From: Arthrobacter jinronghuae
Lineage (GTDB): Bacteria; Actinomycetota; Actinomycetes; Actinomycetales; Micrococcaceae
DNA: 64,000 bases
NCBI RefSeq assembly: GCF_025244825.1
Contig: NZ_CP104263.1
Coordinates: 3,534,001-3,598,000 of the forward strand
Direction of reading: 5' to 3'
The notes beneath the pieces were generated by a model. The model did no database searches and was not told the origin of the DNA. It saw only the letters and a list, made by a program, of their open reading frames with translations. Position numbers and translations under genes: made by a program. Each line of letters begins with the position of its first letter. Position 1 is the stretch's first letter. Positions 1-64,000 of this stretch are shown here, one piece after another.

Positions 1-615
1 AGCAGCGATGCCGAAGTCCTGGCCGGGGTGACCCTGCTTCGGAACAAGCAGGGCACCACCGTGGCCAGCAGCAGCGAGGCGGCGCGGGCGCTGGATGAAG
101 TCCAGTACGGCTTCGGAGACGGGCCGTGCATGCGGGCCTCGCGGACGGGGCGGACAGTCATGGTGGAAGATGTGCGCACCGACCCCCGGTGGCCGGAGTA
201 CACGGACGCCATCCGGGACCGCGGTTTCCATTCCATCCTCGGCGTCCCGCTTCTCCTCGGTAACGACGGCGGTGCCGGGCTCAACCTGTATGCCCGGGAC
301 GCCGGTCACTTCACACCGCACATCATCCGGTCAGCCGAAACGTTCGCCGCTGAGGCGGCAGTCACCCTGCAATTGGCCGTCCAGATCGCCCGGCACAAGA
401 GCACAGCCGATCACCTCCGCGCGGCCATGGAAGCCCGGACCACCATCGACCTCGCAGTCGGGATTATCATGGCTCAGAACAAATGCGGTCAGCAGGAGGC
501 CTTCCAGATCCTGAGCGGTGCCTCCAGCAACCGGAACGTGAAACTCCGCGGCCTCGCCGAGCAAGTGGTGAAGTCCGTAACGTCGCAGGATGTGGAAACC
601 CACTTCATCGACTAG
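1..615 (+). CDS. GAF-ANTAR regulatory protein, 5' end outside window
   Basis: The reading frame is open from base 1, so the start lies upstream. The visible 204 residues hold most of a GAF sensor domain (about residues 1-130) and then a C-terminal ANTAR domain (about 140-200, around AMEARTTIDLAVGIIMAQ). ANTAR domains bind paired RNA hairpins and act as antiterminators; with a GAF domain the protein is probably a signal-responsive antiterminator in the cytoplasm. It converges on the dehydrogenase at 635. The ligand cannot be read from the sequence. Confidence 0.9.
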   Translation, partial: SSDAEVLAGVTLLRNKQGTTVASSSEAARALDEVQYGFGDGPCMRASRTGRTVMVEDVRTDPRWPEYTDAIRDRGFHSILGVPLLLGNDGGAGLNLYARDAGHFTPHIIRSAETFAAEAAVTLQLAVQIARHKSTADHLRAAMEARTTIDLAVGIIMAQNKCGQQEAFQILSGASSNRNVKLRGLAEQVVKSVTSQDVETHFID

Positions 616-634
616 GGCGTGCCTCCGGGACGCT

Positions 635-2113
635 TCAGGCTTCGTCCACCAGCGCAGCGACGGCTGCCCGGGCACCGCTGCGGTGCAGGGTTCCGAGGGC
701 GGACAGGTACTCCTGCGCGAACCTTGCATCGGAAGACAGGTCCGCGAAGAAGTGCTGCTGCGAAATAAAAGCCAGCGGATCCTCCCGGTTCCGCTCCGCC
801 GCTGCCATCACTTCATCACGCCGGTTATCCACCACCCGGATCGGTTCGCCTGCCTCGTCCACGCCCTCGGCGTAGCGTGCCCACGAGGCAATGATTGCGG
901 CGGAACGAGAGATTTCGCCGCCCGCGGCCACATTCTCCCGGACCACCGGAACCAGCCATTTCGGAATCCGGTCCGAGCTTTCGGCGCACAGGCGGGCGAG
1001 GGTGTCCCGGACGTGTTCATTGCCGAAACGCTGCAGCAGCCTCAGCTTGTAGGCGCCCAGATCGACGCCGGGGACAGGGAGCAGGGTGGGGGTTGCTTCC
1101 CGGTCCATGTAGTCCAGGAGGAACTGCGCCATCTGAGGGTCCCGCACGGCCTCGTGCACGTATCGGTAGCCCGAGAGATAGCCCAGGTAGGCCAGGGCCT
1201 GATGACCACAGTTCAACAGACGCAGTTTCATGTGTTCGTACGGTTCAACGTCCGCCGTCATGTTCACACCGGCGTCCTCCCACGGCGGCCTGCCCTGCGG
1301 AAACGCATCCTCCAGCGCCCACTGCTCGAAGTCCTCGGCCACCACCGGCCATGCATCCTCGACTCCGAATTCATCGGCCAGCAGCGTGCGGTCGGCGTCG
1401 GTGGTCGCCGGCGTGATCCGGTCCACCATCGAGGAGGGGAAGGAAACAGCCTCCTGCACCCACTTCCCCAGCTCCGGGTCCCGCAGCCGCGCGAACTCCC
1501 CGAAGGCCTTTCGGGCCACCTCTCCGTTGCCGGGAACGTTGTCGCAGGACATCACGGTGAACGGTTCCAGCCCCCGTTCCCGCCGGCGCCGCAATGCCTC
1601 GATGACGAGGCCGAAGACGCTCGACGGCACCGCCCCCGGTTGCAGATCCGCCGCGACGCCGGCATTTCCGGCGTCGAATTCCCCCGTGGTGTCACTGATG
1701 TTGTACCCGCCCTCGGTGATGGTCAGGGAAACGATGCGGGTGGCCGGGGCTGCCATTTTTTCAATGACCCCTTCGGGGTTTTCGGGGGCGAACAGGTACT
1801 CGGCAATCGAGCCGATTACGCGGGCTTCCAAGGCACCGTCGGGGTGCTTCAGGACCAGCGTGTACAGGCAGTCCTGACTGTCCATCACGGTTTTCATCGC
1901 GGCATCGGAGGGGAGCACACCCACGCCGCAGATGGCCCAGTCCAGGGCTTTGCCTTCGTTCATCAGCCGGTCCAGGTACATAGCCTGGTGTGCCCGGTGG
2001 AATCCTCCGACACCGAAATGCACGATGCCGGTGCGCAGACGGGAGCGGTCATAGCCGGACCGGGCAATGGACGGCGGAAGATGGGGAAGGGACTCGTCGC
2101 TGAGCTTGGTCAT
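635..2113 (-). CDS. Mannitol/fructuronate-type long-chain polyol dehydrogenase
   Basis: A 492-residue member of the polyol-specific long-chain dehydrogenase family, which interconverts polyols or uronates with ketoses using NAD(P)H. The N-terminal Rossmann motif GIVHFGVGGFHRAHQA is near residue 30. The family catalytic signature K-x4-N-x2-H is visible as Lys296, Asn301, His304. AAGGTGG sits 4 bases before the ATG. Substrate (mannitol, arabinitol or fructuronate) cannot be told apart from the sequence, and there is no sugar transporter or kinase beside it. A small unknown gene lies 77 bp upstream on the same strand. Confidence 0.92.
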   Translation of the reverse strand: MTKLSDESLPHLPPSIARSGYDRSRLRTGIVHFGVGGFHRAHQAMYLDRLMNEGKALDWAICGVGVLPSDAAMKTVMDSQDCLYTLVLKHPDGALEARVIGSIAEYLFAPENPEGVIEKMAAPATRIVSLTITEGGYNISDTTGEFDAGNAGVAADLQPGAVPSSVFGLVIEALRRRRERGLEPFTVMSCDNVPGNGEVARKAFGEFARLRDPELGKWVQEAVSFPSSMVDRITPATTDADRTLLADEFGVEDAWPVVAEDFEQWALEDAFPQGRPPWEDAGVNMTADVEPYEHMKLRLLNCGHQALAYLGYLSGYRYVHEAVRDPQMAQFLLDYMDREATPTLLPVPGVDLGAYKLRLLQRFGNEHVRDTLARLCAESSDRIPKWLVPVVRENVAAGGEISRSAAIIASWARYAEGVDEAGEPIRVVDNRRDEVMAAAERNREDPLAFISQQHFFADLSSDARFAQEYLSALGTLHRSGARAAVAALVDEA

Positions 2114-2190
2114 AACGCCACCTTAGGCCGGGGTGCGCCAATCTAGCAGATCGGCTCAGGCCCTCCCATAGAAGCCTGAGTGCCTCGCAC

Positions 2191-2391
2191 TTACTCGACG
2201 GCCTGAGCGTCCATTTCGATGAAGACCCAGTCGGGCTCGGCGAGGATCGGGTCCATGACGGGGCCGCCGGCCTCGGCAATCCGGTCCTGGACCTTGGGCG
2301 GCAGGCCGTCCTGGCGGAGATTGTGCCTCAACCAGTCCTTGGCCGAACCGTCCAGGTAAGGCCACCAGCGTTCGATTCGGATAGGTTCCAC
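2191..2391 (-). CDS. Small hypothetical protein (66 aa)
   Basis: I do not recognise this protein. It is short, acidic and Trp-rich at the N-terminus (IERWWPYLDGSAKDWLRHNL), soluble, with no signal peptide or membrane segment. I chose the GTG at 2391 because GAAGGGGG lies just before it. The frame stays open upstream to 2502, but that part covers the hairpin downstream of pstS and looks non-coding. It precedes the polyol dehydrogenase on the same strand. Confidence 0.6.
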   Translation of the reverse strand: MEPIRIERWWPYLDGSAKDWLRHNLRQDGLPPKVQDRIAEAGGPVMDPILAEPDWVFIEMDAQAVE

Positions 2392-2478
2392 AGCAGCCCC
2401 CTTCAGCGTTGCGTAAATCCACGGTGACACCGGCACTAAGGGGGCGCAAGAGGACAACGAAAGAGCTGCAGGGGAAGC

Positions 2479-2508
2479 TGCGGTGCTACCGGCAGGTAGC
2501 ACCGCAGG
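2479..2508 (-). terminator. Hairpin downstream of pstS
   Basis: A perfect 13-bp inverted repeat (CTGCGGTGCTACC / GGTAGCACCGCAG) with a 4-base loop, about 10 bp past the pstS stop codon. There is no strong U tract, so it could be a weak terminator or an mRNA 3' stabiliser. Confidence 0.65.
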
Positions 2509-2517
2509 ACCGTGGAA

Positions 2518-3633
2518 CTAGTCGCGGACGGTGATGGATTCCAGCGCCTCGCGGGCCTCTTCGGCCAGGGATTCGGGGATCGGGGCGCTCTTCGCTGCCT
2601 CTGCGGATGTCTGCTGTCCCTCCTCGCTGACCACATACTGGCCGAAGGTCCGCACACGCTCGACGAGGTCGGCGTCGTCATAGGAACTGCAGTAGATCTG
2701 GTAGGAAACCAGCACCAGCGGGTACGCCCCCGGCGCCGTCGTCCGCCGGTCCAACTGGAGCGCAATGTCGTGTTCCCCGCGGCCGGGGACGCGCTTGGAC
2801 TGTTCGACGGCGGTGCTCGCCGCTTCCGCGCTGATCGGCACGAATTCGGTCCCGACGAGCAGGTTGGCGGTGCCCATGGAATCGTCGATCACCGAGTCGT
2901 CGGCGTAGGTGAGGGCTCCCTCGGTGCGTGTCACGGTGCTGACGACGCCGGAGCTTCCCTGTGCGTTCTCGCCCTGCAGCCCTCCCGGCCAGGTTCCGGA
3001 CGGTGCATCCGGCCAGGCATCGGGCGCAACTTCGTGCAGGTATTCGGTGAAGTTCTCCGTGGTGCCCGAGTCATCCGCCCGGCTGACGGGAGTGATCCGG
3101 GTTTCAGGCAGTTGGACGCCCGGGTTGAGTGCGGCGATGGCCGGATCGTTCCAGGACTCAATCTCGCCGCGGAACATCCGGGCAATGGTGACGGCGTCCA
3201 GATTCAGCGACTCGATCCCGGGGAGGTTGAATGCCACGGCAATCGGGGAAATGTAGGCAGGAATGTCCAGTGCACCCTCCGGCCCGCAGACTGCCTTGGC
3301 GTCTGCCATTTCCTCTTCCTGCAGATAGGCGTCGGAGCCGGCGAAGTTCACCGCACCGGCCAGCAGTGCACTGCGCCCGGCGCCGGAGCCGTCCGGGGAG
3401 TACTGAAGCTGGACCTTGGGATGCAGCGTCCCGAAACCGGCAATCCAGGAATCCATTGCAGGGCCCTGGGCGCTCGATCCGGCGCCGGAGAGCACTCCGC
3501 TGAGGTTGGAGGTGCTGTTCTCGGCTGCCTCGCGCTGGGCGTCGCCGAGGGGATAATCGGATCCGCAGGCGGTGAGGGCAAGCGTTGCCAGCACCACCGT
3601 GGCCAGGGAACGGGCGGGGCGGATTGGGCGCAA
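2518..3633 (-). CDS. pstS: Phosphate ABC transporter substrate-binding lipoprotein
   Basis: Binds inorganic phosphate outside the membrane and delivers it to the PstCAB transporter. The 371-residue product begins with a lipoprotein signal ending in LTAC (Cys23) and has the phosphate-loop features GAGSSAQ, the stretch around SPDGSGAGR, and SRADDSGTTENF. The start is a TTG at 3633, chosen because GGAAGGA lies 6 bases before it and the lipoprotein signal follows at once; the frame remains open upstream but without coding character. pstC, pstA and pstB are not next to it, so this is an orphan copy or the permease lies elsewhere. Confidence 0.93.
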   Translation of the reverse strand: MRPIRPARSLATVVLATLALTACGSDYPLGDAQREAAENSTSNLSGVLSGAGSSAQGPAMDSWIAGFGTLHPKVQLQYSPDGSGAGRSALLAGAVNFAGSDAYLQEEEMADAKAVCGPEGALDIPAYISPIAVAFNLPGIESLNLDAVTIARMFRGEIESWNDPAIAALNPGVQLPETRITPVSRADDSGTTENFTEYLHEVAPDAWPDAPSGTWPGGLQGENAQGSSGVVSTVTRTEGALTYADDSVIDDSMGTANLLVGTEFVPISAEAASTAVEQSKRVPGRGEHDIALQLDRRTTAPGAYPLVLVSYQIYCSSYDDADLVERVRTFGQYVVSEEGQQTSAEAAKSAPIPESLAEEAREALESITVRD

Positions 3634-3785
3634 AGGGTGTCCTTCCAAAGAAGCGGCTACGGCGTCCAACGCCGGGGAGGCAGATCCTAAAAGCTGCCCT
3701 TTCAAGGCTAGCGGGCAATCGGTCCCGCCTGCCAACCGAAAACCGACTTCCCTCTTGAGGAGTTCCGGGGCCTGCTGCCAGCATT

Positions 3786-4172
3786 GTGCCCGTGCTGATT
3801 GCCGCAGCGATTTTTGCCGTAGTAGCCGCCGCCGTCGCGTTCTACTTCTTTATGCTCGAATCCCTGCGCTGGGCCGAGCCGGAAACCGCGGCGATCTTTC
3901 AGCTGCGGGGAGCCAATGCCTCCGCCACCGCACAACTGGCGTACAACCTGGGGTTCTACAACCTGTTCCTGGCGGTGGGAGCAGGACTGGGTGTGGTTTT
4001 GCTTGTCGCCGGCAACGCCGTGGCCGGGCTGACGCTGATGACCTTCACCACCGCCTGCATGCTGCTCGCTGCGGTGGTCCTGGTGCTCAGCGACCGGAGG
4101 TTGGGCAGGCTGTCCCTGGTCCAGGGCGGTCCGGCGGCGTTGTCCCTCGCCTTTTCGCTGCTCGGGACCTGA
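3786..4172 (+). CDS. DUF1304-family membrane protein
   Basis: A 128-residue protein with four predicted membrane helices (about residues 3-23, 50-70, 74-98 and 110-127), matching the small DUF1304 family. The typical AYNLGFYNLFLA stretch is present. No biochemical role is established for the family. The GTG start at 3786 has no strong ribosome binding site. It converges on alkA, leaving 22 bp between the stops. Confidence 0.8.
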   Translation: MPVLIAAAIFAVVAAAVAFYFFMLESLRWAEPETAAIFQLRGANASATAQLAYNLGFYNLFLAVGAGLGVVLLVAGNAVAGLTLMTFTTACMLLAAVVLVLSDRRLGRLSLVQGGPAALSLAFSLLGT

Positions 4173-4194
4173 CTAGCCGCCCGCCGGACGAAAG

Positions 4195-5103
4195 CTACCG
4201 CGCAGCGGGGGCCGGCACCGCGTAGGCTGCCCGGGTCCAGAGGTGGAACAGGGCGTAGGAGCGCCACGGGCGCCACGGCTGCGAAAGCACGGCAGCCTCC
4301 TGCCCGCTTCCCACCCCGAGCGCCCGTTTCAGCACCAGGTCATCGGCCGGGTAGGCATCCCGGTCCCCCAGCACCCGCACGGCCAGGTAGTCGGCCGTCC
4401 ACGGTCCGATCCCGGGCAGGGCCAACAGTCCGGCCCGCACGGCTCCCGGTTCCGCTCCCGGACGCAGCGGCAGGCCACCGGCCACGGCGTCGGCCAGCGC
4501 CGACAGGGTTCGGGCGCGGGCATGGGTGATCCGGACCGCGGATTGGATCTCGGCGGCCGGCACCGCCGCCAGCCGCTCCACCGTCGGAAAAGCGAACAAC
4601 CCGTTCGGCCCGGGCTCCCCGAACGCCGCGACCAGCCGGGAGCCGAAGGTCCTGGCGGCCGCGAGGGATACCTGCTGCCCGAGGACAGTCTGGACGCCGG
4701 TTTCAAAACCGTCCGTGGAGCCGGGCACCCGCAGCCCGGGGTGCCGGTCCACCAGTGGTTCCAGCAGCTCGAAGCGGGAGAGGAACGGGTCCACTGCGCC
4801 CGGATCGGCGTCCAGGTCCAACCAGGTCCGGACCGTTGATATCAGGGCTGCTTCCTCCGCGGCGGGCAGTGCGGGCAGGTCGAGGACCACTCCGGCGTCG
4901 CTCAGGGACACTGCCACGGCGACCGGTGCCGAAGCTCCCCGCAGCAACCGCTCTACCGTAGCGCCGTCGTCGGTCCGGGTGACCCGTTCCAGGCCCGGTA
5001 CCGCGTGCGCCTGCAGCGCCCTGGCGAGCGGTTCCCAGGCGAAGGGACCGCGGTGCTGCAGTGGGTGCCGCTGCCTGCCTGCCAAAGCCGCAGGCCCGGT
5101 CAT
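4195..5103 (-). CDS. alkA: DNA-3-methyladenine glycosylase II
   Basis: Removes alkylated purines from DNA, the first step of base excision repair. The 302 residues have an N-terminal AlkA-type domain and a helix-hairpin-helix (LPGIGPWTADYLAVRVLG), followed by the catalytic aspartate region YPADD (Asp254/255). The ATG at 5103 overlaps the alkB stop codon as ATGA, so the two are translationally coupled. It is the last gene of the sigma-ogt-alkB-alkA operon. No N-terminal Ada-type zinc or HTH domain is fused to it, unlike many actinobacterial AlkA proteins. Confidence 0.93.
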   Translation of the reverse strand: MTGPAALAGRQRHPLQHRGPFAWEPLARALQAHAVPGLERVTRTDDGATVERLLRGASAPVAVAVSLSDAGVVLDLPALPAAEEAALISTVRTWLDLDADPGAVDPFLSRFELLEPLVDRHPGLRVPGSTDGFETGVQTVLGQQVSLAAARTFGSRLVAAFGEPGPNGLFAFPTVERLAAVPAAEIQSAVRITHARARTLSALADAVAGGLPLRPGAEPGAVRAGLLALPGIGPWTADYLAVRVLGDRDAYPADDLVLKRALGVGSGQEAAVLSQPWRPWRSYALFHLWTRAAYAVPAPAAR

Positions 5104-5783
5104 GACAGCCCGGTCATGCGCAGCGTGATGTTGATCCGCCCCGCGGGCAGGCCGGATGCCGGGTCCGCCGTGCCTGCCAGCGTCCGCGGAACGCCGTGGT
5201 AGGCGAACCGGGAGGGACCGCCGAAGACAAACAGGTCTCCTGATTCCAGCTCCAAGTCGGTGTAGGGCCGGGTCCGCGTCTCGGTGTTGCCGAACCGGAA
5301 AACGCAGGTGTCCCCGATGCTGATGGACACCACCGGTGCGCTGGATTTCTCGTCCTTGTCCTGGTGCATGCCCATGTGGGCGCCCTCGGCGTAGTAGTTG
5401 ATCAGCGCCGTATCCGGGGTGTAGTTCTCCGGCCGGAAATCTTCCCGCGCATACGTTCCGTCCGGCTGCCGGTAGGCCTCGCGGAGGGCATCGCGGCCCA
5501 GTTCGATCAGCCAGTCCGGCAGCTCGGCGACGCGGCCGCCCCCGACGTCGTCGGCCGTCCGCGTGTATTTGTAGGGCTGCCAGTGCCAGCCCAGGCACAC
5601 GGTCTGCACGGACATGGTGTGCCCGCCGGGGAGGACGGCCGCGCGCATGGGTACCGGCCCGATGGCCCACTGCCGGCAGGCCTGGACAATGCGCTGCTGT
5701 TTCTCCGGCGGTAGCCAGCCCGGCACGTGGACGGCGCCGACGGCGGGTTCGGATCGTTCGCGGGGGAAAAGCGAGTTGCTCAT
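5100..5783 (-). CDS. alkB: Alkylated-DNA dioxygenase AlkB
   Basis: An Fe(II)/2-oxoglutarate dioxygenase that oxidatively removes methyl groups from 1-methyladenine and 3-methylcytosine. The 227-residue protein shows the iron ligands His140-x-Asp142 and His196 and the 2-oxoglutarate/DNA motif R-x-N-x-T-x-R near residues 216-222 (RINITLR). It overlaps ogt upstream and alkA downstream by ATGA junctions, so all should be made from one message. Confidence 0.95.
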   Translation of the reverse strand: MSNSLFPRERSEPAVGAVHVPGWLPPEKQQRIVQACRQWAIGPVPMRAAVLPGGHTMSVQTVCLGWHWQPYKYTRTADDVGGGRVAELPDWLIELGRDALREAYRQPDGTYAREDFRPENYTPDTALINYYAEGAHMGMHQDKDEKSSAPVVSISIGDTCVFRFGNTETRTRPYTDLELESGDLFVFGGPSRFAYHGVPRTLAGTADPASGLPAGRINITLRMTGLS

Positions 5784-6439
5784 GCGGCGGCTTCCAGGTC
5801 GAGGAGGATTTTCTTGGCGGCGGGACCGCCCCGGTAGCCGCCGGTGGTCCCGTCGGAGCGCAGGACCCGGTGGCAGGGGATCACCAGGGGCAGCGGATTG
5901 CGGCCGCAGGCGGTGCCGACGGCCCGGACGGCACCGGGGTTTCCGGTCAGTGCGGCTATGCCCGCGTACGTGGAGGTGTGCCCGTAACCGATCTTCTGCA
6001 GCGTCTGGACCACGGTCCGCCGGTACCCGGCGGTGAGCCGGAGGTCCAAGTCCAGGTCGAAGCTGCGCCGGGTACCGTCGAAGTACTCGCCGAGTTGGGC
6101 GGCGGGACGGGCCAGGCGCTCCGGAGCCTCGAGGATCCGCGGGCTGATCCGGGTGCTGAGGTCCTGGAGCACGGTATCCACCCCTTCACATTCGAACGCG
6201 ACCCGGACCAGGCCGGCGTCGGTGGCTGCAAGGATGAGCCGGCCCACGGGACTGTCGATGACCGTGTAGGCAACGTCCAGCAGTCCGGCGAACTCGGCTC
6301 CTGCGGCCAGGCGGGAATGCAGGGTGGCAAGGACCGCGTCCTCGCGGGGGTCGGGGGCCAGGAGGCCGGTGTCGGTGGGGCCGGTGCCGGTGGGACCGGC
6401 GTCGTAGGGACCGGCGCCGTCCGTCTCAAAGGATGCCAT
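5780..6439 (-). CDS. ogt: Methylated-DNA-protein-cysteine methyltransferase
   Basis: Transfers methyl groups from O6-methylguanine to its own cysteine. The active site VIPCHRV places the acceptor at Cys189 of 219 residues, followed by the RSDGTTGGYRGG loop. The start at 6439 has GAGGAGG six bases upstream and lies inside the 3' end of the sigma factor gene (14-bp overlap). The N-terminal 30 residues are a Gly/Pro/Thr-rich extension unusual for the family. Second gene of the four-gene repair operon. Confidence 0.95.
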   Translation of the reverse strand: MASFETDGAGPYDAGPTGTGPTDTGLLAPDPREDAVLATLHSRLAAGAEFAGLLDVAYTVIDSPVGRLILAATDAGLVRVAFECEGVDTVLQDLSTRISPRILEAPERLARPAAQLGEYFDGTRRSFDLDLDLRLTAGYRRTVVQTLQKIGYGHTSTYAGIAALTGNPGAVRAVGTACGRNPLPLVIPCHRVLRSDGTTGGYRGGPAAKKILLDLEAAA

Positions 6440-6905
6440 GGCGGTCCTCCTCATACAGGGTGCGTAGTTTCTTGATGCCGTCTGCCGCGGACCGCCGGCA
6501 GGCGGCTTCGCTGCCGCCGAGCAGCCGCGCCACTTCGGCATAAGGGAGCCCGGCGAGGTGATGGTAGGCCAGCGCCTCGCGCTGGCGGACCGGCAGGGTT
6601 TTCAGGGCCGACCACAGTCCGTCCGTGTCCGCCTGCGGTGCCCTCACAGGTTCGGGGATTTCGTCCACCGGAACCGGGTTCCGGGCGGCGGAACGGTGCT
6701 GATCCACGGCCTTCCGCTTGGCTATGGTCACCAACCAGGCCTGGACGTTCGCACCCTCCGGCAGGTCCGGGTAAGCGCCCAGGGCGGCGAGGAACGTTTC
6801 GGACCACGCGTCTTCGGCCTGGTCCGGCCCTACGACGGCACGGCAGACGCGCAGCACGGCCGGACCGTGTTCGCGGACAATCTGCTCAAAGGGTTTCACT
6901 TCCAC
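6426..6905 (-). CDS. ECF-like sigma-70 family factor heading the alkylation-repair operon
   Basis: A 159-residue sigma factor with region 2 (about residues 1-75, with EDAWSETFLAAL and VQAWLVTIAKRKAVDQHR) and region 4 (about 95-150, with LPVRQREALAYHHLAGLPYAEVARLLG). Region 3 is absent, as in ECF factors. It overlaps ogt, so sigma factor and repair enzymes are co-transcribed. The sequence shows no anti-sigma factor nearby. I infer that it directs transcription of this operon, which has no Ada-type regulator. It is divergent from the acyl-CoA ligase gene. Confidence 0.88.
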   Translation of the reverse strand: MEVKPFEQIVREHGPAVLRVCRAVVGPDQAEDAWSETFLAALGAYPDLPEGANVQAWLVTIAKRKAVDQHRSAARNPVPVDEIPEPVRAPQADTDGLWSALKTLPVRQREALAYHHLAGLPYAEVARLLGGSEAACRRSAADGIKKLRTLYEEDRHGIL

Positions 6906-7023
6906 ATACGGTAGACGTTTTCCGCGCTCCGTTTGTGAGCCGCCTGGTTAAGAAAGTTTCCCGCGTTCGACGCCGGTCGCTAGACTTCCCTCTACGTTGC
7001 ACAGATCAAAGGAGATCACCCCC

Positions 7024-8565
7024 ATGCACAACCTCGCCGGCATCCTGACCGACACGGTGGCGCGCTTTCCGGAGCGGACAGCCCTGAAGCTAGATGAAAC
7101 CGTAGTCTCCTACGCGGCCCTCGACGCCATGAGCGCCAAGGTTGCCGGCCTCCTGGCCAGCCGGGGGGTGGAGCCCGGAGACCGCGTTGCGCTGGTGATG
7201 CCGAACATCCCGCAGATGGCGTTCCTGTACTACGGCACCCTGCGCCACGGCGCCGTCGTCGTTCCCATGAACCCGCTGCTGAAGGCCCGCGAGGTGGCCT
7301 ACCACCTGCAGGACTCGGGTGCCCGGATTGTCTTCGCGTGGGAGGGCGTGGCCGCGGAAGTCTCCGCCGGGGCGGAAGAGGCCGGCGGCGTGGAGGTGGT
7401 CTCCGTGGATTCCGCCGCTTTCCTGCAGTTGCTTGCCGGTGCGGACAGCCGAACGGAAGTGGCGGAGGTGGATGACCAGGACACCGCGGTGATCCTCTAC
7501 ACCTCCGGAACCACGGGGCGGCCCAAGGGCGCTGCCCTCACGCACCGGAACCTTCTCACCAACGCCTATGTTGCCCAGTCCCTGCTGAACACGGTGGAGA
7601 CTGATGTCCACTTCGGCGGACTGCCATTCTTCCATGTGTTCGGCCAGACCGCGGCCCTGAACTCGTCCGTCCTGTCCGGTGCCTCCATCAGCCTGCTGCC
7701 TCGCTTTGATGCGGGCAAGGCGCTGGAAATCATCGAGCGCGACGGCGTGACCATCTTCGAAGGCGTGCCCACCATGTACGTAGGCATGCTGCGCCACCCG
7801 GCGGTCAAGAACACCAACCTGTCCTCCCTGCGCGGAGCCATCACCGGTGGTTCCGCCATGCCGCTGGAAATCCTGCACGAGTTCGAGGAGGTTTTCGGCA
7901 TCGAACTGCTGGAGGGTTACGGCCTCTCGGAAACCTCGCCGATTGTCTCCTTCAACGTTCCCGGCGGCGACCGCCGGCCCGGTTCCATCGGCAAAACCGT
8001 GGCAGGGACAGAGGTCCGGATGCTGGACCCGGACGGCAACGACGTTCCGGTCGGCGAGGTCGGGGAGCTGTCCGTCCGCGGCGACGGAGTGATGAAGGGC
8101 TACTGGAAGAACGACGACGCCACGGCCGCTGCCATCCCGGACGGCTGGTTCCGGACCGGGGACCTGGCCCGTTTCGACGAGGACGCCAACATCTACATAG
8201 TGGACCGCAAGAAGGACATCATTCTGCGCGGCGGCTACAACGTGTATCCCCGCGAGATCGAAGAGGTGCTCTACGAACACCCGGCCGTGGCCGAAGCCGC
8301 GGTCATCGGCATCCCCGACCCGCTGCACGGCGAGGAAATCGCGGCCGTTGTGGGGCTTCGAGAAGAGGCAGTTCCTGCTGACGACGCGGCCCGGGAAGAG
8401 CTGATTGCGGACATCCAGCAGTTCACCAAGGACCGGTTGGCCGCGTACAAGTATCCCCGGCTCATCGAACTGACCGATGCGCTGCCCAAGGGGCCCACGG
8501 GCAAGATCCTGAAGCGCGAAATCAAGGTCTCCGCACCCCTGGCGGCCGAAGCGCCCGGGGCATAG
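7024..8565 (+). CDS. Long-chain fatty acid-CoA ligase / AMP-dependent synthetase
   Basis: Activates a carboxylic acid to its CoA thioester through an acyl-adenylate. The 513-residue product has the AMP-binding motif YTSGTTGRPKG at residues 159-169, the core motif GYGLSETSP, and the hinge and C-terminal lysine regions (DRKKDIILRGGYNVYPREIE; PKGPTGKILKREI). AAAGGAGA precedes the ATG at 7024; an in-frame ATG at 6997 lies upstream of this site and is disfavoured. It stands alone as a FadD-like protein; chain-length preference is unknown. Confidence 0.93.
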   Translation: MHNLAGILTDTVARFPERTALKLDETVVSYAALDAMSAKVAGLLASRGVEPGDRVALVMPNIPQMAFLYYGTLRHGAVVVPMNPLLKAREVAYHLQDSGARIVFAWEGVAAEVSAGAEEAGGVEVVSVDSAAFLQLLAGADSRTEVAEVDDQDTAVILYTSGTTGRPKGAALTHRNLLTNAYVAQSLLNTVETDVHFGGLPFFHVFGQTAALNSSVLSGASISLLPRFDAGKALEIIERDGVTIFEGVPTMYVGMLRHPAVKNTNLSSLRGAITGGSAMPLEILHEFEEVFGIELLEGYGLSETSPIVSFNVPGGDRRPGSIGKTVAGTEVRMLDPDGNDVPVGEVGELSVRGDGVMKGYWKNDDATAAAIPDGWFRTGDLARFDEDANIYIVDRKKDIILRGGYNVYPREIEEVLYEHPAVAEAAVIGIPDPLHGEEIAAVVGLREEAVPADDAAREELIADIQQFTKDRLAAYKYPRLIELTDALPKGPTGKILKREIKVSAPLAAEAPGA

Positions 8566-8573
8566 TCGGTTTC

Positions 8574-8704
8574 GGGCCTGGACACGGCCCCTACGGGGAC
8601 TTTCGCGGGCCTGGACACGGCCCCTACGGGGCCTGGAACGGCGGCAACGAAATTCTCGGCTCGCAGAGCTCGCCGAGAATATTAAAGCCGCCTTCCTCCA
8701 GGCC
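8574..8704. repeat. Tandem 25-bp repeat and nested inverted repeat between convergent genes
   Basis: Two identical 25-bp copies (8574-8598 and 8607-8631, period 33) run into a three-layer inverted repeat centred near 8666: GGCCTGGA 8630-8637 with TCCAGGCC 8697-8704, GGCGGC 8640-8645 with GCCGCC 8687-8692, and ATTCTCGGC 8652-8660 with GCCGAGAAT 8672-8680. It lies between two convergent genes, so a two-way terminator is the simplest reading. A small repetitive element is also possible. Confidence 0.7.
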
Positions 8705-8756
8705 CCTCCAGGACCGTTGAAGGTCCCACAGGGGCCCGTGCACGCGAACCTCCCCG

Positions 8757-9737
8757 TTAGGCGTAGGGCTCGACGTCGGCCGCTGCCTCCCCCGGAAGCC
8801 CGGCCGGTTCGTCGGAACGAACCAGCACAACGCCGGCAACGATCAGGCACCCGCCGGCCAGCTGGACGGGGCGTGGCAGCTCCGAAAGCAGCAGCCACGC
8901 CCACAGGACGGCGAACAGCACCTCGGTCAGGGACACGAACGACGCCACCCGGGAGCCGAGGGAGCGGGCCGCAATGATTCCGGTGACGTAGGCCAGCACC
9001 GTGGAGAACAGCACCAGGCCGATCAGCGGGACCCACCAGGCGGTCCGCCAACCTGCCAGGTCCACATCCGTGGTGCTGAAATCCAGGGACAGGATGCCGG
9101 TGAGGCCCAACGCGGCCATGGTGACACCGCCCACGAACATGCCTCCGGTGGCCAGCACCAGCGGCGGGAGGGAATCGTTCTGCTTGGCGGTCATGAAGAA
9201 ATAGATCGCCAGGCAGACCGCGGCGGCGAGTCCCCACAGCACCCCTACCGGGTCAATGCGCGTGCTGCCGCCCAAATCCAGGACCAGCACCAGCCCCGCC
9301 ACGGCGGCCACCGCGCCGAGGACCGTGCGGGTGCCGGGCCGGCGTCGTGTGGCAGCCCAAATCCAAAGCACCATCAGTACCGGTGCCAGGAATTCCAGCA
9401 ACAGGGCCACGCCCACTGACAGGCGCTCCACTGCGTTGAAATAGAAGAACTGGCACCCGGCCACCCCGATGAACCCGAACAGCACAATGGTGCGCCAGTT
9501 GCCACGCACCTGTTCCCAGCGGCCGTGCAGGACGAGCGCAGTGGGAACCGCGAGGACGAGTGCCGCTCCGAGCATCCGGACAGCAACGGCACCGGTGGGG
9601 CTCCAACCGGTTTCCAGCAGCGACTTCGCAAAGGATCCGGACAATCCGAACACCGCCGACGATGCCAGCGCCACGAAAATTCCGGACGCCCCCGGCCGCA
9701 GCGCTGTTTGGCTGCCTTTTACCCGCGCCCGTGCCAT
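8757..9737 (-). CDS. EamA/DMT-family transporter
   Basis: A 326-residue inner-membrane protein with ten predicted helices arranged as two EamA repeats (about residues 18-145 and 165-300), the usual plan of drug/metabolite exporters. The second repeat ends in the typical EVLFAVLWAWLLLSE segment. Substrate unknown. The gene stands alone, converging on the acyl-CoA ligase gene across the nested repeat. Confidence 0.9.
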   Translation of the reverse strand: MARARVKGSQTALRPGASGIFVALASSAVFGLSGSFAKSLLETGWSPTGAVAVRMLGAALVLAVPTALVLHGRWEQVRGNWRTIVLFGFIGVAGCQFFYFNAVERLSVGVALLLEFLAPVLMVLWIWAATRRRPGTRTVLGAVAAVAGLVLVLDLGGSTRIDPVGVLWGLAAAVCLAIYFFMTAKQNDSLPPLVLATGGMFVGGVTMAALGLTGILSLDFSTTDVDLAGWRTAWWVPLIGLVLFSTVLAYVTGIIAARSLGSRVASFVSLTEVLFAVLWAWLLLSELPRPVQLAGGCLIVAGVVLVRSDEPAGLPGEAAADVEPYA

Positions 9738-9832
9738 GAATCTCCCTGCGGTTTAGTCCGGGATTACGACGGCGACGCTACCCGGCGCGGGGAGCGCTTT
9801 CAACATGCTTTCCCTACAGATAATTCGAGGCC

Positions 9833-9861
9833 TTGCGATCTCGGGAGAGGCACGCTATTCT
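9833..9861 (+). promoter_or_regulatory. Promoter of surface protein gene 1
   Basis: TTGCGA (9833-9838), a 17-bp spacer and TATTCT (9856-9861). The promoter of the next paralogue has the same -10, spacer length and much of the spacer (TCxCGGGxGAxG), which supports both. Transcription should start near 9868, giving a leader of about 175 nt. The rest of the 304-bp gap from 9738 holds a small CTGCG/CGCAG hairpin. Confidence 0.65.
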
Positions 9862-9952
9862 CGCCATTATCTGCGGCAAGGGTCTCTGACCGTCGCAGAT
9901 ACTACTTATTGAGGACGCACATTACTGTGCGCACTTCAAATACTCGTTCAGC

Positions 9953-10041
9953 AGTTTCAGTCTCGTTCCCTCCGCATTCTCCATTTGCCGCCTTACCAGC
10001 ATGGAAACGCCGGAGGTTGACGGTTTATGGGGGAAAATTTC
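9953..10041 (+). promoter_or_regulatory. Conserved 3' half of leader, surface protein gene 1
   Basis: This stretch is nearly repeated before the second surface protein (11639-11732). Shared blocks are AGTTTCAGTCTC, CATGGAAACGCCGG and TTTATGGGGGAAAA before the start codon. CCTCCG (9969-9974) can pair with CGGAGG (10011-10016), and GCATG-GAAA can pair with TTTCATGC over the start codon. It is possibly a cis-acting RNA. Confidence 0.5.
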
Positions 10042-11379
10042 ATGCAGGAAAATACACGCAACATTTCGGCACGGGTCGGTGCCGTTAGCGCCGTAGCGCT
10101 TTTGGCGGTCAGTGGTGCATTCATTGCAGGCCCCGCGATGGCCGCAGAGGTGACACCGTCTCCGGGTCCCAGCGAGACCACCACGCCGTCTCCGACGCCG
10201 GCTCCTTCGGTCTCCAGCACGGCGACTCCGGATCCCACGGATACGGCCGCTCCGACGCCCACTGACACCGCCGCCCCGGCGCCCACCGGGACCGCTGCCC
10301 CGACACCCACCGGCACCGCCTCCCCGACGCCCACCGAGACCGCACCCGCAGTTCTGGCGCCGCCCACGACGAATCTGGCCGATGGTGATGTCATTAAGAC
10401 GAGCCACCTCATCAAGGGAACAGCGCCGGGGGCCACCTCTGTGGAATTGTCCGTCAACGGAGCAGAGCCGCAGACCATCCCGGTAGCGGAAGACGGCACG
10501 TGGAGTGTCTTCGCGCCCACCTTCGTCGCGACGGGCGGGGAGACGCTGACGCTTTCGATAGTTGCCGTCAACGGCGACACCAGGTCAGCTGCCACCATCG
10601 TCGTAGTGACCCTTGAAGATGCTCCGCTGCCGGCTCCGACCCTCACCACCCCGTTCCGCGTCGTCGACACTCTGAAGGTTCTGACCGGCAACGGCGTGCC
10701 GGGGGCCACCGTCACGATCACGATCGGCGGGGACGAAGCAACACCGGTTACCGGCACAGCCACAGTTGGCGAGAACGGCAGCTGGGAGCTGACCCTCGAG
10801 ACGCCCCTGGGCTACGGAGCCCATAACGTGGCCCTCGTGCAGTCGCAGGAAGGCAAGGATAGCTCTGAGGAAATCTCCAGCGTCATCCTCGTGGCCCCCG
10901 CCGCTCCGGTGGTCACCACCCCGGGCGAGGGCGCCGAAATCCCCGTCAACAAGCTGCCGGCAGCAATCACCGGTACCGCGGTGCCGGGTGCCGACGTCGA
11001 GCTCGTCGTCGACTTCGACCTCGACGGTGAAGCGGATGTGGATGAACTCGCGATCCAGGCAACCGTCGCCGATGCCAGCGGCAACTGGTCCGTCCCGATG
11101 AATCCTGTGGCTGAGGGCGCCCACAACATTGTTGCCATCCAGGCCGTCGGAGACGTTGTGTCCGATTTCTCCGACACCGGCTTCACCGTTACGGCTGCAG
11201 TCGTTGACCCGCCCGTCACCGTCAACCCCGTTCCGGTCGGAAACCCGGGAGCGGGCGGACTGCCCGACACCGGTGCGGCGAACCTGGGCCTGCTGGCCGG
11301 AGGCGGAGCAGCCCTGCTCACCGCCGGTGGTGCCGCCCTGTTGTTCAACCGCCGCCGCAATATGGCTTCGGAGTCCTAG
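10042..11379 (+). CDS. LPDTG-anchored surface protein with three Ig-like domains
   Basis: A 445-residue exported protein: signal peptide (1 to about 32, ending GPAMA), a Pro/Thr-rich linker of PTDTAAPTP-type repeats (about 35-110), three bacterial Ig-like domains (about 112-195, 196-290, 291-385), then sortase signal LPDTG (407-411), a hydrophobic segment and a basic tail (NRRR). It should be fixed to peptidoglycan by a sortase and has no visible enzyme domain. I chose the ATG at 10042 because it is the only start shared in frame with the paralogue; ATG 10027 overlaps the GGGGGAA ribosome binding site. Confidence 0.88.
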   Translation: MQENTRNISARVGAVSAVALLAVSGAFIAGPAMAAEVTPSPGPSETTTPSPTPAPSVSSTATPDPTDTAAPTPTDTAAPAPTGTAAPTPTGTASPTPTETAPAVLAPPTTNLADGDVIKTSHLIKGTAPGATSVELSVNGAEPQTIPVAEDGTWSVFAPTFVATGGETLTLSIVAVNGDTRSAATIVVVTLEDAPLPAPTLTTPFRVVDTLKVLTGNGVPGATVTITIGGDEATPVTGTATVGENGSWELTLETPLGYGAHNVALVQSQEGKDSSEEISSVILVAPAAPVVTTPGEGAEIPVNKLPAAITGTAVPGADVELVVDFDLDGEADVDELAIQATVADASGNWSVPMNPVAEGAHNIVAIQAVGDVVSDFSDTGFTVTAAVVDPPVTVNPVPVGNPGAGGLPDTGAANLGLLAGGGAALLTAGGAALLFNRRRNMASES

Positions 11380-11397
11380 GAATCCCTAAGCGGTAAA

Positions 11398-11435
11398 CGA
11401 GGACGGGCCCCGGCAATAGCCGGGGCCCGTCCTCG
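11398..11435 (+). terminator. Strong hairpin terminator after surface protein gene 1
   Basis: A perfect 17-bp stem (11398-11414 with 11419-11435), AATA loop, then TATTTATA. It lies 18 bp after the stop codon. Confidence 0.9.
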
Positions 11436-11501
11436 TATTTATACCGTTTCCGCGAACCCCGGTGACGTTAGTCCCGGTTAATAGAAGGCACCACGGTTGC
11501 C

Positions 11502-11530
11502 TTGCCATCCCGGGTGATGACCGCTATTCT
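11502..11530 (+). promoter_or_regulatory. Promoter of surface protease gene
   Basis: TTGCCA (11502-11507), 17-bp spacer, TATTCT (11525-11530), matching the paralogue promoter at 9833. The predicted start near 11537 gives a leader of about 195 nt, which fills most of the 353-bp gap after the preceding gene. Confidence 0.65.
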
Positions 11531-11638
11531 TTCGCGTGTCTGTGATCTCGGTTACCGGGCGCTTTAATTCCGGACGATCGAATTCACTGGCCGGATAACG
11601 GTCTTTCAGCGAATCGACCGGGATCAGTACAAACTCAG

Positions 11639-11732
11639 TAGTTTCAGTCTCATTACCTCCGCAATCTCCAGGTGCCGTACGTGCGCCTGCATGGAAACGC
11701 CGGGGGTCGATGTTTTATGGGGGAAAAATTTC
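11639..11732 (+). promoter_or_regulatory. Conserved 3' half of leader, surface protease gene
   Basis: Near-copy of 9953-10041. ACCTCCG (11655-11661) can pair with CGGGGGT (11701-11707); compared with the other copy a T-A pair has become T-G, so pairing is kept despite sequence change. The start codon region can again pair with GCATGGAAA upstream. Confidence 0.5.
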
Positions 11733-14138
11733 ATGCAGGAAAGTTCACGCCCGCTCTATGCACGGGTAGGCGCCCTTAGCGCCGCTGCCCTTCTGGCGGT
11801 GAGCGGCGCATTCATCGCCGGCCCGGCCATGGCTGATACCGGGGACACCCCGCAGCCGACCACGACCGAAACACCTGCCGCACCGCTGCTGCAGGGTACC
11901 GGAGAACTGGCACCCGGCCTCGAGGAGGCCCTCCAGCGCGATCTCGGGATGACCGTCGATGAATTCGTGGCTGCAGGCGAGCTGAGCCAAAAGGCCTCAG
12001 CTGCCCTAGCGCAGCTCAGGGCCACCAAGGGCTTTGTCAACATCGAAATCCGTGACAATGGCTTGGTTGTTACCGGCAGCGGCGAAGAACTCGAGGCACT
12101 CGCCGCGGAACTCGATGCCACTGTTGTTGAGCCCGCAGCCCCCGCTGAAGCTCCGTCCCTGCAGGCTCCCATTGAGCTTCTCACCCAGGCGCCCGAGGCG
12201 CCCGCGGCGGACGAAACAGAGACTGCGGTAGTTGAAGGAGGAGCTTCTGAGCCTGAGGCCAAGCAGGCCACCGATCTGCAAGACCTTCTGTCTGCCTACG
12301 CCTCTGCCGTGGGTACCGAGAACCTGAGGTCAGTCTCCGGCAGCCCGGAGCGAGGCTTCACCATCGACCTCGGCGACCCGTTCGCCATCGAGGGCACCCC
12401 TTCGGCGGCACGCACGGCTCCTGCCATGTCCCCGGAGGAATTTGATAAGCAGTACACGAATGTGAAGCTCAACCCGAACCAGCCCGAGGTGAAGCCCAAG
12501 GCTGACGACACCGTCGTCGGCGGCGCCGGCTACTACTCCGAGGTCGGCTCGAGCCGTTACAGCTGCTCCGTGGGCTACACCGGATACAACGCGAGTGGCG
12601 CCGAGGCCATTATCACCGCAGGGCACTGCGCAGACGGTGCTGGCAGCCAGACCTTCCTCGAAGTGACGACCGACGAATTCGGTACGGGTGAAGAGCTCGG
12701 TACGTTCGGATCGTGGTCGCACGACGGCACGGCGGAGGCACCCGGTACCGACATAGCTGTCATCGATAACATCAACACCGAGCTGGACCTCCGCGCGGAG
12801 ACGGCCAACTGGGAAAACACAGAAGACCTCTCCGCCACTACGGTCAAGCTCAAGGGCACCACTTCGCCTGTCGTAGGCGCCCCGATCTGCAAGTCGGGCA
12901 GGACCACCAATTGGGACTGCGGCACGATCACTGAGCTGGGAATCGCCTCCGTATCAGGTGTCTGGGTCCACGGCTTCTTTACCGATGTTTTCGTGGACGG
13001 GGGCGACTCCGGCGGAGCGATGATCTCCGGCGAATACGGCGTGGGCATCACCAGCGGCGGGGCCGATAATGAACCCATCTCCTTTGCCGCTGATCTGGAT
13101 ACCGCGCTGGCCTCTGTCCCGGGCTACACGGTGGGCATCCACCTGGACGCACCCGCGCTGACCAGCCCGGCGAACAACGGCACCGTTGACACCGACGCGG
13201 TCATCACCGGCACCGCTCCTGCCGGCAGCACCGTAAACGTGACCATCGACGGCGAAGACGCCAAGGCAGAGACCGCCGCCGACGGCACCTGGACGATCAA
13301 GGCACCGACCCTGGTCCCAGCAGACGAAAAGATCACCATCACCGCGCAGGCCGTCAACGGATACAACAAATCGTCTGTCAGCGAATTCGAGCTGACGGTC
13401 AAGGAAGCCCCCCTGCCGGCGCCGGTCTTCACGACTCCTGCCACAGTGCTGCATTCCATTGAGACCATTGAAGGCACCGGCGTAGCCGGCGCCACCGTGG
13501 CTTTGACTGTGCCGGGCGACGCCGAGGAAGAGGACGTAGCTACGGCTGCGGTTCTCGATACCGAGGTCGACGACGAAGGCAACTGGTCGGTAACCCTCGA
13601 GGAACCGCTGACGTACGGCGTCTACGAGCTGTCCGCGGTCCAGGGCGGCATTGACGGCAAGGAAGAATCGGGGGCAGCGACGCTGAACCTTACGGTCGCA
13701 CCCGACGCTCCGGTGATCACCTCCCCCACTGACGGCCAGGAGTTCGTTGAAGGTTCACTCCCCAACGAAATCACCGGTACCGGCACCGCCGGCGTCGAGG
13801 TGACCGTTGCTATCGATGGCAAGGCCCTCGAAGCCGTAGTCGTGGATGAAGACGGCAACTGGTCCGTTCCGATGGGCGATTTGACCGCCGGCGACTACGG
13901 GATCACGGCCGCCCAGACCATCAACAGTGCTCCGTCGGCCGATGCCTTCGCGGGCATCACGGTCACCGCAGCTCCGGTTGTGGTGGACCCCGCTCCGGCC
14001 GCTAACCCGGGTGGCGGACTGCCTGATACCGGCGCCGCCAACCTCGGTCTGCTTGCCGGAGGTGGAGCATCCCTGCTCGCCGCCGGTGCCGCGGCGCTGA
14101 TGTACAACAAGCGCCGCCGGGTCTCCGTGGACGCCTAA
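11733..14138 (+). CDS. Cell-wall-anchored S1-family serine protease with Ig-like domains
   Basis: An 801-residue secreted protease: signal peptide (1 to about 32), a propeptide (about 45-255) resembling alpha-lytic protease/streptogrisin prodomains, and a chymotrypsin-fold domain (about 263-470) with TAGHC His298, GTDIA Asp340 and GDSGG Ser426. Three Ig-like repeats (about 475-750), sortase motif LPDTG (763-767), a hydrophobic segment and a basic tail follow. It should be processed outside the cell and anchored to the wall. It is a paralogue of the preceding gene in leader, signal and tail, with the protease and propeptide added. The start is shared with that paralogue. Confidence 0.92.
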   Translation: MQESSRPLYARVGALSAAALLAVSGAFIAGPAMADTGDTPQPTTTETPAAPLLQGTGELAPGLEEALQRDLGMTVDEFVAAGELSQKASAALAQLRATKGFVNIEIRDNGLVVTGSGEELEALAAELDATVVEPAAPAEAPSLQAPIELLTQAPEAPAADETETAVVEGGASEPEAKQATDLQDLLSAYASAVGTENLRSVSGSPERGFTIDLGDPFAIEGTPSAARTAPAMSPEEFDKQYTNVKLNPNQPEVKPKADDTVVGGAGYYSEVGSSRYSCSVGYTGYNASGAEAIITAGHCADGAGSQTFLEVTTDEFGTGEELGTFGSWSHDGTAEAPGTDIAVIDNINTELDLRAETANWENTEDLSATTVKLKGTTSPVVGAPICKSGRTTNWDCGTITELGIASVSGVWVHGFFTDVFVDGGDSGGAMISGEYGVGITSGGADNEPISFAADLDTALASVPGYTVGIHLDAPALTSPANNGTVDTDAVITGTAPAGSTVNVTIDGEDAKAETAADGTWTIKAPTLVPADEKITITAQAVNGYNKSSVSEFELTVKEAPLPAPVFTTPATVLHSIETIEGTGVAGATVALTVPGDAEEEDVATAAVLDTEVDDEGNWSVTLEEPLTYGVYELSAVQGGIDGKEESGAATLNLTVAPDAPVITSPTDGQEFVEGSLPNEITGTGTAGVEVTVAIDGKALEAVVVDEDGNWSVPMGDLTAGDYGITAAQTINSAPSADAFAGITVTAAPVVVDPAPAANPGGGLPDTGAANLGLLAGGGASLLAAGAAALMYNKRRRVSVDA

Positions 14139-14160
14139 CAGCGCCAGCGGTAAACAACTG

Positions 14161-14193
14161 AAGCGGGTCCCTGCCAACGGCCGGGACCCGCTT
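14161..14193 (+). terminator. Terminator after surface protease gene
   Basis: AAGCGGGTCCC (14161-14171) pairs with GGGACCCGCTT (14183-14193), then TTGACTTA. It lies 22 bp after the stop codon. Confidence 0.85.
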
Positions 14194-14227
14194 TGACTTA
14201 AGCTACAGTCACGCATCAGGAGGAATC

Positions 14228-14839
14228 ATGATCCGAAACCGGACGCCGCCGTCGCTCCACCTGCCTTCAGCCCGTTCCCTGGCCGGGGCCGCCGTGGCAG
14301 CCGTGATCGCCGTAGGCTCGGTTACCGGCTGCGCGCCGCAAGACGGCGGGCCCGGTACCCCACCGGATTCGCCATCCGGCACTGCCACGTCACCCACACC
14401 AGGATCGGATGCAACCATGAACTCGGATGGACCCGCTGCCCAGCTCCTGCTGCTGCACGCGCGCCTCAGGAACGAGCTGGGAGCCGAATACGCGGACGGC
14501 TGGATTGACCGCGGCGTTCTCTACGTCGCGGTGACCGGTCCGGAGGCCGAGGCCAAGGTGCGCGACGCCGGTGCAGAGCCGGTCCTCGTGGCGTTCAACG
14601 CCGACGAACTGCAGCAGGCCGGCAGCCAAGTGCAGACCTGGCTCGCGGACAAGCCCGTTCAGGACCTGGAAGTCCACTCGATCAGCACCAGCGGTCGCAC
14701 CGGCACGGTGACCGTCAAGGTCCCCGCGGATCAGGTCACCGCACTGCAGGCGGCAGCCGACGAGCAGGCACCTGCCGGAGAAATATCCGTCATTGTGGAG
14801 GAATCAGTGGGAATGACAACCCCGATGTCCACAAAGTAG
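14228..14839 (+). CDS. Lipoprotein resembling a free-standing alpha-lytic-type protease prodomain
   Basis: A 203-residue lipoprotein (signal ending GSVTGC, Cys35), a Pro/Ser/Thr linker to about 68, then a domain whose text (LRNELGAEYADGWID, GVLYVAVTGPEAEAKV, DAGAEPVLVAFNADEL, and VKVPADQVTAL) looks like both halves of the S1E protease prodomain, without any protease domain. Such prodomains fold and inhibit their protease. It directly follows a gene for a wall-anchored S1 protease, so it may act in trans as a membrane-held foldase or inhibitor. That role is inference. AGGAGG precedes the ATG. A stand-alone terminator separates it from the protease gene. Confidence 0.75.
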   Translation: MIRNRTPPSLHLPSARSLAGAAVAAVIAVGSVTGCAPQDGGPGTPPDSPSGTATSPTPGSDATMNSDGPAAQLLLLHARLRNELGAEYADGWIDRGVLYVAVTGPEAEAKVRDAGAEPVLVAFNADELQQAGSQVQTWLADKPVQDLEVHSISTSGRTGTVTVKVPADQVTALQAAADEQAPAGEISVIVEESVGMTTPMSTK

Positions 14840-14936
14840 GGACAAGCTCCGCATAACCGGCGGTGGAGCCGCCTGCGGGCCTAGGGTTGATGGGTCAAGC
14901 AGGCGGCACTTCCTCCTATCTGCCTGGATCTTCGCC

Positions 14937-15266
14937 ATGGAGCAAAAGCTGCTCGCCCTCGTCCGCCGCCGCACCGCCTGGATTGTCCTCGCTGCCTGCG
15001 CGGCGTACTGGCTGGTCCTGGCGGCCGGGTTCCTGGAGGCGCCGCTCGGCACCCCGCCCACCCTGATGTTCCTGTGGATGTACTGCAGTGTCATGATTGC
15101 CCTGGGAAGCGCGCCCGTAGCGGTGGCCGCCGTCGCCGCGTTGGTCCTGCACCACTCCGCAGACCGGGCCGGCGCGGTAAACGGAGCCGGTCCCGCCGCT
15201 CCGAAGGATAAGGGATATTCGCGGCGCTTATACCTTCTGCTCCATCGAGAGCTCAAGAAGCAGTAA
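14937..15266 (+). CDS. Small hypothetical membrane protein (109 aa)
   Basis: Not recognised. Two hydrophobic helices (about residues 13-32 and 43-70) are followed by a basic C-terminal tail ending RELKKQ, so the tail is probably cytoplasmic. The ribosome binding site is weak. It stands between the prodomain lipoprotein and a sigma factor gene. Confidence 0.6.
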   Translation: MEQKLLALVRRRTAWIVLAACAAYWLVLAAGFLEAPLGTPPTLMFLWMYCSVMIALGSAPVAVAAVAALVLHHSADRAGAVNGAGPAAPKDKGYSRRLYLLLHRELKKQ

Positions 15267-15369
15267 CAAAACAGGTGGTCCGGGCTATTGATAACCCGTG
15301 AGTGCTCTGGTGTCCTGATCAGGCGGTCCAGCAGCGGGCCGAACCTGCTGCTGAAAACCCGTGCTGCTC

Positions 15370-16164
15370 ATGAGCGCTTTCTCCGGTGTTCCGTCCTCCC
15401 TGCTTCCATTTGAAAAAGCCCGCCAGGCACGCGGTGACCTGCAGCAGGCACTGCACAACGAACTTGTCCTCCGGTACCGGGAAATCGCGGAAACGGCTGC
15501 CGCCGCCTACGCGGGGCGGGGACGTGAGCTGGCGGACCTGCGCCAGGTCGCGTACATGGGACTAATCAAGGCGGTTCGCCGCTTTGACCCTGCCGTCGGC
15601 CCGCACTTTCCGGCCTTCGCGGTTCCCACCATTCATGGAGAGCTCAAGCGCTACCTCCGGGATCACTCCTGGGTAGTCCGGCCCCCGCGGCAGCTCCAGG
15701 ACCTGCGGACCGCCATCGCCAGGCTGCAACCGGAACTCCTGCAGACGCTGGGGCGGGAGCCGTCGCTCCGTGAATTGTCCGAGGCGTTGGGAGTCACCAC
15801 GAAAGCCGTTTCGGAAGCACTGAACTGCCAGAGCAGTCTTCGCCCGGAATCCCTGGAAGCGCTGGCAGACACCACCGGCGCCGAGCAATGGGCCGTAGCC
15901 GACGGGCGGCTGGAACGGGCCGAAAACCTTGCCATGCTCCGCCGCGCCGTGCGGAACCTGACGGATCAGGACAAGGAACTGTTGTTCCTGCGGTATTTCC
16001 ACGAGGAATCCCAGCAGGCCATCGGAGAACGGCTGGGCCTGACCCAGATGCAGGTCTCCCGCGGACTGGCGAGGATTCTGGTGCGGCTGCAGCATGAATT
16101 GCTGGGTGCTTCCACGCTCAACCAAGCCGCGACTCCCGCGGTCGGGGGCAGTGCAACCGCCTGA
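15370..16164 (+). CDS. SigB/SigF-type alternative sigma factor
   Basis: A 264-residue sigma-70 factor with regions 2, 3 and 4: region 2 (DLRQVAYMGLIKAVRRFDP and FPAFAVPTIHGELKRYLRD, about 55-105), region 3 (about 110-170) and region 4 (LTDQDKELLFLRYFHEESQQ and an HTH IGERLGLTQMQVSRGLARIL, about 200-245). This is the layout of stress and sporulation-type sigma factors (SigB/F/G). No anti-sigma or anti-anti-sigma gene is adjacent, which is unusual for the group. The start is uncertain: GTG at 15361 is an alternative. Confidence 0.87.
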   Translation: MSAFSGVPSSLLPFEKARQARGDLQQALHNELVLRYREIAETAAAAYAGRGRELADLRQVAYMGLIKAVRRFDPAVGPHFPAFAVPTIHGELKRYLRDHSWVVRPPRQLQDLRTAIARLQPELLQTLGREPSLRELSEALGVTTKAVSEALNCQSSLRPESLEALADTTGAEQWAVADGRLERAENLAMLRRAVRNLTDQDKELLFLRYFHEESQQAIGERLGLTQMQVSRGLARILVRLQHELLGASTLNQAATPAVGGSATA

Positions 16165-16222
16165 ACCGCCGCGCGGCCCGCACCTGCCCGCATACCGTAC
16201 GGAGCCCTGTTACCGTTCCACC

Positions 16223-17257
16223 ATGGATCCCGCCGCCGCTCCGAAAACCAGCACCCCGGAAAAGACAGTCCCGTTAGCCACCGTCCCGCCCAAACTGGCC
16301 AAAGGCGACCTGCTGCGCGTCATTGCTCCGGCGGCGAGCCGCGCCATGGTGGCCGAACACGATCACAGCGCACTCATCGAGCGCCGCTTCGCCGGCCTGG
16401 GCCTGCGGCTTTCCTACGGCCGCCACGTGGATGAGCGCGACATTTTCGACTCCACATCGGTCGCCTCCCGCGTTGCCGACCTGCATGACGCGTTTGCGGA
16501 TCCGGAGGTCAAGGGCATCCTGACCGTCATCGGCGGCTTCAACAGCAATGAACTGCTCCCCTATCTGGATTGGGACCTGATTGCCGCCAATCCGAAGATC
16601 CTGTGCGGATACTCCGACATTACGGCGCTGCAGAACGCGATTTTCGCCCGCACCGGCCTGGTGACCTATTCCGGTCCGCATTGGTCCAGCTTCGGCATGC
16701 GGGACCATTTTGACCTAACCCAGCAGTGGTTCGTGGACGCCCTGGTGGACGGCTACCGGATGGAGCTTGCCCCCTCCGCGGAGTGGATCGACGATGCCTG
16801 GTTCCTGGACCAGGACAACCGCAGTCCCCGGCCGGGGAGCGGATGGTGGAACCTGCAGCAAGGCGCCGCATCCGGCCGTATTATCGGCGGGAACCTGTGC
16901 ACGCTGAACCTCCTGCAGGGCACCGCGCAGATGCCTCCGCTGGCCGGCTCCGTGCTCATGCTGGAAGACGATGAAGCCACCGATCCCAGGACCTTTGCCC
17001 GTGACCTCACCTCCCTGCTCCAGCAGCCGGACGCGGAAGATATCCAAGGCCTGGTCATCGGCAGGTTCCAGGCGTCCAGCGGCATCACCCTGCCGCATCT
17101 GCAGGAGATCGCGGCGCAGCCTGCCCTGGCGGGCCTGCCGGTTCTGGCCAACGTGGACTTCGGGCACACCCAGCCGCAGCTGACCCTGCCGATCGGCGGC
17201 CGCGCGGAACTGACCGTGGACGCATCCGGCGGCCGGCTTCGCCTGAGCGACCGCTAG
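16223..17257 (+). CDS. S66-family peptidase (LD-carboxypeptidase / MccF-like)
   Basis: A 344-residue Ser-Glu-His peptidase of family S66, which cleaves L,D bonds in cell-wall peptides or detoxifies microcin C-type aminoacyl nucleotides. The nucleophile is Ser131 in GYSDITAL; a glutamate (MLEDDE) and the C-terminal histidine in VDFGHTQPQL are visible. The longer insertion with GSGWWNLQQGAASGRIIGGN is typical of the MccF branch. The ATG at 16223 was chosen over an open upstream frame that overlaps the sigma factor gene. It converges on the GT9 gene with a 4-bp overlap. Confidence 0.87.
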   Translation: MDPAAAPKTSTPEKTVPLATVPPKLAKGDLLRVIAPAASRAMVAEHDHSALIERRFAGLGLRLSYGRHVDERDIFDSTSVASRVADLHDAFADPEVKGILTVIGGFNSNELLPYLDWDLIAANPKILCGYSDITALQNAIFARTGLVTYSGPHWSSFGMRDHFDLTQQWFVDALVDGYRMELAPSAEWIDDAWFLDQDNRSPRPGSGWWNLQQGAASGRIIGGNLCTLNLLQGTAQMPPLAGSVLMLEDDEATDPRTFARDLTSLLQQPDAEDIQGLVIGRFQASSGITLPHLQEIAAQPALAGLPVLANVDFGHTQPQLTLPIGGRAELTVDASGGRLRLSDR

Positions 17258-18192
17258 AGCGCCTCGAGCTTCTCCACGGCGGCCAGGACGTCCTCTACCG
17301 TGACCGCCAGCAGCGCGGGGTCCGGATCCGTGGCGAAGGTGTCTCCGCGGCGTCGGCTGCCGTCGGTCAGGGCGATGTGCGGCCCCGGCGGCGGACCCCA
17401 TTCGCTGACCGGCGCCGGGCCGAACAGGACCACCGACGGCCGGGCATAGGCCGATGCCAAGTGTGCGGCTCCGGTATCGGCCGAGATCACGAGCCGGGAC
17501 CGGGAAATCACGGCGGCGAACTCGTCCAGCCGAAGCTCACCGGCCACCACGCGCTCCGCCCCAAGCCCGGCGGCGTCGGCGACGGCGAGCGCCCGCTGCC
17601 GCTCGGCCCCGCTGCCCGTAAAGAGAATCGGGAAACCTGCGGCGTCCAGTTCACGGGCGACGTCGGCAAACCGGTCCGCTGGCCAAAGCCGGCTGCCGTA
17701 GGCCGCGCCCACATGGATCACTACCGCTTCCGGCGCGTTTTCCTCCGCCGGCGGCGGCTCCAAACGGTAATCCAGCGGATCCGCAGGGATGCCGTGCCAG
17801 GACAGCAATCCTGCCCACCGCTCCCGTTCGTGGACACCGTCCTTCCACGGCGGACCGTCCCACCCGGGTCCCGCATGACCGATCCGGCGACCGGGCTGCA
17901 GCGCCTCGATCCGGCTGCAGCTCTCCGGACCGCTGCCGTGCAGGTTCACGGCAACGTCGATTAGTCCGGGCGCGAGCGGAATGGGCACATCCAGGCCGTG
18001 CAGGGGAAGCAGGTCATCCACGGCCCCGGTGAGCGGCAGGATGGGACGCAGCCACTCCTGCGCCGCGTACCGGATGCGGTGCTCCGGATACTCCCGCCGC
18101 AGGGCCTTCAGCGCCGGAACCGCGACCAGCAGATCCCCGAGTTTCAGGGCTCGCAGCACCAGTAGTTCGGGACGGTCGGCCACCTCGGGCAT
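17254..18192 (-). CDS. Glycosyltransferase family 9 (heptosyltransferase-like)
   Basis: A 312-residue GT9 protein, the family of ADP-heptose:LPS heptosyltransferases. It has the N-terminal LRALKLGDLLVAVPALKAL motif and the C-terminal donor-binding region around VISADTGAAHLASAYARPSVVLFGP. GGAAGGAA precedes the ATG at 18192. It is divergent from the gmhB-GT9-GT4 cluster, sharing a 157-bp promoter region. The neighbourhood points to a heptose donor; acceptor unknown. Confidence 0.88.
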   Translation of the reverse strand: MPEVADRPELLVLRALKLGDLLVAVPALKALRREYPEHRIRYAAQEWLRPILPLTGAVDDLLPLHGLDVPIPLAPGLIDVAVNLHGSGPESCSRIEALQPGRRIGHAGPGWDGPPWKDGVHERERWAGLLSWHGIPADPLDYRLEPPPAEENAPEAVVIHVGAAYGSRLWPADRFADVARELDAAGFPILFTGSGAERQRALAVADAAGLGAERVVAGELRLDEFAAVISRSRLVISADTGAAHLASAYARPSVVLFGPAPVSEWGPPPGPHIALTDGSRRRGDTFATDPDPALLAVTVEDVLAAVEKLEAL

Positions 18193-18319
18193 GGGCGCAG
18201 TTTCCTTCCGGTCGGGTCGACTCCTGCCAGAACGTCCACATCCTGCCAGAAGATTGTGCCGCGGGATACGGGTGGGGCGGCAGTTCCGGCTGGCAAAGAA
18301 GTGATTCGCGCGGTGTTTA

Positions 18320-18340
18320 GTTCCCCTTCCGGCGGGGAAC
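18320..18340. promoter_or_regulatory. Inverted repeat before the gmhB-like gene
   Basis: GTTCCCC (18320-18326) and GGGGAAC (18334-18340) form a perfect 7-bp inverted repeat ending 9 bp before the start codon of the first gene of the rightward heptose operon. It could be an operator or an mRNA hairpin blocking translation. Confidence 0.45.
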
Positions 18341-18349
18341 AGATGCGGT

Positions 18350-18883
18350 ATGGGAATCTTCCGGCCGCCGCCGCGTGCCGTTCTGTTTGACCGGGACGGC
18401 ACGCTCATCGTTGACGTGCCTTACAACGCGGACCCGGCGCGGGTGTGGCCGATGCCCGGCGCCGCCGAGGTGCTGGCCGGGCTGCGGCGTTCCGGCGTGC
18501 CCATCGGGGTCATCACGAACCAGTCCGGCATCGGCCGCGGATTGCTCTCCGCCGACGAGGTAGCCGGTGTCAACGCAGCAGTCGAAGATCTGCTGGGCCC
18601 GTTCGACGTCTGGGAAATCTGCCCGCATGCTCCGGGCTTCGGCTGCATCTGCCGCAAGCCGCGGCCGGGCATGGTGCTGCGGGCCAGCCGGCGCCTGGGA
18701 CTCGATCCGGTGGAAGTAGCCGTGATCGGCGATATCGGTATCGATATGCGGGCTGCGGCCGCAGCCGGTGCGCGCGGGGTTCTGGTGCCCACCGTCGTGA
18801 CCCGGGCCGAAGAAACCGCTGCGGCAAAGTTCGTGGCCCGGGACCTCGCGGGTGCGGTTGACCTGCTCTGGGGTCCCGGGTGA
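18350..18883 (+). CDS. gmhB: HAD-IIIA phosphatase, GmhB-like (heptose-bisphosphate phosphatase)
   Basis: A 177-residue HAD phosphatase. The catalytic aspartates are Asp14 and Asp16 in FDRDGTL; TNQSGIGRG and GDIGIDM are the other HAD motifs. The zinc loop typical of GmhB is present as Cys91, His93, Cys99, Cys101 (CPHAPGFGCICRKPRPGM) but with a shorter loop than in E. coli GmhB. It probably removes the 7-phosphate of manno-heptose 1,7-bisphosphate, made by the hldE-like enzyme downstream. A histidinol-phosphatase role is less likely given the neighbours. GTGA overlap with the next gene. Confidence 0.85.
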   Translation: MGIFRPPPRAVLFDRDGTLIVDVPYNADPARVWPMPGAAEVLAGLRRSGVPIGVITNQSGIGRGLLSADEVAGVNAAVEDLLGPFDVWEICPHAPGFGCICRKPRPGMVLRASRRLGLDPVEVAVIGDIGIDMRAAAAAGARGVLVPTVVTRAEETAAAKFVARDLAGAVDLLWGPG

Positions 18884-19941
18884 GCCGCCGGGTACTCGTG
18901 GCTCGGCTCGACGGGGCCGGCGACGTGCTGCTCGCCGGACCTGCCGTCCGGGCGGTGGCCGCGGCTCCGGGTGTGGAAGCGGTGCTGCTGTGCGGACCGC
19001 AGGGTGCGCAAGCCGGGCGGCTGCTGCCCGGCGTCACACAGGTACTCGAGTGGTCCTGTCCCTGGATTCTGAATCCCGCTCCGGCCCCCTCCCCCGCCCT
19101 GCTTCAGGACCTGCGGGAGGTAGTCGCCGCCTCCCGGGCCGAGGAAGCGGTGATCCTCACGTCCTTCCACCAGTCCCCGCTGCCACTGGCCTTGCTGCTC
19201 CGCGAAGCCGGGGTACGCACCGTTACGGGGGCGTCCACCGATTACGCCGGGGCGCTGCTGACGCACCGGCTCAAACCCGGGGAGGACTTCCCTGAAGACC
19301 AGCCGGAGGCGGAGCGCGCGCTGCGGATCGCTGCCGCCGCAGGTTTTCCGCTTCCCGCCGGCGACGACGGCCGGCTGCGGCTGGGACCGCTGCCCGATGT
19401 CTCCCACCTGGTGGGCACCGGACCCTACATCGTGGTGCATCCCGGCGCTGCGGTGCCGGCCCGGGCCTGGCCGGCGCTGCACCATGCCGCCGCCGTCGAG
19501 CTGCTCACCGCCGCCGGGTTCCGCGTGGTGGTCACCGGCGGCCCCGGGGAGAAGGAGCTGACCGCCACCGTGGCGGCCGTGGCAGGCCTGGATCTGGGCG
19601 GACGCACCGATCTGGCCGCGCTGGCGGCGGTCCTGGCCGGAGCGGATGCGGTGGTGGTTGGAAACACCGGACCGGCCCATCTGGCGGCCGCCACAGGCAC
19701 TCCGGTGGTGAGCCTCTTCGCGCCCGTGGTGCCCGCCATCCGGTGGGCCCCCTACCGGGTGCCGCTGGAACTGCTGGGGAACCAGCACGCTGCCTGCAGC
19801 GGAACCCGTGCCCGGATCTGCCCGGTGCCCGGGCATCCCTGCCTCTCCGGTGTTTCCCCCGAGCAGGTGGTGGAAGCCGTGCAGCGCCTGGTCACCGGTG
19901 TGCCGTCGCTGCAGACCCACCGCGAAATGAGGCACCGATGA
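18880..19941 (+). CDS. Glycosyltransferase family 9 (heptosyltransferase-like)
   Basis: 353 residues of the GT9 heptosyltransferase family: VLVARLDGAGDVLLAGPAVRAV at the N-terminus, IVVHPGAAVPARAWPALHHA mid-protein, and VVVGNTGPAHLAAATGTPVVSLFAP in the donor-binding half. A Cys-containing tail (CSGTRARICPVPGHPC) resembles heptosyltransferase C-termini. Start GTG at 18880 overlaps the previous stop as GTGA, and its own stop overlaps the next ATG, so it is part of a tightly coupled operon. Confidence 0.9.
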   Translation: MSRRVLVARLDGAGDVLLAGPAVRAVAAAPGVEAVLLCGPQGAQAGRLLPGVTQVLEWSCPWILNPAPAPSPALLQDLREVVAASRAEEAVILTSFHQSPLPLALLLREAGVRTVTGASTDYAGALLTHRLKPGEDFPEDQPEAERALRIAAAAGFPLPAGDDGRLRLGPLPDVSHLVGTGPYIVVHPGAAVPARAWPALHHAAAVELLTAAGFRVVVTGGPGEKELTATVAAVAGLDLGGRTDLAALAAVLAGADAVVVGNTGPAHLAAATGTPVVSLFAPVVPAIRWAPYRVPLELLGNQHAACSGTRARICPVPGHPCLSGVSPEQVVEAVQRLVTGVPSLQTHREMRHR

Positions 19942-20966
19942 GGATCCTGTTGTGGCACGTGCACGGCGGCTGGATGGAGGCGTTTGTCCGCGGCGCGCAC
20001 GAATACCTGCTGCCGGCTACCCCGGCGCGGGACGGCTGGGGGCTGGGCCGCGGCGGCCGCCCCTGGCCGGAATCCGTCGTGGAAGTGGCGCCGGAAGATC
20101 TGCGTGCCCAGCAGATCGACGTTGTGCTGCTGCAGCGTCCCGAGGAGATCGAGGCCTGCACCCGCCTGCTCGGCCGGCGGCCCGGCCGGGACATTCCGGC
20201 GGTGTATCTGGAACACAACACCCCGCGCGGCAACGTGCCCGAGACCCGGCATCCGCTGGCCGGACGGACGGACATCCCGGTTGTGCATGTCACGCAGTTC
20301 AACCGCCTGTTCTGGGATAACGGGAGGGCACCGGTACGGGTGATCGAACACGGCATCCCCGACCCCGGCTACCTCTACACCGGGGAGCGCCCGCATCTGG
20401 GGGTGGTGGTGAACGAGCCGGTCCGCCGCAGCCGGGTGGCCGGCACCGATCTCCTGCCGCAGTTTGCCCGGACCGCACCGCTGGAAGTCTTCGGGATGGG
20501 CACGGACCGGCTGCCCGGGGTGCTGGGCGGAGACCGGCTGCTGATCCGCGGCGACCTGCCGGTGACCAGGCTGCACCGGGAGCTGGCCGGCTGCCGGGCC
20601 TACCTGCACCCGATGCGCTGGACCTCGCTGGGGCTGTCCCTGCTTGAGGCCATGCATCTGGGACTGCCGGTCCTGGCCCTTGCGACCACCGAAGCGGTCC
20701 GGGCGGTTCCGCCGGAGGCGGGGGTGGCCAGCAACGATCCCGAGGAGCTGCTCCGGGCGGTGCGGATGTTCCTGGCCGAGCCCGAGCGGGCACGCATCTG
20801 CGGCCGGGCAGCCCGTGCGGCGGCGCTGTCCCGGTACGGGCTGGACCGGTTCCTGTCCGACTGGGACGCGCTCTTCGCGGACCTGCTGACCCAGGCGGTT
20901 TCCGCTGCATCGTTCAATCCGGCGGCGGGAACCGCACCGGCATCAACAGGAGGGGGGCAACAGTGA
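19938..20966 (+). CDS. GT4-like glycosyltransferase
   Basis: 342 residues with a GT-B fold pattern. The C-terminal half has [26 protein letters not shown], the usual donor-site glutamate region of GT4 enzymes, and the N-terminal half begins with [16 protein letters not shown]. It probably adds a sugar to the glycan built by this operon; donor and acceptor unknown. It overlaps its neighbours by ATGA and GTGA junctions. Confidence 0.85.
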
Positions 20967-22219
20967 GAATCTCAATGGTGTCCGAACACGCAAGTCCGCT
21001 GGCCGCGCTGGGCGGCGTGGATGCCGGCGGCCAGAACGTGCATGTGGCCGCGCTGTCCGTGGCGCTGGCCGCCCGCGGCCACACCGTGCAGGTGTACACG
21101 CGGCGGGACGATCCCGGGCTCCCGGACCGGGTGCAGGTGCAGGACGGCCTGGAGGTAGTGCATGTGACCGCCGGTCCGGCCCTGCCGCTGCCCAAGGATG
21201 ACCTGCTGCCGTACATGGGACAGCTGGCCGACGGCGTCCTCGCTGACTGGGGAACCGAACCGCCCGACGTCGTGCACTCGCACTTCTGGATGTCCGGCCT
21301 CGCCTCGCTGGAGGCGGCCCGCAACGCCGGGGACGAGGGCGTGCCGGTGGTCCACACCTTCCACGCCCTGGGCACCGTGAAAAAACGGCATCAGGGCGCC
21401 GAGGACACGTCCCCGCCGGAACGGGCCTGGCTTGAGCCCTCCGTGGGCCGGCGTGCGGACCGGGTGCTGGCGACCTGTTCGGACGAGGTCTTCGAACTCA
21501 AGGCCATGGGGGTGCCGACCAACCGGATTTCCATTGCGCCCTGCGGCGTGGATTTGTCCCTCTTCTCTTCCACCGGGCCGGCGGAACCGCGCGGACGGCG
21601 GCACCGGATTGCCGCCGTCGGGCGCCTGGTGCCGCGCAAGGGTGTGGACCTGGCCATCCGCGCCCTGGCGCTGCTGCGGGACGAGGGCCTGGAAGATGTG
21701 GAGCTGCTGATTGTCGGCGGTTCCAGTGACAGCGCCGGACTGGAATCGGATCCGGAGGCCCGCCGGCTGCTGGCCCTGGCCCGCTCCCTGGGTGTGGCGG
21801 ACCGGGTGCTGCTCCGGGGCCAGGTTCCGCGCGAGCAAATGCCCGCGGTGCTGCGCAGCGCCGATGCCGTGGTGTGCGCGCCCTGGTATGAACCCTTCGG
21901 GATCGTGCCGCTGGAGGCGATGGCGTGCGCAGTGCCCGTTGTGGCCTCCGCAGTGGGCGGCCTGATCGACACCGTAGTCCACGGCAAGACCGGCCTCCAT
22001 GTGCCGCCCCGGGATCCGGCCGCCCTGGCCGCCGCGCTCTCCGAGCTGCTGCAGAACCCCCGCTACGCCCGGCGGCTCGGCGCAGCGGGCAAACAGCGTG
22101 CCTCCGCCCGCTACTCCTGGGACCGGGTGGCACTGGACACGGAGAAGGCCTATCAGCTGGCCCTGGGCGCCGCCGCGAGGCCCGGACGGCTGCAGCCGCT
22201 GGGAGGGAAGGCGCTGTGA
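20963..22219 (+). CDS. Glycosyltransferase family 4
   Basis: 418 residues, a clear GT4 GT-B enzyme. N-terminal [20 protein letters not shown] with [14 protein letters not shown] is the acceptor-side motif seen in sucrose synthase/MshA-like members. The C-terminal half has [16 protein letters not shown] and the E-x7-E donor site in PSWYEPFGI-like [17 protein letters not shown]. Translationally coupled to both neighbours by GTGA overlaps. Confidence 0.92.
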
Positions 22220-22842
22220 GCATCGAATCCCCTGTCACCGCTCCCGTCGTCGTGCCGGAGCAGGCCGTGCTGGACCACCTGGCCCAGGCGCAGCCCGCCC
22301 TGCTCTCCGTCCAGCGTCAGGCCCGGCACCTGACGGAATGGGGTCTTGAGCTGGCGGCCCGCCTCTTTGCCGGGCACCGGCTGCTGACCGCGGGAAACGG
22401 CGGGTCCGCGGCCGAAGCCCAGCACCTGAGCGCGGAACTGGTGGGACGGTTCGACGGCGAGCGCCGCCCGTTTTCCGCCATCGCCCTGCATGCCGAAACC
22501 TCAGCCGTGACGGCTATCGCCAACGATTACGGCTTCGACCAGCTCTACGCCCGGCAGGTGCAGGGCCACGGCAGGCCCGGCGACGTGCTCATCCTCTTCT
22601 CCACCAGCGGCGCCAGCCCCAACCTGCTGGCCGCGGTGCAGGCCGCGCACAGCGCAGGGCTGCGGACCTGGGCCCTGACCGGCCGGGTGCCGAATCCGCT
22701 CGCGGCGGCCTGCGAGGACTTCATTGCCATTGATGCGCCGGCAGCAAATGCGCAGGAGGCCCATCTGGTGGCCCTGCATGCCCTCTGCCGGTCCTTTGAC
22801 GCCGAAATCGAACGGCTCACCAATGCAGGAGGAACCGCGTGA
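22216..22842 (+). CDS. gmhA: SIS-domain sedoheptulose-7-phosphate isomerase-like
   Basis: 208 residues matching GmhA, which converts sedoheptulose 7-phosphate into glycero-manno-heptose 7-phosphate, the first committed step of nucleotide-heptose synthesis. The signature [20 protein letters not shown] and the following [21 protein letters not shown] are characteristic, as is the STSGASPN phosphate loop. GTG start at 22216, GTGA overlaps on both sides; it is directly followed by the kinase/nucleotidyltransferase. Confidence 0.9.
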
Positions 22843-24203
22843 AGACAATAGTTGTGGTGGGTGATGTCCTGCTGGACACGGACATTTCCGGCTCGGCCCG
22901 GCGCCTCTCCCCCGACGCGCCGGTACCCGTGGTGGACGTGGACGACGTCGGACGCCGGGCAGGTGGAGCGGGCCTGGTGGCACGCCTGCTGGAACGGGAC
23001 GGTCGGCGGGTCCACCTGGTGACGGTGCTCTCCGACGACGACGCGTCCGGACAGCTGAGGACCGCGCTGGCCGGCATCCCCCTGACCTGCGGACCGTCCG
23101 AGGCGCCCACCCCGGTCAAGACGCGGATCCGGGCCGGCACCCACGCCGTGGTCCGCTTCGACCAGGGCTGCTCCCCCGCCCCGGTCCCGGCGGTCACTGC
23201 ACAGATGCTGTCCGTGGTCGCGGCAGCCGATGCAGTGGTGGTCGCCGACTACGGCCGCGGGCTCACGGCCAATCCGGCCCTCCGGGACCTGCTGGGAACC
23301 CTGGCCCGGCGTATTCCCGTGGTCTGGGACCCGCATCCGGCCGGGGCTGATCCGGTGCCCGGGGTCGCGGCTGTCACACCGAACCTCGCCGAGGCCCTGT
23401 CCGCTGCCGGGGAGGCACCGGGCGGGGTTCCGGCGGCACTTCGCGCGGCGGAAAAGCTGCTCACCCGGTGGCAGAGCCAATCCGTGGTGCTCACCATGGG
23501 GGCGCATGGCGCGCTGGCACTCCCCGCCGCGGGCCTGGCGCAGATCCTTCCCGCCCCGAAGATTTCCGCGGAGGACACATGCGGTGCCGGGGACCGGTTT
23601 GCCGCTTCCCTCACCGTGCGGCTGCTCGACGGCGACGGGCTGGAAACCGCCGCCGAAGCCGCGGTGCAGGCGGCGGCCTCCTTCCTGGCCGCCGGCGGCG
23701 TGGCCGGACTGGAGGCGGAGGACCCCCTGCAAATGTTCGTCAGCGGGACACCGGACGCGATGGCGACGGCGGCGCGGGTCCGGGAGCGCGGCGGAACCGT
23801 GGTGGCCACCGGAGGCTGCTTCGACCTGCTCCACGCCGGACATGCCCGCACTCTGCTGGCGGCCCGGGGGCTGGGCGATTGTTTGATTGTCTGCCTGAAC
23901 TCCGACGATTCCGTCCGGCGGCTCAAAGGTGAGCAGCGCCCGATCATCGGTGCCGAGGACCGGGCGGAACTGCTGCAGTCACTGGAATGCGTGGACGGGG
24001 TCCTGGTCTTCGAGGAGGACACCCCGGCGGCAGTGCTGGAGCGGCTGCGCCCTGACATCTGGGTCAAGGGCGGCGACTACCGCGAAGACCAGCTCCCGGA
24101 GGCCGCGCTGATCCGATCTTGGGGCGGGGAAACCGTCACCGTCCCCTTCCATCCCGCCCGTTCCACCACCGCACTGGCCTCCGCGCTGGCGAAGGTCGGC
24201 TGA
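22839..24203 (+). CDS. hldE: Bifunctional heptose-7-phosphate kinase / heptose-1-phosphate nucleotidyltransferase (HldE-like), copy 1
   Basis: 454 residues: a PfkB sugar kinase domain (about 1-300, with ATP motif DTCGAGDRFAAS) and a cytidylyltransferase-fold domain (about 318-454, with GGCFDLLHAGHARTL and LNSDDSVRRLKG). In E. coli this fusion phosphorylates heptose 7-phosphate and then makes ADP-heptose. The kinase motif carries Arg where most PfkB kinases have Thr (GAGDRF instead of GAGDTF). A second copy lies at 45955. It is coupled to gmhA by a GTGA overlap. Confidence 0.9.
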   Translation: MKTIVVVGDVLLDTDISGSARRLSPDAPVPVVDVDDVGRRAGGAGLVARLLERDGRRVHLVTVLSDDDASGQLRTALAGIPLTCGPSEAPTPVKTRIRAGTHAVVRFDQGCSPAPVPAVTAQMLSVVAAADAVVVADYGRGLTANPALRDLLGTLARRIPVVWDPHPAGADPVPGVAAVTPNLAEALSAAGEAPGGVPAALRAAEKLLTRWQSQSVVLTMGAHGALALPAAGLAQILPAPKISAEDTCGAGDRFAASLTVRLLDGDGLETAAEAAVQAAASFLAAGGVAGLEAEDPLQMFVSGTPDAMATAARVRERGGTVVATGGCFDLLHAGHARTLLAARGLGDCLIVCLNSDDSVRRLKGEQRPIIGAEDRAELLQSLECVDGVLVFEEDTPAAVLERLRPDIWVKGGDYREDQLPEAALIRSWGGETVTVPFHPARSTTALASALAKVG

Positions 24204-24272
24204 GCAAGCCGCTCCCTGTTTCCGCTGCCCCTACCCGTTCCGCTCCGTTCCGTTCCGCCGAAAGGAAGTCCC

Positions 24273-25064
24273 ATGAGCCTGTCCCCCGTGGCCCCCGCGC
24301 CGGTCGCCCTCCCCGGTCCTTTGCCGGATCCTGTGCCGGTCCCGGACCCCCTCCTCCCAACTCTTCCCCTTCCCGCGGTGTTCACCGGCCGGGTGCTGGT
24401 TACCGGTGGCGCCTCCGGGCTGGGTGCCGCCGTCAGCGCCGCCGTGACCGCCGCCGGCGGCAGCGTGGTGGTGCTGGACCGCGATATCAGCGCCGTCACG
24501 GAGGTCAAGGCCGTGCAGGTGGACGTGGCGGACCGCGCCGGCGTGGAAGCGGCCGTACAGGAGGCAGCGCAGATCCTGGGTGGACTCGATGCCGTGGTCA
24601 CCGCCGCCGGCATTGACCGCTGCGGCCGGCTTGAAGACGTGGCGGCGGAGGAATGGGAGAAGGTCATCGGCGTGAACCTGCTGGGCACCGTCTCCGTGGT
24701 CCGCGCCGCACTGCCCTATCTGGCCGCCTCCCACGGCCGCGTCATCACCGTGGCCTCCACACTGGGGCTCAAGGCCGTCTCGGATGCGACGGCGTACTGT
24801 GCCTCCAAGTTCGGGGTGATCGGCTTCAGCCGGGCCCTTGCCGCCGAAACCCGCGGCCGTGTGGGTGTGACCACCATGATTCCCGGCGGCATGAAGACGC
24901 GGTTCTTCGACGACCGCACCGAGCAGTACCGCCCGCAGGACGATTCCCGGCTCAATGATCCGCGCCGGGTGGCCGACGCCATCCTGTTTGCCCTGTCCCA
25001 GCCCGCCGGCTGCGAGGTCCGCGAAATGCTGATCTGCCACGAGGAGGAGGATTCCTGGCCCTGA
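24273..25064 (+). CDS. Short-chain dehydrogenase/reductase in the heptose cluster
   Basis: 263 residues, classical SDR with the cofactor motif TGGASGLG (about 44-51), NAG-like TAAGI, and catalytic Tyr175-x3-Lys179 (YCASK). The first 35 residues are a Pro-rich extension. It is too short and of the wrong SDR type for the HldD epimerase, so the epimerase step is either absent or done elsewhere. GAAAGGAAG precedes the ATG; the 69-bp gap to hldE lets it be part of the same operon or separately expressed. Confidence 0.85.
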   Translation: MSLSPVAPAPVALPGPLPDPVPVPDPLLPTLPLPAVFTGRVLVTGGASGLGAAVSAAVTAAGGSVVVLDRDISAVTEVKAVQVDVADRAGVEAAVQEAAQILGGLDAVVTAAGIDRCGRLEDVAAEEWEKVIGVNLLGTVSVVRAALPYLAASHGRVITVASTLGLKAVSDATAYCASKFGVIGFSRALAAETRGRVGVTTMIPGGMKTRFFDDRTEQYRPQDDSRLNDPRRVADAILFALSQPAGCEVREMLICHEEEDSWP

Positions 25065-25085
25065 GCCTGGCCCGGCGCGTGCCGG

Positions 25086-26024
25086 TCAGGCGGACGACGG
25101 CGGCGCCTTCCGTCCGCGGGTCCGCACGGCGACGCCGGCGCAGAGGATGACGGCCAGCCCGCCCAGCACGGTGGCCCAGGTCAGCTGCTCATGCAGGAGC
25201 AGGGCGGCCCAGCAGATGGTCAGCACCGGCTGGGCCAGCTGCACTTGGCTGACCCGGGCCATGGGGCCGATGCCCAGGCCGCGGTACCAGGCGAAGAAGC
25301 CCAGGAACATGCTCACCACCCCCAGGTAGGCGAAGGCAGCCCATTCCCCCGGGCCGCCGGCAGGGGTCCTTCCGGCCAGGCTGAGCACAGTCAGCCCTGC
25401 CATCACCGGCGAGGCGAGCAGCAGCGCCCAGGAAATGGTTTGCCAGGCCCCCAGCTCCCGGGTAAGGATGCCGCCTTCGGCGTATCCAACCGCTCCGGCG
25501 ATCACCGCGGCGAACAACAGCAGGTCCGACGGGTGCAGCCCGGCCAGCCCGCCGCCCTCGAGGGCCGCGAACCCGACGGCGGCCGTTGCCCCCACGGCTG
25601 CCATGACCCAGAATCGGCGGGGCGGACGCTCATGCGTGCGCAGGACCGCTATCACTGCGGTGGCGGCGGGCAGGAGGGCGGCGACAACGGCGCCGTGGCT
25701 GGCCGGAGCGGTGGCGAGCGCGAAGGATGTCAGCAGCGGGAAGCCGGCAACCACGCCGCCGCCCACCAGAGCCAGCCGCGCCCATTGTGTGCCCCGCGGC
25801 AGGCGCTGCCGGGTCAGTGCAAGGGCGGCCGCGGCAAGCAGTGCGGCGACCACTGCCCGGCCCGATCCGACAAAAAGCGGCGCCATGCCGCCCGCCACGG
25901 CGAGGCGGGTGAAGGGAAGCGTGAAGGAGAAGGCGGTGACGCCCAGCAGGCCCCACCACAGGCCCTCGCGGCTGGTCGGTAGCACTGTTGGCAGCGCGAG
26001 AGTAGCGCTATTATCTGGCTTCAT
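25086..26024 (-). CDS. EamA/DMT-family transporter divergent from MocR regulator
   Basis: A 312-residue membrane protein with ten predicted helices and two EamA repeats. The start codon at 26024 overlaps the divergent MocR start codon by two bases. Transporters next to MocR regulators often move amino acids or vitamin B6-linked metabolites; here the substrate is unknown. The message is probably leaderless, as a TACTAT -10-like element lies 5 bases before the ATG. Confidence 0.88.
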   Translation of the reverse strand: MKPDNSATLALPTVLPTSREGLWWGLLGVTAFSFTLPFTRLAVAGGMAPLFVGSGRAVVAALLAAAALALTRQRLPRGTQWARLALVGGGVVAGFPLLTSFALATAPASHGAVVAALLPAATAVIAVLRTHERPPRRFWVMAAVGATAAVGFAALEGGGLAGLHPSDLLLFAAVIAGAVGYAEGGILTRELGAWQTISWALLLASPVMAGLTVLSLAGRTPAGGPGEWAAFAYLGVVSMFLGFFAWYRGLGIGPMARVSQVQLAQPVLTICWAALLLHEQLTWATVLGGLAVILCAGVAVRTRGRKAPPSSA

Positions 26025-26037
26025 GGCCGATAGTAGC
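26007..26037. promoter_or_regulatory. Near-palindrome with face-to-face -10 elements over overlapping start codons
   Basis: GCTATTATC (26007-26015) mirrors GATAGTAGC (26029-26037) with one mismatch; the centre, 26022, falls on the overlapping divergent start codons. The arms contain -10-like hexamers TATTAT (plus, 8 nt before ATG 26023) and TACTAT (minus, 5 nt before ATG 26024). Both genes may be leaderless, and the arms may be the MocR operator. Confidence 0.55.
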
Positions 26038-27438
26038 AGTGCGAACCGGATCGTGGCAGACCTGCGCGCGTGGATCTCCGCGGCTGCTCCCGGGTCGCAG
26101 CTGCCGTCCTCCCGGGAGCTCGTTGCACGGCACGGAGCCAGCCCGGTCACGGTGCAGAAAGCGCTGCGGACGTTGGCATCCCTTGGCCTGGTGGAAAGCC
26201 GGCCCGGTGCTGGGACTTTCGTCCGCGCCCGCACCGTTGCCCGTGCCCATGACTACAGCTGGCAGACCGCCGCCCTAGGCGCTCCGCGCAGCCTGCCCAC
26301 CCTCTCCAGCGCCATGCGGACAGTGGCGGATGACGTGATTGCGCTGCACTCCGGCTATCCGGACCCGGAGCTGCTGCCCGGACGCCTGGTCCGGGCAGCT
26401 TTCGCCCGTGCTGCCCGCACCGACGCCGCCCTCTCGCGCTCCCCCGCCGCGGGCCTGCCCGAACTGCGCGCCTGGTTTGCCGCCCAGCTGGGCACGGGAG
26501 CCCCGGCGGGCGTAGCCCCTCCGGCAGCCTCCGACGTCGTGATCCTCCCCGGCAGCCAGATCGGGCTCAGCGCCGCGTTCCGTGCCCTGGTGGGACCCGG
26601 CCGGCCGCTGCTGATGGAATCCCCCACCTATTGGGGTGCCATCCTGGCCGCCGCGCAGGCCGGGGTGCAGGTAGTCCCGGTGCCCAGCGGAAGTGACGGT
26701 CCGGACCCGGACGCGCTGGCCCGCGCCTTCGCACAGACCGGAGCACGGGCCTTCTACGCCCAGCCCGTCTTCGCCAACCCCACCGGCGCCTATTGGTCAC
26801 GGCAGCGGGCCGACCAGGTGCTTGAAACGGTACGGCGGCACGGGGCATTCCTGATCGAGGACGACTGGGCTCACGACTTCGGCATTGCCGCGGAGGCGGC
26901 CCCCTTGGCCGCCCGGGACGACGGCGGGCACGTGGTGTACCTGCGCTCCCTCACCAAAAGCATTTCCCCGGCGGTGCGGGTGGCGGCCGTCATTGCCCGC
27001 GGCCCCGCACGCGAACGGCTGCTGGCGGATTTCCAGGCCTCCTCCGTGTATGTCAGCGGAATACTGCAGGCGGTGGCGCTCGACGTCGTCACCCAACCCG
27101 CTTGGCGCACGCATCTGCGCCAGCTGCGGCCCCAGCTGGCAGGACGGCGGGACCTGCTGATTGATGCGCTCCGGGAGCACGCTCCGCTGGCCCAGGTGGA
27201 GGCGGTCCCCAAGGGCGGACTCAACCTGTGGGTGCGCCTGCCGGATCACACGGACCTCGCCGCCCTCACCCGCGACTGCGAAAGTGCCGGCGTGCGGGTG
27301 GCACCGGGAAACGAGTGGTTCCCGGCCGAGCAGGCCGGTGCCTATCTGCGGCTGAACTACTCCGGGCCGAATCCGGGTGCGTTCGGCGAGGGGGCGCGCA
27401 TCCTGGGGCGGGTCATGGAGCAGCACCGGCAGCAGTAA
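26023..27438 (+). CDS. MocR-type regulator (GntR HTH fused to aminotransferase domain)
   Basis: 471 residues: a GntR winged helix (about 1-70, PSSRELVARHGASPVTVQKALRTL) fused to a class I aminotransferase-like domain (about 95-465) with a PLP-binding lysine at 312 (SLTKSISP) and ANPTGAYW. MocR proteins use PLP to sense amino acids or vitamin B6 and usually control the adjacent gene, here the EamA transporter. The open frame upstream of 26023 runs antisense to the transporter and was rejected. Confidence 0.92.
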   Translation: MADSSSANRIVADLRAWISAAAPGSQLPSSRELVARHGASPVTVQKALRTLASLGLVESRPGAGTFVRARTVARAHDYSWQTAALGAPRSLPTLSSAMRTVADDVIALHSGYPDPELLPGRLVRAAFARAARTDAALSRSPAAGLPELRAWFAAQLGTGAPAGVAPPAASDVVILPGSQIGLSAAFRALVGPGRPLLMESPTYWGAILAAAQAGVQVVPVPSGSDGPDPDALARAFAQTGARAFYAQPVFANPTGAYWSRQRADQVLETVRRHGAFLIEDDWAHDFGIAAEAAPLAARDDGGHVVYLRSLTKSISPAVRVAAVIARGPARERLLADFQASSVYVSGILQAVALDVVTQPAWRTHLRQLRPQLAGRRDLLIDALREHAPLAQVEAVPKGGLNLWVRLPDHTDLAALTRDCESAGVRVAPGNEWFPAEQAGAYLRLNYSGPNPGAFGEGARILGRVMEQHRQQ

Positions 27439-27441
27439 ACG

Positions 27442-27732
27442 TTACGGCCCGGCCCGCCCGACAGTGTCCCGCTGCGACACTCCCCCAATTCCGTCCGTGC
27501 GGTCGTCCGCCGCAACCGTTCCGTTCGGTTCCGGCTCCCAGCGCAGCAGGTCCCCGGGCTGGCAGTCCAGTACCTCGCACAACGACGCCAGGGTGGTGAA
27601 CCGCACCGCCTTGGCGCGGCCGTTCTTCAGCACGGCCAGGTTCGCCGGGGTGATGCCGATCCGCTCGGCAAGCACGCCCACGGGCATTTTGCGCTTCGCC
27701 AGCATCACGTCGATGTCCACAACGATCGGCAT
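27442..27732 (-). CDS. XRE-family (YozG-like) transcriptional regulator
   Basis: 96 residues with a Cro/CI helix-turn-helix (about 10-65: VLAERIGITPANLAVLKNGRAKAVRFTTLASLCEVLDCQPGDLL). Such small regulators are regularly paired with DUF2975 membrane proteins, as here: its ATG overlaps the DUF2975 stop by one base (TGATG). Probable autoregulation through repeats upstream of the pair. Confidence 0.9.
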   Translation of the reverse strand: MPIVVDIDVMLAKRKMPVGVLAERIGITPANLAVLKNGRAKAVRFTTLASLCEVLDCQPGDLLRWEPEPNGTVAADDRTDGIGGVSQRDTVGRAGP

Positions 27733-28223
27733 CAGATCACCCCGCCGAGTTCTGCGCGCAGGTGGCTGGCTTCGGCCGCGGTGTCGACGGCGGACGCCAG
27801 CAGCGCCCGCATCACCAGCACCAGCAGGGCGCCGGCCGCAACGGTCACCCCCATTCCGCCAATCAGCAGGACGATGCCGGGGGCGACTGCTTCTCCCGGT
27901 GCCAGCACGGCCCCCAGTGCAAAGAGCAGCAGGGCCGCCGCCGAGAGCGCGCCAATCACCACATCCACATAACGGAAGGCCGCCGAGGAAAACACCGTTC
28001 CCCGCCGGACCATGGTCAACAGCCGCCAGGCGCAGACCAGGCAGGCCTGGAAGGCGAGGATCCCCAGCACCACAATCACCAGGACCGGCACACGGACGGC
28101 TTCGGCGCCTGCCTCGGCCAGGTCGACGCCGAACAGCGGCACCAGCACGGCCTGCACAAACAGGGTGCCGAGGAACACCAGCACCAGCACGATCCGCAAA
28201 GCCAGGATGGTTGCTTTTCCCAT
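27732..28223 (-). CDS. DUF2975 membrane protein
   Basis: 163 residues with four predicted helices (about 7-30, 45-70, 85-108, 115-140) of the DUF2975 family, whose role is unknown. AGGGAGAG lies 4 bases before the ATG at 28223. It is coupled to the XRE regulator downstream, a widespread gene pair. Confidence 0.85.
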   Translation of the reverse strand: MGKATILALRIVLVLVFLGTLFVQAVLVPLFGVDLAEAGAEAVRVPVLVIVVLGILAFQACLVCAWRLLTMVRRGTVFSSAAFRYVDVVIGALSAAALLLFALGAVLAPGEAVAPGIVLLIGGMGVTVAAGALLVLVMRALLASAVDTAAEASHLRAELGGVI

Positions 28224-28246
28224 CACGCTCTCCCTACGGGACCACT

Positions 28247-28282
28247 TCGATTGAAGGACAATCAATACTTATCGACAATCGA
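28247..28282. promoter_or_regulatory. Repeated GACAATC / TCGATTG sites upstream of DUF2975-XRE
   Basis: GACAATC occurs at 28257-28263 and 28274-28280 (17-bp spacing), and TCGATTG (28247-28253) mirrors CAATCGA (28276-28282). The cluster lies 25-60 bp upstream of the DUF2975 start and is the likely operator of the XRE regulator. Confidence 0.5.
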
Positions 28283-28342
28283 GAGGTCCCGCAAGGGGTT
28301 CCGGTAACCAGGGATGCTTACCGGAGCGATTGGCTGAGCGAC

Positions 28343-29041
28343 TCACCCTCCCCGGCCGTGCACCGGTCTGGCGTTCGCAGGGGGTTCCCCGACCTCCTGG
28401 ATGGTATGGCCGCCGCAAGCCGTCTTGGTTATGCTGGCCCGCTCGATGCGCGACACGGTGAACCAGCGCATTGCGTTGCGCAGCCGGCACCACCCAACTA
28501 GGTACCACTGGCCGTTCGTGGAGGCGAAAAGCACGGGTTCGACGTCGCGGGTGGTCGTGGTTCCATCTCTCGATGTGTAGCGAATGCGGATTACCCGCTG
28601 CTCGGCCATCGCCTCCTCCAGTGCCGACCTGATTGTGCGCGATGACGGGGGAACGGCGTTGACCCAGACGCGGCCGGCCAACTCGTCGGCTCTTGCTCGG
28701 GTTCCGGGATCGAGGACGTCCAGGATCTTCTGGATGCCGGCGGCTGCCAGATCGGCGTAGGGGGCATCGGGTGCAGCGGACACGGCCGCCAGGAGCGCCA
28801 CGGCCTGCGCCGGGGACAGGCTGACGGGCGGCAGCGACGCGCCCACGGCCAATCCGTAGCCACCGCCCGGACCCGGGCGCGACCATACGGGCGCGCCGCT
28901 GTTCTCGAGCGCAGCGAGGTCTCGCTTGACCGTGCGTACGGACACACCGAACTCTCTGGCCAGCCGCTCGGCGGAGCTCCCCCGTGATCCATTGCGGCGC
29001 AGCATCTCGGACAGGGCATGGAGCCGTTCTGCTCGCTTCAC
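28343..29041 (-). CDS. HTH-WYL transcriptional regulator
   Basis: 232 residues: an N-terminal winged helix (about 1-55, SAERLAREFGVSVRTVKRDLAAL) and a WYL domain (about 135-215, QWYLVGWCRLRNAMRWFTVSRI). This type senses ligands or nucleic acid and represses divergent genes, here the hydrolase at 29115. GTG start at 29041. The C-terminal WCX extension is short. Confidence 0.88.
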   Translation of the reverse strand: MKRAERLHALSEMLRRNGSRGSSAERLAREFGVSVRTVKRDLAALENSGAPVWSRPGPGGGYGLAVGASLPPVSLSPAQAVALLAAVSAAPDAPYADLAAAGIQKILDVLDPGTRARADELAGRVWVNAVPPSSRTIRSALEEAMAEQRVIRIRYTSRDGTTTTRDVEPVLFASTNGQWYLVGWCRLRNAMRWFTVSRIERASITKTACGGHTIQEVGEPPANARPVHGRGG

Positions 29042-29114
29042 CGGTCAGCCCGGATCAAATTCATGCCACAAATAGTGACATACACCTGCCCATAGCGGCT
29101 ACGAGGGTAGGGAT

Positions 29115-29849
29115 ATGACAACTACTACGAGCAGTCCCTCAATCATTCTCATCGCCGGCCACTGGCTGGGCGCTTGGGCATGGGATGAAGTCCTTGACCA
29201 CCTGAACACCGACAACCCGCGTGCAATCGCGATGACGCTGCCAGGCCTCGACGGGGACGACCCTGAGCGAGCGGCGAAGACTCTCGACGATCAAGCCGCA
29301 GCGATCCTGGACGTCGTTGCCCGGCTCGGAGAAGATCAGCCCGTGACTATCGTCGCCCACAGCGGGGCGAACTACCCCGTCAGCCTTGTCCTGGACCGGC
29401 ACCCTGAGCGTGTTCATCGGGTGGTGTGGGTCGACTCCGGCCCTGTGGCGGCGGGAAGCGTCTTCGCCCCGGACCTCCCGGCGGGGGTGGAGGAGCTTCG
29501 GCTTCCATCCCTCGACGTCCTGGCACAGCAGGCGAGCCTCGAAGGCCTGGACGCAGAGGTCCTCGAGCGTTTTCGGTCCCGGGCCGTCCCTGAGCCCGGC
29601 CCCGTCCTTCGCCAGCCCGTCGAACTCACCAACGATGCCCGCCGCAAGGTCCGGACCACCCTGGTGTGCTGCTCGATTCCGGGCGCGCAGGTGCTGGAGC
29701 TGGCCCGCTCAGGCCATGCCATGTTTGCCGAAGTCGCGAACATCCAGCACCTCGACGTCGTTGACCTCCCGACGGGACATTGGCCGATGTGGAGCCGTCC
29801 CCGCGACCTTGCCGAGGCCATCCAGTCAGCGGCTTCTCGAACCAGCTGA
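29115..29849 (+). CDS. Alpha/beta hydrolase
   Basis: 244 residues of the alpha/beta hydrolase fold. The oxyanion region IIIAGHWLGAWAW is near residue 12; the nucleophile sits in VAHSGAN, a variant of G-x-S-x-G with Ala and Asn at the outer positions; the C-terminal catalytic histidine is in DLPTGHWPMW. Resembles the plant-esterase-like salicylate esterase group. Probably controlled by the divergent WYL regulator. Substrate unknown. Confidence 0.85.
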   Translation: MTTTTSSPSIILIAGHWLGAWAWDEVLDHLNTDNPRAIAMTLPGLDGDDPERAAKTLDDQAAAILDVVARLGEDQPVTIVAHSGANYPVSLVLDRHPERVHRVVWVDSGPVAAGSVFAPDLPAGVEELRLPSLDVLAQQASLEGLDAEVLERFRSRAVPEPGPVLRQPVELTNDARRKVRTTLVCCSIPGAQVLELARSGHAMFAEVANIQHLDVVDLPTGHWPMWSRPRDLAEAIQSAASRTS

Positions 29850-29882
29850 ACTGCACGTACAAAGGGGCCAGCACACTAAACG

Positions 29883-29930
29883 ACGACGGCGCCGCCCGGA
29901 CTCGCAGGGAGTCCGGCGCGGCGCCGTCGT
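29883..29930. terminator. Bidirectional terminator between hydrolase and gap
   Basis: ACGACGGCGCCG (29883-29894) pairs with CGGCGCCGTCGT (29919-29930) and, inside it, CCGGACT pairs with AGTCCGG. It lies between convergent genes. Confidence 0.85.
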
Positions 29931-29942
29931 GCTTGGTGCTAA

Positions 29943-31001
<1,059 letters not shown>

Positions 31002-31006
31002 CTATA

Positions 31007-31035
31007 ATTATGCTGTTATTACCGCCACACGTCAA
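31007..31035 (-). promoter_or_regulatory. Predicted gap promoter
   Basis: On the minus strand, TTGACG (31035-31030), 17-bp spacer and CATAAT (31012-31007). A plus-strand TATAAT (31003-31008) for the divergent ROK gene overlaps this -10, so the two promoters would compete. Confidence 0.6.
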
Positions 31036-31046
31036 AGGCCACTTCC

Positions 31047-32252
31047 ATGGACGCCTCCGCAAACACTCCGCAGCTGCTGCGCCGCACCAACCTGCGCGCC
31101 GTGCTGGAGGTGCTCCGTGCTGCCCCCTCCGCCACGGGCACCGACCTGATCAACGCCACCGGCCTGACCCGCGCCACCGTGATTGCCGTGTGTGACGATC
31201 TGATTGCCCGCGGCTGGGCCCGGGAAACGGATTCCCCGCGCATCGATCGGCAGAAAGGCCGGCCCGCCCGCCGGTTCGAATTCAACGAGAGTGCCGGGTA
31301 CGTCCTGGGGCTCGACGTCGGCATCGCCACCGTCCGGGTGCTGGTCGCCGACCTCGCGGGCGCCGTCGTCGGAGAATCGGAGGCCCGGTTCCCGCGTCAC
31401 GGCGGAGAACCGGAACAACGACGGCGCGTGGTTACCGAGGCCGTCGATGCCGCCCTGCAGGACGCGGGGATTTCCTCGTCGGCCGTGCTGTGCGCCGGGA
31501 TGGGGATTGCGGCGCAGGTGACCGGCGCGGGCGACGTCGCCCCGGGACAGGAGGTGGCGCCGATGTTCGATCTCGGACTGAGCTCCATCTTCAGCGATTC
31601 CCGCGGCTGGCCGCTGCTCGTGGAAAACGATGCCAAGCTCGCGGCCCTGGCCGAACGCTGGCGCGGGGTGGGCGCGGGCGAAAACAACCTGGCGGTGATC
31701 CTGGCCGGCGAGCGCCTGGGCAGCGGCATCATCGAGTCCGGCCGCCTGCTGCACGGCGCGTCCGGGGGCACCGGCGCCATGGGGGCACTGGAATTGGTGG
31801 AAGGGGTGGGCAATGAGGACGGCATTGCCAAGCTCGCCCGCCTCTGGGGCAGCGCCGCGCTGAAGGAAGGGCACAACGGCCGGATCCGCGAACTCGTGGG
31901 ACCGGACACCAACCGCGCCTCGGCCCGGCTGGTGTTCGAAGCGGCCGAGGCGGGAGACCCGGTTGCCGAAGAAATCCTGGACCGGATTGCGCGCCGGATG
32001 GCCCGGGTACTGGCGCTGGTGTCCTCGTTCTTCGATCCGCGGCTGATCGTAATCGGCGGCGCGGTGGCGGCGTCGGCCACTGCCCTGCTGCCCGCCATGA
32101 CGCGGGAGCTGGACCGGTACGTGGTGACACCGCCACGAGTGGCCGTCTCGAACCTGGGCACCATGCTGGTGCCCACCGGTGCGGTGCGCCTGGCCCTGGA
32201 CTACGTGGAGACCCACCTCCTGGACCTGGTGCCCGAGCCGCGCCGGGAGTAG
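31047..32252 (+). CDS. ROK-family transcriptional regulator
   Basis: 401 residues: an N-terminal winged helix (about 5-70, GTDLINATGLTRATVIAVCDDLIARG) and a ROK domain (about 85-385) with the ATP-type motif GLDVGIATVRVLVADLAG and VENDAKLAALAE. The full ROK zinc motif (CxCGxxGC) is not seen, as in many regulators that bind sugar without phosphorylating it. Divergent from gap, it probably controls gap and itself. Confidence 0.88.
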   Translation: MDASANTPQLLRRTNLRAVLEVLRAAPSATGTDLINATGLTRATVIAVCDDLIARGWARETDSPRIDRQKGRPARRFEFNESAGYVLGLDVGIATVRVLVADLAGAVVGESEARFPRHGGEPEQRRRVVTEAVDAALQDAGISSSAVLCAGMGIAAQVTGAGDVAPGQEVAPMFDLGLSSIFSDSRGWPLLVENDAKLAALAERWRGVGAGENNLAVILAGERLGSGIIESGRLLHGASGGTGAMGALELVEGVGNEDGIAKLARLWGSAALKEGHNGRIRELVGPDTNRASARLVFEAAEAGDPVAEEILDRIARRMARVLALVSSFFDPRLIVIGGAVAASATALLPAMTRELDRYVVTPPRVAVSNLGTMLVPTGAVRLALDYVETHLLDLVPEPRRE

Positions 32253-32262
32253 TGCCGGAGGC

Positions 32263-32673
32263 CTACCGCAGTTCCTGGATCCGCAGCTGATTGCCGGCCG
32301 GGTCCCGCAGAGCGCAGTCCCGGGCGCCCCAATCCTGTTGCATGGGCTCCTGGACCACCTCCGCGCCTCCGGCGACGGCGCGCTCGAACGCCGCGTCCAG
32401 ATCGGCCGTTGCCAGCAGCATCCCGGCATAGGTGCCCTTGGCCATCATTTCCTCGATGGTCCTGCGCTCGGCGTCAGTGACTCCCGGGTCCGCTGCAGGC
32501 GGTTCCAGCACAATGGAGGTTCCCGGCTGGTCCGGCGGACCTACCGTAATCCAGCGCATGCCGCCGTAGCCGACGTCGTTGCGCACTTCGAAACCCAGCA
32601 CATCGCGGTAGAACGCCAGCGAAGCATCGGGATCGGTCTGGGGAAGAAATACAGCATTGATGGAGATATCCAT
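32263..32673 (-). CDS. VOC (glyoxalase/bleomycin-resistance fold) protein
   Basis: 136 residues with two VOC half-repeats: NAVFLPQTDPDASLAFYRDVLGFEV at the start and QDWGARDCALRDPAGNQLRIQEL at the end. Members bind metal and small molecules. It follows the AraC regulator by 5 bp and is probably its target. Substrate unknown. Confidence 0.87.
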   Translation of the reverse strand: MDISINAVFLPQTDPDASLAFYRDVLGFEVRNDVGYGGMRWITVGPPDQPGTSIVLEPPAADPGVTDAERRTIEEMMAKGTYAGMLLATADLDAAFERAVAGGAEVVQEPMQQDWGARDCALRDPAGNQLRIQELR

Positions 32674-32678
32674 CGGAC

Positions 32679-33161
32679 TCACCCTCTCCGGGGCGGCGAA
32701 AACCGCCCTTTCCTGATCGGTCTTTGCACCGTGCGGCTCACGCACCCCGGCAGTTCCAGCCCCTGCTCTGCCGCCAGCCGCCGATAGGTTCCCGGCGGGA
32801 CCCCCACCAACTCGGTAAACCGGGTGCTGAAGGTACCCAGCGAGGAGCACCCCACTGCGAAGCACACGTCAGTGACACTCCAGGTACTGCAGCGGAGCAG
32901 GGTCATGGCCCGTTCAATGCGCCGGGTCATGAGGTACGAATACGGGGACTCCCCGTATGCCAGGCGGAACTGGCGGCTGAGGTGGCCGGCGGACATAAAT
33001 ACTCCGCGGGCGAGTGCTTCGACGTCCAGAGGTTTGGCATACTCGCGGTCGATCCGGTCCCGTACCCGCCGCAGCCGGGCGAGGTCCGCCAGCTGGCGGG
33101 AGTTTTCCAACGACCCGCTGGATCCCCCGTACTTGTCCACGGCTGCTGATACGACACTCAT
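32679..33161 (-). CDS. AraC-family transcriptional regulator
   Basis: 160 residues consisting almost wholly of the two-helix-turn-helix AraC DNA-binding domain (about 35-130: PLDVEALARGVFMSAGHLSRQ and SVTDVCFAVGCSSLGTFSTRF, then GVPPGTYR). The ligand domain is missing, as in SoxS/MarA-type members. ATG at 33161 preceded by AGGGGAAG. Upstream bases 33162-33377 show nothing else. Confidence 0.85.
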   Translation of the reverse strand: MSVVSAAVDKYGGSSGSLENSRQLADLARLRRVRDRIDREYAKPLDVEALARGVFMSAGHLSRQFRLAYGESPYSYLMTRRIERAMTLLRCSTWSVTDVCFAVGCSSLGTFSTRFTELVGVPPGTYRRLAAEQGLELPGCVSRTVQRPIRKGRFSPPRRG

Positions 33162-33377
33162 CGAATGCTTCCCCTGCTGCTGTCCTGTCCGGTGTTTCCT
33201 CACGCTACCGACGGGCGGACGGAGGGCGCTTCTTGATTCCTGATCGGTTTGTCGACGGGGCCCTTTTTTGACATGGTTCCACTTCAGCGAGCGGCAGGAT
33301 ACCGAAAACCGCACGTTGGTTTCCGAACAGCCCGAGCGCACTGCTTCGATGTGGTTGTTCGGTTGCTCCACACGCAA

Positions 33378-33407
33378 AAGGGCCGGGTGCCTCTGCACCC
33401 GGCCCTT
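33378..33407 (-). terminator. Terminator after the Asp-rich protein gene
   Basis: A perfect 13-bp stem (AAGGGCCGGGTGC / GCACCCGGCCCTT), 4-base loop, followed on the minus strand by TTTTG. It lies 14 bp past the stop. Confidence 0.88.
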
Positions 33408-33420
33408 CGAGCTGCGTGGA

Positions 33421-34005
33421 CTACGCTGGGGCCGATCCGTCACCGCTTTCGCTCTCGGATTCCCGGTCCTCATCCGGCCCGCCGTCGCCGTCGCGGGGGC
33501 CGTCATGGTGCCGGCCGTGGTGGCGGCCGCCGTCGTCCCGGCCTTCACCCGCCTCGGCGTCCTGGTCCTTCCGGTCCTTCTGGTCCCGAGCTTGGCCGTC
33601 CGGATCCTGTTCCTCCTCGCCGTCGGTGTCCTGATCCTGGTTCGGCCCCTCGGCATCCTCCCGGTCCGGACCCCGTCCGTCGCCGTCGCGGTCCTGGTCA
33701 CCGTCGCGGCCGTCGGCGTCGGCGTCGGCGTCCCGGCCCTCCTCGTCCTGGGTGTCCTGGCCGTTGGTGTCCTGGCCGTTGGTGTCCTGCTCGTCCTGAG
33801 TGTCTTGCTCGTCCTGCTCGTCGAACAAATCCCGGCTCTCGTTGTCCCCGGCGTCCTGTTCCTGGGTGGTGGAGCCGGCCTGCTCAAACTCCGGGTTGTC
33901 CGCCACAGCGGTACCCGCAAAGAAACTGGCAACCAGCAGGCCCACACCGGCAAGGGCGCCGCCGCCCCATGCGATGACTTTCCGAGCTCCGCTGCCTATA
34001 CCCAT
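33421..34005 (-). CDS. Membrane-anchored or exported Asp-rich low-complexity protein
   Basis: 194 residues: one N-terminal hydrophobic segment (about 8-36, ending GTAVADN) and then about 155 residues made almost only of Asp, Glu, Gln, Gly, Arg and His, with QDTNGQDTNGQDTQDEEG repeats and a His-rich patch (GGRHHGRHHDG). It is very acidic and probably disordered outside the membrane; metal or cation binding is possible. GGAGGTG precedes the ATG and a strong terminator follows, which supports a real gene. A long plus-strand frame through the same repeats was rejected. Confidence 0.75.
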   Translation of the reverse strand: MGIGSGARKVIAWGGGALAGVGLLVASFFAGTAVADNPEFEQAGSTTQEQDAGDNESRDLFDEQDEQDTQDEQDTNGQDTNGQDTQDEEGRDADADADGRDGDQDRDGDGRGPDREDAEGPNQDQDTDGEEEQDPDGQARDQKDRKDQDAEAGEGRDDGGRHHGRHHDGPRDGDGGPDEDRESESESGDGSAPA

Positions 34006-34075
34006 GGTGCTGTTTCACCTCCGCGTAAGTGGTTCGCTGACAGTTCTATCCTCGAACTTGTTTCTTTGAGAATTC

Positions 34076-34100
34076 TTAAAAGCCGCTGAGGGCCAGCGGC
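34076..34100 (-). terminator. Terminator after marR-type gene
   Basis: On the minus strand GCCGCT (34100-34095) pairs with AGCGGC (34087-34082), followed by TTTTAA. Upstream, TATATGC (34141-34147) mirrors GCATATA (34156-34162), of unknown role. Confidence 0.65.
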
Positions 34101-34193
34101 ACGGAGATGCCGGCGCAGGCTCCGAACCAGCAGGGCGCCATATATGCACATTGACGCATATAACGAAAGGGTGCTGCGGGGCCGGGGCGCTGC

Positions 34194-34652
34194 CTAGAAC
34201 GCCACCTTCTGCAGCAGCCGGCGCAGTTCGCCCTGCTCGGCGGCGGAGAGCTGCGCCACCGAGGTTTCGGTGGCACCATCCACCACCTCCCGCGCGTGTG
34301 CGTAGAGGGCCCTCCCATCCTCGGTGGGCACAATGACCTTTGAGCGGCGGTCCCGGGGATCGGTCTGGCGTTCGACGGCGCCGCGGCGCTCCAGCTCGTC
34401 CACGATGGCCACGATCTGGCTGGGGTCCAGCACCAGGAACTGGCTCAGCTCCCGCTGCGTTGGCGCCGCTCCGCTGCAGGCCAGGGACAGCACCGAGTAG
34501 TGGCGCACCTTCAGCCGGAGGTCGGCCAGCCGGCGGTTGGCCTCCGCCGACCCGATGGACGCGGCGCGCGCCATCAGGAACACGGGTTCGGCACCGAGAT
34601 CGGTAGCGGCGAAGCGCGCTGCGTCGGCAACGCCGTCAGGGGAGGTGCTCAT
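34194..34652 (-). CDS. MarR-family transcriptional regulator
   Basis: 152 residues with the MarR winged helix (about 45-120: SLACSGAAPTQRELSQFLVLDPSQIVAIVDELERRGAV then QTDPRDRRSKVIVPTEDG wing). It is divergent from the SDR-led catabolic operon, and a GTTGA-N5-TCAAC site overlaps that operon's -35 element, so it probably represses it until a CoA ester or aromatic ligand binds. Confidence 0.9.
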   Translation of the reverse strand: MSTSPDGVADAARFAATDLGAEPVFLMARAASIGSAEANRRLADLRLKVRHYSVLSLACSGAAPTQRELSQFLVLDPSQIVAIVDELERRGAVERQTDPRDRRSKVIVPTEDGRALYAHAREVVDGATETSVAQLSAAEQGELRRLLQKVAF

Positions 34653-34736
34653 GGAGTGTTTGATCCTTCGGCAGGGGCACGGTAGGACCCCATCCTAGGA
34701 GACGGACGCGGCTTCCAATAAATGAGGATCATAACT

Positions 34737-34766
34737 GTTGACTTTTTCAACGGTATGCCGTGGAAT
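34737..34766 (+). promoter_or_regulatory. Promoter and likely MarR operator of the acyl-CoA operon
   Basis: -35 TTGACT (34738-34743), 17-bp spacer, -10 TGGAAT (34761-34766). The inverted repeat GTTGA (34737-34741) / TCAAC (34747-34751) covers the -35. Confidence 0.55.
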
Positions 34767-34833
34767 GGATCCAATCCCGCAACGTGGCCGCAGTCACACC
34801 ACCTGCTGGCTGGCCCAAGCAAAGGAGCTTCCC

Positions 34834-35778
34834 ATGACCAACGATTCCACTGGTGCACTTGCCGGAAAGGTCGCCGTCGTCACCGGCTCCGGCCAGGGCC
34901 TCGGACTGGCCTACGCCGCCGAACTCGCCCGCCAGGGTGCCGCCGTCGTCATCAATGACGTGGTCCAGGAAACGGCCGACCGCGCCGTCGAAATGATTAC
35001 TTCCGCCGGCGGCCGGGCCGTCGCCGTCGTCGCCCCGGTGGGCACCACTGAAGCCGCCACCGCCCTGGTGGACGGCGCACTAGCCGCCTTCGGCCGCCTG
35101 GACATCATGGTCACCAACGCGGGTGTGCTGCGGGACAAGTCGCTCCTGAAGATGACCGACGAAGATTTTGACCTCGTGATCCAGGTCCACCTGCGCGGAA
35201 CATTCACCTGCGCCCGCGAGGCCTACCGGTACTTCAAGGAAAACAACGTGGCCGGCCGGATCATCACCATCGGCTCCCCCACCGGCCAGTACGGCAACTT
35301 CGGGCAGACCAACTACGCCGCGGCGAAGGCCGGCATTGTGGGTATGGTCCGCACGTGGGCTCTGGAAATGCGCAAGGCCGGCGTCACCGCCAACGCCGTC
35401 ATTCCCGTGGCCGCCACCGCCATGACCGAGACCGTCCCCTACTTCCGCGCCGCCGTCGAGGCGGACCACCGCGGCGAGCCGATGCCGGACTTCTTCCGCA
35501 AGGACCTGGGTTTCGGCACCTCCGCCGACGTCGCCGGGCTGGTCGCATATCTGGCCTCCGACGACGCGGCTGGGATCACCGGGCAGGTCATCGGTGCCGG
35601 CGGTGACCGGCTGCAGATCTTCTCCCACCCGGTACCCGTGGTCACCGAATACCGTCAGGGCGGTTGGACGTTTGAGGCCCTGCGCGAGCAGTTCCCGGCG
35701 CTCATCGAGGGAAACCTCCAGCCCGTCGGCGAGAACATGCCTCCGCTGCCCGAAGAACTTGAACCGCAGGCCCGGTAG
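34834..35778 (+). CDS. Short-chain dehydrogenase, 3-hydroxyacyl-CoA dehydrogenase-like
   Basis: 314 residues, classical SDR with TGSGQGLG (about 18-25), NAGVLRDKSL, and catalytic Tyr-x3-Lys in NYAAAKAG. NAGVLRD and the long C-terminal part resemble the dehydrogenase part of peroxisomal multifunctional enzyme type 2, which fits the MaoC hydratase and acyl-CoA dehydrogenase downstream. AAAGGAG precedes the ATG. First gene of the operon. Confidence 0.88.
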   Translation: MTNDSTGALAGKVAVVTGSGQGLGLAYAAELARQGAAVVINDVVQETADRAVEMITSAGGRAVAVVAPVGTTEAATALVDGALAAFGRLDIMVTNAGVLRDKSLLKMTDEDFDLVIQVHLRGTFTCAREAYRYFKENNVAGRIITIGSPTGQYGNFGQTNYAAAKAGIVGMVRTWALEMRKAGVTANAVIPVAATAMTETVPYFRAAVEADHRGEPMPDFFRKDLGFGTSADVAGLVAYLASDDAAGITGQVIGAGGDRLQIFSHPVPVVTEYRQGGWTFEALREQFPALIEGNLQPVGENMPPLPEELEPQAR

Positions 35779-35792
35779 GGACGGAAACCGCT

Positions 35793-36722
35793 ATGCGCTA
35801 TGAATACGGCCTGGACCTCGCGTCCCTGGACGCCATCGACATGCACGTGCACATCGAGTGCTCCGACCACGGCCACGCCTCGCTGCCCGCAGCCCTCACC
35901 GAGGCTTCCGCCAAGTACTTCAAAGCCGAAGACCGCAGCCCCTCCCTGGACACGATCGCCGAGCGGTACCGCGAATGGCGGATGGCCGCCGTCGTCTTCA
36001 CCGTGGATGCCACCACCGCTCTGGGGCACGAACCGAACTCCATAGAGGAAATTGCCGAGGGAGCGGCCCGCAACAATGACGTGCTGATTCCCTTCGGTTC
36101 AGTGGATCCGCTGCAGGGCAGCCGTGCCGTGGACCGTGCGCGGATGCTGGTGGAGGACTACGGCGTCAAGGGCTTTAAATTCCACCCCTCGCTGCAGAAC
36201 TTTGATCCCTCTGACCGGCAGTTTTATCCGATCTACGAGGCCATTTCCGCCCTGGGCGTCCCGGCCCTGTTCCACACCGGGCAGAACGGCATGGGGGCGG
36301 GGCTGCCCGGTGGCTACGGCATCAAGCTCGCGTATTCGAACCCCATGCTGCTCGACGCCGTCGCCGCGGATTTCCCGGAACTGCAGGTCATCATGGCGCA
36401 CCCGTCCGTGCCGTGGCAGGACGAGGCCAACTCCATCGCCACCCACAAAGCCAACGTCTGGATGGACCTGTCCGGCTGGTCGCCGAAGTACTTCCCGGAG
36501 TCCCTGGTCCGGGCCTCGAACTCCATGCTGCAGGACAAGGTCCTGTTCGGCACCGACTATCCGCTGATCACCCCGCAGAAGTGGCTCGGTGCCTTCGAGC
36601 AGCAGAGCTTCAAGGATGAAGTACGCCCGAAGATCCTCAAGGACAACGCGGTGCGCCTGCTCGGGCTGGATACCGCGGCCGACGCGGCTGCCGGCGCTGC
36701 CAGCGCAGGGGAAAGCGCATGA
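35793..36722 (+). CDS. Amidohydrolase family 2 (metal-dependent hydrolase/decarboxylase-like)
   Basis: 309 residues, TIM-barrel amidohydrolase. The metal ligands are visible: His18-x-His20 in DMHVHI, FHTG, MAHPS and the aspartate in FGTDYP. The family includes ACMSD and gamma-resorcylate decarboxylase as well as hydrolases. It overlaps the acyl-CoA dehydrogenase by ATGA. Its place between a hydroxyacyl-CoA dehydrogenase and an acyl-CoA dehydrogenase suggests ring or acyl substrate handling, but the reaction is unknown. Confidence 0.88.
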   Translation: MRYEYGLDLASLDAIDMHVHIECSDHGHASLPAALTEASAKYFKAEDRSPSLDTIAERYREWRMAAVVFTVDATTALGHEPNSIEEIAEGAARNNDVLIPFGSVDPLQGSRAVDRARMLVEDYGVKGFKFHPSLQNFDPSDRQFYPIYEAISALGVPALFHTGQNGMGAGLPGGYGIKLAYSNPMLLDAVAADFPELQVIMAHPSVPWQDEANSIATHKANVWMDLSGWSPKYFPESLVRASNSMLQDKVLFGTDYPLITPQKWLGAFEQQSFKDEVRPKILKDNAVRLLGLDTAADAAAGAASAGESA

Positions 36723-37915
36723 CCGGGGTGCTGACCGAGCCGCGCCTGTACCCCGACTGCGACCCGCTCAACGTTGAGGGGCGCCTGACCGAGGCGGAAA
36801 AGGCACCGCTGCGGCGCCTGCGGCAGGTCCTGGAGGACTCCGCCGGGCCGCTGCTGGCGGAATACTGGGAGGCCGGGGAGTTCCCGTACCAACTGGACGG
36901 CCCGCTGCGGGAGCTGAACCTGATGGTTCCGGAGGAACTCATTGCCGACGGCGCCGAGCCCCGCGCGCTCTACCACGGCTTCCGGATCTTCGAACTGGCC
37001 CGCACCGACGCCTCGCTTGCCACTTACTACACCGCGCAGGCCGGGCTCTTCCGCACAGCCTGCCGGGTGGGCGGAACGCCGGAGCAGTTCGCGCAGTGGG
37101 ACCCGTTGATCACCTCCTTTGAGATGACCGGCGTGTTCTGCCTGACCGAGCCTGAGCACGGTTCGGACATTGCCGGCGGGTTGGCGACGTCGGCACGCCG
37201 CGACGGCGAGGAGTGGATCCTGGACGGGGCCAAGCGGTGGATAGGCGGGGCGTTCACTGCCGACTACCTGGCGGTCTTCGCCCGGGACGGCGCCGACGGA
37301 CAGGTCAAGGGGTTCCTCGTGGACCGCGAAGCGCCCGGGGTGCGGCTCGAGAAGATCCGCGGCAAAACGTCGCTGCGGATGATGCAGAATGCCGATATTT
37401 ACCTCGACGGCGTCCGTGTTCCTGAATCCCGGCGGCTCGGCAACGTGAACTCCTTCAAGGATGTCGCGGCGATGCTGCGGGCCATGCGGTCCGACGTCGC
37501 CTGGATTGCCACCGGCATCCAGGCCGGAGCCTACGAAGCTGCCCTGCGGTACGTGCGCAGCCGCGAACAGTTCGGCCGGTCGCTGGGCAGCTTCCAGCTG
37601 GTCCAGGAAAAACTTGCCCGCATGCTGGGCAACGTCACCGCGTCCCTGAATCTGGTGGCAGGCCTCGCGGAGCGCCAGCAGGAAGGGATTTTCCGGGATG
37701 AGGATTCCGCCCTGGCGAAGATGTGGATCGGCCTGCACATGCGGGAAACCGTTGCCCTGGCCCGCGAAGTGGTCGGCGGCAACGGGATCACCCTGGCCAC
37801 CGACGTCGCCCGTTTCCACGCCGACGCCGAGGCCGTCTATTCCTACGAGGGAACCCACGAAATCAATGCGCTGATCGTAGGCCGCGCAGTCACCGGCAAG
37901 AGCGCCTTCGCCTGA
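36719..37915 (+). CDS. Acyl-CoA dehydrogenase
   Basis: 398 residues of the FAD-dependent acyl-CoA dehydrogenase family: middle domain FCLTEPEHGSDIAGGLATSA with DGAKRWIGGAF, and C-terminal helices with ALRYVRSREQFGRSLGSFQLVQ and VVGGNGI. The catalytic Glu position is YSYEGTHEINALIVGRAVTG, as in glutaryl/isovaleryl-type members. ATGA overlap with the preceding gene. Confidence 0.93.
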   Translation: MTGVLTEPRLYPDCDPLNVEGRLTEAEKAPLRRLRQVLEDSAGPLLAEYWEAGEFPYQLDGPLRELNLMVPEELIADGAEPRALYHGFRIFELARTDASLATYYTAQAGLFRTACRVGGTPEQFAQWDPLITSFEMTGVFCLTEPEHGSDIAGGLATSARRDGEEWILDGAKRWIGGAFTADYLAVFARDGADGQVKGFLVDREAPGVRLEKIRGKTSLRMMQNADIYLDGVRVPESRRLGNVNSFKDVAAMLRAMRSDVAWIATGIQAGAYEAALRYVRSREQFGRSLGSFQLVQEKLARMLGNVTASLNLVAGLAERQQEGIFRDEDSALAKMWIGLHMRETVALAREVVGGNGITLATDVARFHADAEAVYSYEGTHEINALIVGRAVTGKSAFA

Positions 37916-37955
37916 CACGTTCCGCCGTATCCGTCCAGCAACCTAGGAGTTTTCC

Positions 37956-38432
37956 ATGACTGAAGCACCCGCCTCCGCCCAGACCGTCGTAGCGTTCGAA
38001 GAGGTCAAGGACCTCATCGGCAAGAACCTCGGAACCTCGGCCTACCGCGAGATTACACAGGGGCAGGTAGACCTGTTTGCCGATGCCACCGATGACCATC
38101 AGTGGATTCACGTGGATCCGGAGCGGGCCAAGGACGGTCCCTTCGGCGCCCCGATAGCCCACGGCTTCCTGACACTGTCGCTGCTGATCCCGATGTGGGG
38201 CGAGCTGTTCGACGTGACGGGCGTCAAGACAAAGGTCAACTACGGCCTGGACAAGGTCCGCTTCACCTCACCGGTGAAGGTCGGTTCCCGGATCCGGATG
38301 ACCGCCGTGATTGCCGAGGTCCAAGAGGTCAAGGGCAACGGCCTGCACGTGGTCGCTGACCTCACCATCGAAATCGAGGGCCAGGAGCGCCCGGCCGTTA
38401 TCGCCCGGTTCCTCAGCCGGCTGTACGCCTAG
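37956..38432 (+). CDS. MaoC-family (R)-specific enoyl-CoA hydratase
   Basis: 158 residues, a single hot-dog MaoC domain. The hydratase-2 motif ATDDHQWIHVDPERAKDGPFGAPIAHG contains the catalytic Asp and His. Last gene of the operon, 40 bp after the acyl-CoA dehydrogenase, with CTAGGAG before its ATG. Together the operon gives dehydrogenation, hydration and 3-hydroxyacyl oxidation. Confidence 0.93.
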   Translation: MTEAPASAQTVVAFEEVKDLIGKNLGTSAYREITQGQVDLFADATDDHQWIHVDPERAKDGPFGAPIAHGFLTLSLLIPMWGELFDVTGVKTKVNYGLDKVRFTSPVKVGSRIRMTAVIAEVQEVKGNGLHVVADLTIEIEGQERPAVIARFLSRLYA

Positions 38433-38471
38433 CCGGTCGGGGCGGGGCGGCCTGAGGGCCTGGCCGAAGGG

Positions 38472-38699
38472 CTACCGCCAGTAGTTGTTCGCGGCCGCAA
38501 CGGTCGCGAACTCCGTGGCCACCACGTGTGAGGCCGCGATGATGCTGTCCGGGTTATTGGCATAGGCATCCCGGATGATGTGCTCCACCTGCCCGTCCGG
38601 CTGAATGGCGAAGGCAGTCTGCAGCGCCAGGTTGACGGCCAGTTGCCGCCCTTCCTCCGGCGTTGCGCACTTAAGCGAATTGTTCGGAACAAGCTCCAT
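38472..38699 (-). CDS. Small hypothetical protein (75 aa)
   Basis: Not recognised. Soluble, no signal or membrane segment; the C-terminus is Ala/Val/Asn-rich (IIAASHVVATEFATVAAANNYWR). It lies between the MaoC gene and a repeat remnant, converging on the MaoC operon. AGGAC upstream of the ATG is a weak ribosome binding site. Confidence 0.5.
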   Translation of the reverse strand: MELVPNNSLKCATPEEGRQLAVNLALQTAFAIQPDGQVEHIIRDAYANNPDSIIAASHVVATEFATVAAANNYWR

Positions 38700-38835
38700 G
38701 GTGTCCGTCCTGTCTTTTCAAAGTCCGCCGGCCTGCCGGTTCGGCGCACGCGGGCGGATACACCCGACGGCACCAGTCTCGCCCCGCACTGCCCGGCGCT
38801 CAACCGTTTCCGTCGCTTTACCCTCCCCTGGAGCT

Positions 38836-38928
38836 AGGACGGCGGATTGCAGGCTACGTCCCGGCGCGCTGCTTCAGGACCGCCTCCACTGCGGCACCCA
38901 CTGCCTGCAGCAGGATCGAGGCCAGGGT
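38836..38928. repeat. 93-bp direct repeat, left copy (decayed end of the permease gene)
   Basis: This segment is 93 bp and matches 39479-39571 with about six mismatches, offset 643 bp. The right copy is the 3' end of the ABC permease gene; the left copy still reads on the minus strand as a stub ending AVLKQRAGT and a stop at 38853-38855. No intact gene leads into it. Confidence 0.85.
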
Positions 38929-38962
38929 TCCGCTCCGGTGTGAGGTGGCATACCGTAACCGC

Positions 38963-39472
38963 ATGCCGGTTGTGGAAACCTCTACCTCCCTGGTCCGGCG
39001 GGAGCGGTGGCTGGCAAACCGGTTTTGGCTGGTCCTTCCGCTGCTGCTGCTCAATGCCGCCGTGACGCCCCTGCTGCCCGCCGGGTATGGCACGTTTTCG
39101 CAGGAGATTCCCGCGGCACTTGCTGCGGCGGAAAGCCTCCTCCGGATGCTGGTTGCTGCCGTTCCCCTGCTGATGCCCCTGACCCTCCGGGGGCAGCGGC
39201 CGGTCTGGGGCCTCTACGCCACCGGAGTCCTCGTGTATGCGGCTGCGTGGGCCGCCGTCATCGCCGCTCCGGACAGCCGCTGGAGCACCTCGCTGGCCGG
39301 TTTCACCGCACCGGCCTGGTCCTCGATCCTCTGGTTGGCCGGCGTCGGCGCGCATTCGTCCCTGCGTTTTGTTCCGTGGTACCGGCCCTGGATGTATCTC
39401 GCCGCCGCCGGTCTGTTCGCCGGTGTGCACACCACGCATGCGGTGCTGGTATGGGTGCGGCTCCAGGGATGA
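38963..39472 (+). CDS. Hypothetical four-helix membrane protein between two direct repeats
   Basis: 170 residues, not recognised. Predicted helices at about 20-40, 55-75, 82-105, 140-165. Start ATG at 38963, with an in-frame GTG at 38945. It sits between two copies of the permease 3' end, so it may have arrived with the duplication. It is on the opposite strand to the ABC transporter genes. Confidence 0.65.
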   Translation: MPVVETSTSLVRRERWLANRFWLVLPLLLLNAAVTPLLPAGYGTFSQEIPAALAAAESLLRMLVAAVPLLMPLTLRGQRPVWGLYATGVLVYAAAWAAVIAAPDSRWSTSLAGFTAPAWSSILWLAGVGAHSSLRFVPWYRPWMYLAAAGLFAGVHTTHAVLVWVRLQG

Positions 39473-39478
39473 GCAGCC

Positions 39479-39571
39479 AGGACGGCGGGTTGCAGGCTAC
39501 GTCCCGGCGCGCTGCTTCAGGGCCGCCTCCACTGCGGCAACCACCGCGTACAGCAGGATCGAGGCCAGGGT
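39479..39571. repeat. 93-bp direct repeat, right copy (3' end of permease gene)
   Basis: Right copy of the repeat described at 38836. It encodes the last helix of the ABC permease and 18 bp downstream. Confidence 0.85.
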
Positions 39572-40279
39572 CACGGCGACGACGGCGGCCCACACCTGGT
39601 CATACCGCGCCCGGGACACCGCGGAGACAATCCCGTAGCCGATTCCCTGCCCCGTGGCGAGCCACTCCGCGAGCAGCGCCCCGGTCAGGGCCCCGGGAAT
39701 GGAAACCCGCAGCGCAGTGAACAGGGCCGGCACCGCAGTCGGTACCGCCACCTTCCGGAAGGCATCGAACCGGGTGCCGCCGTACACCTGCACCACTTCG
39801 AGCATGGCCGGTGAGGCGGAGCGCAGGCCGAACACGATAGTGACGAGCGCGGGGAACAGCACCACAATGCCGCCCATCGCGGCCACCGCAGCTTCCTGCC
39901 GGCCGAAGACCAGGATGATCATCGGCGCGAGTGCCACCAGCGGCACCGAGCGCAGGAGCATGGCCAGCGGCATCAGTGCGTGCTCCACCCCGCGGAACAG
40001 GGTGAAGACACAGGCCGCGGCGAGCGCAGCCAGCATGCCCGCAGCGAACCCCATGCCGGCGTCGAGCAGTGTCTGTCCCAGCTGACCGCCCACCAGGGCA
40101 CGGTTCTCCGCGGCCTCCGGGTCAAGGACCAGGAAAGTCCAGACCTCCCACGGTCCCTTGCCGATGTAGGCGGACACGTCGAAGACCTTCAGCAGCCCGA
40201 TCCAGAGCGCACCAACCACGGCCAGTGAGACGGTCAGGCCCAGCAGCATCCGGCCGACGGACCGGACCAGCGCGCCCAT
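39497..40279 (-). CDS. ABC transporter permease (nitrate/sulfonate/NMT1 class), second subunit
   Basis: 260 residues with about six helices and the BPD_transp_1 EAA loop (VYGGTRFDAFRKVAVPTAVPALFTAL). Forms the membrane channel with the next permease for a substrate delivered by the SBP at 41949. TGATG overlap with the upstream permease. Its 3' end is duplicated at 38836. Confidence 0.9.
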   Translation of the reverse strand: MGALVRSVGRMLLGLTVSLAVVGALWIGLLKVFDVSAYIGKGPWEVWTFLVLDPEAAENRALVGGQLGQTLLDAGMGFAAGMLAALAAACVFTLFRGVEHALMPLAMLLRSVPLVALAPMIILVFGRQEAAVAAMGGIVVLFPALVTIVFGLRSASPAMLEVVQVYGGTRFDAFRKVAVPTAVPALFTALRVSIPGALTGALLAEWLATGQGIGYGIVSAVSRARYDQVWAAVVAVTLASILLYAVVAAVEAALKQRAGT

Positions 40280-41100
40280 CACAGGCCGCCCACCCGGACA
40301 CCCGGCCCGCCGGAGGCCCACGGAACAACAAACCGGGACAGGAGCCCCAGCACCGCGTAGGCGGAACCGGCCAGGGCGGCACAGGCACCCGCCACGCCCC
40401 ATACCCGCGCCACTTCCAGGGTCTGCTGCGCGTTGACCATCGCGGGCCCCAGTCCGCGGTCCACTCCCCCCACGTACTCACCGAGGATGGCACCGAGCAA
40501 CGCGGCCGGTGCGGCAATTTTCAACGCGGCCAGGACCGACGGCAGGGCGGCAACAATGCGGACCTTGAGCAACTGATGGATCCTGCGGCCGCCGAAAACC
40601 GTGACGATGTCCAGGCAGGCACGGTCCGCCGCTTTCAGGCCGGCCAGTGCGCTGACCATCGTGGTAAAAAACACCGACAGTGCAGCCAGTGCCACAGCCG
40701 TCCCGGACGACTCCCCGGACCGCGGCGGGCCCAGGACAATAAAGATCACGGGGCCGACGGCGACCACCGGCAGGCAGTAGCTGACGACGGCCAGCTGGGT
40801 GGCGAGCTGCTCGAGCCGCGGAACCAACAGCACCAGGAACGCCAGCAGCAGGGCCAGGGCGTTGCCCCACAGATAACCGGCACCGGCTTCGGCCAAGGTC
40901 ACCGCGGCATTGCGCCAGTAGAAGCCCCATCCGTCGGCACCCATCTGGGCGAGCACCTGCCACGGGGTAGGGATGGCTCCGGGGCCGCCGTCGCCCGCGG
41001 CACCGATGCCGCTGAGGAAGGTGGCCGCACCCACCCACCAGAGGACCAGTACGGCAGCCGCGCCGGTGGCCCCCACGGCCCACGGCGGCAGGCGGGTCAT
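40279..41100 (-). CDS. ABC transporter permease (nitrate/sulfonate/NMT1 class), first subunit
   Basis: 273 residues, about six to seven helices with the EAA loop [28 protein letters not shown]. Overlaps the ATPase gene upstream (ATGA) and the second permease downstream. Two different permeases suggest a heterodimer. Confidence 0.9.
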
Positions 41101-41948
41101 GAGGCCTCCGCGGAGGACGGTCCGCCGAAAAGCAGCTCGGAGGCGTGATCGTGCAGGGCGTGGAATTCGGGGGTCCGCATCATTTGCGGGGTGCGCGGCC
41201 GCGGGAGGTCCACGGAGATGACCTCCTTGACGCGGCCTGGACGCGGACTCATCACCGCCACCGTGTCCGAAAGGAAGATGGCCTCGGAAATACCGTGGGT
41301 GACCATCAGCGTCGTGGCGGGCTTCTCGGTCCAGATCCGCAGCAATTCAAGATTCAGCCGTTGACGGGTCATGTCGTCCAGGGCCCCGAAAGGCTCATCC
41401 AGCAGCAGTACCGACGGTTTCAGAACCAGCGCCCGCGCAATCGAGACGCGTTGCCGCATGCCGCCGGAGAGCTGCGCGGGCCGGGCCTTTTCGAATCCCT
41501 CCAGTCCCACCAGATTGATCAACTCGCGGATATACGCGTCGTCCGCTGCATGGCCGGCAACCTCCAGGGGCAACCGGATATTCGTGTACACGCTCCGCCA
41601 CGGCAGCAGCGCCGAGTCCTGGAAGGCGATGCCCAGTTCATGGCCGCGCCGGAGATCCTGAGGCGACTTTCCGTCTACGAGGACTTCCCCGGTGGTTGGT
41701 GTTTCCAGTCCCGCCAGGATCCGCAGCACTGTGGATTTTCCGCAGCCGGAGGGACCCAGCAGGGAAATGAAGGATCCGCGGTCGGTGACGAGGTTGGTTT
41801 CCGCCAGGGCCGTCACCTCTTTCCGGCCCGCTCCGAACGTTTTGCCAAGGTTCGTTAGCCGGATTCCCGTCCCGCTGCCCGGCCGGGCAGCTTCCCCGGG
41901 TGTGGTTGTGCCCGGGGAAGCCGGGGCGAGGGCGTGTTCGGACTGCAT
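41097..41948 (-). CDS. ABC transporter ATPase (SsuB/TauB class)
   Basis: 283 residues: Walker [10 protein letters not shown] (about 64-72), Q-loop [13 protein letters not shown], signature [15 protein letters not shown], Walker [14 protein letters not shown]-loop VTHGISEA. Powers the importer with the two permeases. The first 30 residues are a Pro/Ser/Gly-rich lead. Confidence 0.95.
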
Positions 41949-43010
41949 TTACTTCAGCTCCGGGTTTTCCTCGTACACCTCGGCCAGCAGGCTCATGTCG
42001 AACACCTGCTCGGCGGTGAGGTCATATCCGGCCAGTTTTAGGATTTCCAGGTTCTCCTCGATCAGTGAGTCCGAGATGGTGAACAATCCGTTGGCCTCGG
42101 TGTCCGCCGTTACAACAAGCTTGGTGTTCTGTTCCTCGGCCTGCCGGGTTTCCTTGGCCATGTCCAGGTTCAGGTCCGTGCCGTATACCTCGACGGCCAG
42201 CCGTGCGGACTCCTCAGGGTCGGCGACGGCGTCCTTCCATCCCTGCGCGGTCGCCTTCAGGAATGCCTTGAGTTCCTCCCGGCGGGTTTCAATGGCTTCG
42301 TCGGTGGTCACGAAACTCTCCGCGATGAACGGGAGGCCGTTGTCGGCGAAGGGTAGTACGGCGGTTTGGTGCCCGGCCTGCTCCAGCGTCAGCACTTCAT
42401 TGGTGAGGTAGCCGAAGAATCCGTCCACATCCCCGTTGACCAGCGGCTGCGGGTCATACTGCACCGGAACCTTTTCCACGGACCCGGGATCGATCCCGTT
42501 GACCTCCAGCAGGGCGTCAAACAGTGTTTCGTTGACGCCGGCCTGCACTCCGATCCGTTTGCCGGCAAGGTCCTCCGGAGTGGTAATGGGCAGCGAATCC
42601 AGGGAGATGATGACGAACGGGTTCTTCTGATAGGTGGTGCCGATGATTTTCAGCGGTGCGTCCTGCTCCGCGATGACCGGGGCCACCCCCATGGGGCTGG
42701 AGGTTCCCACCAGGGCGCCGCCGGAGAGGACCATGGTTTCCGTCGAGGTGCCGCCGGGACCGCCTGCTATGAGGTTCACCTCGGAGAAGCCTGCATCGGC
42801 GTAATAGCCCTTCTCCTCGGCGAAGTACTCACCGGCGAATTCGGCGTTCTTGATCCAGGACAGGTTCACGTCCAGGGTGTCGTACTCCGCGTCCCCCGCG
42901 TCGGCGGATCCGCCACAGGCGGTGACCATCAGAAGGCTGGACGCGGCAAGTGCGCCGAACAGGATTCGTGCGTTCGCGGCGCGTGTGCGCAGCCGGGGCA
43001 GGACGTTCAT
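41949..43010 (-). CDS. NMT1/THI5-like substrate-binding lipoprotein
   Basis: 353 residues: lipoprotein signal ending VTAC (Cys32) and an NMT1/SsuA-type fold (NLSWIKNAEFAGEYFAEEKGYY, TSSPMGVAPVIAE, GVQAGVNETLFDALLEVNGID). The family binds pyrimidine precursors of thiamine, sulfonates or related heterocycles. WIKNAEFAGEYFA is close to the text of pyrimidine/thiamine-precursor binders. It heads a SBP-ATPase-permease-permease operon. Substrate is not provable here. Confidence 0.9.
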   Translation of the reverse strand: MNVLPRLRTRAANARILFGALAASSLLMVTACGGSADAGDAEYDTLDVNLSWIKNAEFAGEYFAEEKGYYADAGFSEVNLIAGGPGGTSTETMVLSGGALVGTSSPMGVAPVIAEQDAPLKIIGTTYQKNPFVIISLDSLPITTPEDLAGKRIGVQAGVNETLFDALLEVNGIDPGSVEKVPVQYDPQPLVNGDVDGFFGYLTNEVLTLEQAGHQTAVLPFADNGLPFIAESFVTTDEAIETRREELKAFLKATAQGWKDAVADPEESARLAVEVYGTDLNLDMAKETRQAEEQNTKLVVTADTEANGLFTISDSLIEENLEILKLAGYDLTAEQVFDMSLLAEVYEENPELK

Positions 43011-43087
43011 GGGTACCGCTTTCAGTAGGTGCGGGGTGATGAATCCCGAGCCTAGGAACGCTTTGTTTCTGCAACGGACACCCCCTG

Positions 43088-43122
43088 TTACGGTGCGGTA
43101 TCGGTCCGTTACGGTGCCGTAA
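43088..43122. promoter_or_regulatory. Two palindromic operator-like sites 21 bp apart
   Basis: TTACGGTGCGGTAT (43088-43101) and the perfect palindrome TTACGGTGCCGTAA (43109-43122) are spaced 21 bp (two helix turns), 78-112 bp upstream of the SBP start. A TetR- or GntR-type regulator is likely; none is adjacent. Confidence 0.6.
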
Positions 43123-43160
43123 ACTCCCTTTCCTGCGCTGGCTCCAAGGGGATCCCGGCG

Positions 43161-44315
43161 TTAGCCCAGCAGCTCGTCGACGTCGGCCCACACCTCTGCT
43201 GCCCGCACTTCCGCCACAAACGAGTCGTCATGTTCGCACCGCTCCGCCGTCCAGCCGACCTGCGTGACGTCGGCCTTGCAGGTGGGGCACTCCGACACCC
43301 AGGACATGTGCACCCGGTGCCGGGTGCGGCCCATCGCCCCGGCGTTGACGACGTTGCCGAACCAGTAGATGCCCACCGTGGCGGCTCCAACCGCCTGCGC
43401 CAGGTGCCGGGGCCCGCTGTCATTGCCCACCATCACCGCACTGGCCTGCAGCAGGGCTGCGAGCGTGCCGATGCCCAGTTCGCCGGCCAGCGAGCGGACG
43501 GGCACCTCGGGTCCGGCCGCCGCGAGCGCCCGGTCCACAACCTCCTGCGCGAGGCCCCGGTCGGCGTCGTCGCCCACCACCACCACCTGGCAGCCCCGGG
43601 CGACGGCACGCACCGCCACCTCCGCGAAGCACGACGCCGGCCACCGCCGCCGCGGGTCCGTGGCCCCGGGATGCAGGCTCACCAGGTTCCGGTCCGGCAA
43701 TAGCAGGGCCCGCGCCGCTGCTGCCTCTTCAGGCAGGACGGGCAGCTGCGCGTCGAGGCTGACAGGGGCGGCTCCGGCGAGCCCGGCCACTTCCAGGGCC
43801 CGGAAGACCTCGTGCTGGTAGTAGATGTAGGGGATGTTCCGTTCCAGGGCGGCGGCATCGGGGGTGCGGGTCCCTACTGTGTGCCGTGCCCCCAGGCGGA
43901 GCAGGAAGGGGTTCGAGTTCCGGCCGCCGCCGTGCACCTGGACGGCCAGGTCGAACCGCTCCCGCTGCATCCGGGCCAGGAACGCCTCGACGGCCTCCGG
44001 GTCCTCCGGTCCGGAGGCAATGCCGGGGGCGGCTGGCAGGACCTCCACCCGCTGCACCGGTCCGGGCCGGTTCGCCAGGAGGGCGGCGTGCAGCGCAGTG
44101 CCAAGCAGTGTGATGGATGCGGACGGATACGCGGCGGCGAGCGCTTCGACCGCAGGCAGGGCGAACATCAGGTCCCCCAGCCCTCCGCCGCGCAGCACGG
44201 CGATTTTCTCCACATTCGGAAAGGGCACGGCCAGGGGGCCGACCCCGCGGACAAGTCCCGGCCGGTCCCCCCGGGGCTGCAGCGGCCCGCACTGTTCCGT
44301 GGTCTTCTGCTTCAT
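43161..44315 (-). CDS. Glycosyltransferase family 9 (heptosyltransferase-like), second heptose locus
   Basis: 384 residues, GT9: VEKIAVLRGGGLGDLMFALPAVEAL near residue 35, LVSLHPGATDPRRRWPASCFAEVA, and VMVGNDSGPRHLAQAVGAATVGIYW. The C-terminus has a Cys cluster (CPTCKADVTQVGWTAERC) unlike the other two GT9 proteins here. GAAAGGAAG precedes the ATG at 44315. It is divergent from the ALDH-hldE-GT2 genes, mirroring the layout of the first locus. Confidence 0.9.
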   Translation of the reverse strand: MKQKTTEQCGPLQPRGDRPGLVRGVGPLAVPFPNVEKIAVLRGGGLGDLMFALPAVEALAAAYPSASITLLGTALHAALLANRPGPVQRVEVLPAAPGIASGPEDPEAVEAFLARMQRERFDLAVQVHGGGRNSNPFLLRLGARHTVGTRTPDAAALERNIPYIYYQHEVFRALEVAGLAGAAPVSLDAQLPVLPEEAAAARALLLPDRNLVSLHPGATDPRRRWPASCFAEVAVRAVARGCQVVVVGDDADRGLAQEVVDRALAAAGPEVPVRSLAGELGIGTLAALLQASAVMVGNDSGPRHLAQAVGAATVGIYWFGNVVNAGAMGRTRHRVHMSWVSECPTCKADVTQVGWTAERCEHDDSFVAEVRAAEVWADVDELLG

Positions 44316-44503
44316 TGGGCTTCCTTTCGCCGAGGACCCGCGCGCGCGGTCTGCCCCGTGGGCACTCACCATAGGTGCTGGCGACGCCGGACCCAAGGGA
44401 GGTGTTTACTCCAGGTGAGCCGGGCCCGCACCTGCTTGCCCCGCCTGTCTGAACCCGCCGGAAACGGGGTATGGGAGCTATACAACGCGCGAGAAGGAGC
44501 AGC

Positions 44504-45958
44504 ATGTCCACCACCATTCAGCCGCCGGCTCCCCCGCCCGCTTCCCCGCCCGCTTCCCCGATGGACCCCAACGGTTCCCTCGAGCCGATCACCATTTTCG
44601 ATCCGCGGGACGGAACCCTGGTGGGTCGGATGGAGCAGGACGGACGGGACGGCATCCGAGCCGCCGTGGCGGCAGCCCGCGGCGCCCTCCCCGGGTGGGC
44701 AGGCACCGACCCCGGCGAGCGGGGACGCCTCTTGCGCGCCGCTGCCGCTGCCCTGGAACTGCGGGCCGCCGAAATGGCCGCGTGGAACACCCGCGAGACC
44801 GGACGGCCGGAGACTGAGGCCCTTGCCGGGGTGCAGGCCGGGGTGGCCACGTTGGAGCAGTACGCCGAACTCGGTCCGGTGCACCGGGGGCACAGCCTCC
44901 GCGGTGCCGCACTGGCTGCGGATTACACGGTAACCGGGCCGCGCGGCGTCGCCGTTGTGCTGACCCCCTGGAACGACCCGGTGGCCGTGGCCGCCGGGTT
45001 GATCGGCGCGGCGCTGGCCACCGGGAACACGGTAATTGCCAAGCCCAGCGAGCGTTCGCCCCACACCGGGAAACTGCTCGGGGAAATCCTCGCCCCGGTG
45101 TTCCCCGCGGGTGTCCTGACAACACTCGCCGGCGGGGCGGATGTGGGTGCCCAGCTGAGCATGGAGGCAGGGGTGGACGTCCTGGCGCACGTGGGTTCCA
45201 GTGCAACCGGCGCGAGGATTGCCCGGGCGGCTGCGCTGACGGGAGCCCACGTCATTCTTGAGAACGGCGGCAACGATCCGCTGCTGGTTGATGCGGATGT
45301 GGACCCGCGATGGGCGGCCGGACAGGCAGCTGTCGGGGCATTCAGCAACAGCGGCCAGATCTGTACCTCGGTGGAGCGCATCTACGTGCACCGGAACATC
45401 GCGGATGCGTTCTGCGCCGAGCTCATTGCCGAAGCGCGGCGACGTAATCGGGAGGGTGCGGTGGCGCCCCTTGTGGATGCCCGGCTCCGCGACACCGTGC
45501 ACCAGCAGATAACCCAGGCGCTGGTCCGCGGCGCCACGATTGCGGAGGGCGGCGTGTTGCCGGAAGGACCCGGTGCCCACTACCCCGCGACCGTCCTGCT
45601 GAACTGTTCGGCCGGGATGGAGGTCTTCGACGCCGAAACGTTCGGCCCCGTGGCCCCCATCCAGGTGGTGGACAGCTTCGACCACGGGCTCGCCCTGGCA
45701 GCTGCGGGGCCCTACGGACTGGCCGCCACTGTCTTGACGGGCAGCATTGCTCACGTGCAGCAGGCAGTGGCGGCCCTGGACGTGGGCACCGTGAATATCA
45801 ACGCCGTCTTCGGCGGCGCCCCGGGAGGCTCGGCGCAGCCCCGGCGCCGGAGCGGCCGCGGCTTTGGCTACGGCCCGGAACTCCTGGACGAGTTCTCCCT
45901 GGTAAAGGTGGTCCACGTCGGTTCCCCGGGCACCGCGGCACCGGGAATACCGGAGTGA
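44504..45958 (+). CDS. Aldehyde dehydrogenase in second heptose locus
   Basis: 484 residues, NAD(P)-dependent aldehyde dehydrogenase with catalytic Cys287 (SNSGQICTS), Glu253 (ILENGGND, where most members read LELGGK) and VVLTPWNDPV. The N-terminal 20 residues are Pro-rich. GAGAAGGAG precedes the ATG. GTGA overlap couples it to the hldE-like gene, so its aldehyde substrate may belong to sugar metabolism, but this is unproven. Confidence 0.9.
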   Translation: MSTTIQPPAPPPASPPASPMDPNGSLEPITIFDPRDGTLVGRMEQDGRDGIRAAVAAARGALPGWAGTDPGERGRLLRAAAAALELRAAEMAAWNTRETGRPETEALAGVQAGVATLEQYAELGPVHRGHSLRGAALAADYTVTGPRGVAVVLTPWNDPVAVAAGLIGAALATGNTVIAKPSERSPHTGKLLGEILAPVFPAGVLTTLAGGADVGAQLSMEAGVDVLAHVGSSATGARIARAAALTGAHVILENGGNDPLLVDADVDPRWAAGQAAVGAFSNSGQICTSVERIYVHRNIADAFCAELIAEARRRNREGAVAPLVDARLRDTVHQQITQALVRGATIAEGGVLPEGPGAHYPATVLLNCSAGMEVFDAETFGPVAPIQVVDSFDHGLALAAAGPYGLAATVLTGSIAHVQQAVAALDVGTVNINAVFGGAPGGSAQPRRRSGRGFGYGPELLDEFSLVKVVHVGSPGTAAPGIPE

Positions 45959-47523
45959 CGGACTTCCGGAACCCCGGGGAGGTTCGCAGCCTCGCGCCAG
46001 GGCTGCCTGACCGTCTCGCGGCAGCCTCCCTGCGCATAGCGGTCATCGGCGACGTGATGCTGGATGGCTGGTGGTCCGGGGTCACCGAACGGTTCTGCCG
46101 GGAGGCGCCGGCACCCGTGGTGGATGTGCAGCGGAAGGACTACGCACCCGGCGGTGCGGCAAACACCGCCATGAACCTGCAGGCCCTCGGTGCACGGGTG
46201 CGGCTTGGCGGACTGACCGGCACCGACGCCGCCGGGGACCGGCTGCGCAGCATTCTGGCCGAGGCGGGCGTGGACCTGCGCGGGCTGGTGCAGCACCCCG
46301 ATGCCGCGACCGCCACGAAGGACCGGATTGTCGCCGCGGAACAGGTACTGTTCCGGCTCGACGACGGCGGGCGGTTCCCGGCCGAGGCAGCAGAACTGCT
46401 GGCGGCCTCCGTGCCTGCATTGCTGGCGGACGCCGATGCATTGGTGGTCTGCGACTACGGCACCGGGCTGCTGCACGGCGCCGTCCGAGACGCCCTGGTG
46501 GCACTGCGCGGCGGTCGCCTCACCGTCGTGGATGCCCACGACGCCGCGGGCTGGGCCGCTCTGGCGCCCGACCTGGTCACACCGAATGCCGCCGAAGCCG
46601 CGCAACTGCTGGGCGGGACAAAGCCGCTCGGGCCGGACCGTGCCGCAGCGGTTCGCACCTATGCACCGGACCTGCTGGCCGCCGCCGGTGCGGCAGCGGC
46701 AGCTGTCACCCTGGACCGCGACGGCGCGGCCGTGATCGGCGCCGACGGCGGGTTCCACCGCACCTGGGCGCGTCCCGCTGCCGAAAAACAGGCGTCGGGA
46801 GCAGGTGACACCTTCGTTGCCTGCCTGACACTGGCTCGTGCCGCAGGGCTGCCGCTGTCCACCGCTGCGGACCTGGCGCAGAACGCCGCCGATATTGTTG
46901 TCCAGCGGCCCGGGACCTCCGTGTGCAGCACCGCCGACCTGGAAAAGCATCTGGACGGCTTTGCCGACACGGCGCTCAGCCAGGCGGATCTCCTGGCCCG
47001 GACCGCCGTCGAACGGGCTGCCGGGCGCAGGATTGTCCTGACCAACGGCTGCTTCGACGTCCTGCACCGCGGGCATACCCGGTACCTGAACCAGGCCAAG
47101 CAGCTCGGTGACATCCTGGTGGTCGCCCTGAACAGCGACGCGTCCGCCCGCCGGCTGAAAGGACCGGGCCGTCCCATCAATCCCGTCCATGACCGGGCCG
47201 GGATCATCGCAGCGCTCAGCTGCGTGGACTACGTGACCGTGTTCGAGACGGACACCCCGATTCCGCTCATCCGGGAACTGCGGCCGGATATTTACGCCAA
47301 GGGCGGGGACTACTCCGCGCAGATGCTGGCGGAGACCCCGGTGGTGGAGGAGTGCGGCGGCCGGGTGCTGATCCTGGACTACGTCTCCGACCACTCCACC
47401 ACTGCCTTGGTGTCCCGGATCCGGTCGGGCGGCACCGCGAATGATGCCGGGGAGACCGGCGGGAACCCTGCGGGCAGCGGCGGCATTGCCGCAGGCGGGA
47501 ACAATCCCGGGGACCCGCCGTGA
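45955..47523 (+). CDS. hldE: HldE-like kinase/nucleotidyltransferase, copy 2
   Basis: 522 residues: a PfkB kinase (about 25-330, with RIAVIGDVMLDGWW, APGGAANTAMNL and GAGDTF) and a cytidylyltransferase domain (about 355-490, TNGCFDVLHRGHTRYL, LNSDASARRLKG, KGGDYS). Unlike copy 1, it has the standard GAGDTF and GGAAN motifs, so it looks like the better-conserved enzyme. A Gly/Asn-rich tail of about 30 residues follows. GTG start overlaps the ALDH stop, and its stop overlaps the GT2 start. Confidence 0.92.
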   Translation: MTDFRNPGEVRSLAPGLPDRLAAASLRIAVIGDVMLDGWWSGVTERFCREAPAPVVDVQRKDYAPGGAANTAMNLQALGARVRLGGLTGTDAAGDRLRSILAEAGVDLRGLVQHPDAATATKDRIVAAEQVLFRLDDGGRFPAEAAELLAASVPALLADADALVVCDYGTGLLHGAVRDALVALRGGRLTVVDAHDAAGWAALAPDLVTPNAAEAAQLLGGTKPLGPDRAAAVRTYAPDLLAAAGAAAAAVTLDRDGAAVIGADGGFHRTWARPAAEKQASGAGDTFVACLTLARAAGLPLSTAADLAQNAADIVVQRPGTSVCSTADLEKHLDGFADTALSQADLLARTAVERAAGRRIVLTNGCFDVLHRGHTRYLNQAKQLGDILVVALNSDASARRLKGPGRPINPVHDRAGIIAALSCVDYVTVFETDTPIPLIRELRPDIYAKGGDYSAQMLAETPVVEECGGRVLILDYVSDHSTTALVSRIRSGGTANDAGETGGNPAGSGGIAAGGNNPGDPP

Positions 47524-48614
47524 CGCGCCGCTGGTCCGGGGACTGGGCCGGCCCGCCCGGTTCGGGCAGCGCGGCGGAGGTGGACGTGCTGATTCCGACC
47601 CGCAACCGGCCGGCCGAACTCGCGGTCACCCTCGCGGGGCTGGCCGCGCAGGACGGGCCGGACTTCGCCGTCGTTATCAGCGACCAAAGTACCGATGTCC
47701 CGTCCTGGAACCATCCGGCCGCGGAAGCGATGGTCCGGGTCCTGGAGGCGCAGGGCCGTCCGGTCCGGCTCCTGAGGCACCTGCCGGCGCGGGGGCTGGC
47801 CGAACAGCGGCACTTCCTGCTGGGACAGTCCGGTGCTCCGCAGGTCCTGTTCCTGGACGACGACGTCTGGCTGGAACCGGACATGCTGGCCCGGCTGACG
47901 GCGGCCCTGGCGTCGTCCGGCGGCGGATTCGTGGGGGCGGCCGTGCAGGGACTGTCCTATCTCGCCGACCGGCGGCCTGAGGAACAGCAGCCGTTCGAGG
48001 TGTGGGAAAACGGACAGGTGCAGCCGGAACGGATTCGCCGCAGCCAGCCGGGCTTCTCGCGTTGGACCCTGCACAACGCGGCGAATCTGGCGCATGTGGC
48101 TTCCGGCCTCGGCATCCCGCCGGGAGAATGGCGGTTGTACCGGATCGCCTGGGTGGGGGCCTGCGTCCTCTATGACCGGCAGGCACTGCTTGAGTGCGGA
48201 GGCTTCGGATTCTGGGACCAGCTGCCGCCCGGGCACGCCGGGGAGGACGTTGCAGCCCAGTGGCGGGTGATGGAAAGGTTCGGCGGCGCCGGGATGGTTC
48301 CCTCCGGTGCAGTCCACCTGGAGTCACCGACCACGGTTACCGACCGGTCCGCTGACGCCGCCGAGCTCATCCTGGGCACCGCCGAGTACAACCCGTCCAT
48401 CAGCAACCACAAAGGAGAACGCATGGCCGAGAAACCCAGCCCGATTGACGTGCAGAAAACCCTCGGAGGCCTGGACTATCCGGCCTCGAAGGAGGACATC
48501 GTGAAAAAGGCCGAGGGGGCGGGCGCCGAAGGCACCGTTCTGGAGGCGCTAAAGAACCTGCCGGAGCGCCAATACGACGCACCGACGGACATCAGCAAGG
48601 AGATTTTCGACTAG
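47520..48614 (+). CDS. GT2 glycosyltransferase fused in frame to a DUF2795 domain
   Basis: 364 residues: an N-terminal GT-A (GT2) domain (about 20-300) with VDVLIPTRNRPAELAVTLAGL and the metal motif FLDDDVW, then, without a stop codon, a DUF2795 domain (about 302-364, AEKPSPIDVQKTLGGLDYPASKEDIVKKAEG). DUF2795 is normally a free 60-70 aa protein. A full ribosome binding site and ATG occur at the junction, so the tail may also be made alone. It may add a sugar to the heptose-linked glycan. Confidence 0.88.
   Translation: MTRRWSGDWAGPPGSGSAAEVDVLIPTRNRPAELAVTLAGLAAQDGPDFAVVISDQSTDVPSWNHPAAEAMVRVLEAQGRPVRLLRHLPARGLAEQRHFLLGQSGAPQVLFLDDDVWLEPDMLARLTAALASSGGGFVGAAVQGLSYLADRRPEEQQPFEVWENGQVQPERIRRSQPGFSRWTLHNAANLAHVASGLGIPPGEWRLYRIAWVGACVLYDRQALLECGGFGFWDQLPPGHAGEDVAAQWRVMERFGGAGMVPSGAVHLESPTTVTDRSADAAELILGTAEYNPSISNHKGERMAEKPSPIDVQKTLGGLDYPASKEDIVKKAEGAGAEGTVLEALKNLPERQYDAPTDISKEIFD
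48410..48614 (+). CDS. Possible independent DUF2795 protein (internal start at 48423)
   Basis: AAAGGAGAACGC directly precedes ATG 48423 inside the GT2 frame. Translation from there gives the usual 63-residue DUF2795 protein with no extra residues. This suggests two separate genes whose boundary stop codon was lost. The span given includes the ribosome binding site. Product role unknown. Confidence 0.6.
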
Positions 48615-48623
48615 CCCGGCTGC

Positions 48624-48992
48624 TCAGGCGGTGGGATCCGTGGGCCGGGGAGACTCGTCGTCGTCCGTGTGAGCCGCGGGCGGGGTCGGCTTGCCGACGT
48701 TTCCCGCACCGCCCGGGATGTTCGCCGAGCTGCGGTGGATGCCCGAACCCTGGCTGAGGTGCTCGGGGTTCGGCTTCTCCGTCATCAGCAGCAGCGAGGA
48801 AACCAGCAGCGACGCGATAAACGCAATGCCGACGGCGATGAGCCCGAGGTCGAACCGCAGCTCCTGTTCCGCTCCCCCGGTGGCGAAGATCATGGTGGCA
48901 AGGCCCGCAATCAACGCCAGCACGGCAGAGAAAATCAGCGGTGCCTTTACGGAGTTCCGCCTCTGCGGTCCACCGGTTGAGCTGTTCGCCAC
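48624..48992 (-). CDS. Hypothetical two-helix membrane protein
   Basis: 122 residues with two helices (about 17-38 and 50-70), then a hydrophilic Pro/Ser/Asp-rich tail. I chose the GTG at 48992 because AGGAGG (49006-49001) lies 8 bases before it; the ATG at 48998 is only 2 bases away from that site. Function unknown. Confidence 0.7.
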   Translation of the reverse strand: MANSSTGGPQRRNSVKAPLIFSAVLALIAGLATMIFATGGAEQELRFDLGLIAVGIAFIASLLVSSLLLMTEKPNPEHLSQGSGIHRSSANIPGGAGNVGKPTPPAAHTDDDESPRPTDPTA

Positions 48993-49068
48993 GATCATTG
49001 CCTCCTGCTGCGTTGGGGTGGCGCGGATCGGTGCGTAAATGCACCGCGCGCGATACCTAGTTTACGGC

Positions 49069-49623
49069 CTATGCCTGCTCGTCCACGGCGGCGCGGGAAT
49101 CATGCCGGGCGCCCAGCGCGGAAATGGCCACGATCACCGCAATGATGATCGCCGCGCCACCGGTCACGCCGAGCAGCGCCCGGACGCCCAGGTCGTAGAC
49201 GAGCGGCACCAGGACGCCGGCCACGAGGGCGGCGGCACCAGTGATCAGCCAGTCACGGGCCGGCAGGAAGCCGGTGCGGTTCCGGACCCAGAGGGTGAGT
49301 TCCAGGATTCCCCCGAGAATGAGGGCCGCGGCGGCCGACACCCGGAATGCTTCGGCCGAGGCGAAGACCAGCGTGGCGGCACCGGCAAGAACATAGGCAG
49401 CGGCTTCAACGAGCAGGAAGGTCCGAACGTTGCCGTGTCCGCGGGCCGCGGTAAGCATGGGCCAGAGTGCGACGCCGGTGAGCAGCAGATACGTGCCGCC
49501 GGCAATCACCAGGACAGGCTCGGTGGGATCCTGCCAGAACACGGTCAGCACGCCGTAGACTGCTGCGACCATTGAACGGACCAGCATGGGTCCCCAAGGT
49601 GCTCCGGGATTGGATGCGCCCAC
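49069..49623 (-). CDS. DUF308/HdeD-like membrane protein
   Basis: 184 residues with six predicted helices in repeated pairs, resembling HdeD/DUF308 proteins linked to acid and stress tolerance in E. coli. Possible later starts exist. It lies alone between a hypothetical membrane gene and the MATE exporter. Confidence 0.75.
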   Translation of the reverse strand: MGASNPGAPWGPMLVRSMVAAVYGVLTVFWQDPTEPVLVIAGGTYLLLTGVALWPMLTAARGHGNVRTFLLVEAAAYVLAGAATLVFASAEAFRVSAAAALILGGILELTLWVRNRTGFLPARDWLITGAAALVAGVLVPLVYDLGVRALLGVTGGAAIIIAVIVAISALGARHDSRAAVDEQA

Positions 49624-49682
49624 TGCAGAGCCTCCGCTTTCACTTTTACGTCATATCGGTGGCCGGTTGGCCACCGTCAAGC

Positions 49683-51041
49683 TTAGTCGCTCCCTGCACC
49701 GGACACGGCACCGGTCACCATCCAGGCGTCCCGCCGGGTCCGCCAGGACAACGTGATTCCGCGTGCGCTCATATAGCCGAGGGCGAATGCCGCCCACAGC
49801 CACGCGATCCCTCCGGAACCGGACAGGTCCGCAGCGTGCACCCAGATCAGCAGGGGCAGATAGGCGGCCAGGTTCAGCACGCCGGTGAGGGCCAGGTATC
49901 TGGCATCCCCCGCCCCGATCAGCACTCCGTCCAGCACAAACACCAGCCCGCAGATCGGCTGGGACACCGCGAGGATCCACAGCCCGGCGGTCATGGCTTG
50001 CTGCACTCCGGCGTCGCCGGTGAAGAGCACGCCTGCCACCGGCGCCACCAGCGCCAGCAGCGCGCCGGTGATAACGCCGAAGCCCACACCCCACACAATC
50101 ATCCGCCGGGTCAGTGCGCGGGCCGTCGCCGTATCTCCGGCACCCAGTTCCTTGCCGATCATTGCCTGCGCCGCGATGGCCAGCGCGTCCAGCGCGAACG
50201 CCAGGAAGGTAAACACGGTCATAACCAGCTGGTGGGCTGCGAGGGATTCCGGCCCCTGCGCGGTGGCTACCAGGACTGTGGCAAGCACCGCGGCACGCAG
50301 GCTCAGTGTCCGCAGCATCAGCCACGAGCCGACGTGGGCGGTGGCCCGGATCCCCGCGACCGCGGGACGCAGGGGTACACCGTGGGAGCGTGCCATCCGC
50401 GCCACCGCGATCAGGTAGAACACCGCCATGCCCCACTGCGCGATGCTGGTGCCCAGGGCAGACCCCGCCACAGACAGGGAGAACCCGTAGACGAGCAGGT
50501 AATTCAGTCCGATGTTCACGGCGAAGCCAGCCGTGGCGACCACCAGCGGGGTACGGGTGTCCTGCAGCCCGCGCAGTACCCCGGTGGCGGCCAGGACCAC
50601 CAGCATCGCGGTCAGGCCCGGCATTGAAAAGCGCAGGTAGTCGACGGCGTAGCGGTGCACGTCACCGGTGGCACCCATGGCGCTGCACAGCTGTGGAGCG
50701 AACAGGTACCCCGCGGTCGAAAGCACCGCGCCCAACACGACGGCCAGGGCAATGCCGTCCCGTCCTGCCGCGAGCGCCTCAGGCTGCCGGTTGCCGCCGA
50801 GGTAGCGCGCCACCGTTCCGGTGGTGGAATAGGCCAGGAAAACCATCAGCCCGACGGCGGTCTGCAGCACCGTGGAGGCCAGGCCGACGCCGGCCAGCTG
50901 GGCCACGCCGAGGTGCCCGACGATCGCGGAATCCGCCAGCAGGAACAGGGGTTCGGCAATCAGCGCGCCCAGTGCCGGGAGGGCCAGGGCCAGGATCCGG
51001 CGGCTGAGCCGCCGGGAGGAAAGGTCCGCTTCGGTCTTCAC
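49683..51041 (-). CDS. MATE-family efflux transporter (DinF-like)
   Basis: 452 residues, twelve predicted helices in two MATE halves (about 10-225 and 235-445). Typical text: LPALGALIAEPLFLLADSAIVGHLG at the start of the first half. It exports drugs or metabolites against Na+ or H+. I chose the GTG at 51041 (GGAAG upstream); the frame is open further but overlaps the MFS gene. Confidence 0.9.
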   Translation of the reverse strand: MKTEADLSSRRLSRRILALALPALGALIAEPLFLLADSAIVGHLGVAQLAGVGLASTVLQTAVGLMVFLAYSTTGTVARYLGGNRQPEALAAGRDGIALAVVLGAVLSTAGYLFAPQLCSAMGATGDVHRYAVDYLRFSMPGLTAMLVVLAATGVLRGLQDTRTPLVVATAGFAVNIGLNYLLVYGFSLSVAGSALGTSIAQWGMAVFYLIAVARMARSHGVPLRPAVAGIRATAHVGSWLMLRTLSLRAAVLATVLVATAQGPESLAAHQLVMTVFTFLAFALDALAIAAQAMIGKELGAGDTATARALTRRMIVWGVGFGVITGALLALVAPVAGVLFTGDAGVQQAMTAGLWILAVSQPICGLVFVLDGVLIGAGDARYLALTGVLNLAAYLPLLIWVHAADLSGSGGIAWLWAAFALGYMSARGITLSWRTRRDAWMVTGAVSGAGSD

Positions 51042-51087
51042 ACCTTCCAGCCTACGTTTTGCGCAGGCCCCGCATCGAAAGCGGGCG

Positions 51088-52332
51088 CTACTCCCCGCCG
51101 TCGTCGTTACTGCGTAGGACCAGGACGGCCACCAGTGCCGCAGCCAGCAGCAGCACCCCGACGAAGAGCACCAGGAACCGCCAGCCGCCCTGCTGGAAGT
51201 AGTAGCCGCCCACCCAGCCCAGCAGGCTGGACCCGGTGTAGTAGAAGAGGTTGTAGAGCGAGGATGCCTGCGCCCGTCCCTCCCGGGCGAGGAGCGGAGT
51301 CCAGCCGGAGGCAATGGAATGCGCGGCGAAGAAACCGGCGGTGAAGACCAGCAGTCCGGCGACGATTGCCGGAAGGTTGTCCGCCAGGGTCAGGGCAAGG
51401 CCCGCCGCCATGCCGCCGAGGGACAGCAGCAGCACCGGCTTCCGCCCGCCGCGAAGCCGGGCCGCCAGGGTACCGGCGGCCCGGGAGGACCAGGTTCCGG
51501 CGAGATATGCGAGGAACAGGGAGCTCGCCAGGCTCTGGGGCAGCCCGAAGGGTGGCTCGCCCAGCCGGAAACCCAGATAGTTGTAGACCGCCACGAAGCC
51601 GCCCATCAGCAGGAAGCCCTGTGCATACAGGGCCAGCAGCCGCGGGCTGCGGAGGTTCGCCGCCAGCCGCGCAGCCAGTCCGTGTCCGGGGGCGGCCCGG
51701 CGTACGGGCACAAAACCGTGCTGGCGGGGTGCGGTAAGCATAAAAACGGCTGCGGCTCCGGCGGCCAGGAGGCTCACGGCGGCTACACCCACCCGCCAGT
51801 TCACCAGTTCCGCCAGGGGTGCGGCCAGGATCCGGCCCGCGAGGCCGCCGATGGTGGTGCCCGAAACGTAGGTCCCGGCAGCCACGGCGGCATGCAGCCT
51901 GCTCACTTCCTCGCTCAGGTAGGCCAGCGCCACCGCCGGAATCCCGCCCAGTGCCGCCCCCTCGAGGAAACGGAGTCCCAGCAGCACCGGCAGATTGGGG
52001 CTCAGGGGAACGGCCAGGCCAAGCACTACCGCGGCCAGGATCGCCAGGCGCATGGCCGGCAGCCGGCCGAACCGGTCCGCTGCGGCGGACCAGGGAATCA
52101 CCGTGACGGCGAGTCCGAGGGTGGCTGCGGAAACCGTCAACGCGGCCGAAGACGCAGAGATACCCAGATCGGCAGCGAGTTCGGGCAGGACTCCCTGCAG
52201 CGAGTACAGCTGGGCGAAGGTAGCTACACCTGCCGCGGCCAGTCCCACCAGGACGCCGCGGTAACCGGGGCTGCCGCGCCGGTGCCCGGTGAACTGGCCG
52301 CTGAACCCGGTCGCGTCATCGCGTCTTGTCAT
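51088..52332 (-). CDS. MFS transporter (YnfM-like)
   Basis: 414 residues with twelve predicted helices. The motif A loop between helices 2 and 3 is visible as AAADRFGRLPAMR. YnfM/AraJ-type members are drug or sugar exporters. ATGA overlap with the DUF4031-HD gene upstream makes a two-gene operon. Confidence 0.9.
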   Translation of the reverse strand: MTRRDDATGFSGQFTGHRRGSPGYRGVLVGLAAAGVATFAQLYSLQGVLPELAADLGISASSAALTVSAATLGLAVTVIPWSAAADRFGRLPAMRLAILAAVVLGLAVPLSPNLPVLLGLRFLEGAALGGIPAVALAYLSEEVSRLHAAVAAGTYVSGTTIGGLAGRILAAPLAELVNWRVGVAAVSLLAAGAAAVFMLTAPRQHGFVPVRRAAPGHGLAARLAANLRSPRLLALYAQGFLLMGGFVAVYNYLGFRLGEPPFGLPQSLASSLFLAYLAGTWSSRAAGTLAARLRGGRKPVLLLSLGGMAAGLALTLADNLPAIVAGLLVFTAGFFAAHSIASGWTPLLAREGRAQASSLYNLFYYTGSSLLGWVGGYYFQQGGWRFLVLFVGVLLLAAALVAVLVLRSNDDGGE

Positions 52333-53207
52333 GGCTGGTCAGTTCCCGCCAGTTCCGCAGCAAGGTTGCGGCGGGCGCGTTCCTCCCAGAGCTGCCGTCC
52401 GACGGGCGTCCGGTAGAGCGGGTCGGCTGCGGCAAGCTGACGGACCACCCGGCGTCGTCCGGCAGTGAAGTCCTCCGCTGAAAGGTGCGCGTATTCAGCG
52501 CGGACTGCCTGCAGATACGCGGCATAGCCCGCTGGTTCGCGGGCCAGCACTGCCAGGTCCGCGTCCGTGAGCAGCGACCCGTTGCTGTCCGCTGCAGCCG
52601 GGTCATGGCCGGCCGTCAGGCGGACCAGCCGTGCGCATTCCGCGGTCTCTACGGCAGGCACACCCGCGCCGGGCAGCAGCTGCTCGGCCAGCCGGGCCGA
52701 GGCATCCTCGTCCGCGCCGGCCCGGCCGGTGTACACGGCGTCATGGAACCAGGCCGCTAGGGCCACGGGCCGGGGAATTTCACCGCCGGCAAGCAGGTCC
52801 AGAGCCTCCAGGACCTGCAGCAGATGCCTGCGGTCGTGGTAGCGGCGATGCGGTTCATTCCAGAGCTGAAGCAGGTATTCGCCCAGCTCCGGTGTCCCGG
52901 GCAGCAGCCGGTTCCACCGGTGGCGCAGCGGGGCGGCAAGGGCAGAAGGACGCTCCCGTGCCGGGATCCGCAGCCCGCTGGCGATGAGGATGCGGACCAG
53001 ATCGCCGCAGCTGACCGGCACGGCCCCCAGCGACACAAGCGCGTCATAGCGTTCCCGGGGCACGTCGTAGTGGTCGCCGTCGAACGCCCGGTCCGAGATG
53101 CCCGCCTCCCGGGTGAACGCGTGCAGCTCGTCCAGCCCGGAGTTGGAAATCAGGTGCGAGAAGAGGGTGTTGTGCGCCGGCCACATCGGCGGATCGATGT
53201 AGATCAT
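52329..53207 (-). CDS. DUF4031 domain fused to an HD-type phosphohydrolase-like domain
   Basis: 292 residues: an N-terminal DUF4031 domain (about 1-85, MIYIDPPMWPAHNTLFSHLISNSGLDELHAF) and a C-terminal HD-superfamily domain (about 95-285) with H in PHRRYHDRRHLLQ and the HD doublet in AWFHDAVYTG. HD domains hydrolyse phosphate esters with divalent metal. Start ATG at 53207; the stop overlaps the MFS start. Role unknown. Confidence 0.82.
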   Translation of the reverse strand: MIYIDPPMWPAHNTLFSHLISNSGLDELHAFTREAGISDRAFDGDHYDVPRERYDALVSLGAVPVSCGDLVRILIASGLRIPARERPSALAAPLRHRWNRLLPGTPELGEYLLQLWNEPHRRYHDRRHLLQVLEALDLLAGGEIPRPVALAAWFHDAVYTGRAGADEDASARLAEQLLPGAGVPAVETAECARLVRLTAGHDPAAADSNGSLLTDADLAVLAREPAGYAAYLQAVRAEYAHLSAEDFTAGRRRVVRQLAAADPLYRTPVGRQLWEERARRNLAAELAGTDQP

Positions 53208-53363
53208 GGACGCCGGGATTCCGGGTGCAACAACAGCATCCTGTATGTCTATCGCACCCGGGGCAGCAATTTCCATGCGGCGGTGCGCATCCGTTGGGCG
53301 TCCGGTCGGCCGGTCTTTGGGAACGCCCTTGTTCCAGGGCACCCCCGGTGCTGGAATAACCGC

Positions 53364-54497
53364 ATGGATGCCGTGCCCGAAGCGATGCCTGCTGCCATGT
53401 CCCCCGCCGGATCACCCGGCGCCTCCACCGTGGTCGCCATTGGAACCCGTAAGGGGCTGTGGCTGGCCACGAGCCGCGACCGTCGAAACTGGGAGGTGCG
53501 CGGGCCGGAGTTTGCCATGACGGAGGTCCCGTCCCTGGCTTTCGACGCCCGCAGCGGGACCCCTCGCCTGCTGGCCGGTGTCCGGTCCGAGTGGTGGGGC
53601 ACCAATGTAGCGATTTCGGATGACCTGGGGCGGACCTGGCAGGAACCCGAGCAGGCGGCCATTGCCTTTCCCGAGGACACCGGCGCCTCGCTGGAGCGCA
53701 TCTGGCAGCTGGCACCGGACAGCGCGGACCGGCCGGGCGTGGTCTGGGCGGGCTGCGAACCGATCTCCGTGTTCCGCTCCGAGGACGGCGGGAAACACTT
53801 CGAACTGGTGCGGGGATTATGGGACCACCCGCACCGCACCCAGTGGGGCGCCGGCTACGGCGGCCCGGCCGCCCATACGGTGCTGCCGAGTCCAAGTGAC
53901 GATTCCGTCCATGTGGCGATCAGCAGCGGCGGGGTCTACCGCTCCGATGACCGCGGCCGGAGCTGGGGTGCGTTCAACACCGGCATCATCGCGGATTTTA
54001 TGCCGGAGAAATATCCCGAGTTCGGACAGTGCGTACACAAGGTTGCCCGGGACGCGGGCAACCCGCAGCGGTTATACGCCCAGAACCACGGCGGGGTGTA
54101 CCGCAGCGACGACGCCGGCGGACAGTGGTTGTCCATAGCGGACGGCCTGCCCGCGGATTTCGGGTTCGTGATGCTTGCCCACCCAACCCGCCCGGATACC
54201 ATCTGGACAATTCCGCTGGGTTCGGCGGGGGAACGCAATCCGCCGCAGGGCCGCCCCGCGGTGTACCGCAGCACCGATGCAGGCGGGAGCTGGGAACGGT
54301 TCGACGCCGGTCTGCCCGCCTATGATTTCAACGCCGTGCTGCGCGATGCTGCCTATGTGGACGACGCCGATCCTGCCGGCATCTACTTCGGCACCCGCGG
54401 CGGCGAGGTGTATGCCAGCGCCGACGAGGGTGAGAGCTTTCACCTGGTAGCGGCCAATCTTCCGGATGTGCTCTGTGTCCGCGCAGTTGCGGCCTGA
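53364..54497 (+). CDS. BNR/sialidase-like beta-propeller protein
   Basis: 377 residues with repeated Asp-box motifs (SDDLGRTW, SEDGGKHF, SDDRGRSW, SDDAGGQW, STDAGGSW, SADEGESF), which form a beta-propeller. No signal peptide is seen, so it is probably cytoplasmic and not a true sialidase. The next gene, a ThiS-like protein, overlaps its end by 32 bp. Confidence 0.85.
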   Translation: MDAVPEAMPAAMSPAGSPGASTVVAIGTRKGLWLATSRDRRNWEVRGPEFAMTEVPSLAFDARSGTPRLLAGVRSEWWGTNVAISDDLGRTWQEPEQAAIAFPEDTGASLERIWQLAPDSADRPGVVWAGCEPISVFRSEDGGKHFELVRGLWDHPHRTQWGAGYGGPAAHTVLPSPSDDSVHVAISSGGVYRSDDRGRSWGAFNTGIIADFMPEKYPEFGQCVHKVARDAGNPQRLYAQNHGGVYRSDDAGGQWLSIADGLPADFGFVMLAHPTRPDTIWTIPLGSAGERNPPQGRPAVYRSTDAGGSWERFDAGLPAYDFNAVLRDAAYVDDADPAGIYFGTRGGEVYASADEGESFHLVAANLPDVLCVRAVAA

Positions 54498-54813
54498 CGC
54501 TCCCGGCCGCACCGACGTCGAGCTGTTGCTCCCTGCGGCACTGGCCGACGCCGCGGACGGGCGGCGCATGCTGACCCTTCGTCCCGCGCTTGGTGCAGGG
54601 ACACCGGAAAACGTCACGGTTGCGGATGTCCTGGCGCTCCTGCAGGCGGATTTTGCGGGCGTGTACCGGCGGATCTGTGACGAAACCGGGGAGCTGCGCC
54701 GCTATGTGAACCTGTACCTGGACGGAGAGGACGTCCGGGACCTGGAGGGTGCGTCCACCGTGCTGCCCGCCCGCGCGGAGCTTCTGGTCCTGCAGTCGAT
54801 CGCCGGCGGGTGA
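54466..54813 (+). CDS. ThiS/MoaD-like ubiquitin-fold protein ending Gly-Gly
   Basis: 115 residues, beta-grasp fold (VTVADVLALLQADFAGVYRRI, YVNLYLDGEDVRDLEG, LLVLQSIAGG). The C-terminal diglycine is the hallmark of sulfur carriers and prokaryotic ubiquitin-like modifiers. Overlap with the BNR gene implies coupled translation. No MoeB/ThiF activating enzyme is in the window. The start could be a later GTG. Confidence 0.75.
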   Translation: MCSVSAQLRPDAPGRTDVELLLPAALADAADGRRMLTLRPALGAGTPENVTVADVLALLQADFAGVYRRICDETGELRRYVNLYLDGEDVRDLEGASTVLPARAELLVLQSIAGG

Positions 54814-54838
54814 GGAAAGTTAAAGGAAAGTTAAAAAG

Positions 54839-54876
54839 GAACGGGCGCTATACGCATTTGCGTAAAGCGCCCGTTC
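54839..54876. terminator. Two-way terminator between ThiS-like and rpf genes
   Basis: GAACGGGCGCT (54839-54849) pairs with AGCGCCCGTTC (54866-54876), with inner TACGCA/TGCGTA pairing. An A-rich flank on the left gives a T-rich tail for the leftward gene. Confidence 0.85.
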
Positions 54877-54931
54877 TGCTTCGATTCCCGCACTAAGGCG
54901 GAACAGCTACCGAAGACTCACTCTGCCCTAA

Positions 54932-56348
<1,417 letters not shown>

Positions 56349-58346
56349 GTGCTCACATTCTTCAATGCGCTCAAACGCATTCTGGTCGGGCGTCCTTACG
56401 GCAACGAACGGCTCTCGCACACCCTCCTCCCCAAGCGGATCGCGCTCCCTGTTTTTGCCTCGGACGCCCTCTCATCTGCTGCCTACGCGCCCGATGAGAT
56501 TCTCCTTACCCTGGCGCTGGCCGGCGTCGCTGCCGTCACCCTCTCCCCCTGGGTGGGGCTGGCCGTCATCATTGTGCTGCTCACGGTGGTCGCCTCCTAC
56601 CGGCAGAACGTGCACGCGTATCCGTCCGGCGGCGGTGACTATGAAATTGCGAGCACCAATCTGGGCAAGCCCGCCGGCCTGACCGTCGCCTCCGCACTGC
56701 TGGTGGACTACGTGCTCACCGTCGCTGTGTCGATGTCCTCCGCGGCGTCCTACCTTGTGACGGCCATCCCCGCGCTGCACGGCACCCAGGCCACCATCGC
56801 CGTGATCGGCGTCGCGCTGCTGGTTCTGGTGAATCTGCGCGGCATCCGGGAGGCCGGCGCCTTATTTGCCGTACCTACCTACATCTTCATGGCTTCCGTG
56901 CTGGGTATGTGCCTCACCGGCTTCCTCCAGTTCCTCAGCGGAAACCTCCGTCAGGCCCCTTCGGCATCCTTTGAACTGGTGCGGGAATCAGGTTTCGACG
57001 AAGGGCTGGTAGGGCTTGCCGGCGTCCTCCTGCTGCTGCGTGCCTTTTCCTCGGGCGCAGCCGCACTCACCGGCGTTGAAGCCATCAGCAACGGCGTCCC
57101 GACGTTCCGCAAACCCAAGAGCGCCAATGCCGCCACCACTCTGCTGCTCCTGGGCGTGATTTCCGCAGCAATGATCGGCGGAATCATCGCCATGGCCAAC
57201 CTCACCAAGGTCCACGTAGCCCAGGACCCGGCCACCCAGCTCACGGCCAACGGTTCCCCCGTGGGCGAGGACTACGTGCAGCATCCGGTAATCAGCCAGT
57301 TGGCGGAGACCATTTTCGGCGACGGCAGCATCGCGTTCTACCTTGTCGTGGCCGCCACCGGACTGATTCTGGTCTTTGCCTCCAACACCGCGTTCAACGG
57401 CTTCCCCGTGCTGGCCTCGATCCTGGCGAAGGACGGGTTCCTGCCCCGCCAGATGCGCACGCGCGGGGACCGGCTGGCGTTCAGCAACGGCATCATTTCC
57501 CTGGGCCTGGGCGCCCTGGTGCTCATCGTGGCGTTTGACGCCGATGTGACCCAGCTGATCCAGCTCTATATTGTCGGGGTCTTCGTTTCCTTCACCGCCA
57601 GCCAGCTGGGCATGATCCGGCACTGGACCGGCAAGCTGCGCACCGAACGGGACAAGGACGTACGACGCCGGATGCAGCGTTCGCGGGCGATCAACTCCAT
57701 CGGCTTCGGCATGACCGCCCTGGTGCTGCTCATCGTCATCATCACCAAATTCACCCACGGTGCGTGGATTGCCCTGCTGGCCATGGCCGTGCTCTACGTG
57801 ATCATGTACAGCATCCGGGTCCATTACGACACGGTTGCCCGCGAGCTGGCGCTCAGCGCCGACGACCACGGTCTGGCCCTGCCGTCCCGGGTCAATGCGG
57901 TGATCCTGATTTCGCAGGTCCACAAGCCCGCCCTGCGCGCCATTGCCTATGCACGGGCGTCCCGTCCCTCCAGCCTGAACGCGATCATTGTGGATCTTGA
58001 TCCGGAGGACACCCGCCGCACACTGGCCGACTGGGAGCGCCTGCAGATCCCAGTGCCGCTGACGGTCCTCTCCTCGCCGTACCGGGAGACCATCTCCCCC
58101 GTGCTGGCGTACCTGCGCGATGCCCGGCGCAACGCGCCGCGGGAACTGTTCGTGGTCTACATTCCGGAGTACGTGGTGGGCCGGTGGTGGGAACAGCTGG
58201 TGCACAACCAGACTGCGCTGCGCATCAAAGCCCGGCTGCACTTCGAGCCGGCCATCATGGTCGCCTCCGTGCCATGGCAGCTGGCCTCCAGCCACGATAC
58301 CCATGGCGAGCCGGCCGGCGGCCCCGGCGCCTCAAGCCGGGGCTAG
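56349..58346 (+). CDS. APC-family permease of the KimA (YdaO) potassium importer type
   Basis: 665 residues: about twelve helices (about 25-455) and a C-terminal soluble domain. The start FNALKRILVGRPYGNERLSHTLLPK with LPVFASDALSSAAYAPDEILL closely resembles KimA, a c-di-AMP-controlled K+ importer. GTG at 56349 lies 8 bases after a promoter-like TAACGT, so the message is probably leaderless. It overlaps the next, convergent gene by 4 bp. K+ transport is inferred from family text only. Confidence 0.87.
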   Translation: MLTFFNALKRILVGRPYGNERLSHTLLPKRIALPVFASDALSSAAYAPDEILLTLALAGVAAVTLSPWVGLAVIIVLLTVVASYRQNVHAYPSGGGDYEIASTNLGKPAGLTVASALLVDYVLTVAVSMSSAASYLVTAIPALHGTQATIAVIGVALLVLVNLRGIREAGALFAVPTYIFMASVLGMCLTGFLQFLSGNLRQAPSASFELVRESGFDEGLVGLAGVLLLLRAFSSGAAALTGVEAISNGVPTFRKPKSANAATTLLLLGVISAAMIGGIIAMANLTKVHVAQDPATQLTANGSPVGEDYVQHPVISQLAETIFGDGSIAFYLVVAATGLILVFASNTAFNGFPVLASILAKDGFLPRQMRTRGDRLAFSNGIISLGLGALVLIVAFDADVTQLIQLYIVGVFVSFTASQLGMIRHWTGKLRTERDKDVRRRMQRSRAINSIGFGMTALVLLIVIITKFTHGAWIALLAMAVLYVIMYSIRVHYDTVARELALSADDHGLALPSRVNAVILISQVHKPALRAIAYARASRPSSLNAIIVDLDPEDTRRTLADWERLQIPVPLTVLSSPYRETISPVLAYLRDARRNAPRELFVVYIPEYVVGRWWEQLVHNQTALRIKARLHFEPAIMVASVPWQLASSHDTHGEPAGGPGASSRG

Positions 58347-58957
58347 GCGCGGCCGGCCAGGATTGACCGGTAGGCGTACTCAGTAAGCCTGCCGTCCTGC
58401 ACGGCCTGCTCCACGACCGCAAAGGAACGCGGACCGGCCTCGTTGCTGTACGGGAAGTGGATGAGCTCTGCAATGAGCTCCCATTCCTCGGTAATGGAGT
58501 CGATGAGATCGCCGGGTGTCTCTTCAGCCGACGGGCCTCCGCCCAGAACGGTCCACGCGTCGTCGGGCACCCGGTAGGCCTGCAGCCGGTCCAGGTCCGC
58601 CTCGAGTGCCTCCAGCGAGTCGTACTCCGTCTGCGCCACGGGGGGAACGGAACCGTCCGGTGTCGCCAGCTGGCTCACGAAGGTGCTCTCGGAAGACGGG
58701 TAGATGGAGGTGGGGACGGGTTCGCCTTCCTCCAGGTACGCCGGCAGCTGGGACGGCATCCAGTACCAGGCGTCGCCCTGGTCCGGGCCGCCGGGCTGGT
58801 CCCGCTCGCTGATCCAGCCACGGGCGGTGAGCAGCGCCTCTGCCTCATCGCTGAAGTAGGCGGTTTCGCCCCGCAGCAGAGCATTGACTTCATGCTCGGC
58901 GCGGCGGGCCTGCTTCTTTTTGGAGACGGCTTTCTTGCGGGGCTTGGACTTGGGCAT
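58343..58957 (-). CDS. Hypothetical protein with basic N-terminus (204 aa)
   Basis: Not recognised. The first 20 residues are Lys/Arg-rich (PKSKPRKKAVSKKKQARR), and the rest is acidic and soluble with no membrane segment. AGGAGATCC precedes the ATG. It lies just downstream of dnaB, on the same strand. Confidence 0.75.
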   Translation of the reverse strand: MPKSKPRKKAVSKKKQARRAEHEVNALLRGETAYFSDEAEALLTARGWISERDQPGGPDQGDAWYWMPSQLPAYLEEGEPVPTSIYPSSESTFVSQLATPDGSVPPVAQTEYDSLEALEADLDRLQAYRVPDDAWTVLGGGPSAEETPGDLIDSITEEWELIAELIHFPYSNEAGPRSFAVVEQAVQDGRLTEYAYRSILAGRA

Positions 58958-59011
58958 GCTGGATCTCCTGGGGCGGTGGGGGAAGCGGTGGAGGAGCGGT
59001 GAACGCGGCGG

Positions 59012-60394
59012 CTAGAAGCCGCTGCCGCCCTCAACCGCCATGTTCGAGAAGCGTGAGTAGTGGCCCTGGAACCCTACAACGATGGTCTTGGTGGGGCCGT
59101 TACGGTGCTTGGCCACAATGACGTCGGCCTCGCCGGCACGCGGCGATTCCTTGTCGTAGATGTCCTCGCGGTGCAGCAGGATGACCATGTCCGCATCCTG
59201 CTCGATGGAGCCCGATTCACGCAGGTCGGAGACCATGGGCTTCTTGTCGGTGCGCTGCTCCGAACCTCGGTTCAGCTGCGACAACGCGATCACGGGAACT
59301 TCCAGTTCCTTCGCCAGCAGCTTCAGTGCACGTGAGAACTCGGAGACTTCCTGCTGGCGGGATTCCACGCGCTTGCCCGAGGACATCAGCTGCAGGTAAT
59401 CCAGCACCACGAGCTTGAGGTCATGGCGCTGCTTCAGGCGGCGGCACTTCGCACGGATTTCCATCAGGGACATGTTGGGGCTGTCGTCAATGAACAGCGG
59501 CGCGTCATTCATGCGCCCCATCGTGGTGGCGATCTTGCCCCACTGTTCGTCCTTGATGGTGCCCTTACGCAGGTCCTGAAGGCCGATGGTCGCTTCAGCC
59601 GAGAGCAGACGCATGGCGATTTCGTTGCGGCCCATTTCGAGGGAGAAGAAGACGGTGGTCATGTTGTTCTTGATGGCCGCGGACCGGGCGAAGTCCAGCG
59701 CGAAGGTGGACTTGCCGACGGCGGGGCGGGCAGCGATAACGATCATCTGGCCCGGGTGCAGGCCCTGGGTGAGCTCGTCCAATTCGTAGAAGCCGGTGGG
59801 CACGCCGGTCATGCCTTCGCCGCGGTGTCCGGCGGACTCAATCTCGTCCACCGTGCCCTCGATGATGTCCTTCAGGGGCACGTAGTCTTCTGCAGTCCGG
59901 CGTTCGGCCACAGCGTAGATTTCGGCCTGGGCAGCGTTGACGATGTCATCCACTTCCATGCCCTCGTTGGAGTAGCCCAGCTGGACAATCTTGGTGCCTG
60001 CGCCAACGAGCCGACGCAGAACCGCCCGCTCGCGCACGATTTCGGCATAGAAACCGGCGTTGGCCGCGGTAGGAACGGACTGGATCAGCTCGTGCAGGTA
60101 GGCCGGGCCGCCGATCCGGCCAATCTCGCCGCGCTTGGTGAGTTCATCAGAAACGGTGACGGCGTCGGCCGGTTCCCCGCGGCCGTAGAGGTCAATGATG
60201 GCCTCGTAGATGGCCTCATGGGCAGGACGGTAGAAGTCGAGTCCGCGCAGGACTTCCACGCAGTCTGCGATGGCGTCCTTGGAGAGCATCATGCCGCCAA
60301 GCACCGATTGTTCTGCGACCAGGTCCTGCGGCGGTGTCCTCGCGAAGTCCGGACTTGATGTTGATGCCGGGGAGTCCGTATGCGTGAGCGACAC
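59012..60394 (-). CDS. dnaB: Replicative DNA helicase
   Basis: 460 residues: N-terminal DnaB domain (about 20-125) and RecA-like ATPase (about 185-455) with Walker A RPAVGKST, Walker B LVVLDYLQLM and the arginine-finger region. No intein interrupts the Walker motif. I chose the GTG at 60394 with AAAGGG upstream. Hexameric helicase unwinding DNA at replication forks. It follows rplI after a 575-bp gap rich in DnaA-box-like 9-mers. Confidence 0.97.
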   Translation of the reverse strand: MSLTHTDSPASTSSPDFARTPPQDLVAEQSVLGGMMLSKDAIADCVEVLRGLDFYRPAHEAIYEAIIDLYGRGEPADAVTVSDELTKRGEIGRIGGPAYLHELIQSVPTAANAGFYAEIVRERAVLRRLVGAGTKIVQLGYSNEGMEVDDIVNAAQAEIYAVAERRTAEDYVPLKDIIEGTVDEIESAGHRGEGMTGVPTGFYELDELTQGLHPGQMIVIAARPAVGKSTFALDFARSAAIKNNMTTVFFSLEMGRNEIAMRLLSAEATIGLQDLRKGTIKDEQWGKIATTMGRMNDAPLFIDDSPNMSLMEIRAKCRRLKQRHDLKLVVLDYLQLMSSGKRVESRQQEVSEFSRALKLLAKELEVPVIALSQLNRGSEQRTDKKPMVSDLRESGSIEQDADMVILLHREDIYDKESPRAGEADVIVAKHRNGPTKTIVVGFQGHYSRFSNMAVEGGSGF

Positions 60395-60586
60395 TGTGAC
60401 CCTTTCAATAAAGGCTAAGACGTTTCGATCCCTGCCCTGCCGGAGGGCTTGTCTATCTCTATCAGCCCGCACTGACTTTCGGCCGGAACGGCGGCGGCGG
60501 TGCTGACGGATCCGAGCCGGCGGACATGCGTCTGAAGAAGGGATTCACCGCAACCGTATGCCTCCTTCGCCCTGCCGACAAACGAG

Positions 60587-60913
60587 TTATCCACAGGTCC
60601 TGTGGACAGTCTGTGCATAACGCGGCGTGTCTTGTGCACAGGCTGGGCATAAGCATGTGGATAAATCTTAGTTTTTTCCACAAAAGGGCCTCTGACTAGG
60701 GCAAACGCTTGTCCACACCTGTGTAAACAAACTATTTTTCCGCCGCGCCGGGGCGCCGGGGCCGTGTTGACAGGAGCTCCAAACAGGCCTAGGGGTGCCG
60801 AAATCCACAAATGTCCCCCGCGATATCCACAACAGCCGCCTCAGCGGACCATGCATTGCGGAGGGCTGCGGCCGGAGCTTGGAGAAAGGCGGCCGCGGCA
60901 GCGGTTCTCCACA
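60587..60913. promoter_or_regulatory. Cluster of about ten DnaA-box-like 9-mers
   Basis: TTATCCACA 60587-60595 (+) and 60656-60664 (-) and TTGTCCACA 60709-60717 (+) are full matches to DnaA boxes. Near matches are at 60601 (-), 60612 (-), 60632 (+), 60674 (+), 60801 (+), 60823 (+) and 60905 (+). CCACAGG/CCTGTGG is palindromic at 60591-60605. The 575-bp gap 60395-60969 has no gene. Confidence 0.75.
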
Positions 60914-60916
60914 CAA

Positions 60917-60951
60917 AAGCACCCCCCGGCCCAGAGGGCAGGAGGGTGCTT
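60917..60951 (-). terminator. Terminator after rplI
   Basis: On the minus strand AAGCACCC (60951-60944) pairs with GGGTGCTT (60924-60917), followed by TTTG. Confidence 0.8.
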
Positions 60952-60969
60952 GCGTGTCTGCGTCAGACG

Positions 60970-61419
60970 TTAGCCTGCAACGACCTCGAGGTCGATGACG
61001 GCTGCAACATCGTTGTGCAGGCGGACGTTGGCCTGGAAGGAACCAACCGACTTGATGTGCGTCGGGAGTTCAACCTTGCGCTTGTCGATGGCGCCGAGAC
61101 CGGCGGCTTCGACAGCAGCGGCAACGTCGGCGGGCTTGACGGTACCGAAGAGGCGTCCGGACTCGCCGGCCTTGACGGTCAGCTTGACCGGCTTGGCGGA
61201 GAGAGCAGCAGCCTGCTTCTGAGCATCTTCCAGGGAAGCGTGCTCGCGGGCAGCGCGGGCAGCCTTGATGGACTCAACCTGCTTCTCGCCACCCTTGGTC
61301 CAGGTCAGAGCGAAGCCGCGGGGCAGGAGGTAGTTACGTGCGTAACCGTCCTTAACCTCGATGACGTCGCCGGCAGCGCCGAGACCGGTTACTTCGTGGG
61401 TCAGAATGAGCTTTGCCAT
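60970..61419 (-). CDS. rplI: 50S ribosomal protein L9
   Basis: 149 residues, complete L9: [35 protein letters not shown] is the typical N-domain and the C-domain follows a helix linker. Binds 23S rRNA. Last gene of rpsF-ssb-rpsR-rplI; a terminator follows. Confidence 0.98.
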
Positions 61420-61437
61420 GAGTTAGGTTCCTTTCCT

Positions 61438-61677
61438 TTAGCCGCGGCCAGCGCCGGAGTAAGGCAGGAGAGCAACTTCGCGGGCATTCTTGATTGCCTG
61501 GGCGATCTTGCGCTGTTCCTGCACGGAGACGCCAGTTACGCGACGAGCGCGGATCTTTCCGCGGTCGGAAATGAACTTGCGCAGCAATGCTACGTCCTTG
61601 TAGTCGATGACAGTGATGTCAGCGGCCTTCAAGGGATTGGACTTTGGTTTGGGCTTGCGAAGTTCAGCCTTAGCCAT
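61438..61677 (-). CDS. rpsR: 30S ribosomal protein S18
   Basis: 79 residues, S18, with [26 protein letters not shown]. The start MAKAEL at 61677 follows AAGGAGCTCC. No Zn-type Cys residues, so it is the C- form. Located between ssb and rplI as usual in actinobacteria. Confidence 0.98.
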
Positions 61678-61827
61678 CGTGGAGCTCCTTATGTCTAGTG
61701 GAGCCCGTGGATACATTTTCCACGGGATGGGCTCGACGGCGGTTGCCGTCTGAGGATGGCGCCCGAAGGCGCCGGGTGAAGGGCCGCTTCTCCCGAATGG
61801 GGGTAGCCGCTCTTCGAATGAAGAGGT

Positions 61828-62391
61828 TTAGAAGGGCGGATCGTTCGAATCCGGGCCGCTGCCCCATCCACCGGAGTTGCCGCCCGCAGGGGCGCCCCAG
61901 GGATCGTCAGCCGGTGCGGACTGCGCCTGCTGCTGCTGGCCGCCGCCCCAACCGGAGTTGGAGTTGCCGCCGAAGCCGCCGCCACCGCCGCCGTTGTTGC
62001 CGCCGAAACCGCCACCACCGCCGGAGCGCTGGGTGCGGGTGACCTTGGCAGAGGCATAACGCAGCGAGGGGCCGATTTCGTCGACCTCAAGCTCCATCAC
62101 GGTGCGCTTTTCGCCTTCTTTGGTTTCGTACGAACGCGACTTCAGGCGGCCCTGGCAAACTACGCGGGTTCCCTTGGTGAGGGACTCGGCGACGTTTTCA
62201 GCAGCTTCACGCCAGACAGACGCGCGGAGGAACAGCGTTTCGCCGTCCTTCCACTCGTTGGACTGACGGTCGAAGGTCCGCGGGGTCGAAGCAATGGTGA
62301 AGTTCGCCACTGCCGAACCGGACGGAGTGAACCGCAGTTCCGGGTCGTTGGTTAGGTTACCGACGACGGTGATTGTTGTCTCGCCTGCCAT
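61828..62391 (-). CDS. ssb: Single-stranded DNA-binding protein
   Basis: 187 residues: N-terminal OB fold (about 1-115, [21 protein letters not shown]) and a flexible Gly/Gln/Asn-rich tail ending DSNDPPF, the acidic tip that binds partner proteins. Binds ssDNA in replication and repair. Confidence 0.98.
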
Positions 62392-62425
62392 GAAAGCCTC
62401 CTGATATCAGTACGGGTTGCCGAAA

Positions 62426-62776
62426 TTATTCTGCGGAAACCTTTGCAGCGTCCTTAGCGGCCTTCTTGGCATCCTTCTTCGAGATCTTCTGCTCTTCCGG
62501 GCGGATGATCTTGGTGCGCATGATGGTTTCGTTAAGGCTCAGCTGGCGATCAAGCTCGGCTGCTGCTGCAGGCGTACCGGTGAAGTTAACCACCGCGTAG
62601 ATGCCTTCAGTCTTTTTCTGGATTTCGTAGGCCAGTCGACGACGGCCCCAGATGTCTACCTTGTCGATGGTTCCACCATCGTTGCGGACAACATTGAGGA
62701 ACTTATCGAGCGAAGGCTCGACGGTACGCTCTTCGACCTCGGGGTCGATGATTACCATCAGTTCATAAGCACGCAT
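62426..62776 (-). CDS. rpsF: 30S ribosomal protein S6
   Basis: 116 residues, S6 ([38 protein letters not shown]), with a Lys/Ala-rich C-terminal tail. The ATG at 62776 follows AGGAGG 11 bases away; an in-frame GTG at 62788 overlaps that site and is disfavoured. First gene of the rpsF-ssb-rpsR-rplI operon. Confidence 0.97.
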
Positions 62777-62991
62777 TTGTGAACCCACCTCCTTTGGGCT
62801 ATACGGTCACGGCATTTCCGTAACAGGAGGTTCTTTTGCGTTGTCTCCCCCACGGCTTGCAGCTGATCCGCAGCGGGGGGAATCTGCCGACCGAAGCCGA
62901 CAGCACAGACTTTCCTATCCTATCCGATTTCCCGGGACGGGATTGACACGCCGGGATCCGGCGGTCCTTCCGGCGGCCCGTCCACCCGGGA

Positions 62992-64000
62992 TCAGGCAGC
63001 CCCTGCCGCGAAGAACAGCTGCGCCACTGCGGCCAGGCGCCGGGGGTCCTCTACGCCTGCCATTTCCCGGGCCGAATGCATGGAGAGGACGGGGATCCCG
63101 ACATCCACGGTCCGGATTCCGAGCCGGGTTGCGGTCAGGGGTCCAATGGTAGAGCCGCAGGGAACGGAGTTGTGGGAAACGAATTCCTGGTACGGCACCT
63201 CGGCGGCCGCGCAGAGGCTCGCCCAGCGGGCCATGCCCGGGGCGTCCGTGGTGTAACGCTGGTTGGCGTTGATCTTCAACAGCGGCCCGCCGTTGAGCAC
63301 CGGGTGGTTGACGGGATCGTGCCGCTCCGCGTAGTTGGGATGAACGGCATGTCCGACATCAGCGGAAATACAGAAGGACGCGGCCATCGCCCGGGCACGG
63401 TCCGCCGTCGTCGCGCCGAGCCCGTCACCGATCCGCAGCAGTACATCTTCGAGGAACGGGCCGGCAGCGCCTGACCGGCTGCCGCTGCCCACCTCTTCGT
63501 GGTCGAACGCCGCGAGCACGGCAACCGGCGCCGTGGGCGCGACGTCGGCCGCGATAAGTGCGACGACGCCGGCGTGGACTGAGGAAAGGTTGTCCAGCCG
63601 CCCCGAGGCGAAGAACTCCCCCTCGGCTCCGAAAACCTGCGGTGCCTGGGTGTCTGCGGCAACGATGTCGTAGCCGCCTATCTCCTCAGGTGCCAGGCCG
63701 GCCTTGGCCGCCAGCAGCGCCACGAGGTCGGACGTAGACGGGTCCCCCAGTCCCCAGACCGGGTTCATGTGCTGTTGCTTGTCCAGCTTCAAGCCCTCGT
63801 TCACGGCCCGGTCCAGGTGGATGGCCAGTTGCGGAAAGCGCATCAGCGGGCCGGTCTCCACCAGCCGCTCTTCGCCGGCCAGGGTGACCATCCGTCCGGC
63901 GAGCTGCAGCTCCCGGTCCAGCCAGGAGTTCAGCAGCGGGCCGCCGTAGACTTCGACGCCGGCCTGCAGCCAGCCGAGCCGTCCGGTGGTGGGCCGCGGC
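62992..64000 (-). CDS. M18-family aminopeptidase, 5' end outside window
   Basis: 336 visible residues; the frame stays open to the window edge, where GWLQAGVEVYGGPLLNSWL is characteristic of family M18. Metal-site motifs GRLDNLSS, FDHEEVGSGSRSGA and SADVGHAVHPNY are visible, as is SHNSVPCGSTIGP. Zinc aminopeptidase removing acidic or other N-terminal residues, cytoplasmic. The start is outside. Confidence 0.93.
   Translation of the reverse strand, partial: PRPTTGRLGWLQAGVEVYGGPLLNSWLDRELQLAGRMVTLAGEERLVETGPLMRFPQLAIHLDRAVNEGLKLDKQQHMNPVWGLGDPSTSDLVALLAAKAGLAPEEIGGYDIVAADTQAPQVFGAEGEFFASGRLDNLSSVHAGVVALIAADVAPTAPVAVLAAFDHEEVGSGSRSGAAGPFLEDVLLRIGDGLGATTADRARAMAASFCISADVGHAVHPNYAERHDPVNHPVLNGGPLLKINANQRYTTDAPGMARWASLCAAAEVPYQEFVSHNSVPCGSTIGPLTATRLGIRTVDVGIPVLSMHSAREMAGVEDPRRLAAVAQLFFAAGAA

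Follow-up and report, generated by a model that had tools for sequence, protein, structure and literature searches.

Nucleotide-activated heptoses (NDP-heptoses) and the enzymes that make them are already known from actinobacteria, and Tang et al. reportedly described tridomain NDP-heptose synthetases from this phylum in 2022. The locus analyzed here shares their three domains and their phylum, but its SIS, kinase and nucleotidyltransferase domains do not lie in one chain. GmhA and HldE1 are instead separate genes in the window, the whole 64-kb stretch of Arthrobacter jinronghuae DNA that we analyzed, as they are in 110 of 111 scored loci, with a single open frame in L038 only.

Tang et al. 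2024 (as given in PMC11461863 and PMC11573728) described NDP-heptose biosynthetic enzymes (HBEs), which have an isomerase, a kinase, a phosphatase and a nucleotidyltransferase in common with this locus. For these enzymes an arginine at the fifth place of the motif (F/L)xxGxSTT was reported as the mark of those accepting CTP or UTP (Tang et al. 2024, per PMC11461863 and PMC11573728). HldE1 likewise has the Arg of this STTR5 motif, although the window motif reads FHPARSTT rather than xxxGRSTT, and our locus differs from the HBEs of Tang et al. 2024 in having two HldEs from separate clades. The discoverers of CDP- and UDP-heptose called their purpose elusive (PMC11573728). NDP-heptoses also activate ALPK1 (PMC11573728), so a Gram-positive source bears on the specificity of that immune signal.

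What is new here is the regulon, the paired HldEs and a phylum-wide core linked to a carbamoyltransferase. Word searches of one open-access library brought up no paper recognized as describing this island, and the main text of a drought RNA-seq paper on Arthrobacter sp. Helios (PMC9608346) contains no occurrence of heptose. A Frankia salt paper reports that a heptosyltransferase unique to tolerant strains, not necessarily one of this island, rises under salt (PMC5563000). The island reduces the question of the purpose of CDP- and UDP-heptose to a single regulon, probably switched by its sigma factor. In a soil bacterium without an outer membrane, the usual carrier of heptose, it makes the role of this sugar directly testable.

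Layout and inheritance of the island

The preliminary description placed an isomerase, a kinase/nucleotidyltransferase, a phosphatase, two GT9 and two GT4 enzymes and an SDR at 17254–25064, and all of them lie there. The extent it gave was too small: the reported cluster is one half of an island whose other half, at 43161–48422 of the same window, holds a third GT9, an aldehyde dehydrogenase (ALDH), a second HldE and a GT2, the third GT9 and the second HldE having been missed along with the sigma gene (Table 1). Judged from their sequences, these genes most likely constitute a 13-gene accessory island with a private sigma factor, split in two in the A. jinronghuae lineage.

Table 1. Genes and predicted promoters of the island (window positions).
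Feature	Position	Strand	Evidence or remark
SigB/SigF/SigG-type sigma factor gene	15361..16164	+	Sigma70_r2/r3/r4; likely start ATG 15370
GT9a glycosyltransferase	17254..18192	-	PF01075 77.4 bits; below LPS heptosyltransferase equivalog cut-offs
Predicted sigma-dependent promoter, gmhB operon	18315..18339	+	GTTTAG-N14-GGGAA; ends 10 nt before gmhB ATG 18350
GmhB-like HAD phosphatase	18350..18883	+	closest solved structure 4pnh, D,D-heptose 1,7-bisphosphate phosphatase
GT9b, heptosyltransferase-like; GT9 of conserved core	18880..19941	+	
GT4a glycosyltransferase, core marker gene	19938..20966	+	PF00534 40.1 bits; GT-B/GT4 fold
GT4b, MshA/sucrose-phosphate synthase group	20963..22219	+	6kih 220.5 bits; MshA 3c4q 176.7 bits
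GmhA-like sedoheptulose 7-phosphate isomerase	22216..22842	+	best solved match 5i01 135.8 bits
HldE1, putative heptose 7-P kinase/heptose 1-P nucleotidyltransferase	22839..24203	+	TIGR02199 183.3 bits, cut-off 181.5
SDR, classical short-chain dehydrogenase, not HldD	24273..25064	+	PF00106 143.7 bits; 79/80 loci
GT9c glycosyltransferase	43161..44315	-	PF01075 86.1 bits
Predicted sigma-dependent promoter, ALDH-hldE2-GT2 operon	44447..44471	+	GTCTGA-N14-GGGTA
Aldehyde dehydrogenase family enzyme (ALDH)	44504..45958	+	PF00171 341.9 bits
HldE2, putative second heptose kinase/nucleotidyltransferase	45955..47523	+	TIGR02199 193.1 bits, cut-off 181.5
GT2 glycosyltransferase	47520..48422	+	PF00535 44.8 bits

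Both halves form a single block, sigma gene first, in four Arthrobacter relatives, and they are contiguous in many genera beyond Arthrobacter; in the window, unrelated genes fill the 18 kb between them. The site is empty in three relatives without the island, and both halves are missing from two relatives that share the split arrangement. Across the genus the halves are jointly present or absent in 25 of 25 genomes, and HldE1 and HldE2 occur in the identical 13 of these. The joint absence of halves that the window holds 18 kb apart amounts to a natural experiment on whether the two HldEs share one function. The best explanation of the locus as a whole, to which we give a probability of about 0.62, is that the split 13-gene island makes and uses NDP-D-glycero-D-manno-heptose, its own sigma factor driving the gmhB and ALDH operons.

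We scanned genome contigs and used the best 80 loci, which were chosen by HldE1 and so all contain it by construction. GmhA accompanies it in 80, the SDR in 79, and GmhB, GT9b, GT4a and GT4b in 78 each; because these partners recur in 78–80 of the best 80 loci, their clustering is not chance. The island is not rare: it is widespread in Micrococcaceae and in Microbacteriaceae, and its occurrence across the phylum is patchy, the core marker gene GT4a being present in 27 of 246 phylum genomes. With starts as given, neighboring genes in the run gmhB–hldE1 share 4 nt at each of the five junctions. Of the 72 loci scored (8 of the 80 were skipped), 67 have both GT9a and GT9c or neither; four of the five exceptions are split genomes whose second half lies beyond the fetched stretch, and the fifth is L052. 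A private pairing of GT9c with HldE2 is not supported, since HldE2 persists in loci where GT9c is gone.

A genome-wide search yielded three GT9 genes, all of them inside the window. The mechanical GT9a frame (17254–18408) starts upstream of the likely start at 18192, the ALDH start ATG 44504 is preceded by GAAGGAG, and the GT2 frame in this genome has no stop before a DUF2795 gene at 48423–48614 (DUF2795 69.6 bits in the same frame). Two adjoining genes were rejected as members: a MATE transporter considered as a flippase, which is also present in 8 of 8 island-lacking genomes and so does not belong to the island, though it could still export, and an LPXTG protease, likewise retained in island-lacking genomes.

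Predicted product and its sugar

The GT9 proteins have the PF01075 domain and the GT9 fold, and their best scores against LPS heptosyltransferase I/II/III equivalogs are 89.0, 60.6 and 62.6 bits, with cut-offs of at least 134.6. A fold search placed GT4a among GT4 enzymes generally, with no specific relative. GT4b scores 259.7 bits against TIGR03449 (cut-off 462.5), and relatives among the best 120 listed in a protein search are named only as general glycosyltransferases, such as D-inositol-3-phosphate glycosyltransferase. As to its acceptor, GT4b aligned to MshA retains K78 and R154 and carries Y110F and T134A, so that half of the presumed phosphate residues of MshA are kept.

The glycosyltransferases are expected to assemble a heptosylated oligosaccharide or glycolipid. 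Heptose would be added to an acceptor made elsewhere by GT9b together with GT9a and GT9c, which act as a pair; the two GT4 enzymes and the GT2 would add further sugars to it, and the SDR and ALDH could oxidize or reduce a sugar or aglycone. Such a heptosylated oligosaccharide would most likely belong to a glycolipid or an envelope glycan; the conserved set showed no gene for an acceptor, a polymerase or a ligase.

It is possible, but in our view unlikely, that the product is a soluble heptosylated specialized metabolite or small glycoside, comparable to the use of NDP-heptose in the septacidin pathway, rather than an envelope glycan. The island encodes cytoplasmic-type enzymes only, none with more than one or two borderline hydropathy peaks. 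ALDH and SDR enzymes are usual in small-molecule pathways, and the closest matches of GT4b, SPS and MshA, use small phosphorylated acceptors. Other points tell against it: enzymes of the GT4 and GT9 families commonly work at the membrane face although they lack helices, no NRPS- or PKS-like family appears among 40 neighbor families (each in at least 8 loci, judged from first residues), and the deep spread over the phylum would be unusual for a specialized metabolite.

The island's enzymes predict NDP-D-glycero-D-manno-heptose as the donor. GmhA would convert sedoheptulose 7-phosphate to heptose 7-phosphate, the HldE kinase would form the 1,7-bisphosphate, GmhB would take off its 7-phosphate, and HldE would add the nucleotide, HldE1 perhaps using CTP or UTP as well as ATP and HldE2 more likely ATP. 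Of the distinct solved sequences matched by the GmhA-like SIS protein, 15 of 16 are GmhA/DiaA-type, and alignment with E. coli GmhA shows its His, Glu, Gln and His residues retained; the GmhB-like protein keeps the DxD and C-H-C-C residues of E. coli GmhB. Both HldE kinase domains have the PfkB domain and GAGD motif, but in place of the GGAAN of HldE2 and E. coli HldE, HldE1 reads GGAGL, so its sugar could differ.

We judge it decidedly improbable that the sugar is not heptose and that, as with the disaccharide cassette of bleomycin, the HldE-, GT9- and GmhB-like enzymes were co-opted for a hexose or another sugar phosphate. Excerpts of the bleomycin literature have the synthase BlmC, the transferase BlmE, the epimerase BlmG and the carbamoyltransferase BlmD handling mannose and gulose. 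The kinase domains (145.7 and 215.2; TIGR02198 cut-off 345), GmhA (137.1; TIGR00441 cut-off 209.45) and GmhB (108.4; PRK08942 cut-off 178) all fall under their equivalog cut-offs, which tells against our favored explanation as well, the HldE1 kinase lacks the GGAAN asparagine, and BlmC is presumably HldE-like and BlmE GT9-like. Yet both HldE nucleotidyltransferase domains exceed the heptose 1-P cut-off of TIGR02199, and in nearly all 80 loci HldE is accompanied by both a GmhA that has the metal-site residues and a GmhB that has the Cys/His loop.

The preliminary claim that HldD is absent proved true of the complete genome, where the best match scores 92.5 bits (cut-off 274.6); because no HldD exceeds its cut-off, the donor is likely to be the D,D form, as had been suggested. 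An HldD under another name was rejected, the best genome match being far below cut-off and the SDR a classical short one. No PF03331 (LpxC) match was found in the complete genome, and the control search finds LpxC in E. coli. An LPS remnant or contamination was rejected in view of this absence of LpxC, the complete single contig and the conserved neighborhood. The earlier picture is supported in that a bacterium lacking LpxC has GT9 enzymes next to an NDP-heptose pathway that is complete by homology.

Its assumption of ADP-heptose as donor survives as far as NDP-heptose goes, but ADP is not required, because HldE1 has Arg at position 5 of its motif, with Ala at position 4. Of the 109 HldE1 sequences scored, 105 have this Arg. 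The window HldE2 motif, YVSDHSTT, has His at position 5, where 76 scored HldE2 sequences have H (46), R (23), Q (5), L (1) or V (1); Arg in 23 of 76 weakens a strict two-donor split. A recent duplication of HldE was rejected, as each enzyme keeps to its own side of the tree; E. coli HldE, a long branch, falls on the HldE2 side.

The sigma factor and its candidate promoters

The best NCBIfam model for the sigma factor is TIGR02980, the best family by 30 bits, at 205.3 bits (under the cut-off of 234.35). All 4 island-bearing genus genomes tested have its gene and none of the 8 island-lacking ones does; among the 80 scan loci, 56 carry it close to the island. A promoter-like motif, which we take to resemble the GTTT...GGGTA consensus of SigB/SigF-type sigma factors, occurs exactly twice in the 64-kb window, before gmhB and before the aldehyde dehydrogenase gene. 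We propose that the sigma factor would drive the gmhB and ALDH operons from these two promoters.

This motif, looser than the SigB pattern given below, was read by eye from genus-locus alignments, counted over all loci, and then tested on L047–L120, which had played no part in finding it (74 loci, of which 70 were scored, two edge loci and two without GmhB being dropped). Among the test loci it stands ahead of gmhB in 38 of the 50 that have the sigma gene, as against 1 of the 20 that lack it, is absent before gmhB in the other 12 sigma-bearing loci, and precedes internal genes in 0 of 350 cases. Over all loci it is found before the sigma gene itself in 0 of 70, the divergent GT9a in 2 of 60 and GT9c in 4 of 45, so these three genes need another promoter. 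A stricter SigB pattern (GTTT-N14-19-GGGTA) occurs before gmhB in 2 of 75 and GT9c in 1 of 42, and nowhere else. For the looser motif, a genome-wide count gave 11 matches against 18 for a backward-pattern control, which is no more than chance. Curtobacterium, Brevibacterium and others retain the enzymes without sigma gene or motif, and the sigma factor is therefore not essential to the pathway.

That the two halves are unrelated clusters, neighbors by accident, is very improbable: 18 kb of unrelated genes separates them in the window, and Saccharothrix and Streptoalloteichus loci show no hldE2 within the fetched stretch, but the halves share the promoter motif, are contiguous in four genus genomes and many other genera, and come and go jointly in 25 of 25 genus genomes.

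Relation to known systems

The LPS inner-core pathway (GmhA-HldE-GmhB-HldD, WaaC/WaaF) resembles the island in enzyme set and GT9 fold, and the carbamoyltransferase of the island's phylum-wide relatives recalls the putative WapO of Pseudomonas. The island's host, by contrast, lacks LpxC and has no HldD over cut-off, and its GT9 proteins score far below the LPS equivalog cut-offs. The carbamoyltransferase (PF02543) is found in 19 of 24 distant loci; the window's own genome has no PF02543 match to this NodU/CmcH type.

A tentative extension is that monoderm actinobacteria build an inducible inner-core-like envelope layer of heptose glycolipid or glycan under a private sigma factor, with CDP-/UDP-heptose from HldE1 and ADP-heptose from HldE2 as separate donors, and with the heptose carbamoylated in other lineages as in Pseudomonas LPS. 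If true, this would give CDP/UDP-heptose a physiological role.

The septacidin pathway of Streptomyces is likewise an actinobacterial use of NDP-heptose, but no aglycone genes were seen recurring beside the island. The bleomycin cassette blmC-G shares a nucleotide-sugar synthase and a glycosyltransferase with the window, and a carbamoyltransferase with relatives of its core, and differs in that GmhA and GmhB are present in the window. The island sigma factor resembles SigB/SigF-type stress sigma factors in that its closest NCBIfam model is theirs; it differs from them in being co-inherited with one biosynthetic island, and in that the genome-wide motif count suggests no further targets.

Two halves of one probable heptose island

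The preliminary description had reported a nucleotide-heptose cluster, here the left half of the island, and its genes proved real and correctly placed. They run GT9a (reverse strand), gmhB, GT9b, GT4a, GT4b, gmhA, hldE1 and SDR, and a 4-nt overlap between each successive gene pair from gmhB through hldE1 points to a single transcript for this stretch. The genome is complete (3.64 Mb, Arthrobacter), and its HldE1 is 99% identical to that of Arthrobacter sp. zg-Y238, the closest named record among the matches listed. No match in it reaches the HldD cut-off, in agreement with the earlier observation that no HldD is seen, and LpxC was likewise not found. A PF01075 search identified three GT9 genes, all inside the window.

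Searching the genome with HldE1 revealed a second enzyme, HldE2, whose gene is flanked by aldehyde dehydrogenase (ALDH) and GT2 genes, with the third GT9 gene (GT9c) divergent from these. SDR and GT9c lie 18 kb apart in the window, separated by EamA, PdxR, GAPDH, ROK and ABC transporter genes. The halves are contiguous in four genus genomes (loci L021–L024), in the order sigma, GT9a (reverse), gmhB, GT9b, GT4a, GT4b, gmhA, hldE1, SDR, GT9c (reverse), ALDH, hldE2, GT2; L021 gave no ALDH or GT2 match, and several matches in L023 are fragmented. In L023 (genome G013), hldE2 (4998–6445 of that locus) matches in two pieces, as do GT9a, GT9b, GT4a and GT2, with hldE1 intact; the fragmented genes are possibly broken, or reflect sequencing errors.

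Features of the window, in window coordinates
Feature	Position	Remarks
Gene left of island	11691–14138	Presumably LPXTG-type surface serine-protease-like; kept in island-lacking genomes too (38–59% identity there)
Sigma gene	15361–16164	First gene of the block
ORF between sigma gene and GT9a	16094–17257	Presumably LD-carboxypeptidase; present in window, L029, L031, L032, L034, L041–L043; absent from compact islands L021–L024
Heptose cluster, left half	17254–25064	
Splitting block	25065–43160	GAPDH, ROK, ABC transporter, others; content varies among relatives, so the site readily gains and loses genes
hldE2	45955–47523	
GT2 frame	47520–48614	Continues stop-free into DUF2795 gene, for which a separate AAAGGAG and start ATG (48423) are present; separate matching stretches in relatives L022, L025, L028

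Across 25 genus genomes, 13 carry both HldEs, 12 carry neither, and none carries a single one. The genes flanking the compact block adjoin each other at an empty site in G003, G001 and G005, while G012 and G018 retain intervening-block genes (GAPDH, ROK) with both half-sites empty. A MATE+MFS tree of 14 genomes, three split ones included (window, G015, G002), clusters G012 and G018 with these three at 100/100 and places G003 and G001 among island-bearing genomes. Together, the empty sites and tree placements indicate that, despite their separation, the halves have been retained or lost jointly, and that this happened in two or more parts of the genus. No other evidence argues as strongly as this joint fate for a single function of the two HldEs.

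A sigma factor and a pair of promoter-like motifs

The block opens with a SigB/SigF/SigG-type sigma factor (TIGR02980, 205.3 bits, below the cut-off of 234.35); the next best SigBFG-like matches in the genome score 128.3 and 91.8 bits. The sigma gene was detected (E 1e-30 or better) in 4/4 island-bearing versus 0/8 island-lacking genomes tested. By eye, aligned intergenic regions of genus genomes yielded GTTTAG-N14-GGGAA upstream of gmhB (12 sequences) and GTSTRA-N13/14-GGGTA upstream of ALDH (8 sequences).

A stricter pattern, tried first, failed. The merged pattern GT[TGC]T[AG][AG]-N13..15-GGG[AT]A was scored in loci L047–L120, which are independent of motif discovery. It preceded gmhB in 38/50 loci with the sigma gene versus 1/20 without, and the ALDH/hldE2 operon in 31/46 versus 1/18. 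Both sigma-less positives are one locus, L052, the sole test locus so scored with both motifs; its sigma gene may have diverged or lie beyond detection. Ahead of five internal genes the motif was absent from test loci (0/250 with the sigma gene, 0/100 without). Counted over all loci, it is absent ahead of the sigma gene itself (0/70) and is not the rule ahead of GT9a (2/60) or GT9c (4/45). Scanning the 64-kb window returned it twice, once at the start of each of the two island operons. Over the whole genome the N14 form matches 11 times, the two island sites included, which does not exceed its backward-pattern control (18). These results are most simply read as a sigma factor dedicated to the island and predicted to recognize the motif. 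The enzymes also occur where both the sigma gene and the motif are missing, for example in Curtobacterium and Brevibacterium.

Several genera (L050, L052, L119, L120) have small genes near the island which we take to be DUF3618/holin-like or SRPBCC-like, families linked to stress.

Two HldE lineages and a core across Actinomycetota

According to two commentaries on work by Tang et al. (2024), PMC11461863 and, by the study's own authors, PMC11573728, an Arg in position five of (F/L)XXGXSTT marks enzymes that accept CTP and UTP as well. We examined 115 HldE1 and 84 HldE2 fragments, window included (at least two genomes occur twice), some lacking a scorable motif. HldE1 has this Arg in the window (FHPARSTT) and in 105/109 scored sequences; in the 76 scored HldE2 sequences the residue is His (46), Arg (23), Gln (5), Leu (1) or Val (1), and E. 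coli HldE has Cys. In a 47-sequence tree, HldE1 forms one side of a 100/100 branch, with E. coli HldE on the HldE2 side (long branch), indicating old, separate lineages. Given this split and the differing residues, two nucleotide-heptose donors within one regulon would be a reasonable hypothesis.

Scanning genome contigs matched at least 592 stretches. Among the best 80, some cut by contig ends or fetched flank, gmhA and hldE1 occur in 80, SDR in 79, gmhB, GT9b, GT4a and GT4b in 78 each, hldE2 in 68, GT9a and GT9c in 62 each, sigma in 56, ALDH in 53 and GT2 in 34. An even phylum sample of 246 genomes has GT4a in 27 and HldE1-profile matches, a count that also takes in HldE2-like enzymes, in 33. 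In 26 of the 27 genomes with GT4a the two occur together, sharing a contig and lying no more than 10 kb apart.

We compared 24 distant loci (L037–L040, L121–L140; 20 from that sample), picked by GT4a or HldE matches, several incomplete. Their commonest order is carbamoyltransferase, GT2-GmhB fusion, GT9b, GT4a, GT4b, GmhA, HldE1, SDR, GT9a, with other arrangements in L122–L124, L136, L137 and L139. Carbamoyltransferase and the GT2 part each occur in 19 (GT2-GmhB in one open frame in 18), GT9b and GT4a in 22, GT4b and HldE1 in 21, GmhA in 20, and SDR and GT9a in 17. Carbamoyltransferase domains were confirmed in L039; the window's genome has no such enzyme. As WapO, a putative carbamoyltransferase, acts on core heptose of Pseudomonas LPS according to PMC8005017, a fair guess by analogy is that carbamoyltransferase-bearing clusters would make carbamoyl-heptose. 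Some distant clusters (L038, L039, L121–L124) also hold an extended SDR, with GDP_Man_Dehyd/Epimerase domains in L038, and part of these another GT2.

The product and known nucleotide-heptose systems

Among 40 neighbour families in at least 8 loci, judged by first residues, we saw no polymerase, ligase or lipid-carrier genes. A MATE-type transporter gene adjoins the island and is also in 8/8 island-lacking genomes. Island proteins show at most one or two borderline hydropathy peaks each, and GT4b groups with sucrose-phosphate synthase and MshA. Neighbour families, hydropathy and GT4b kinship suggest that the product is probably assembled intracellularly, on an acceptor that comes from another source. 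Given how deeply the cluster is conserved and how many transferases it encodes, we favour a glycolipid or glycan of the envelope; the main rival is a soluble glycoside.

NDP-heptose in actinobacteria is already known: septacidin is said to be one case, and tridomain NDP-heptose synthetases have reportedly been described there. In word searches of the open-access literature we recognized no description of this island. As far as those searches go, three things are new: an island in two halves that has its own sigma gene and two predicted promoters, the pairing of two HldE clades, and a core that spans the phylum and includes a carbamoyltransferase.
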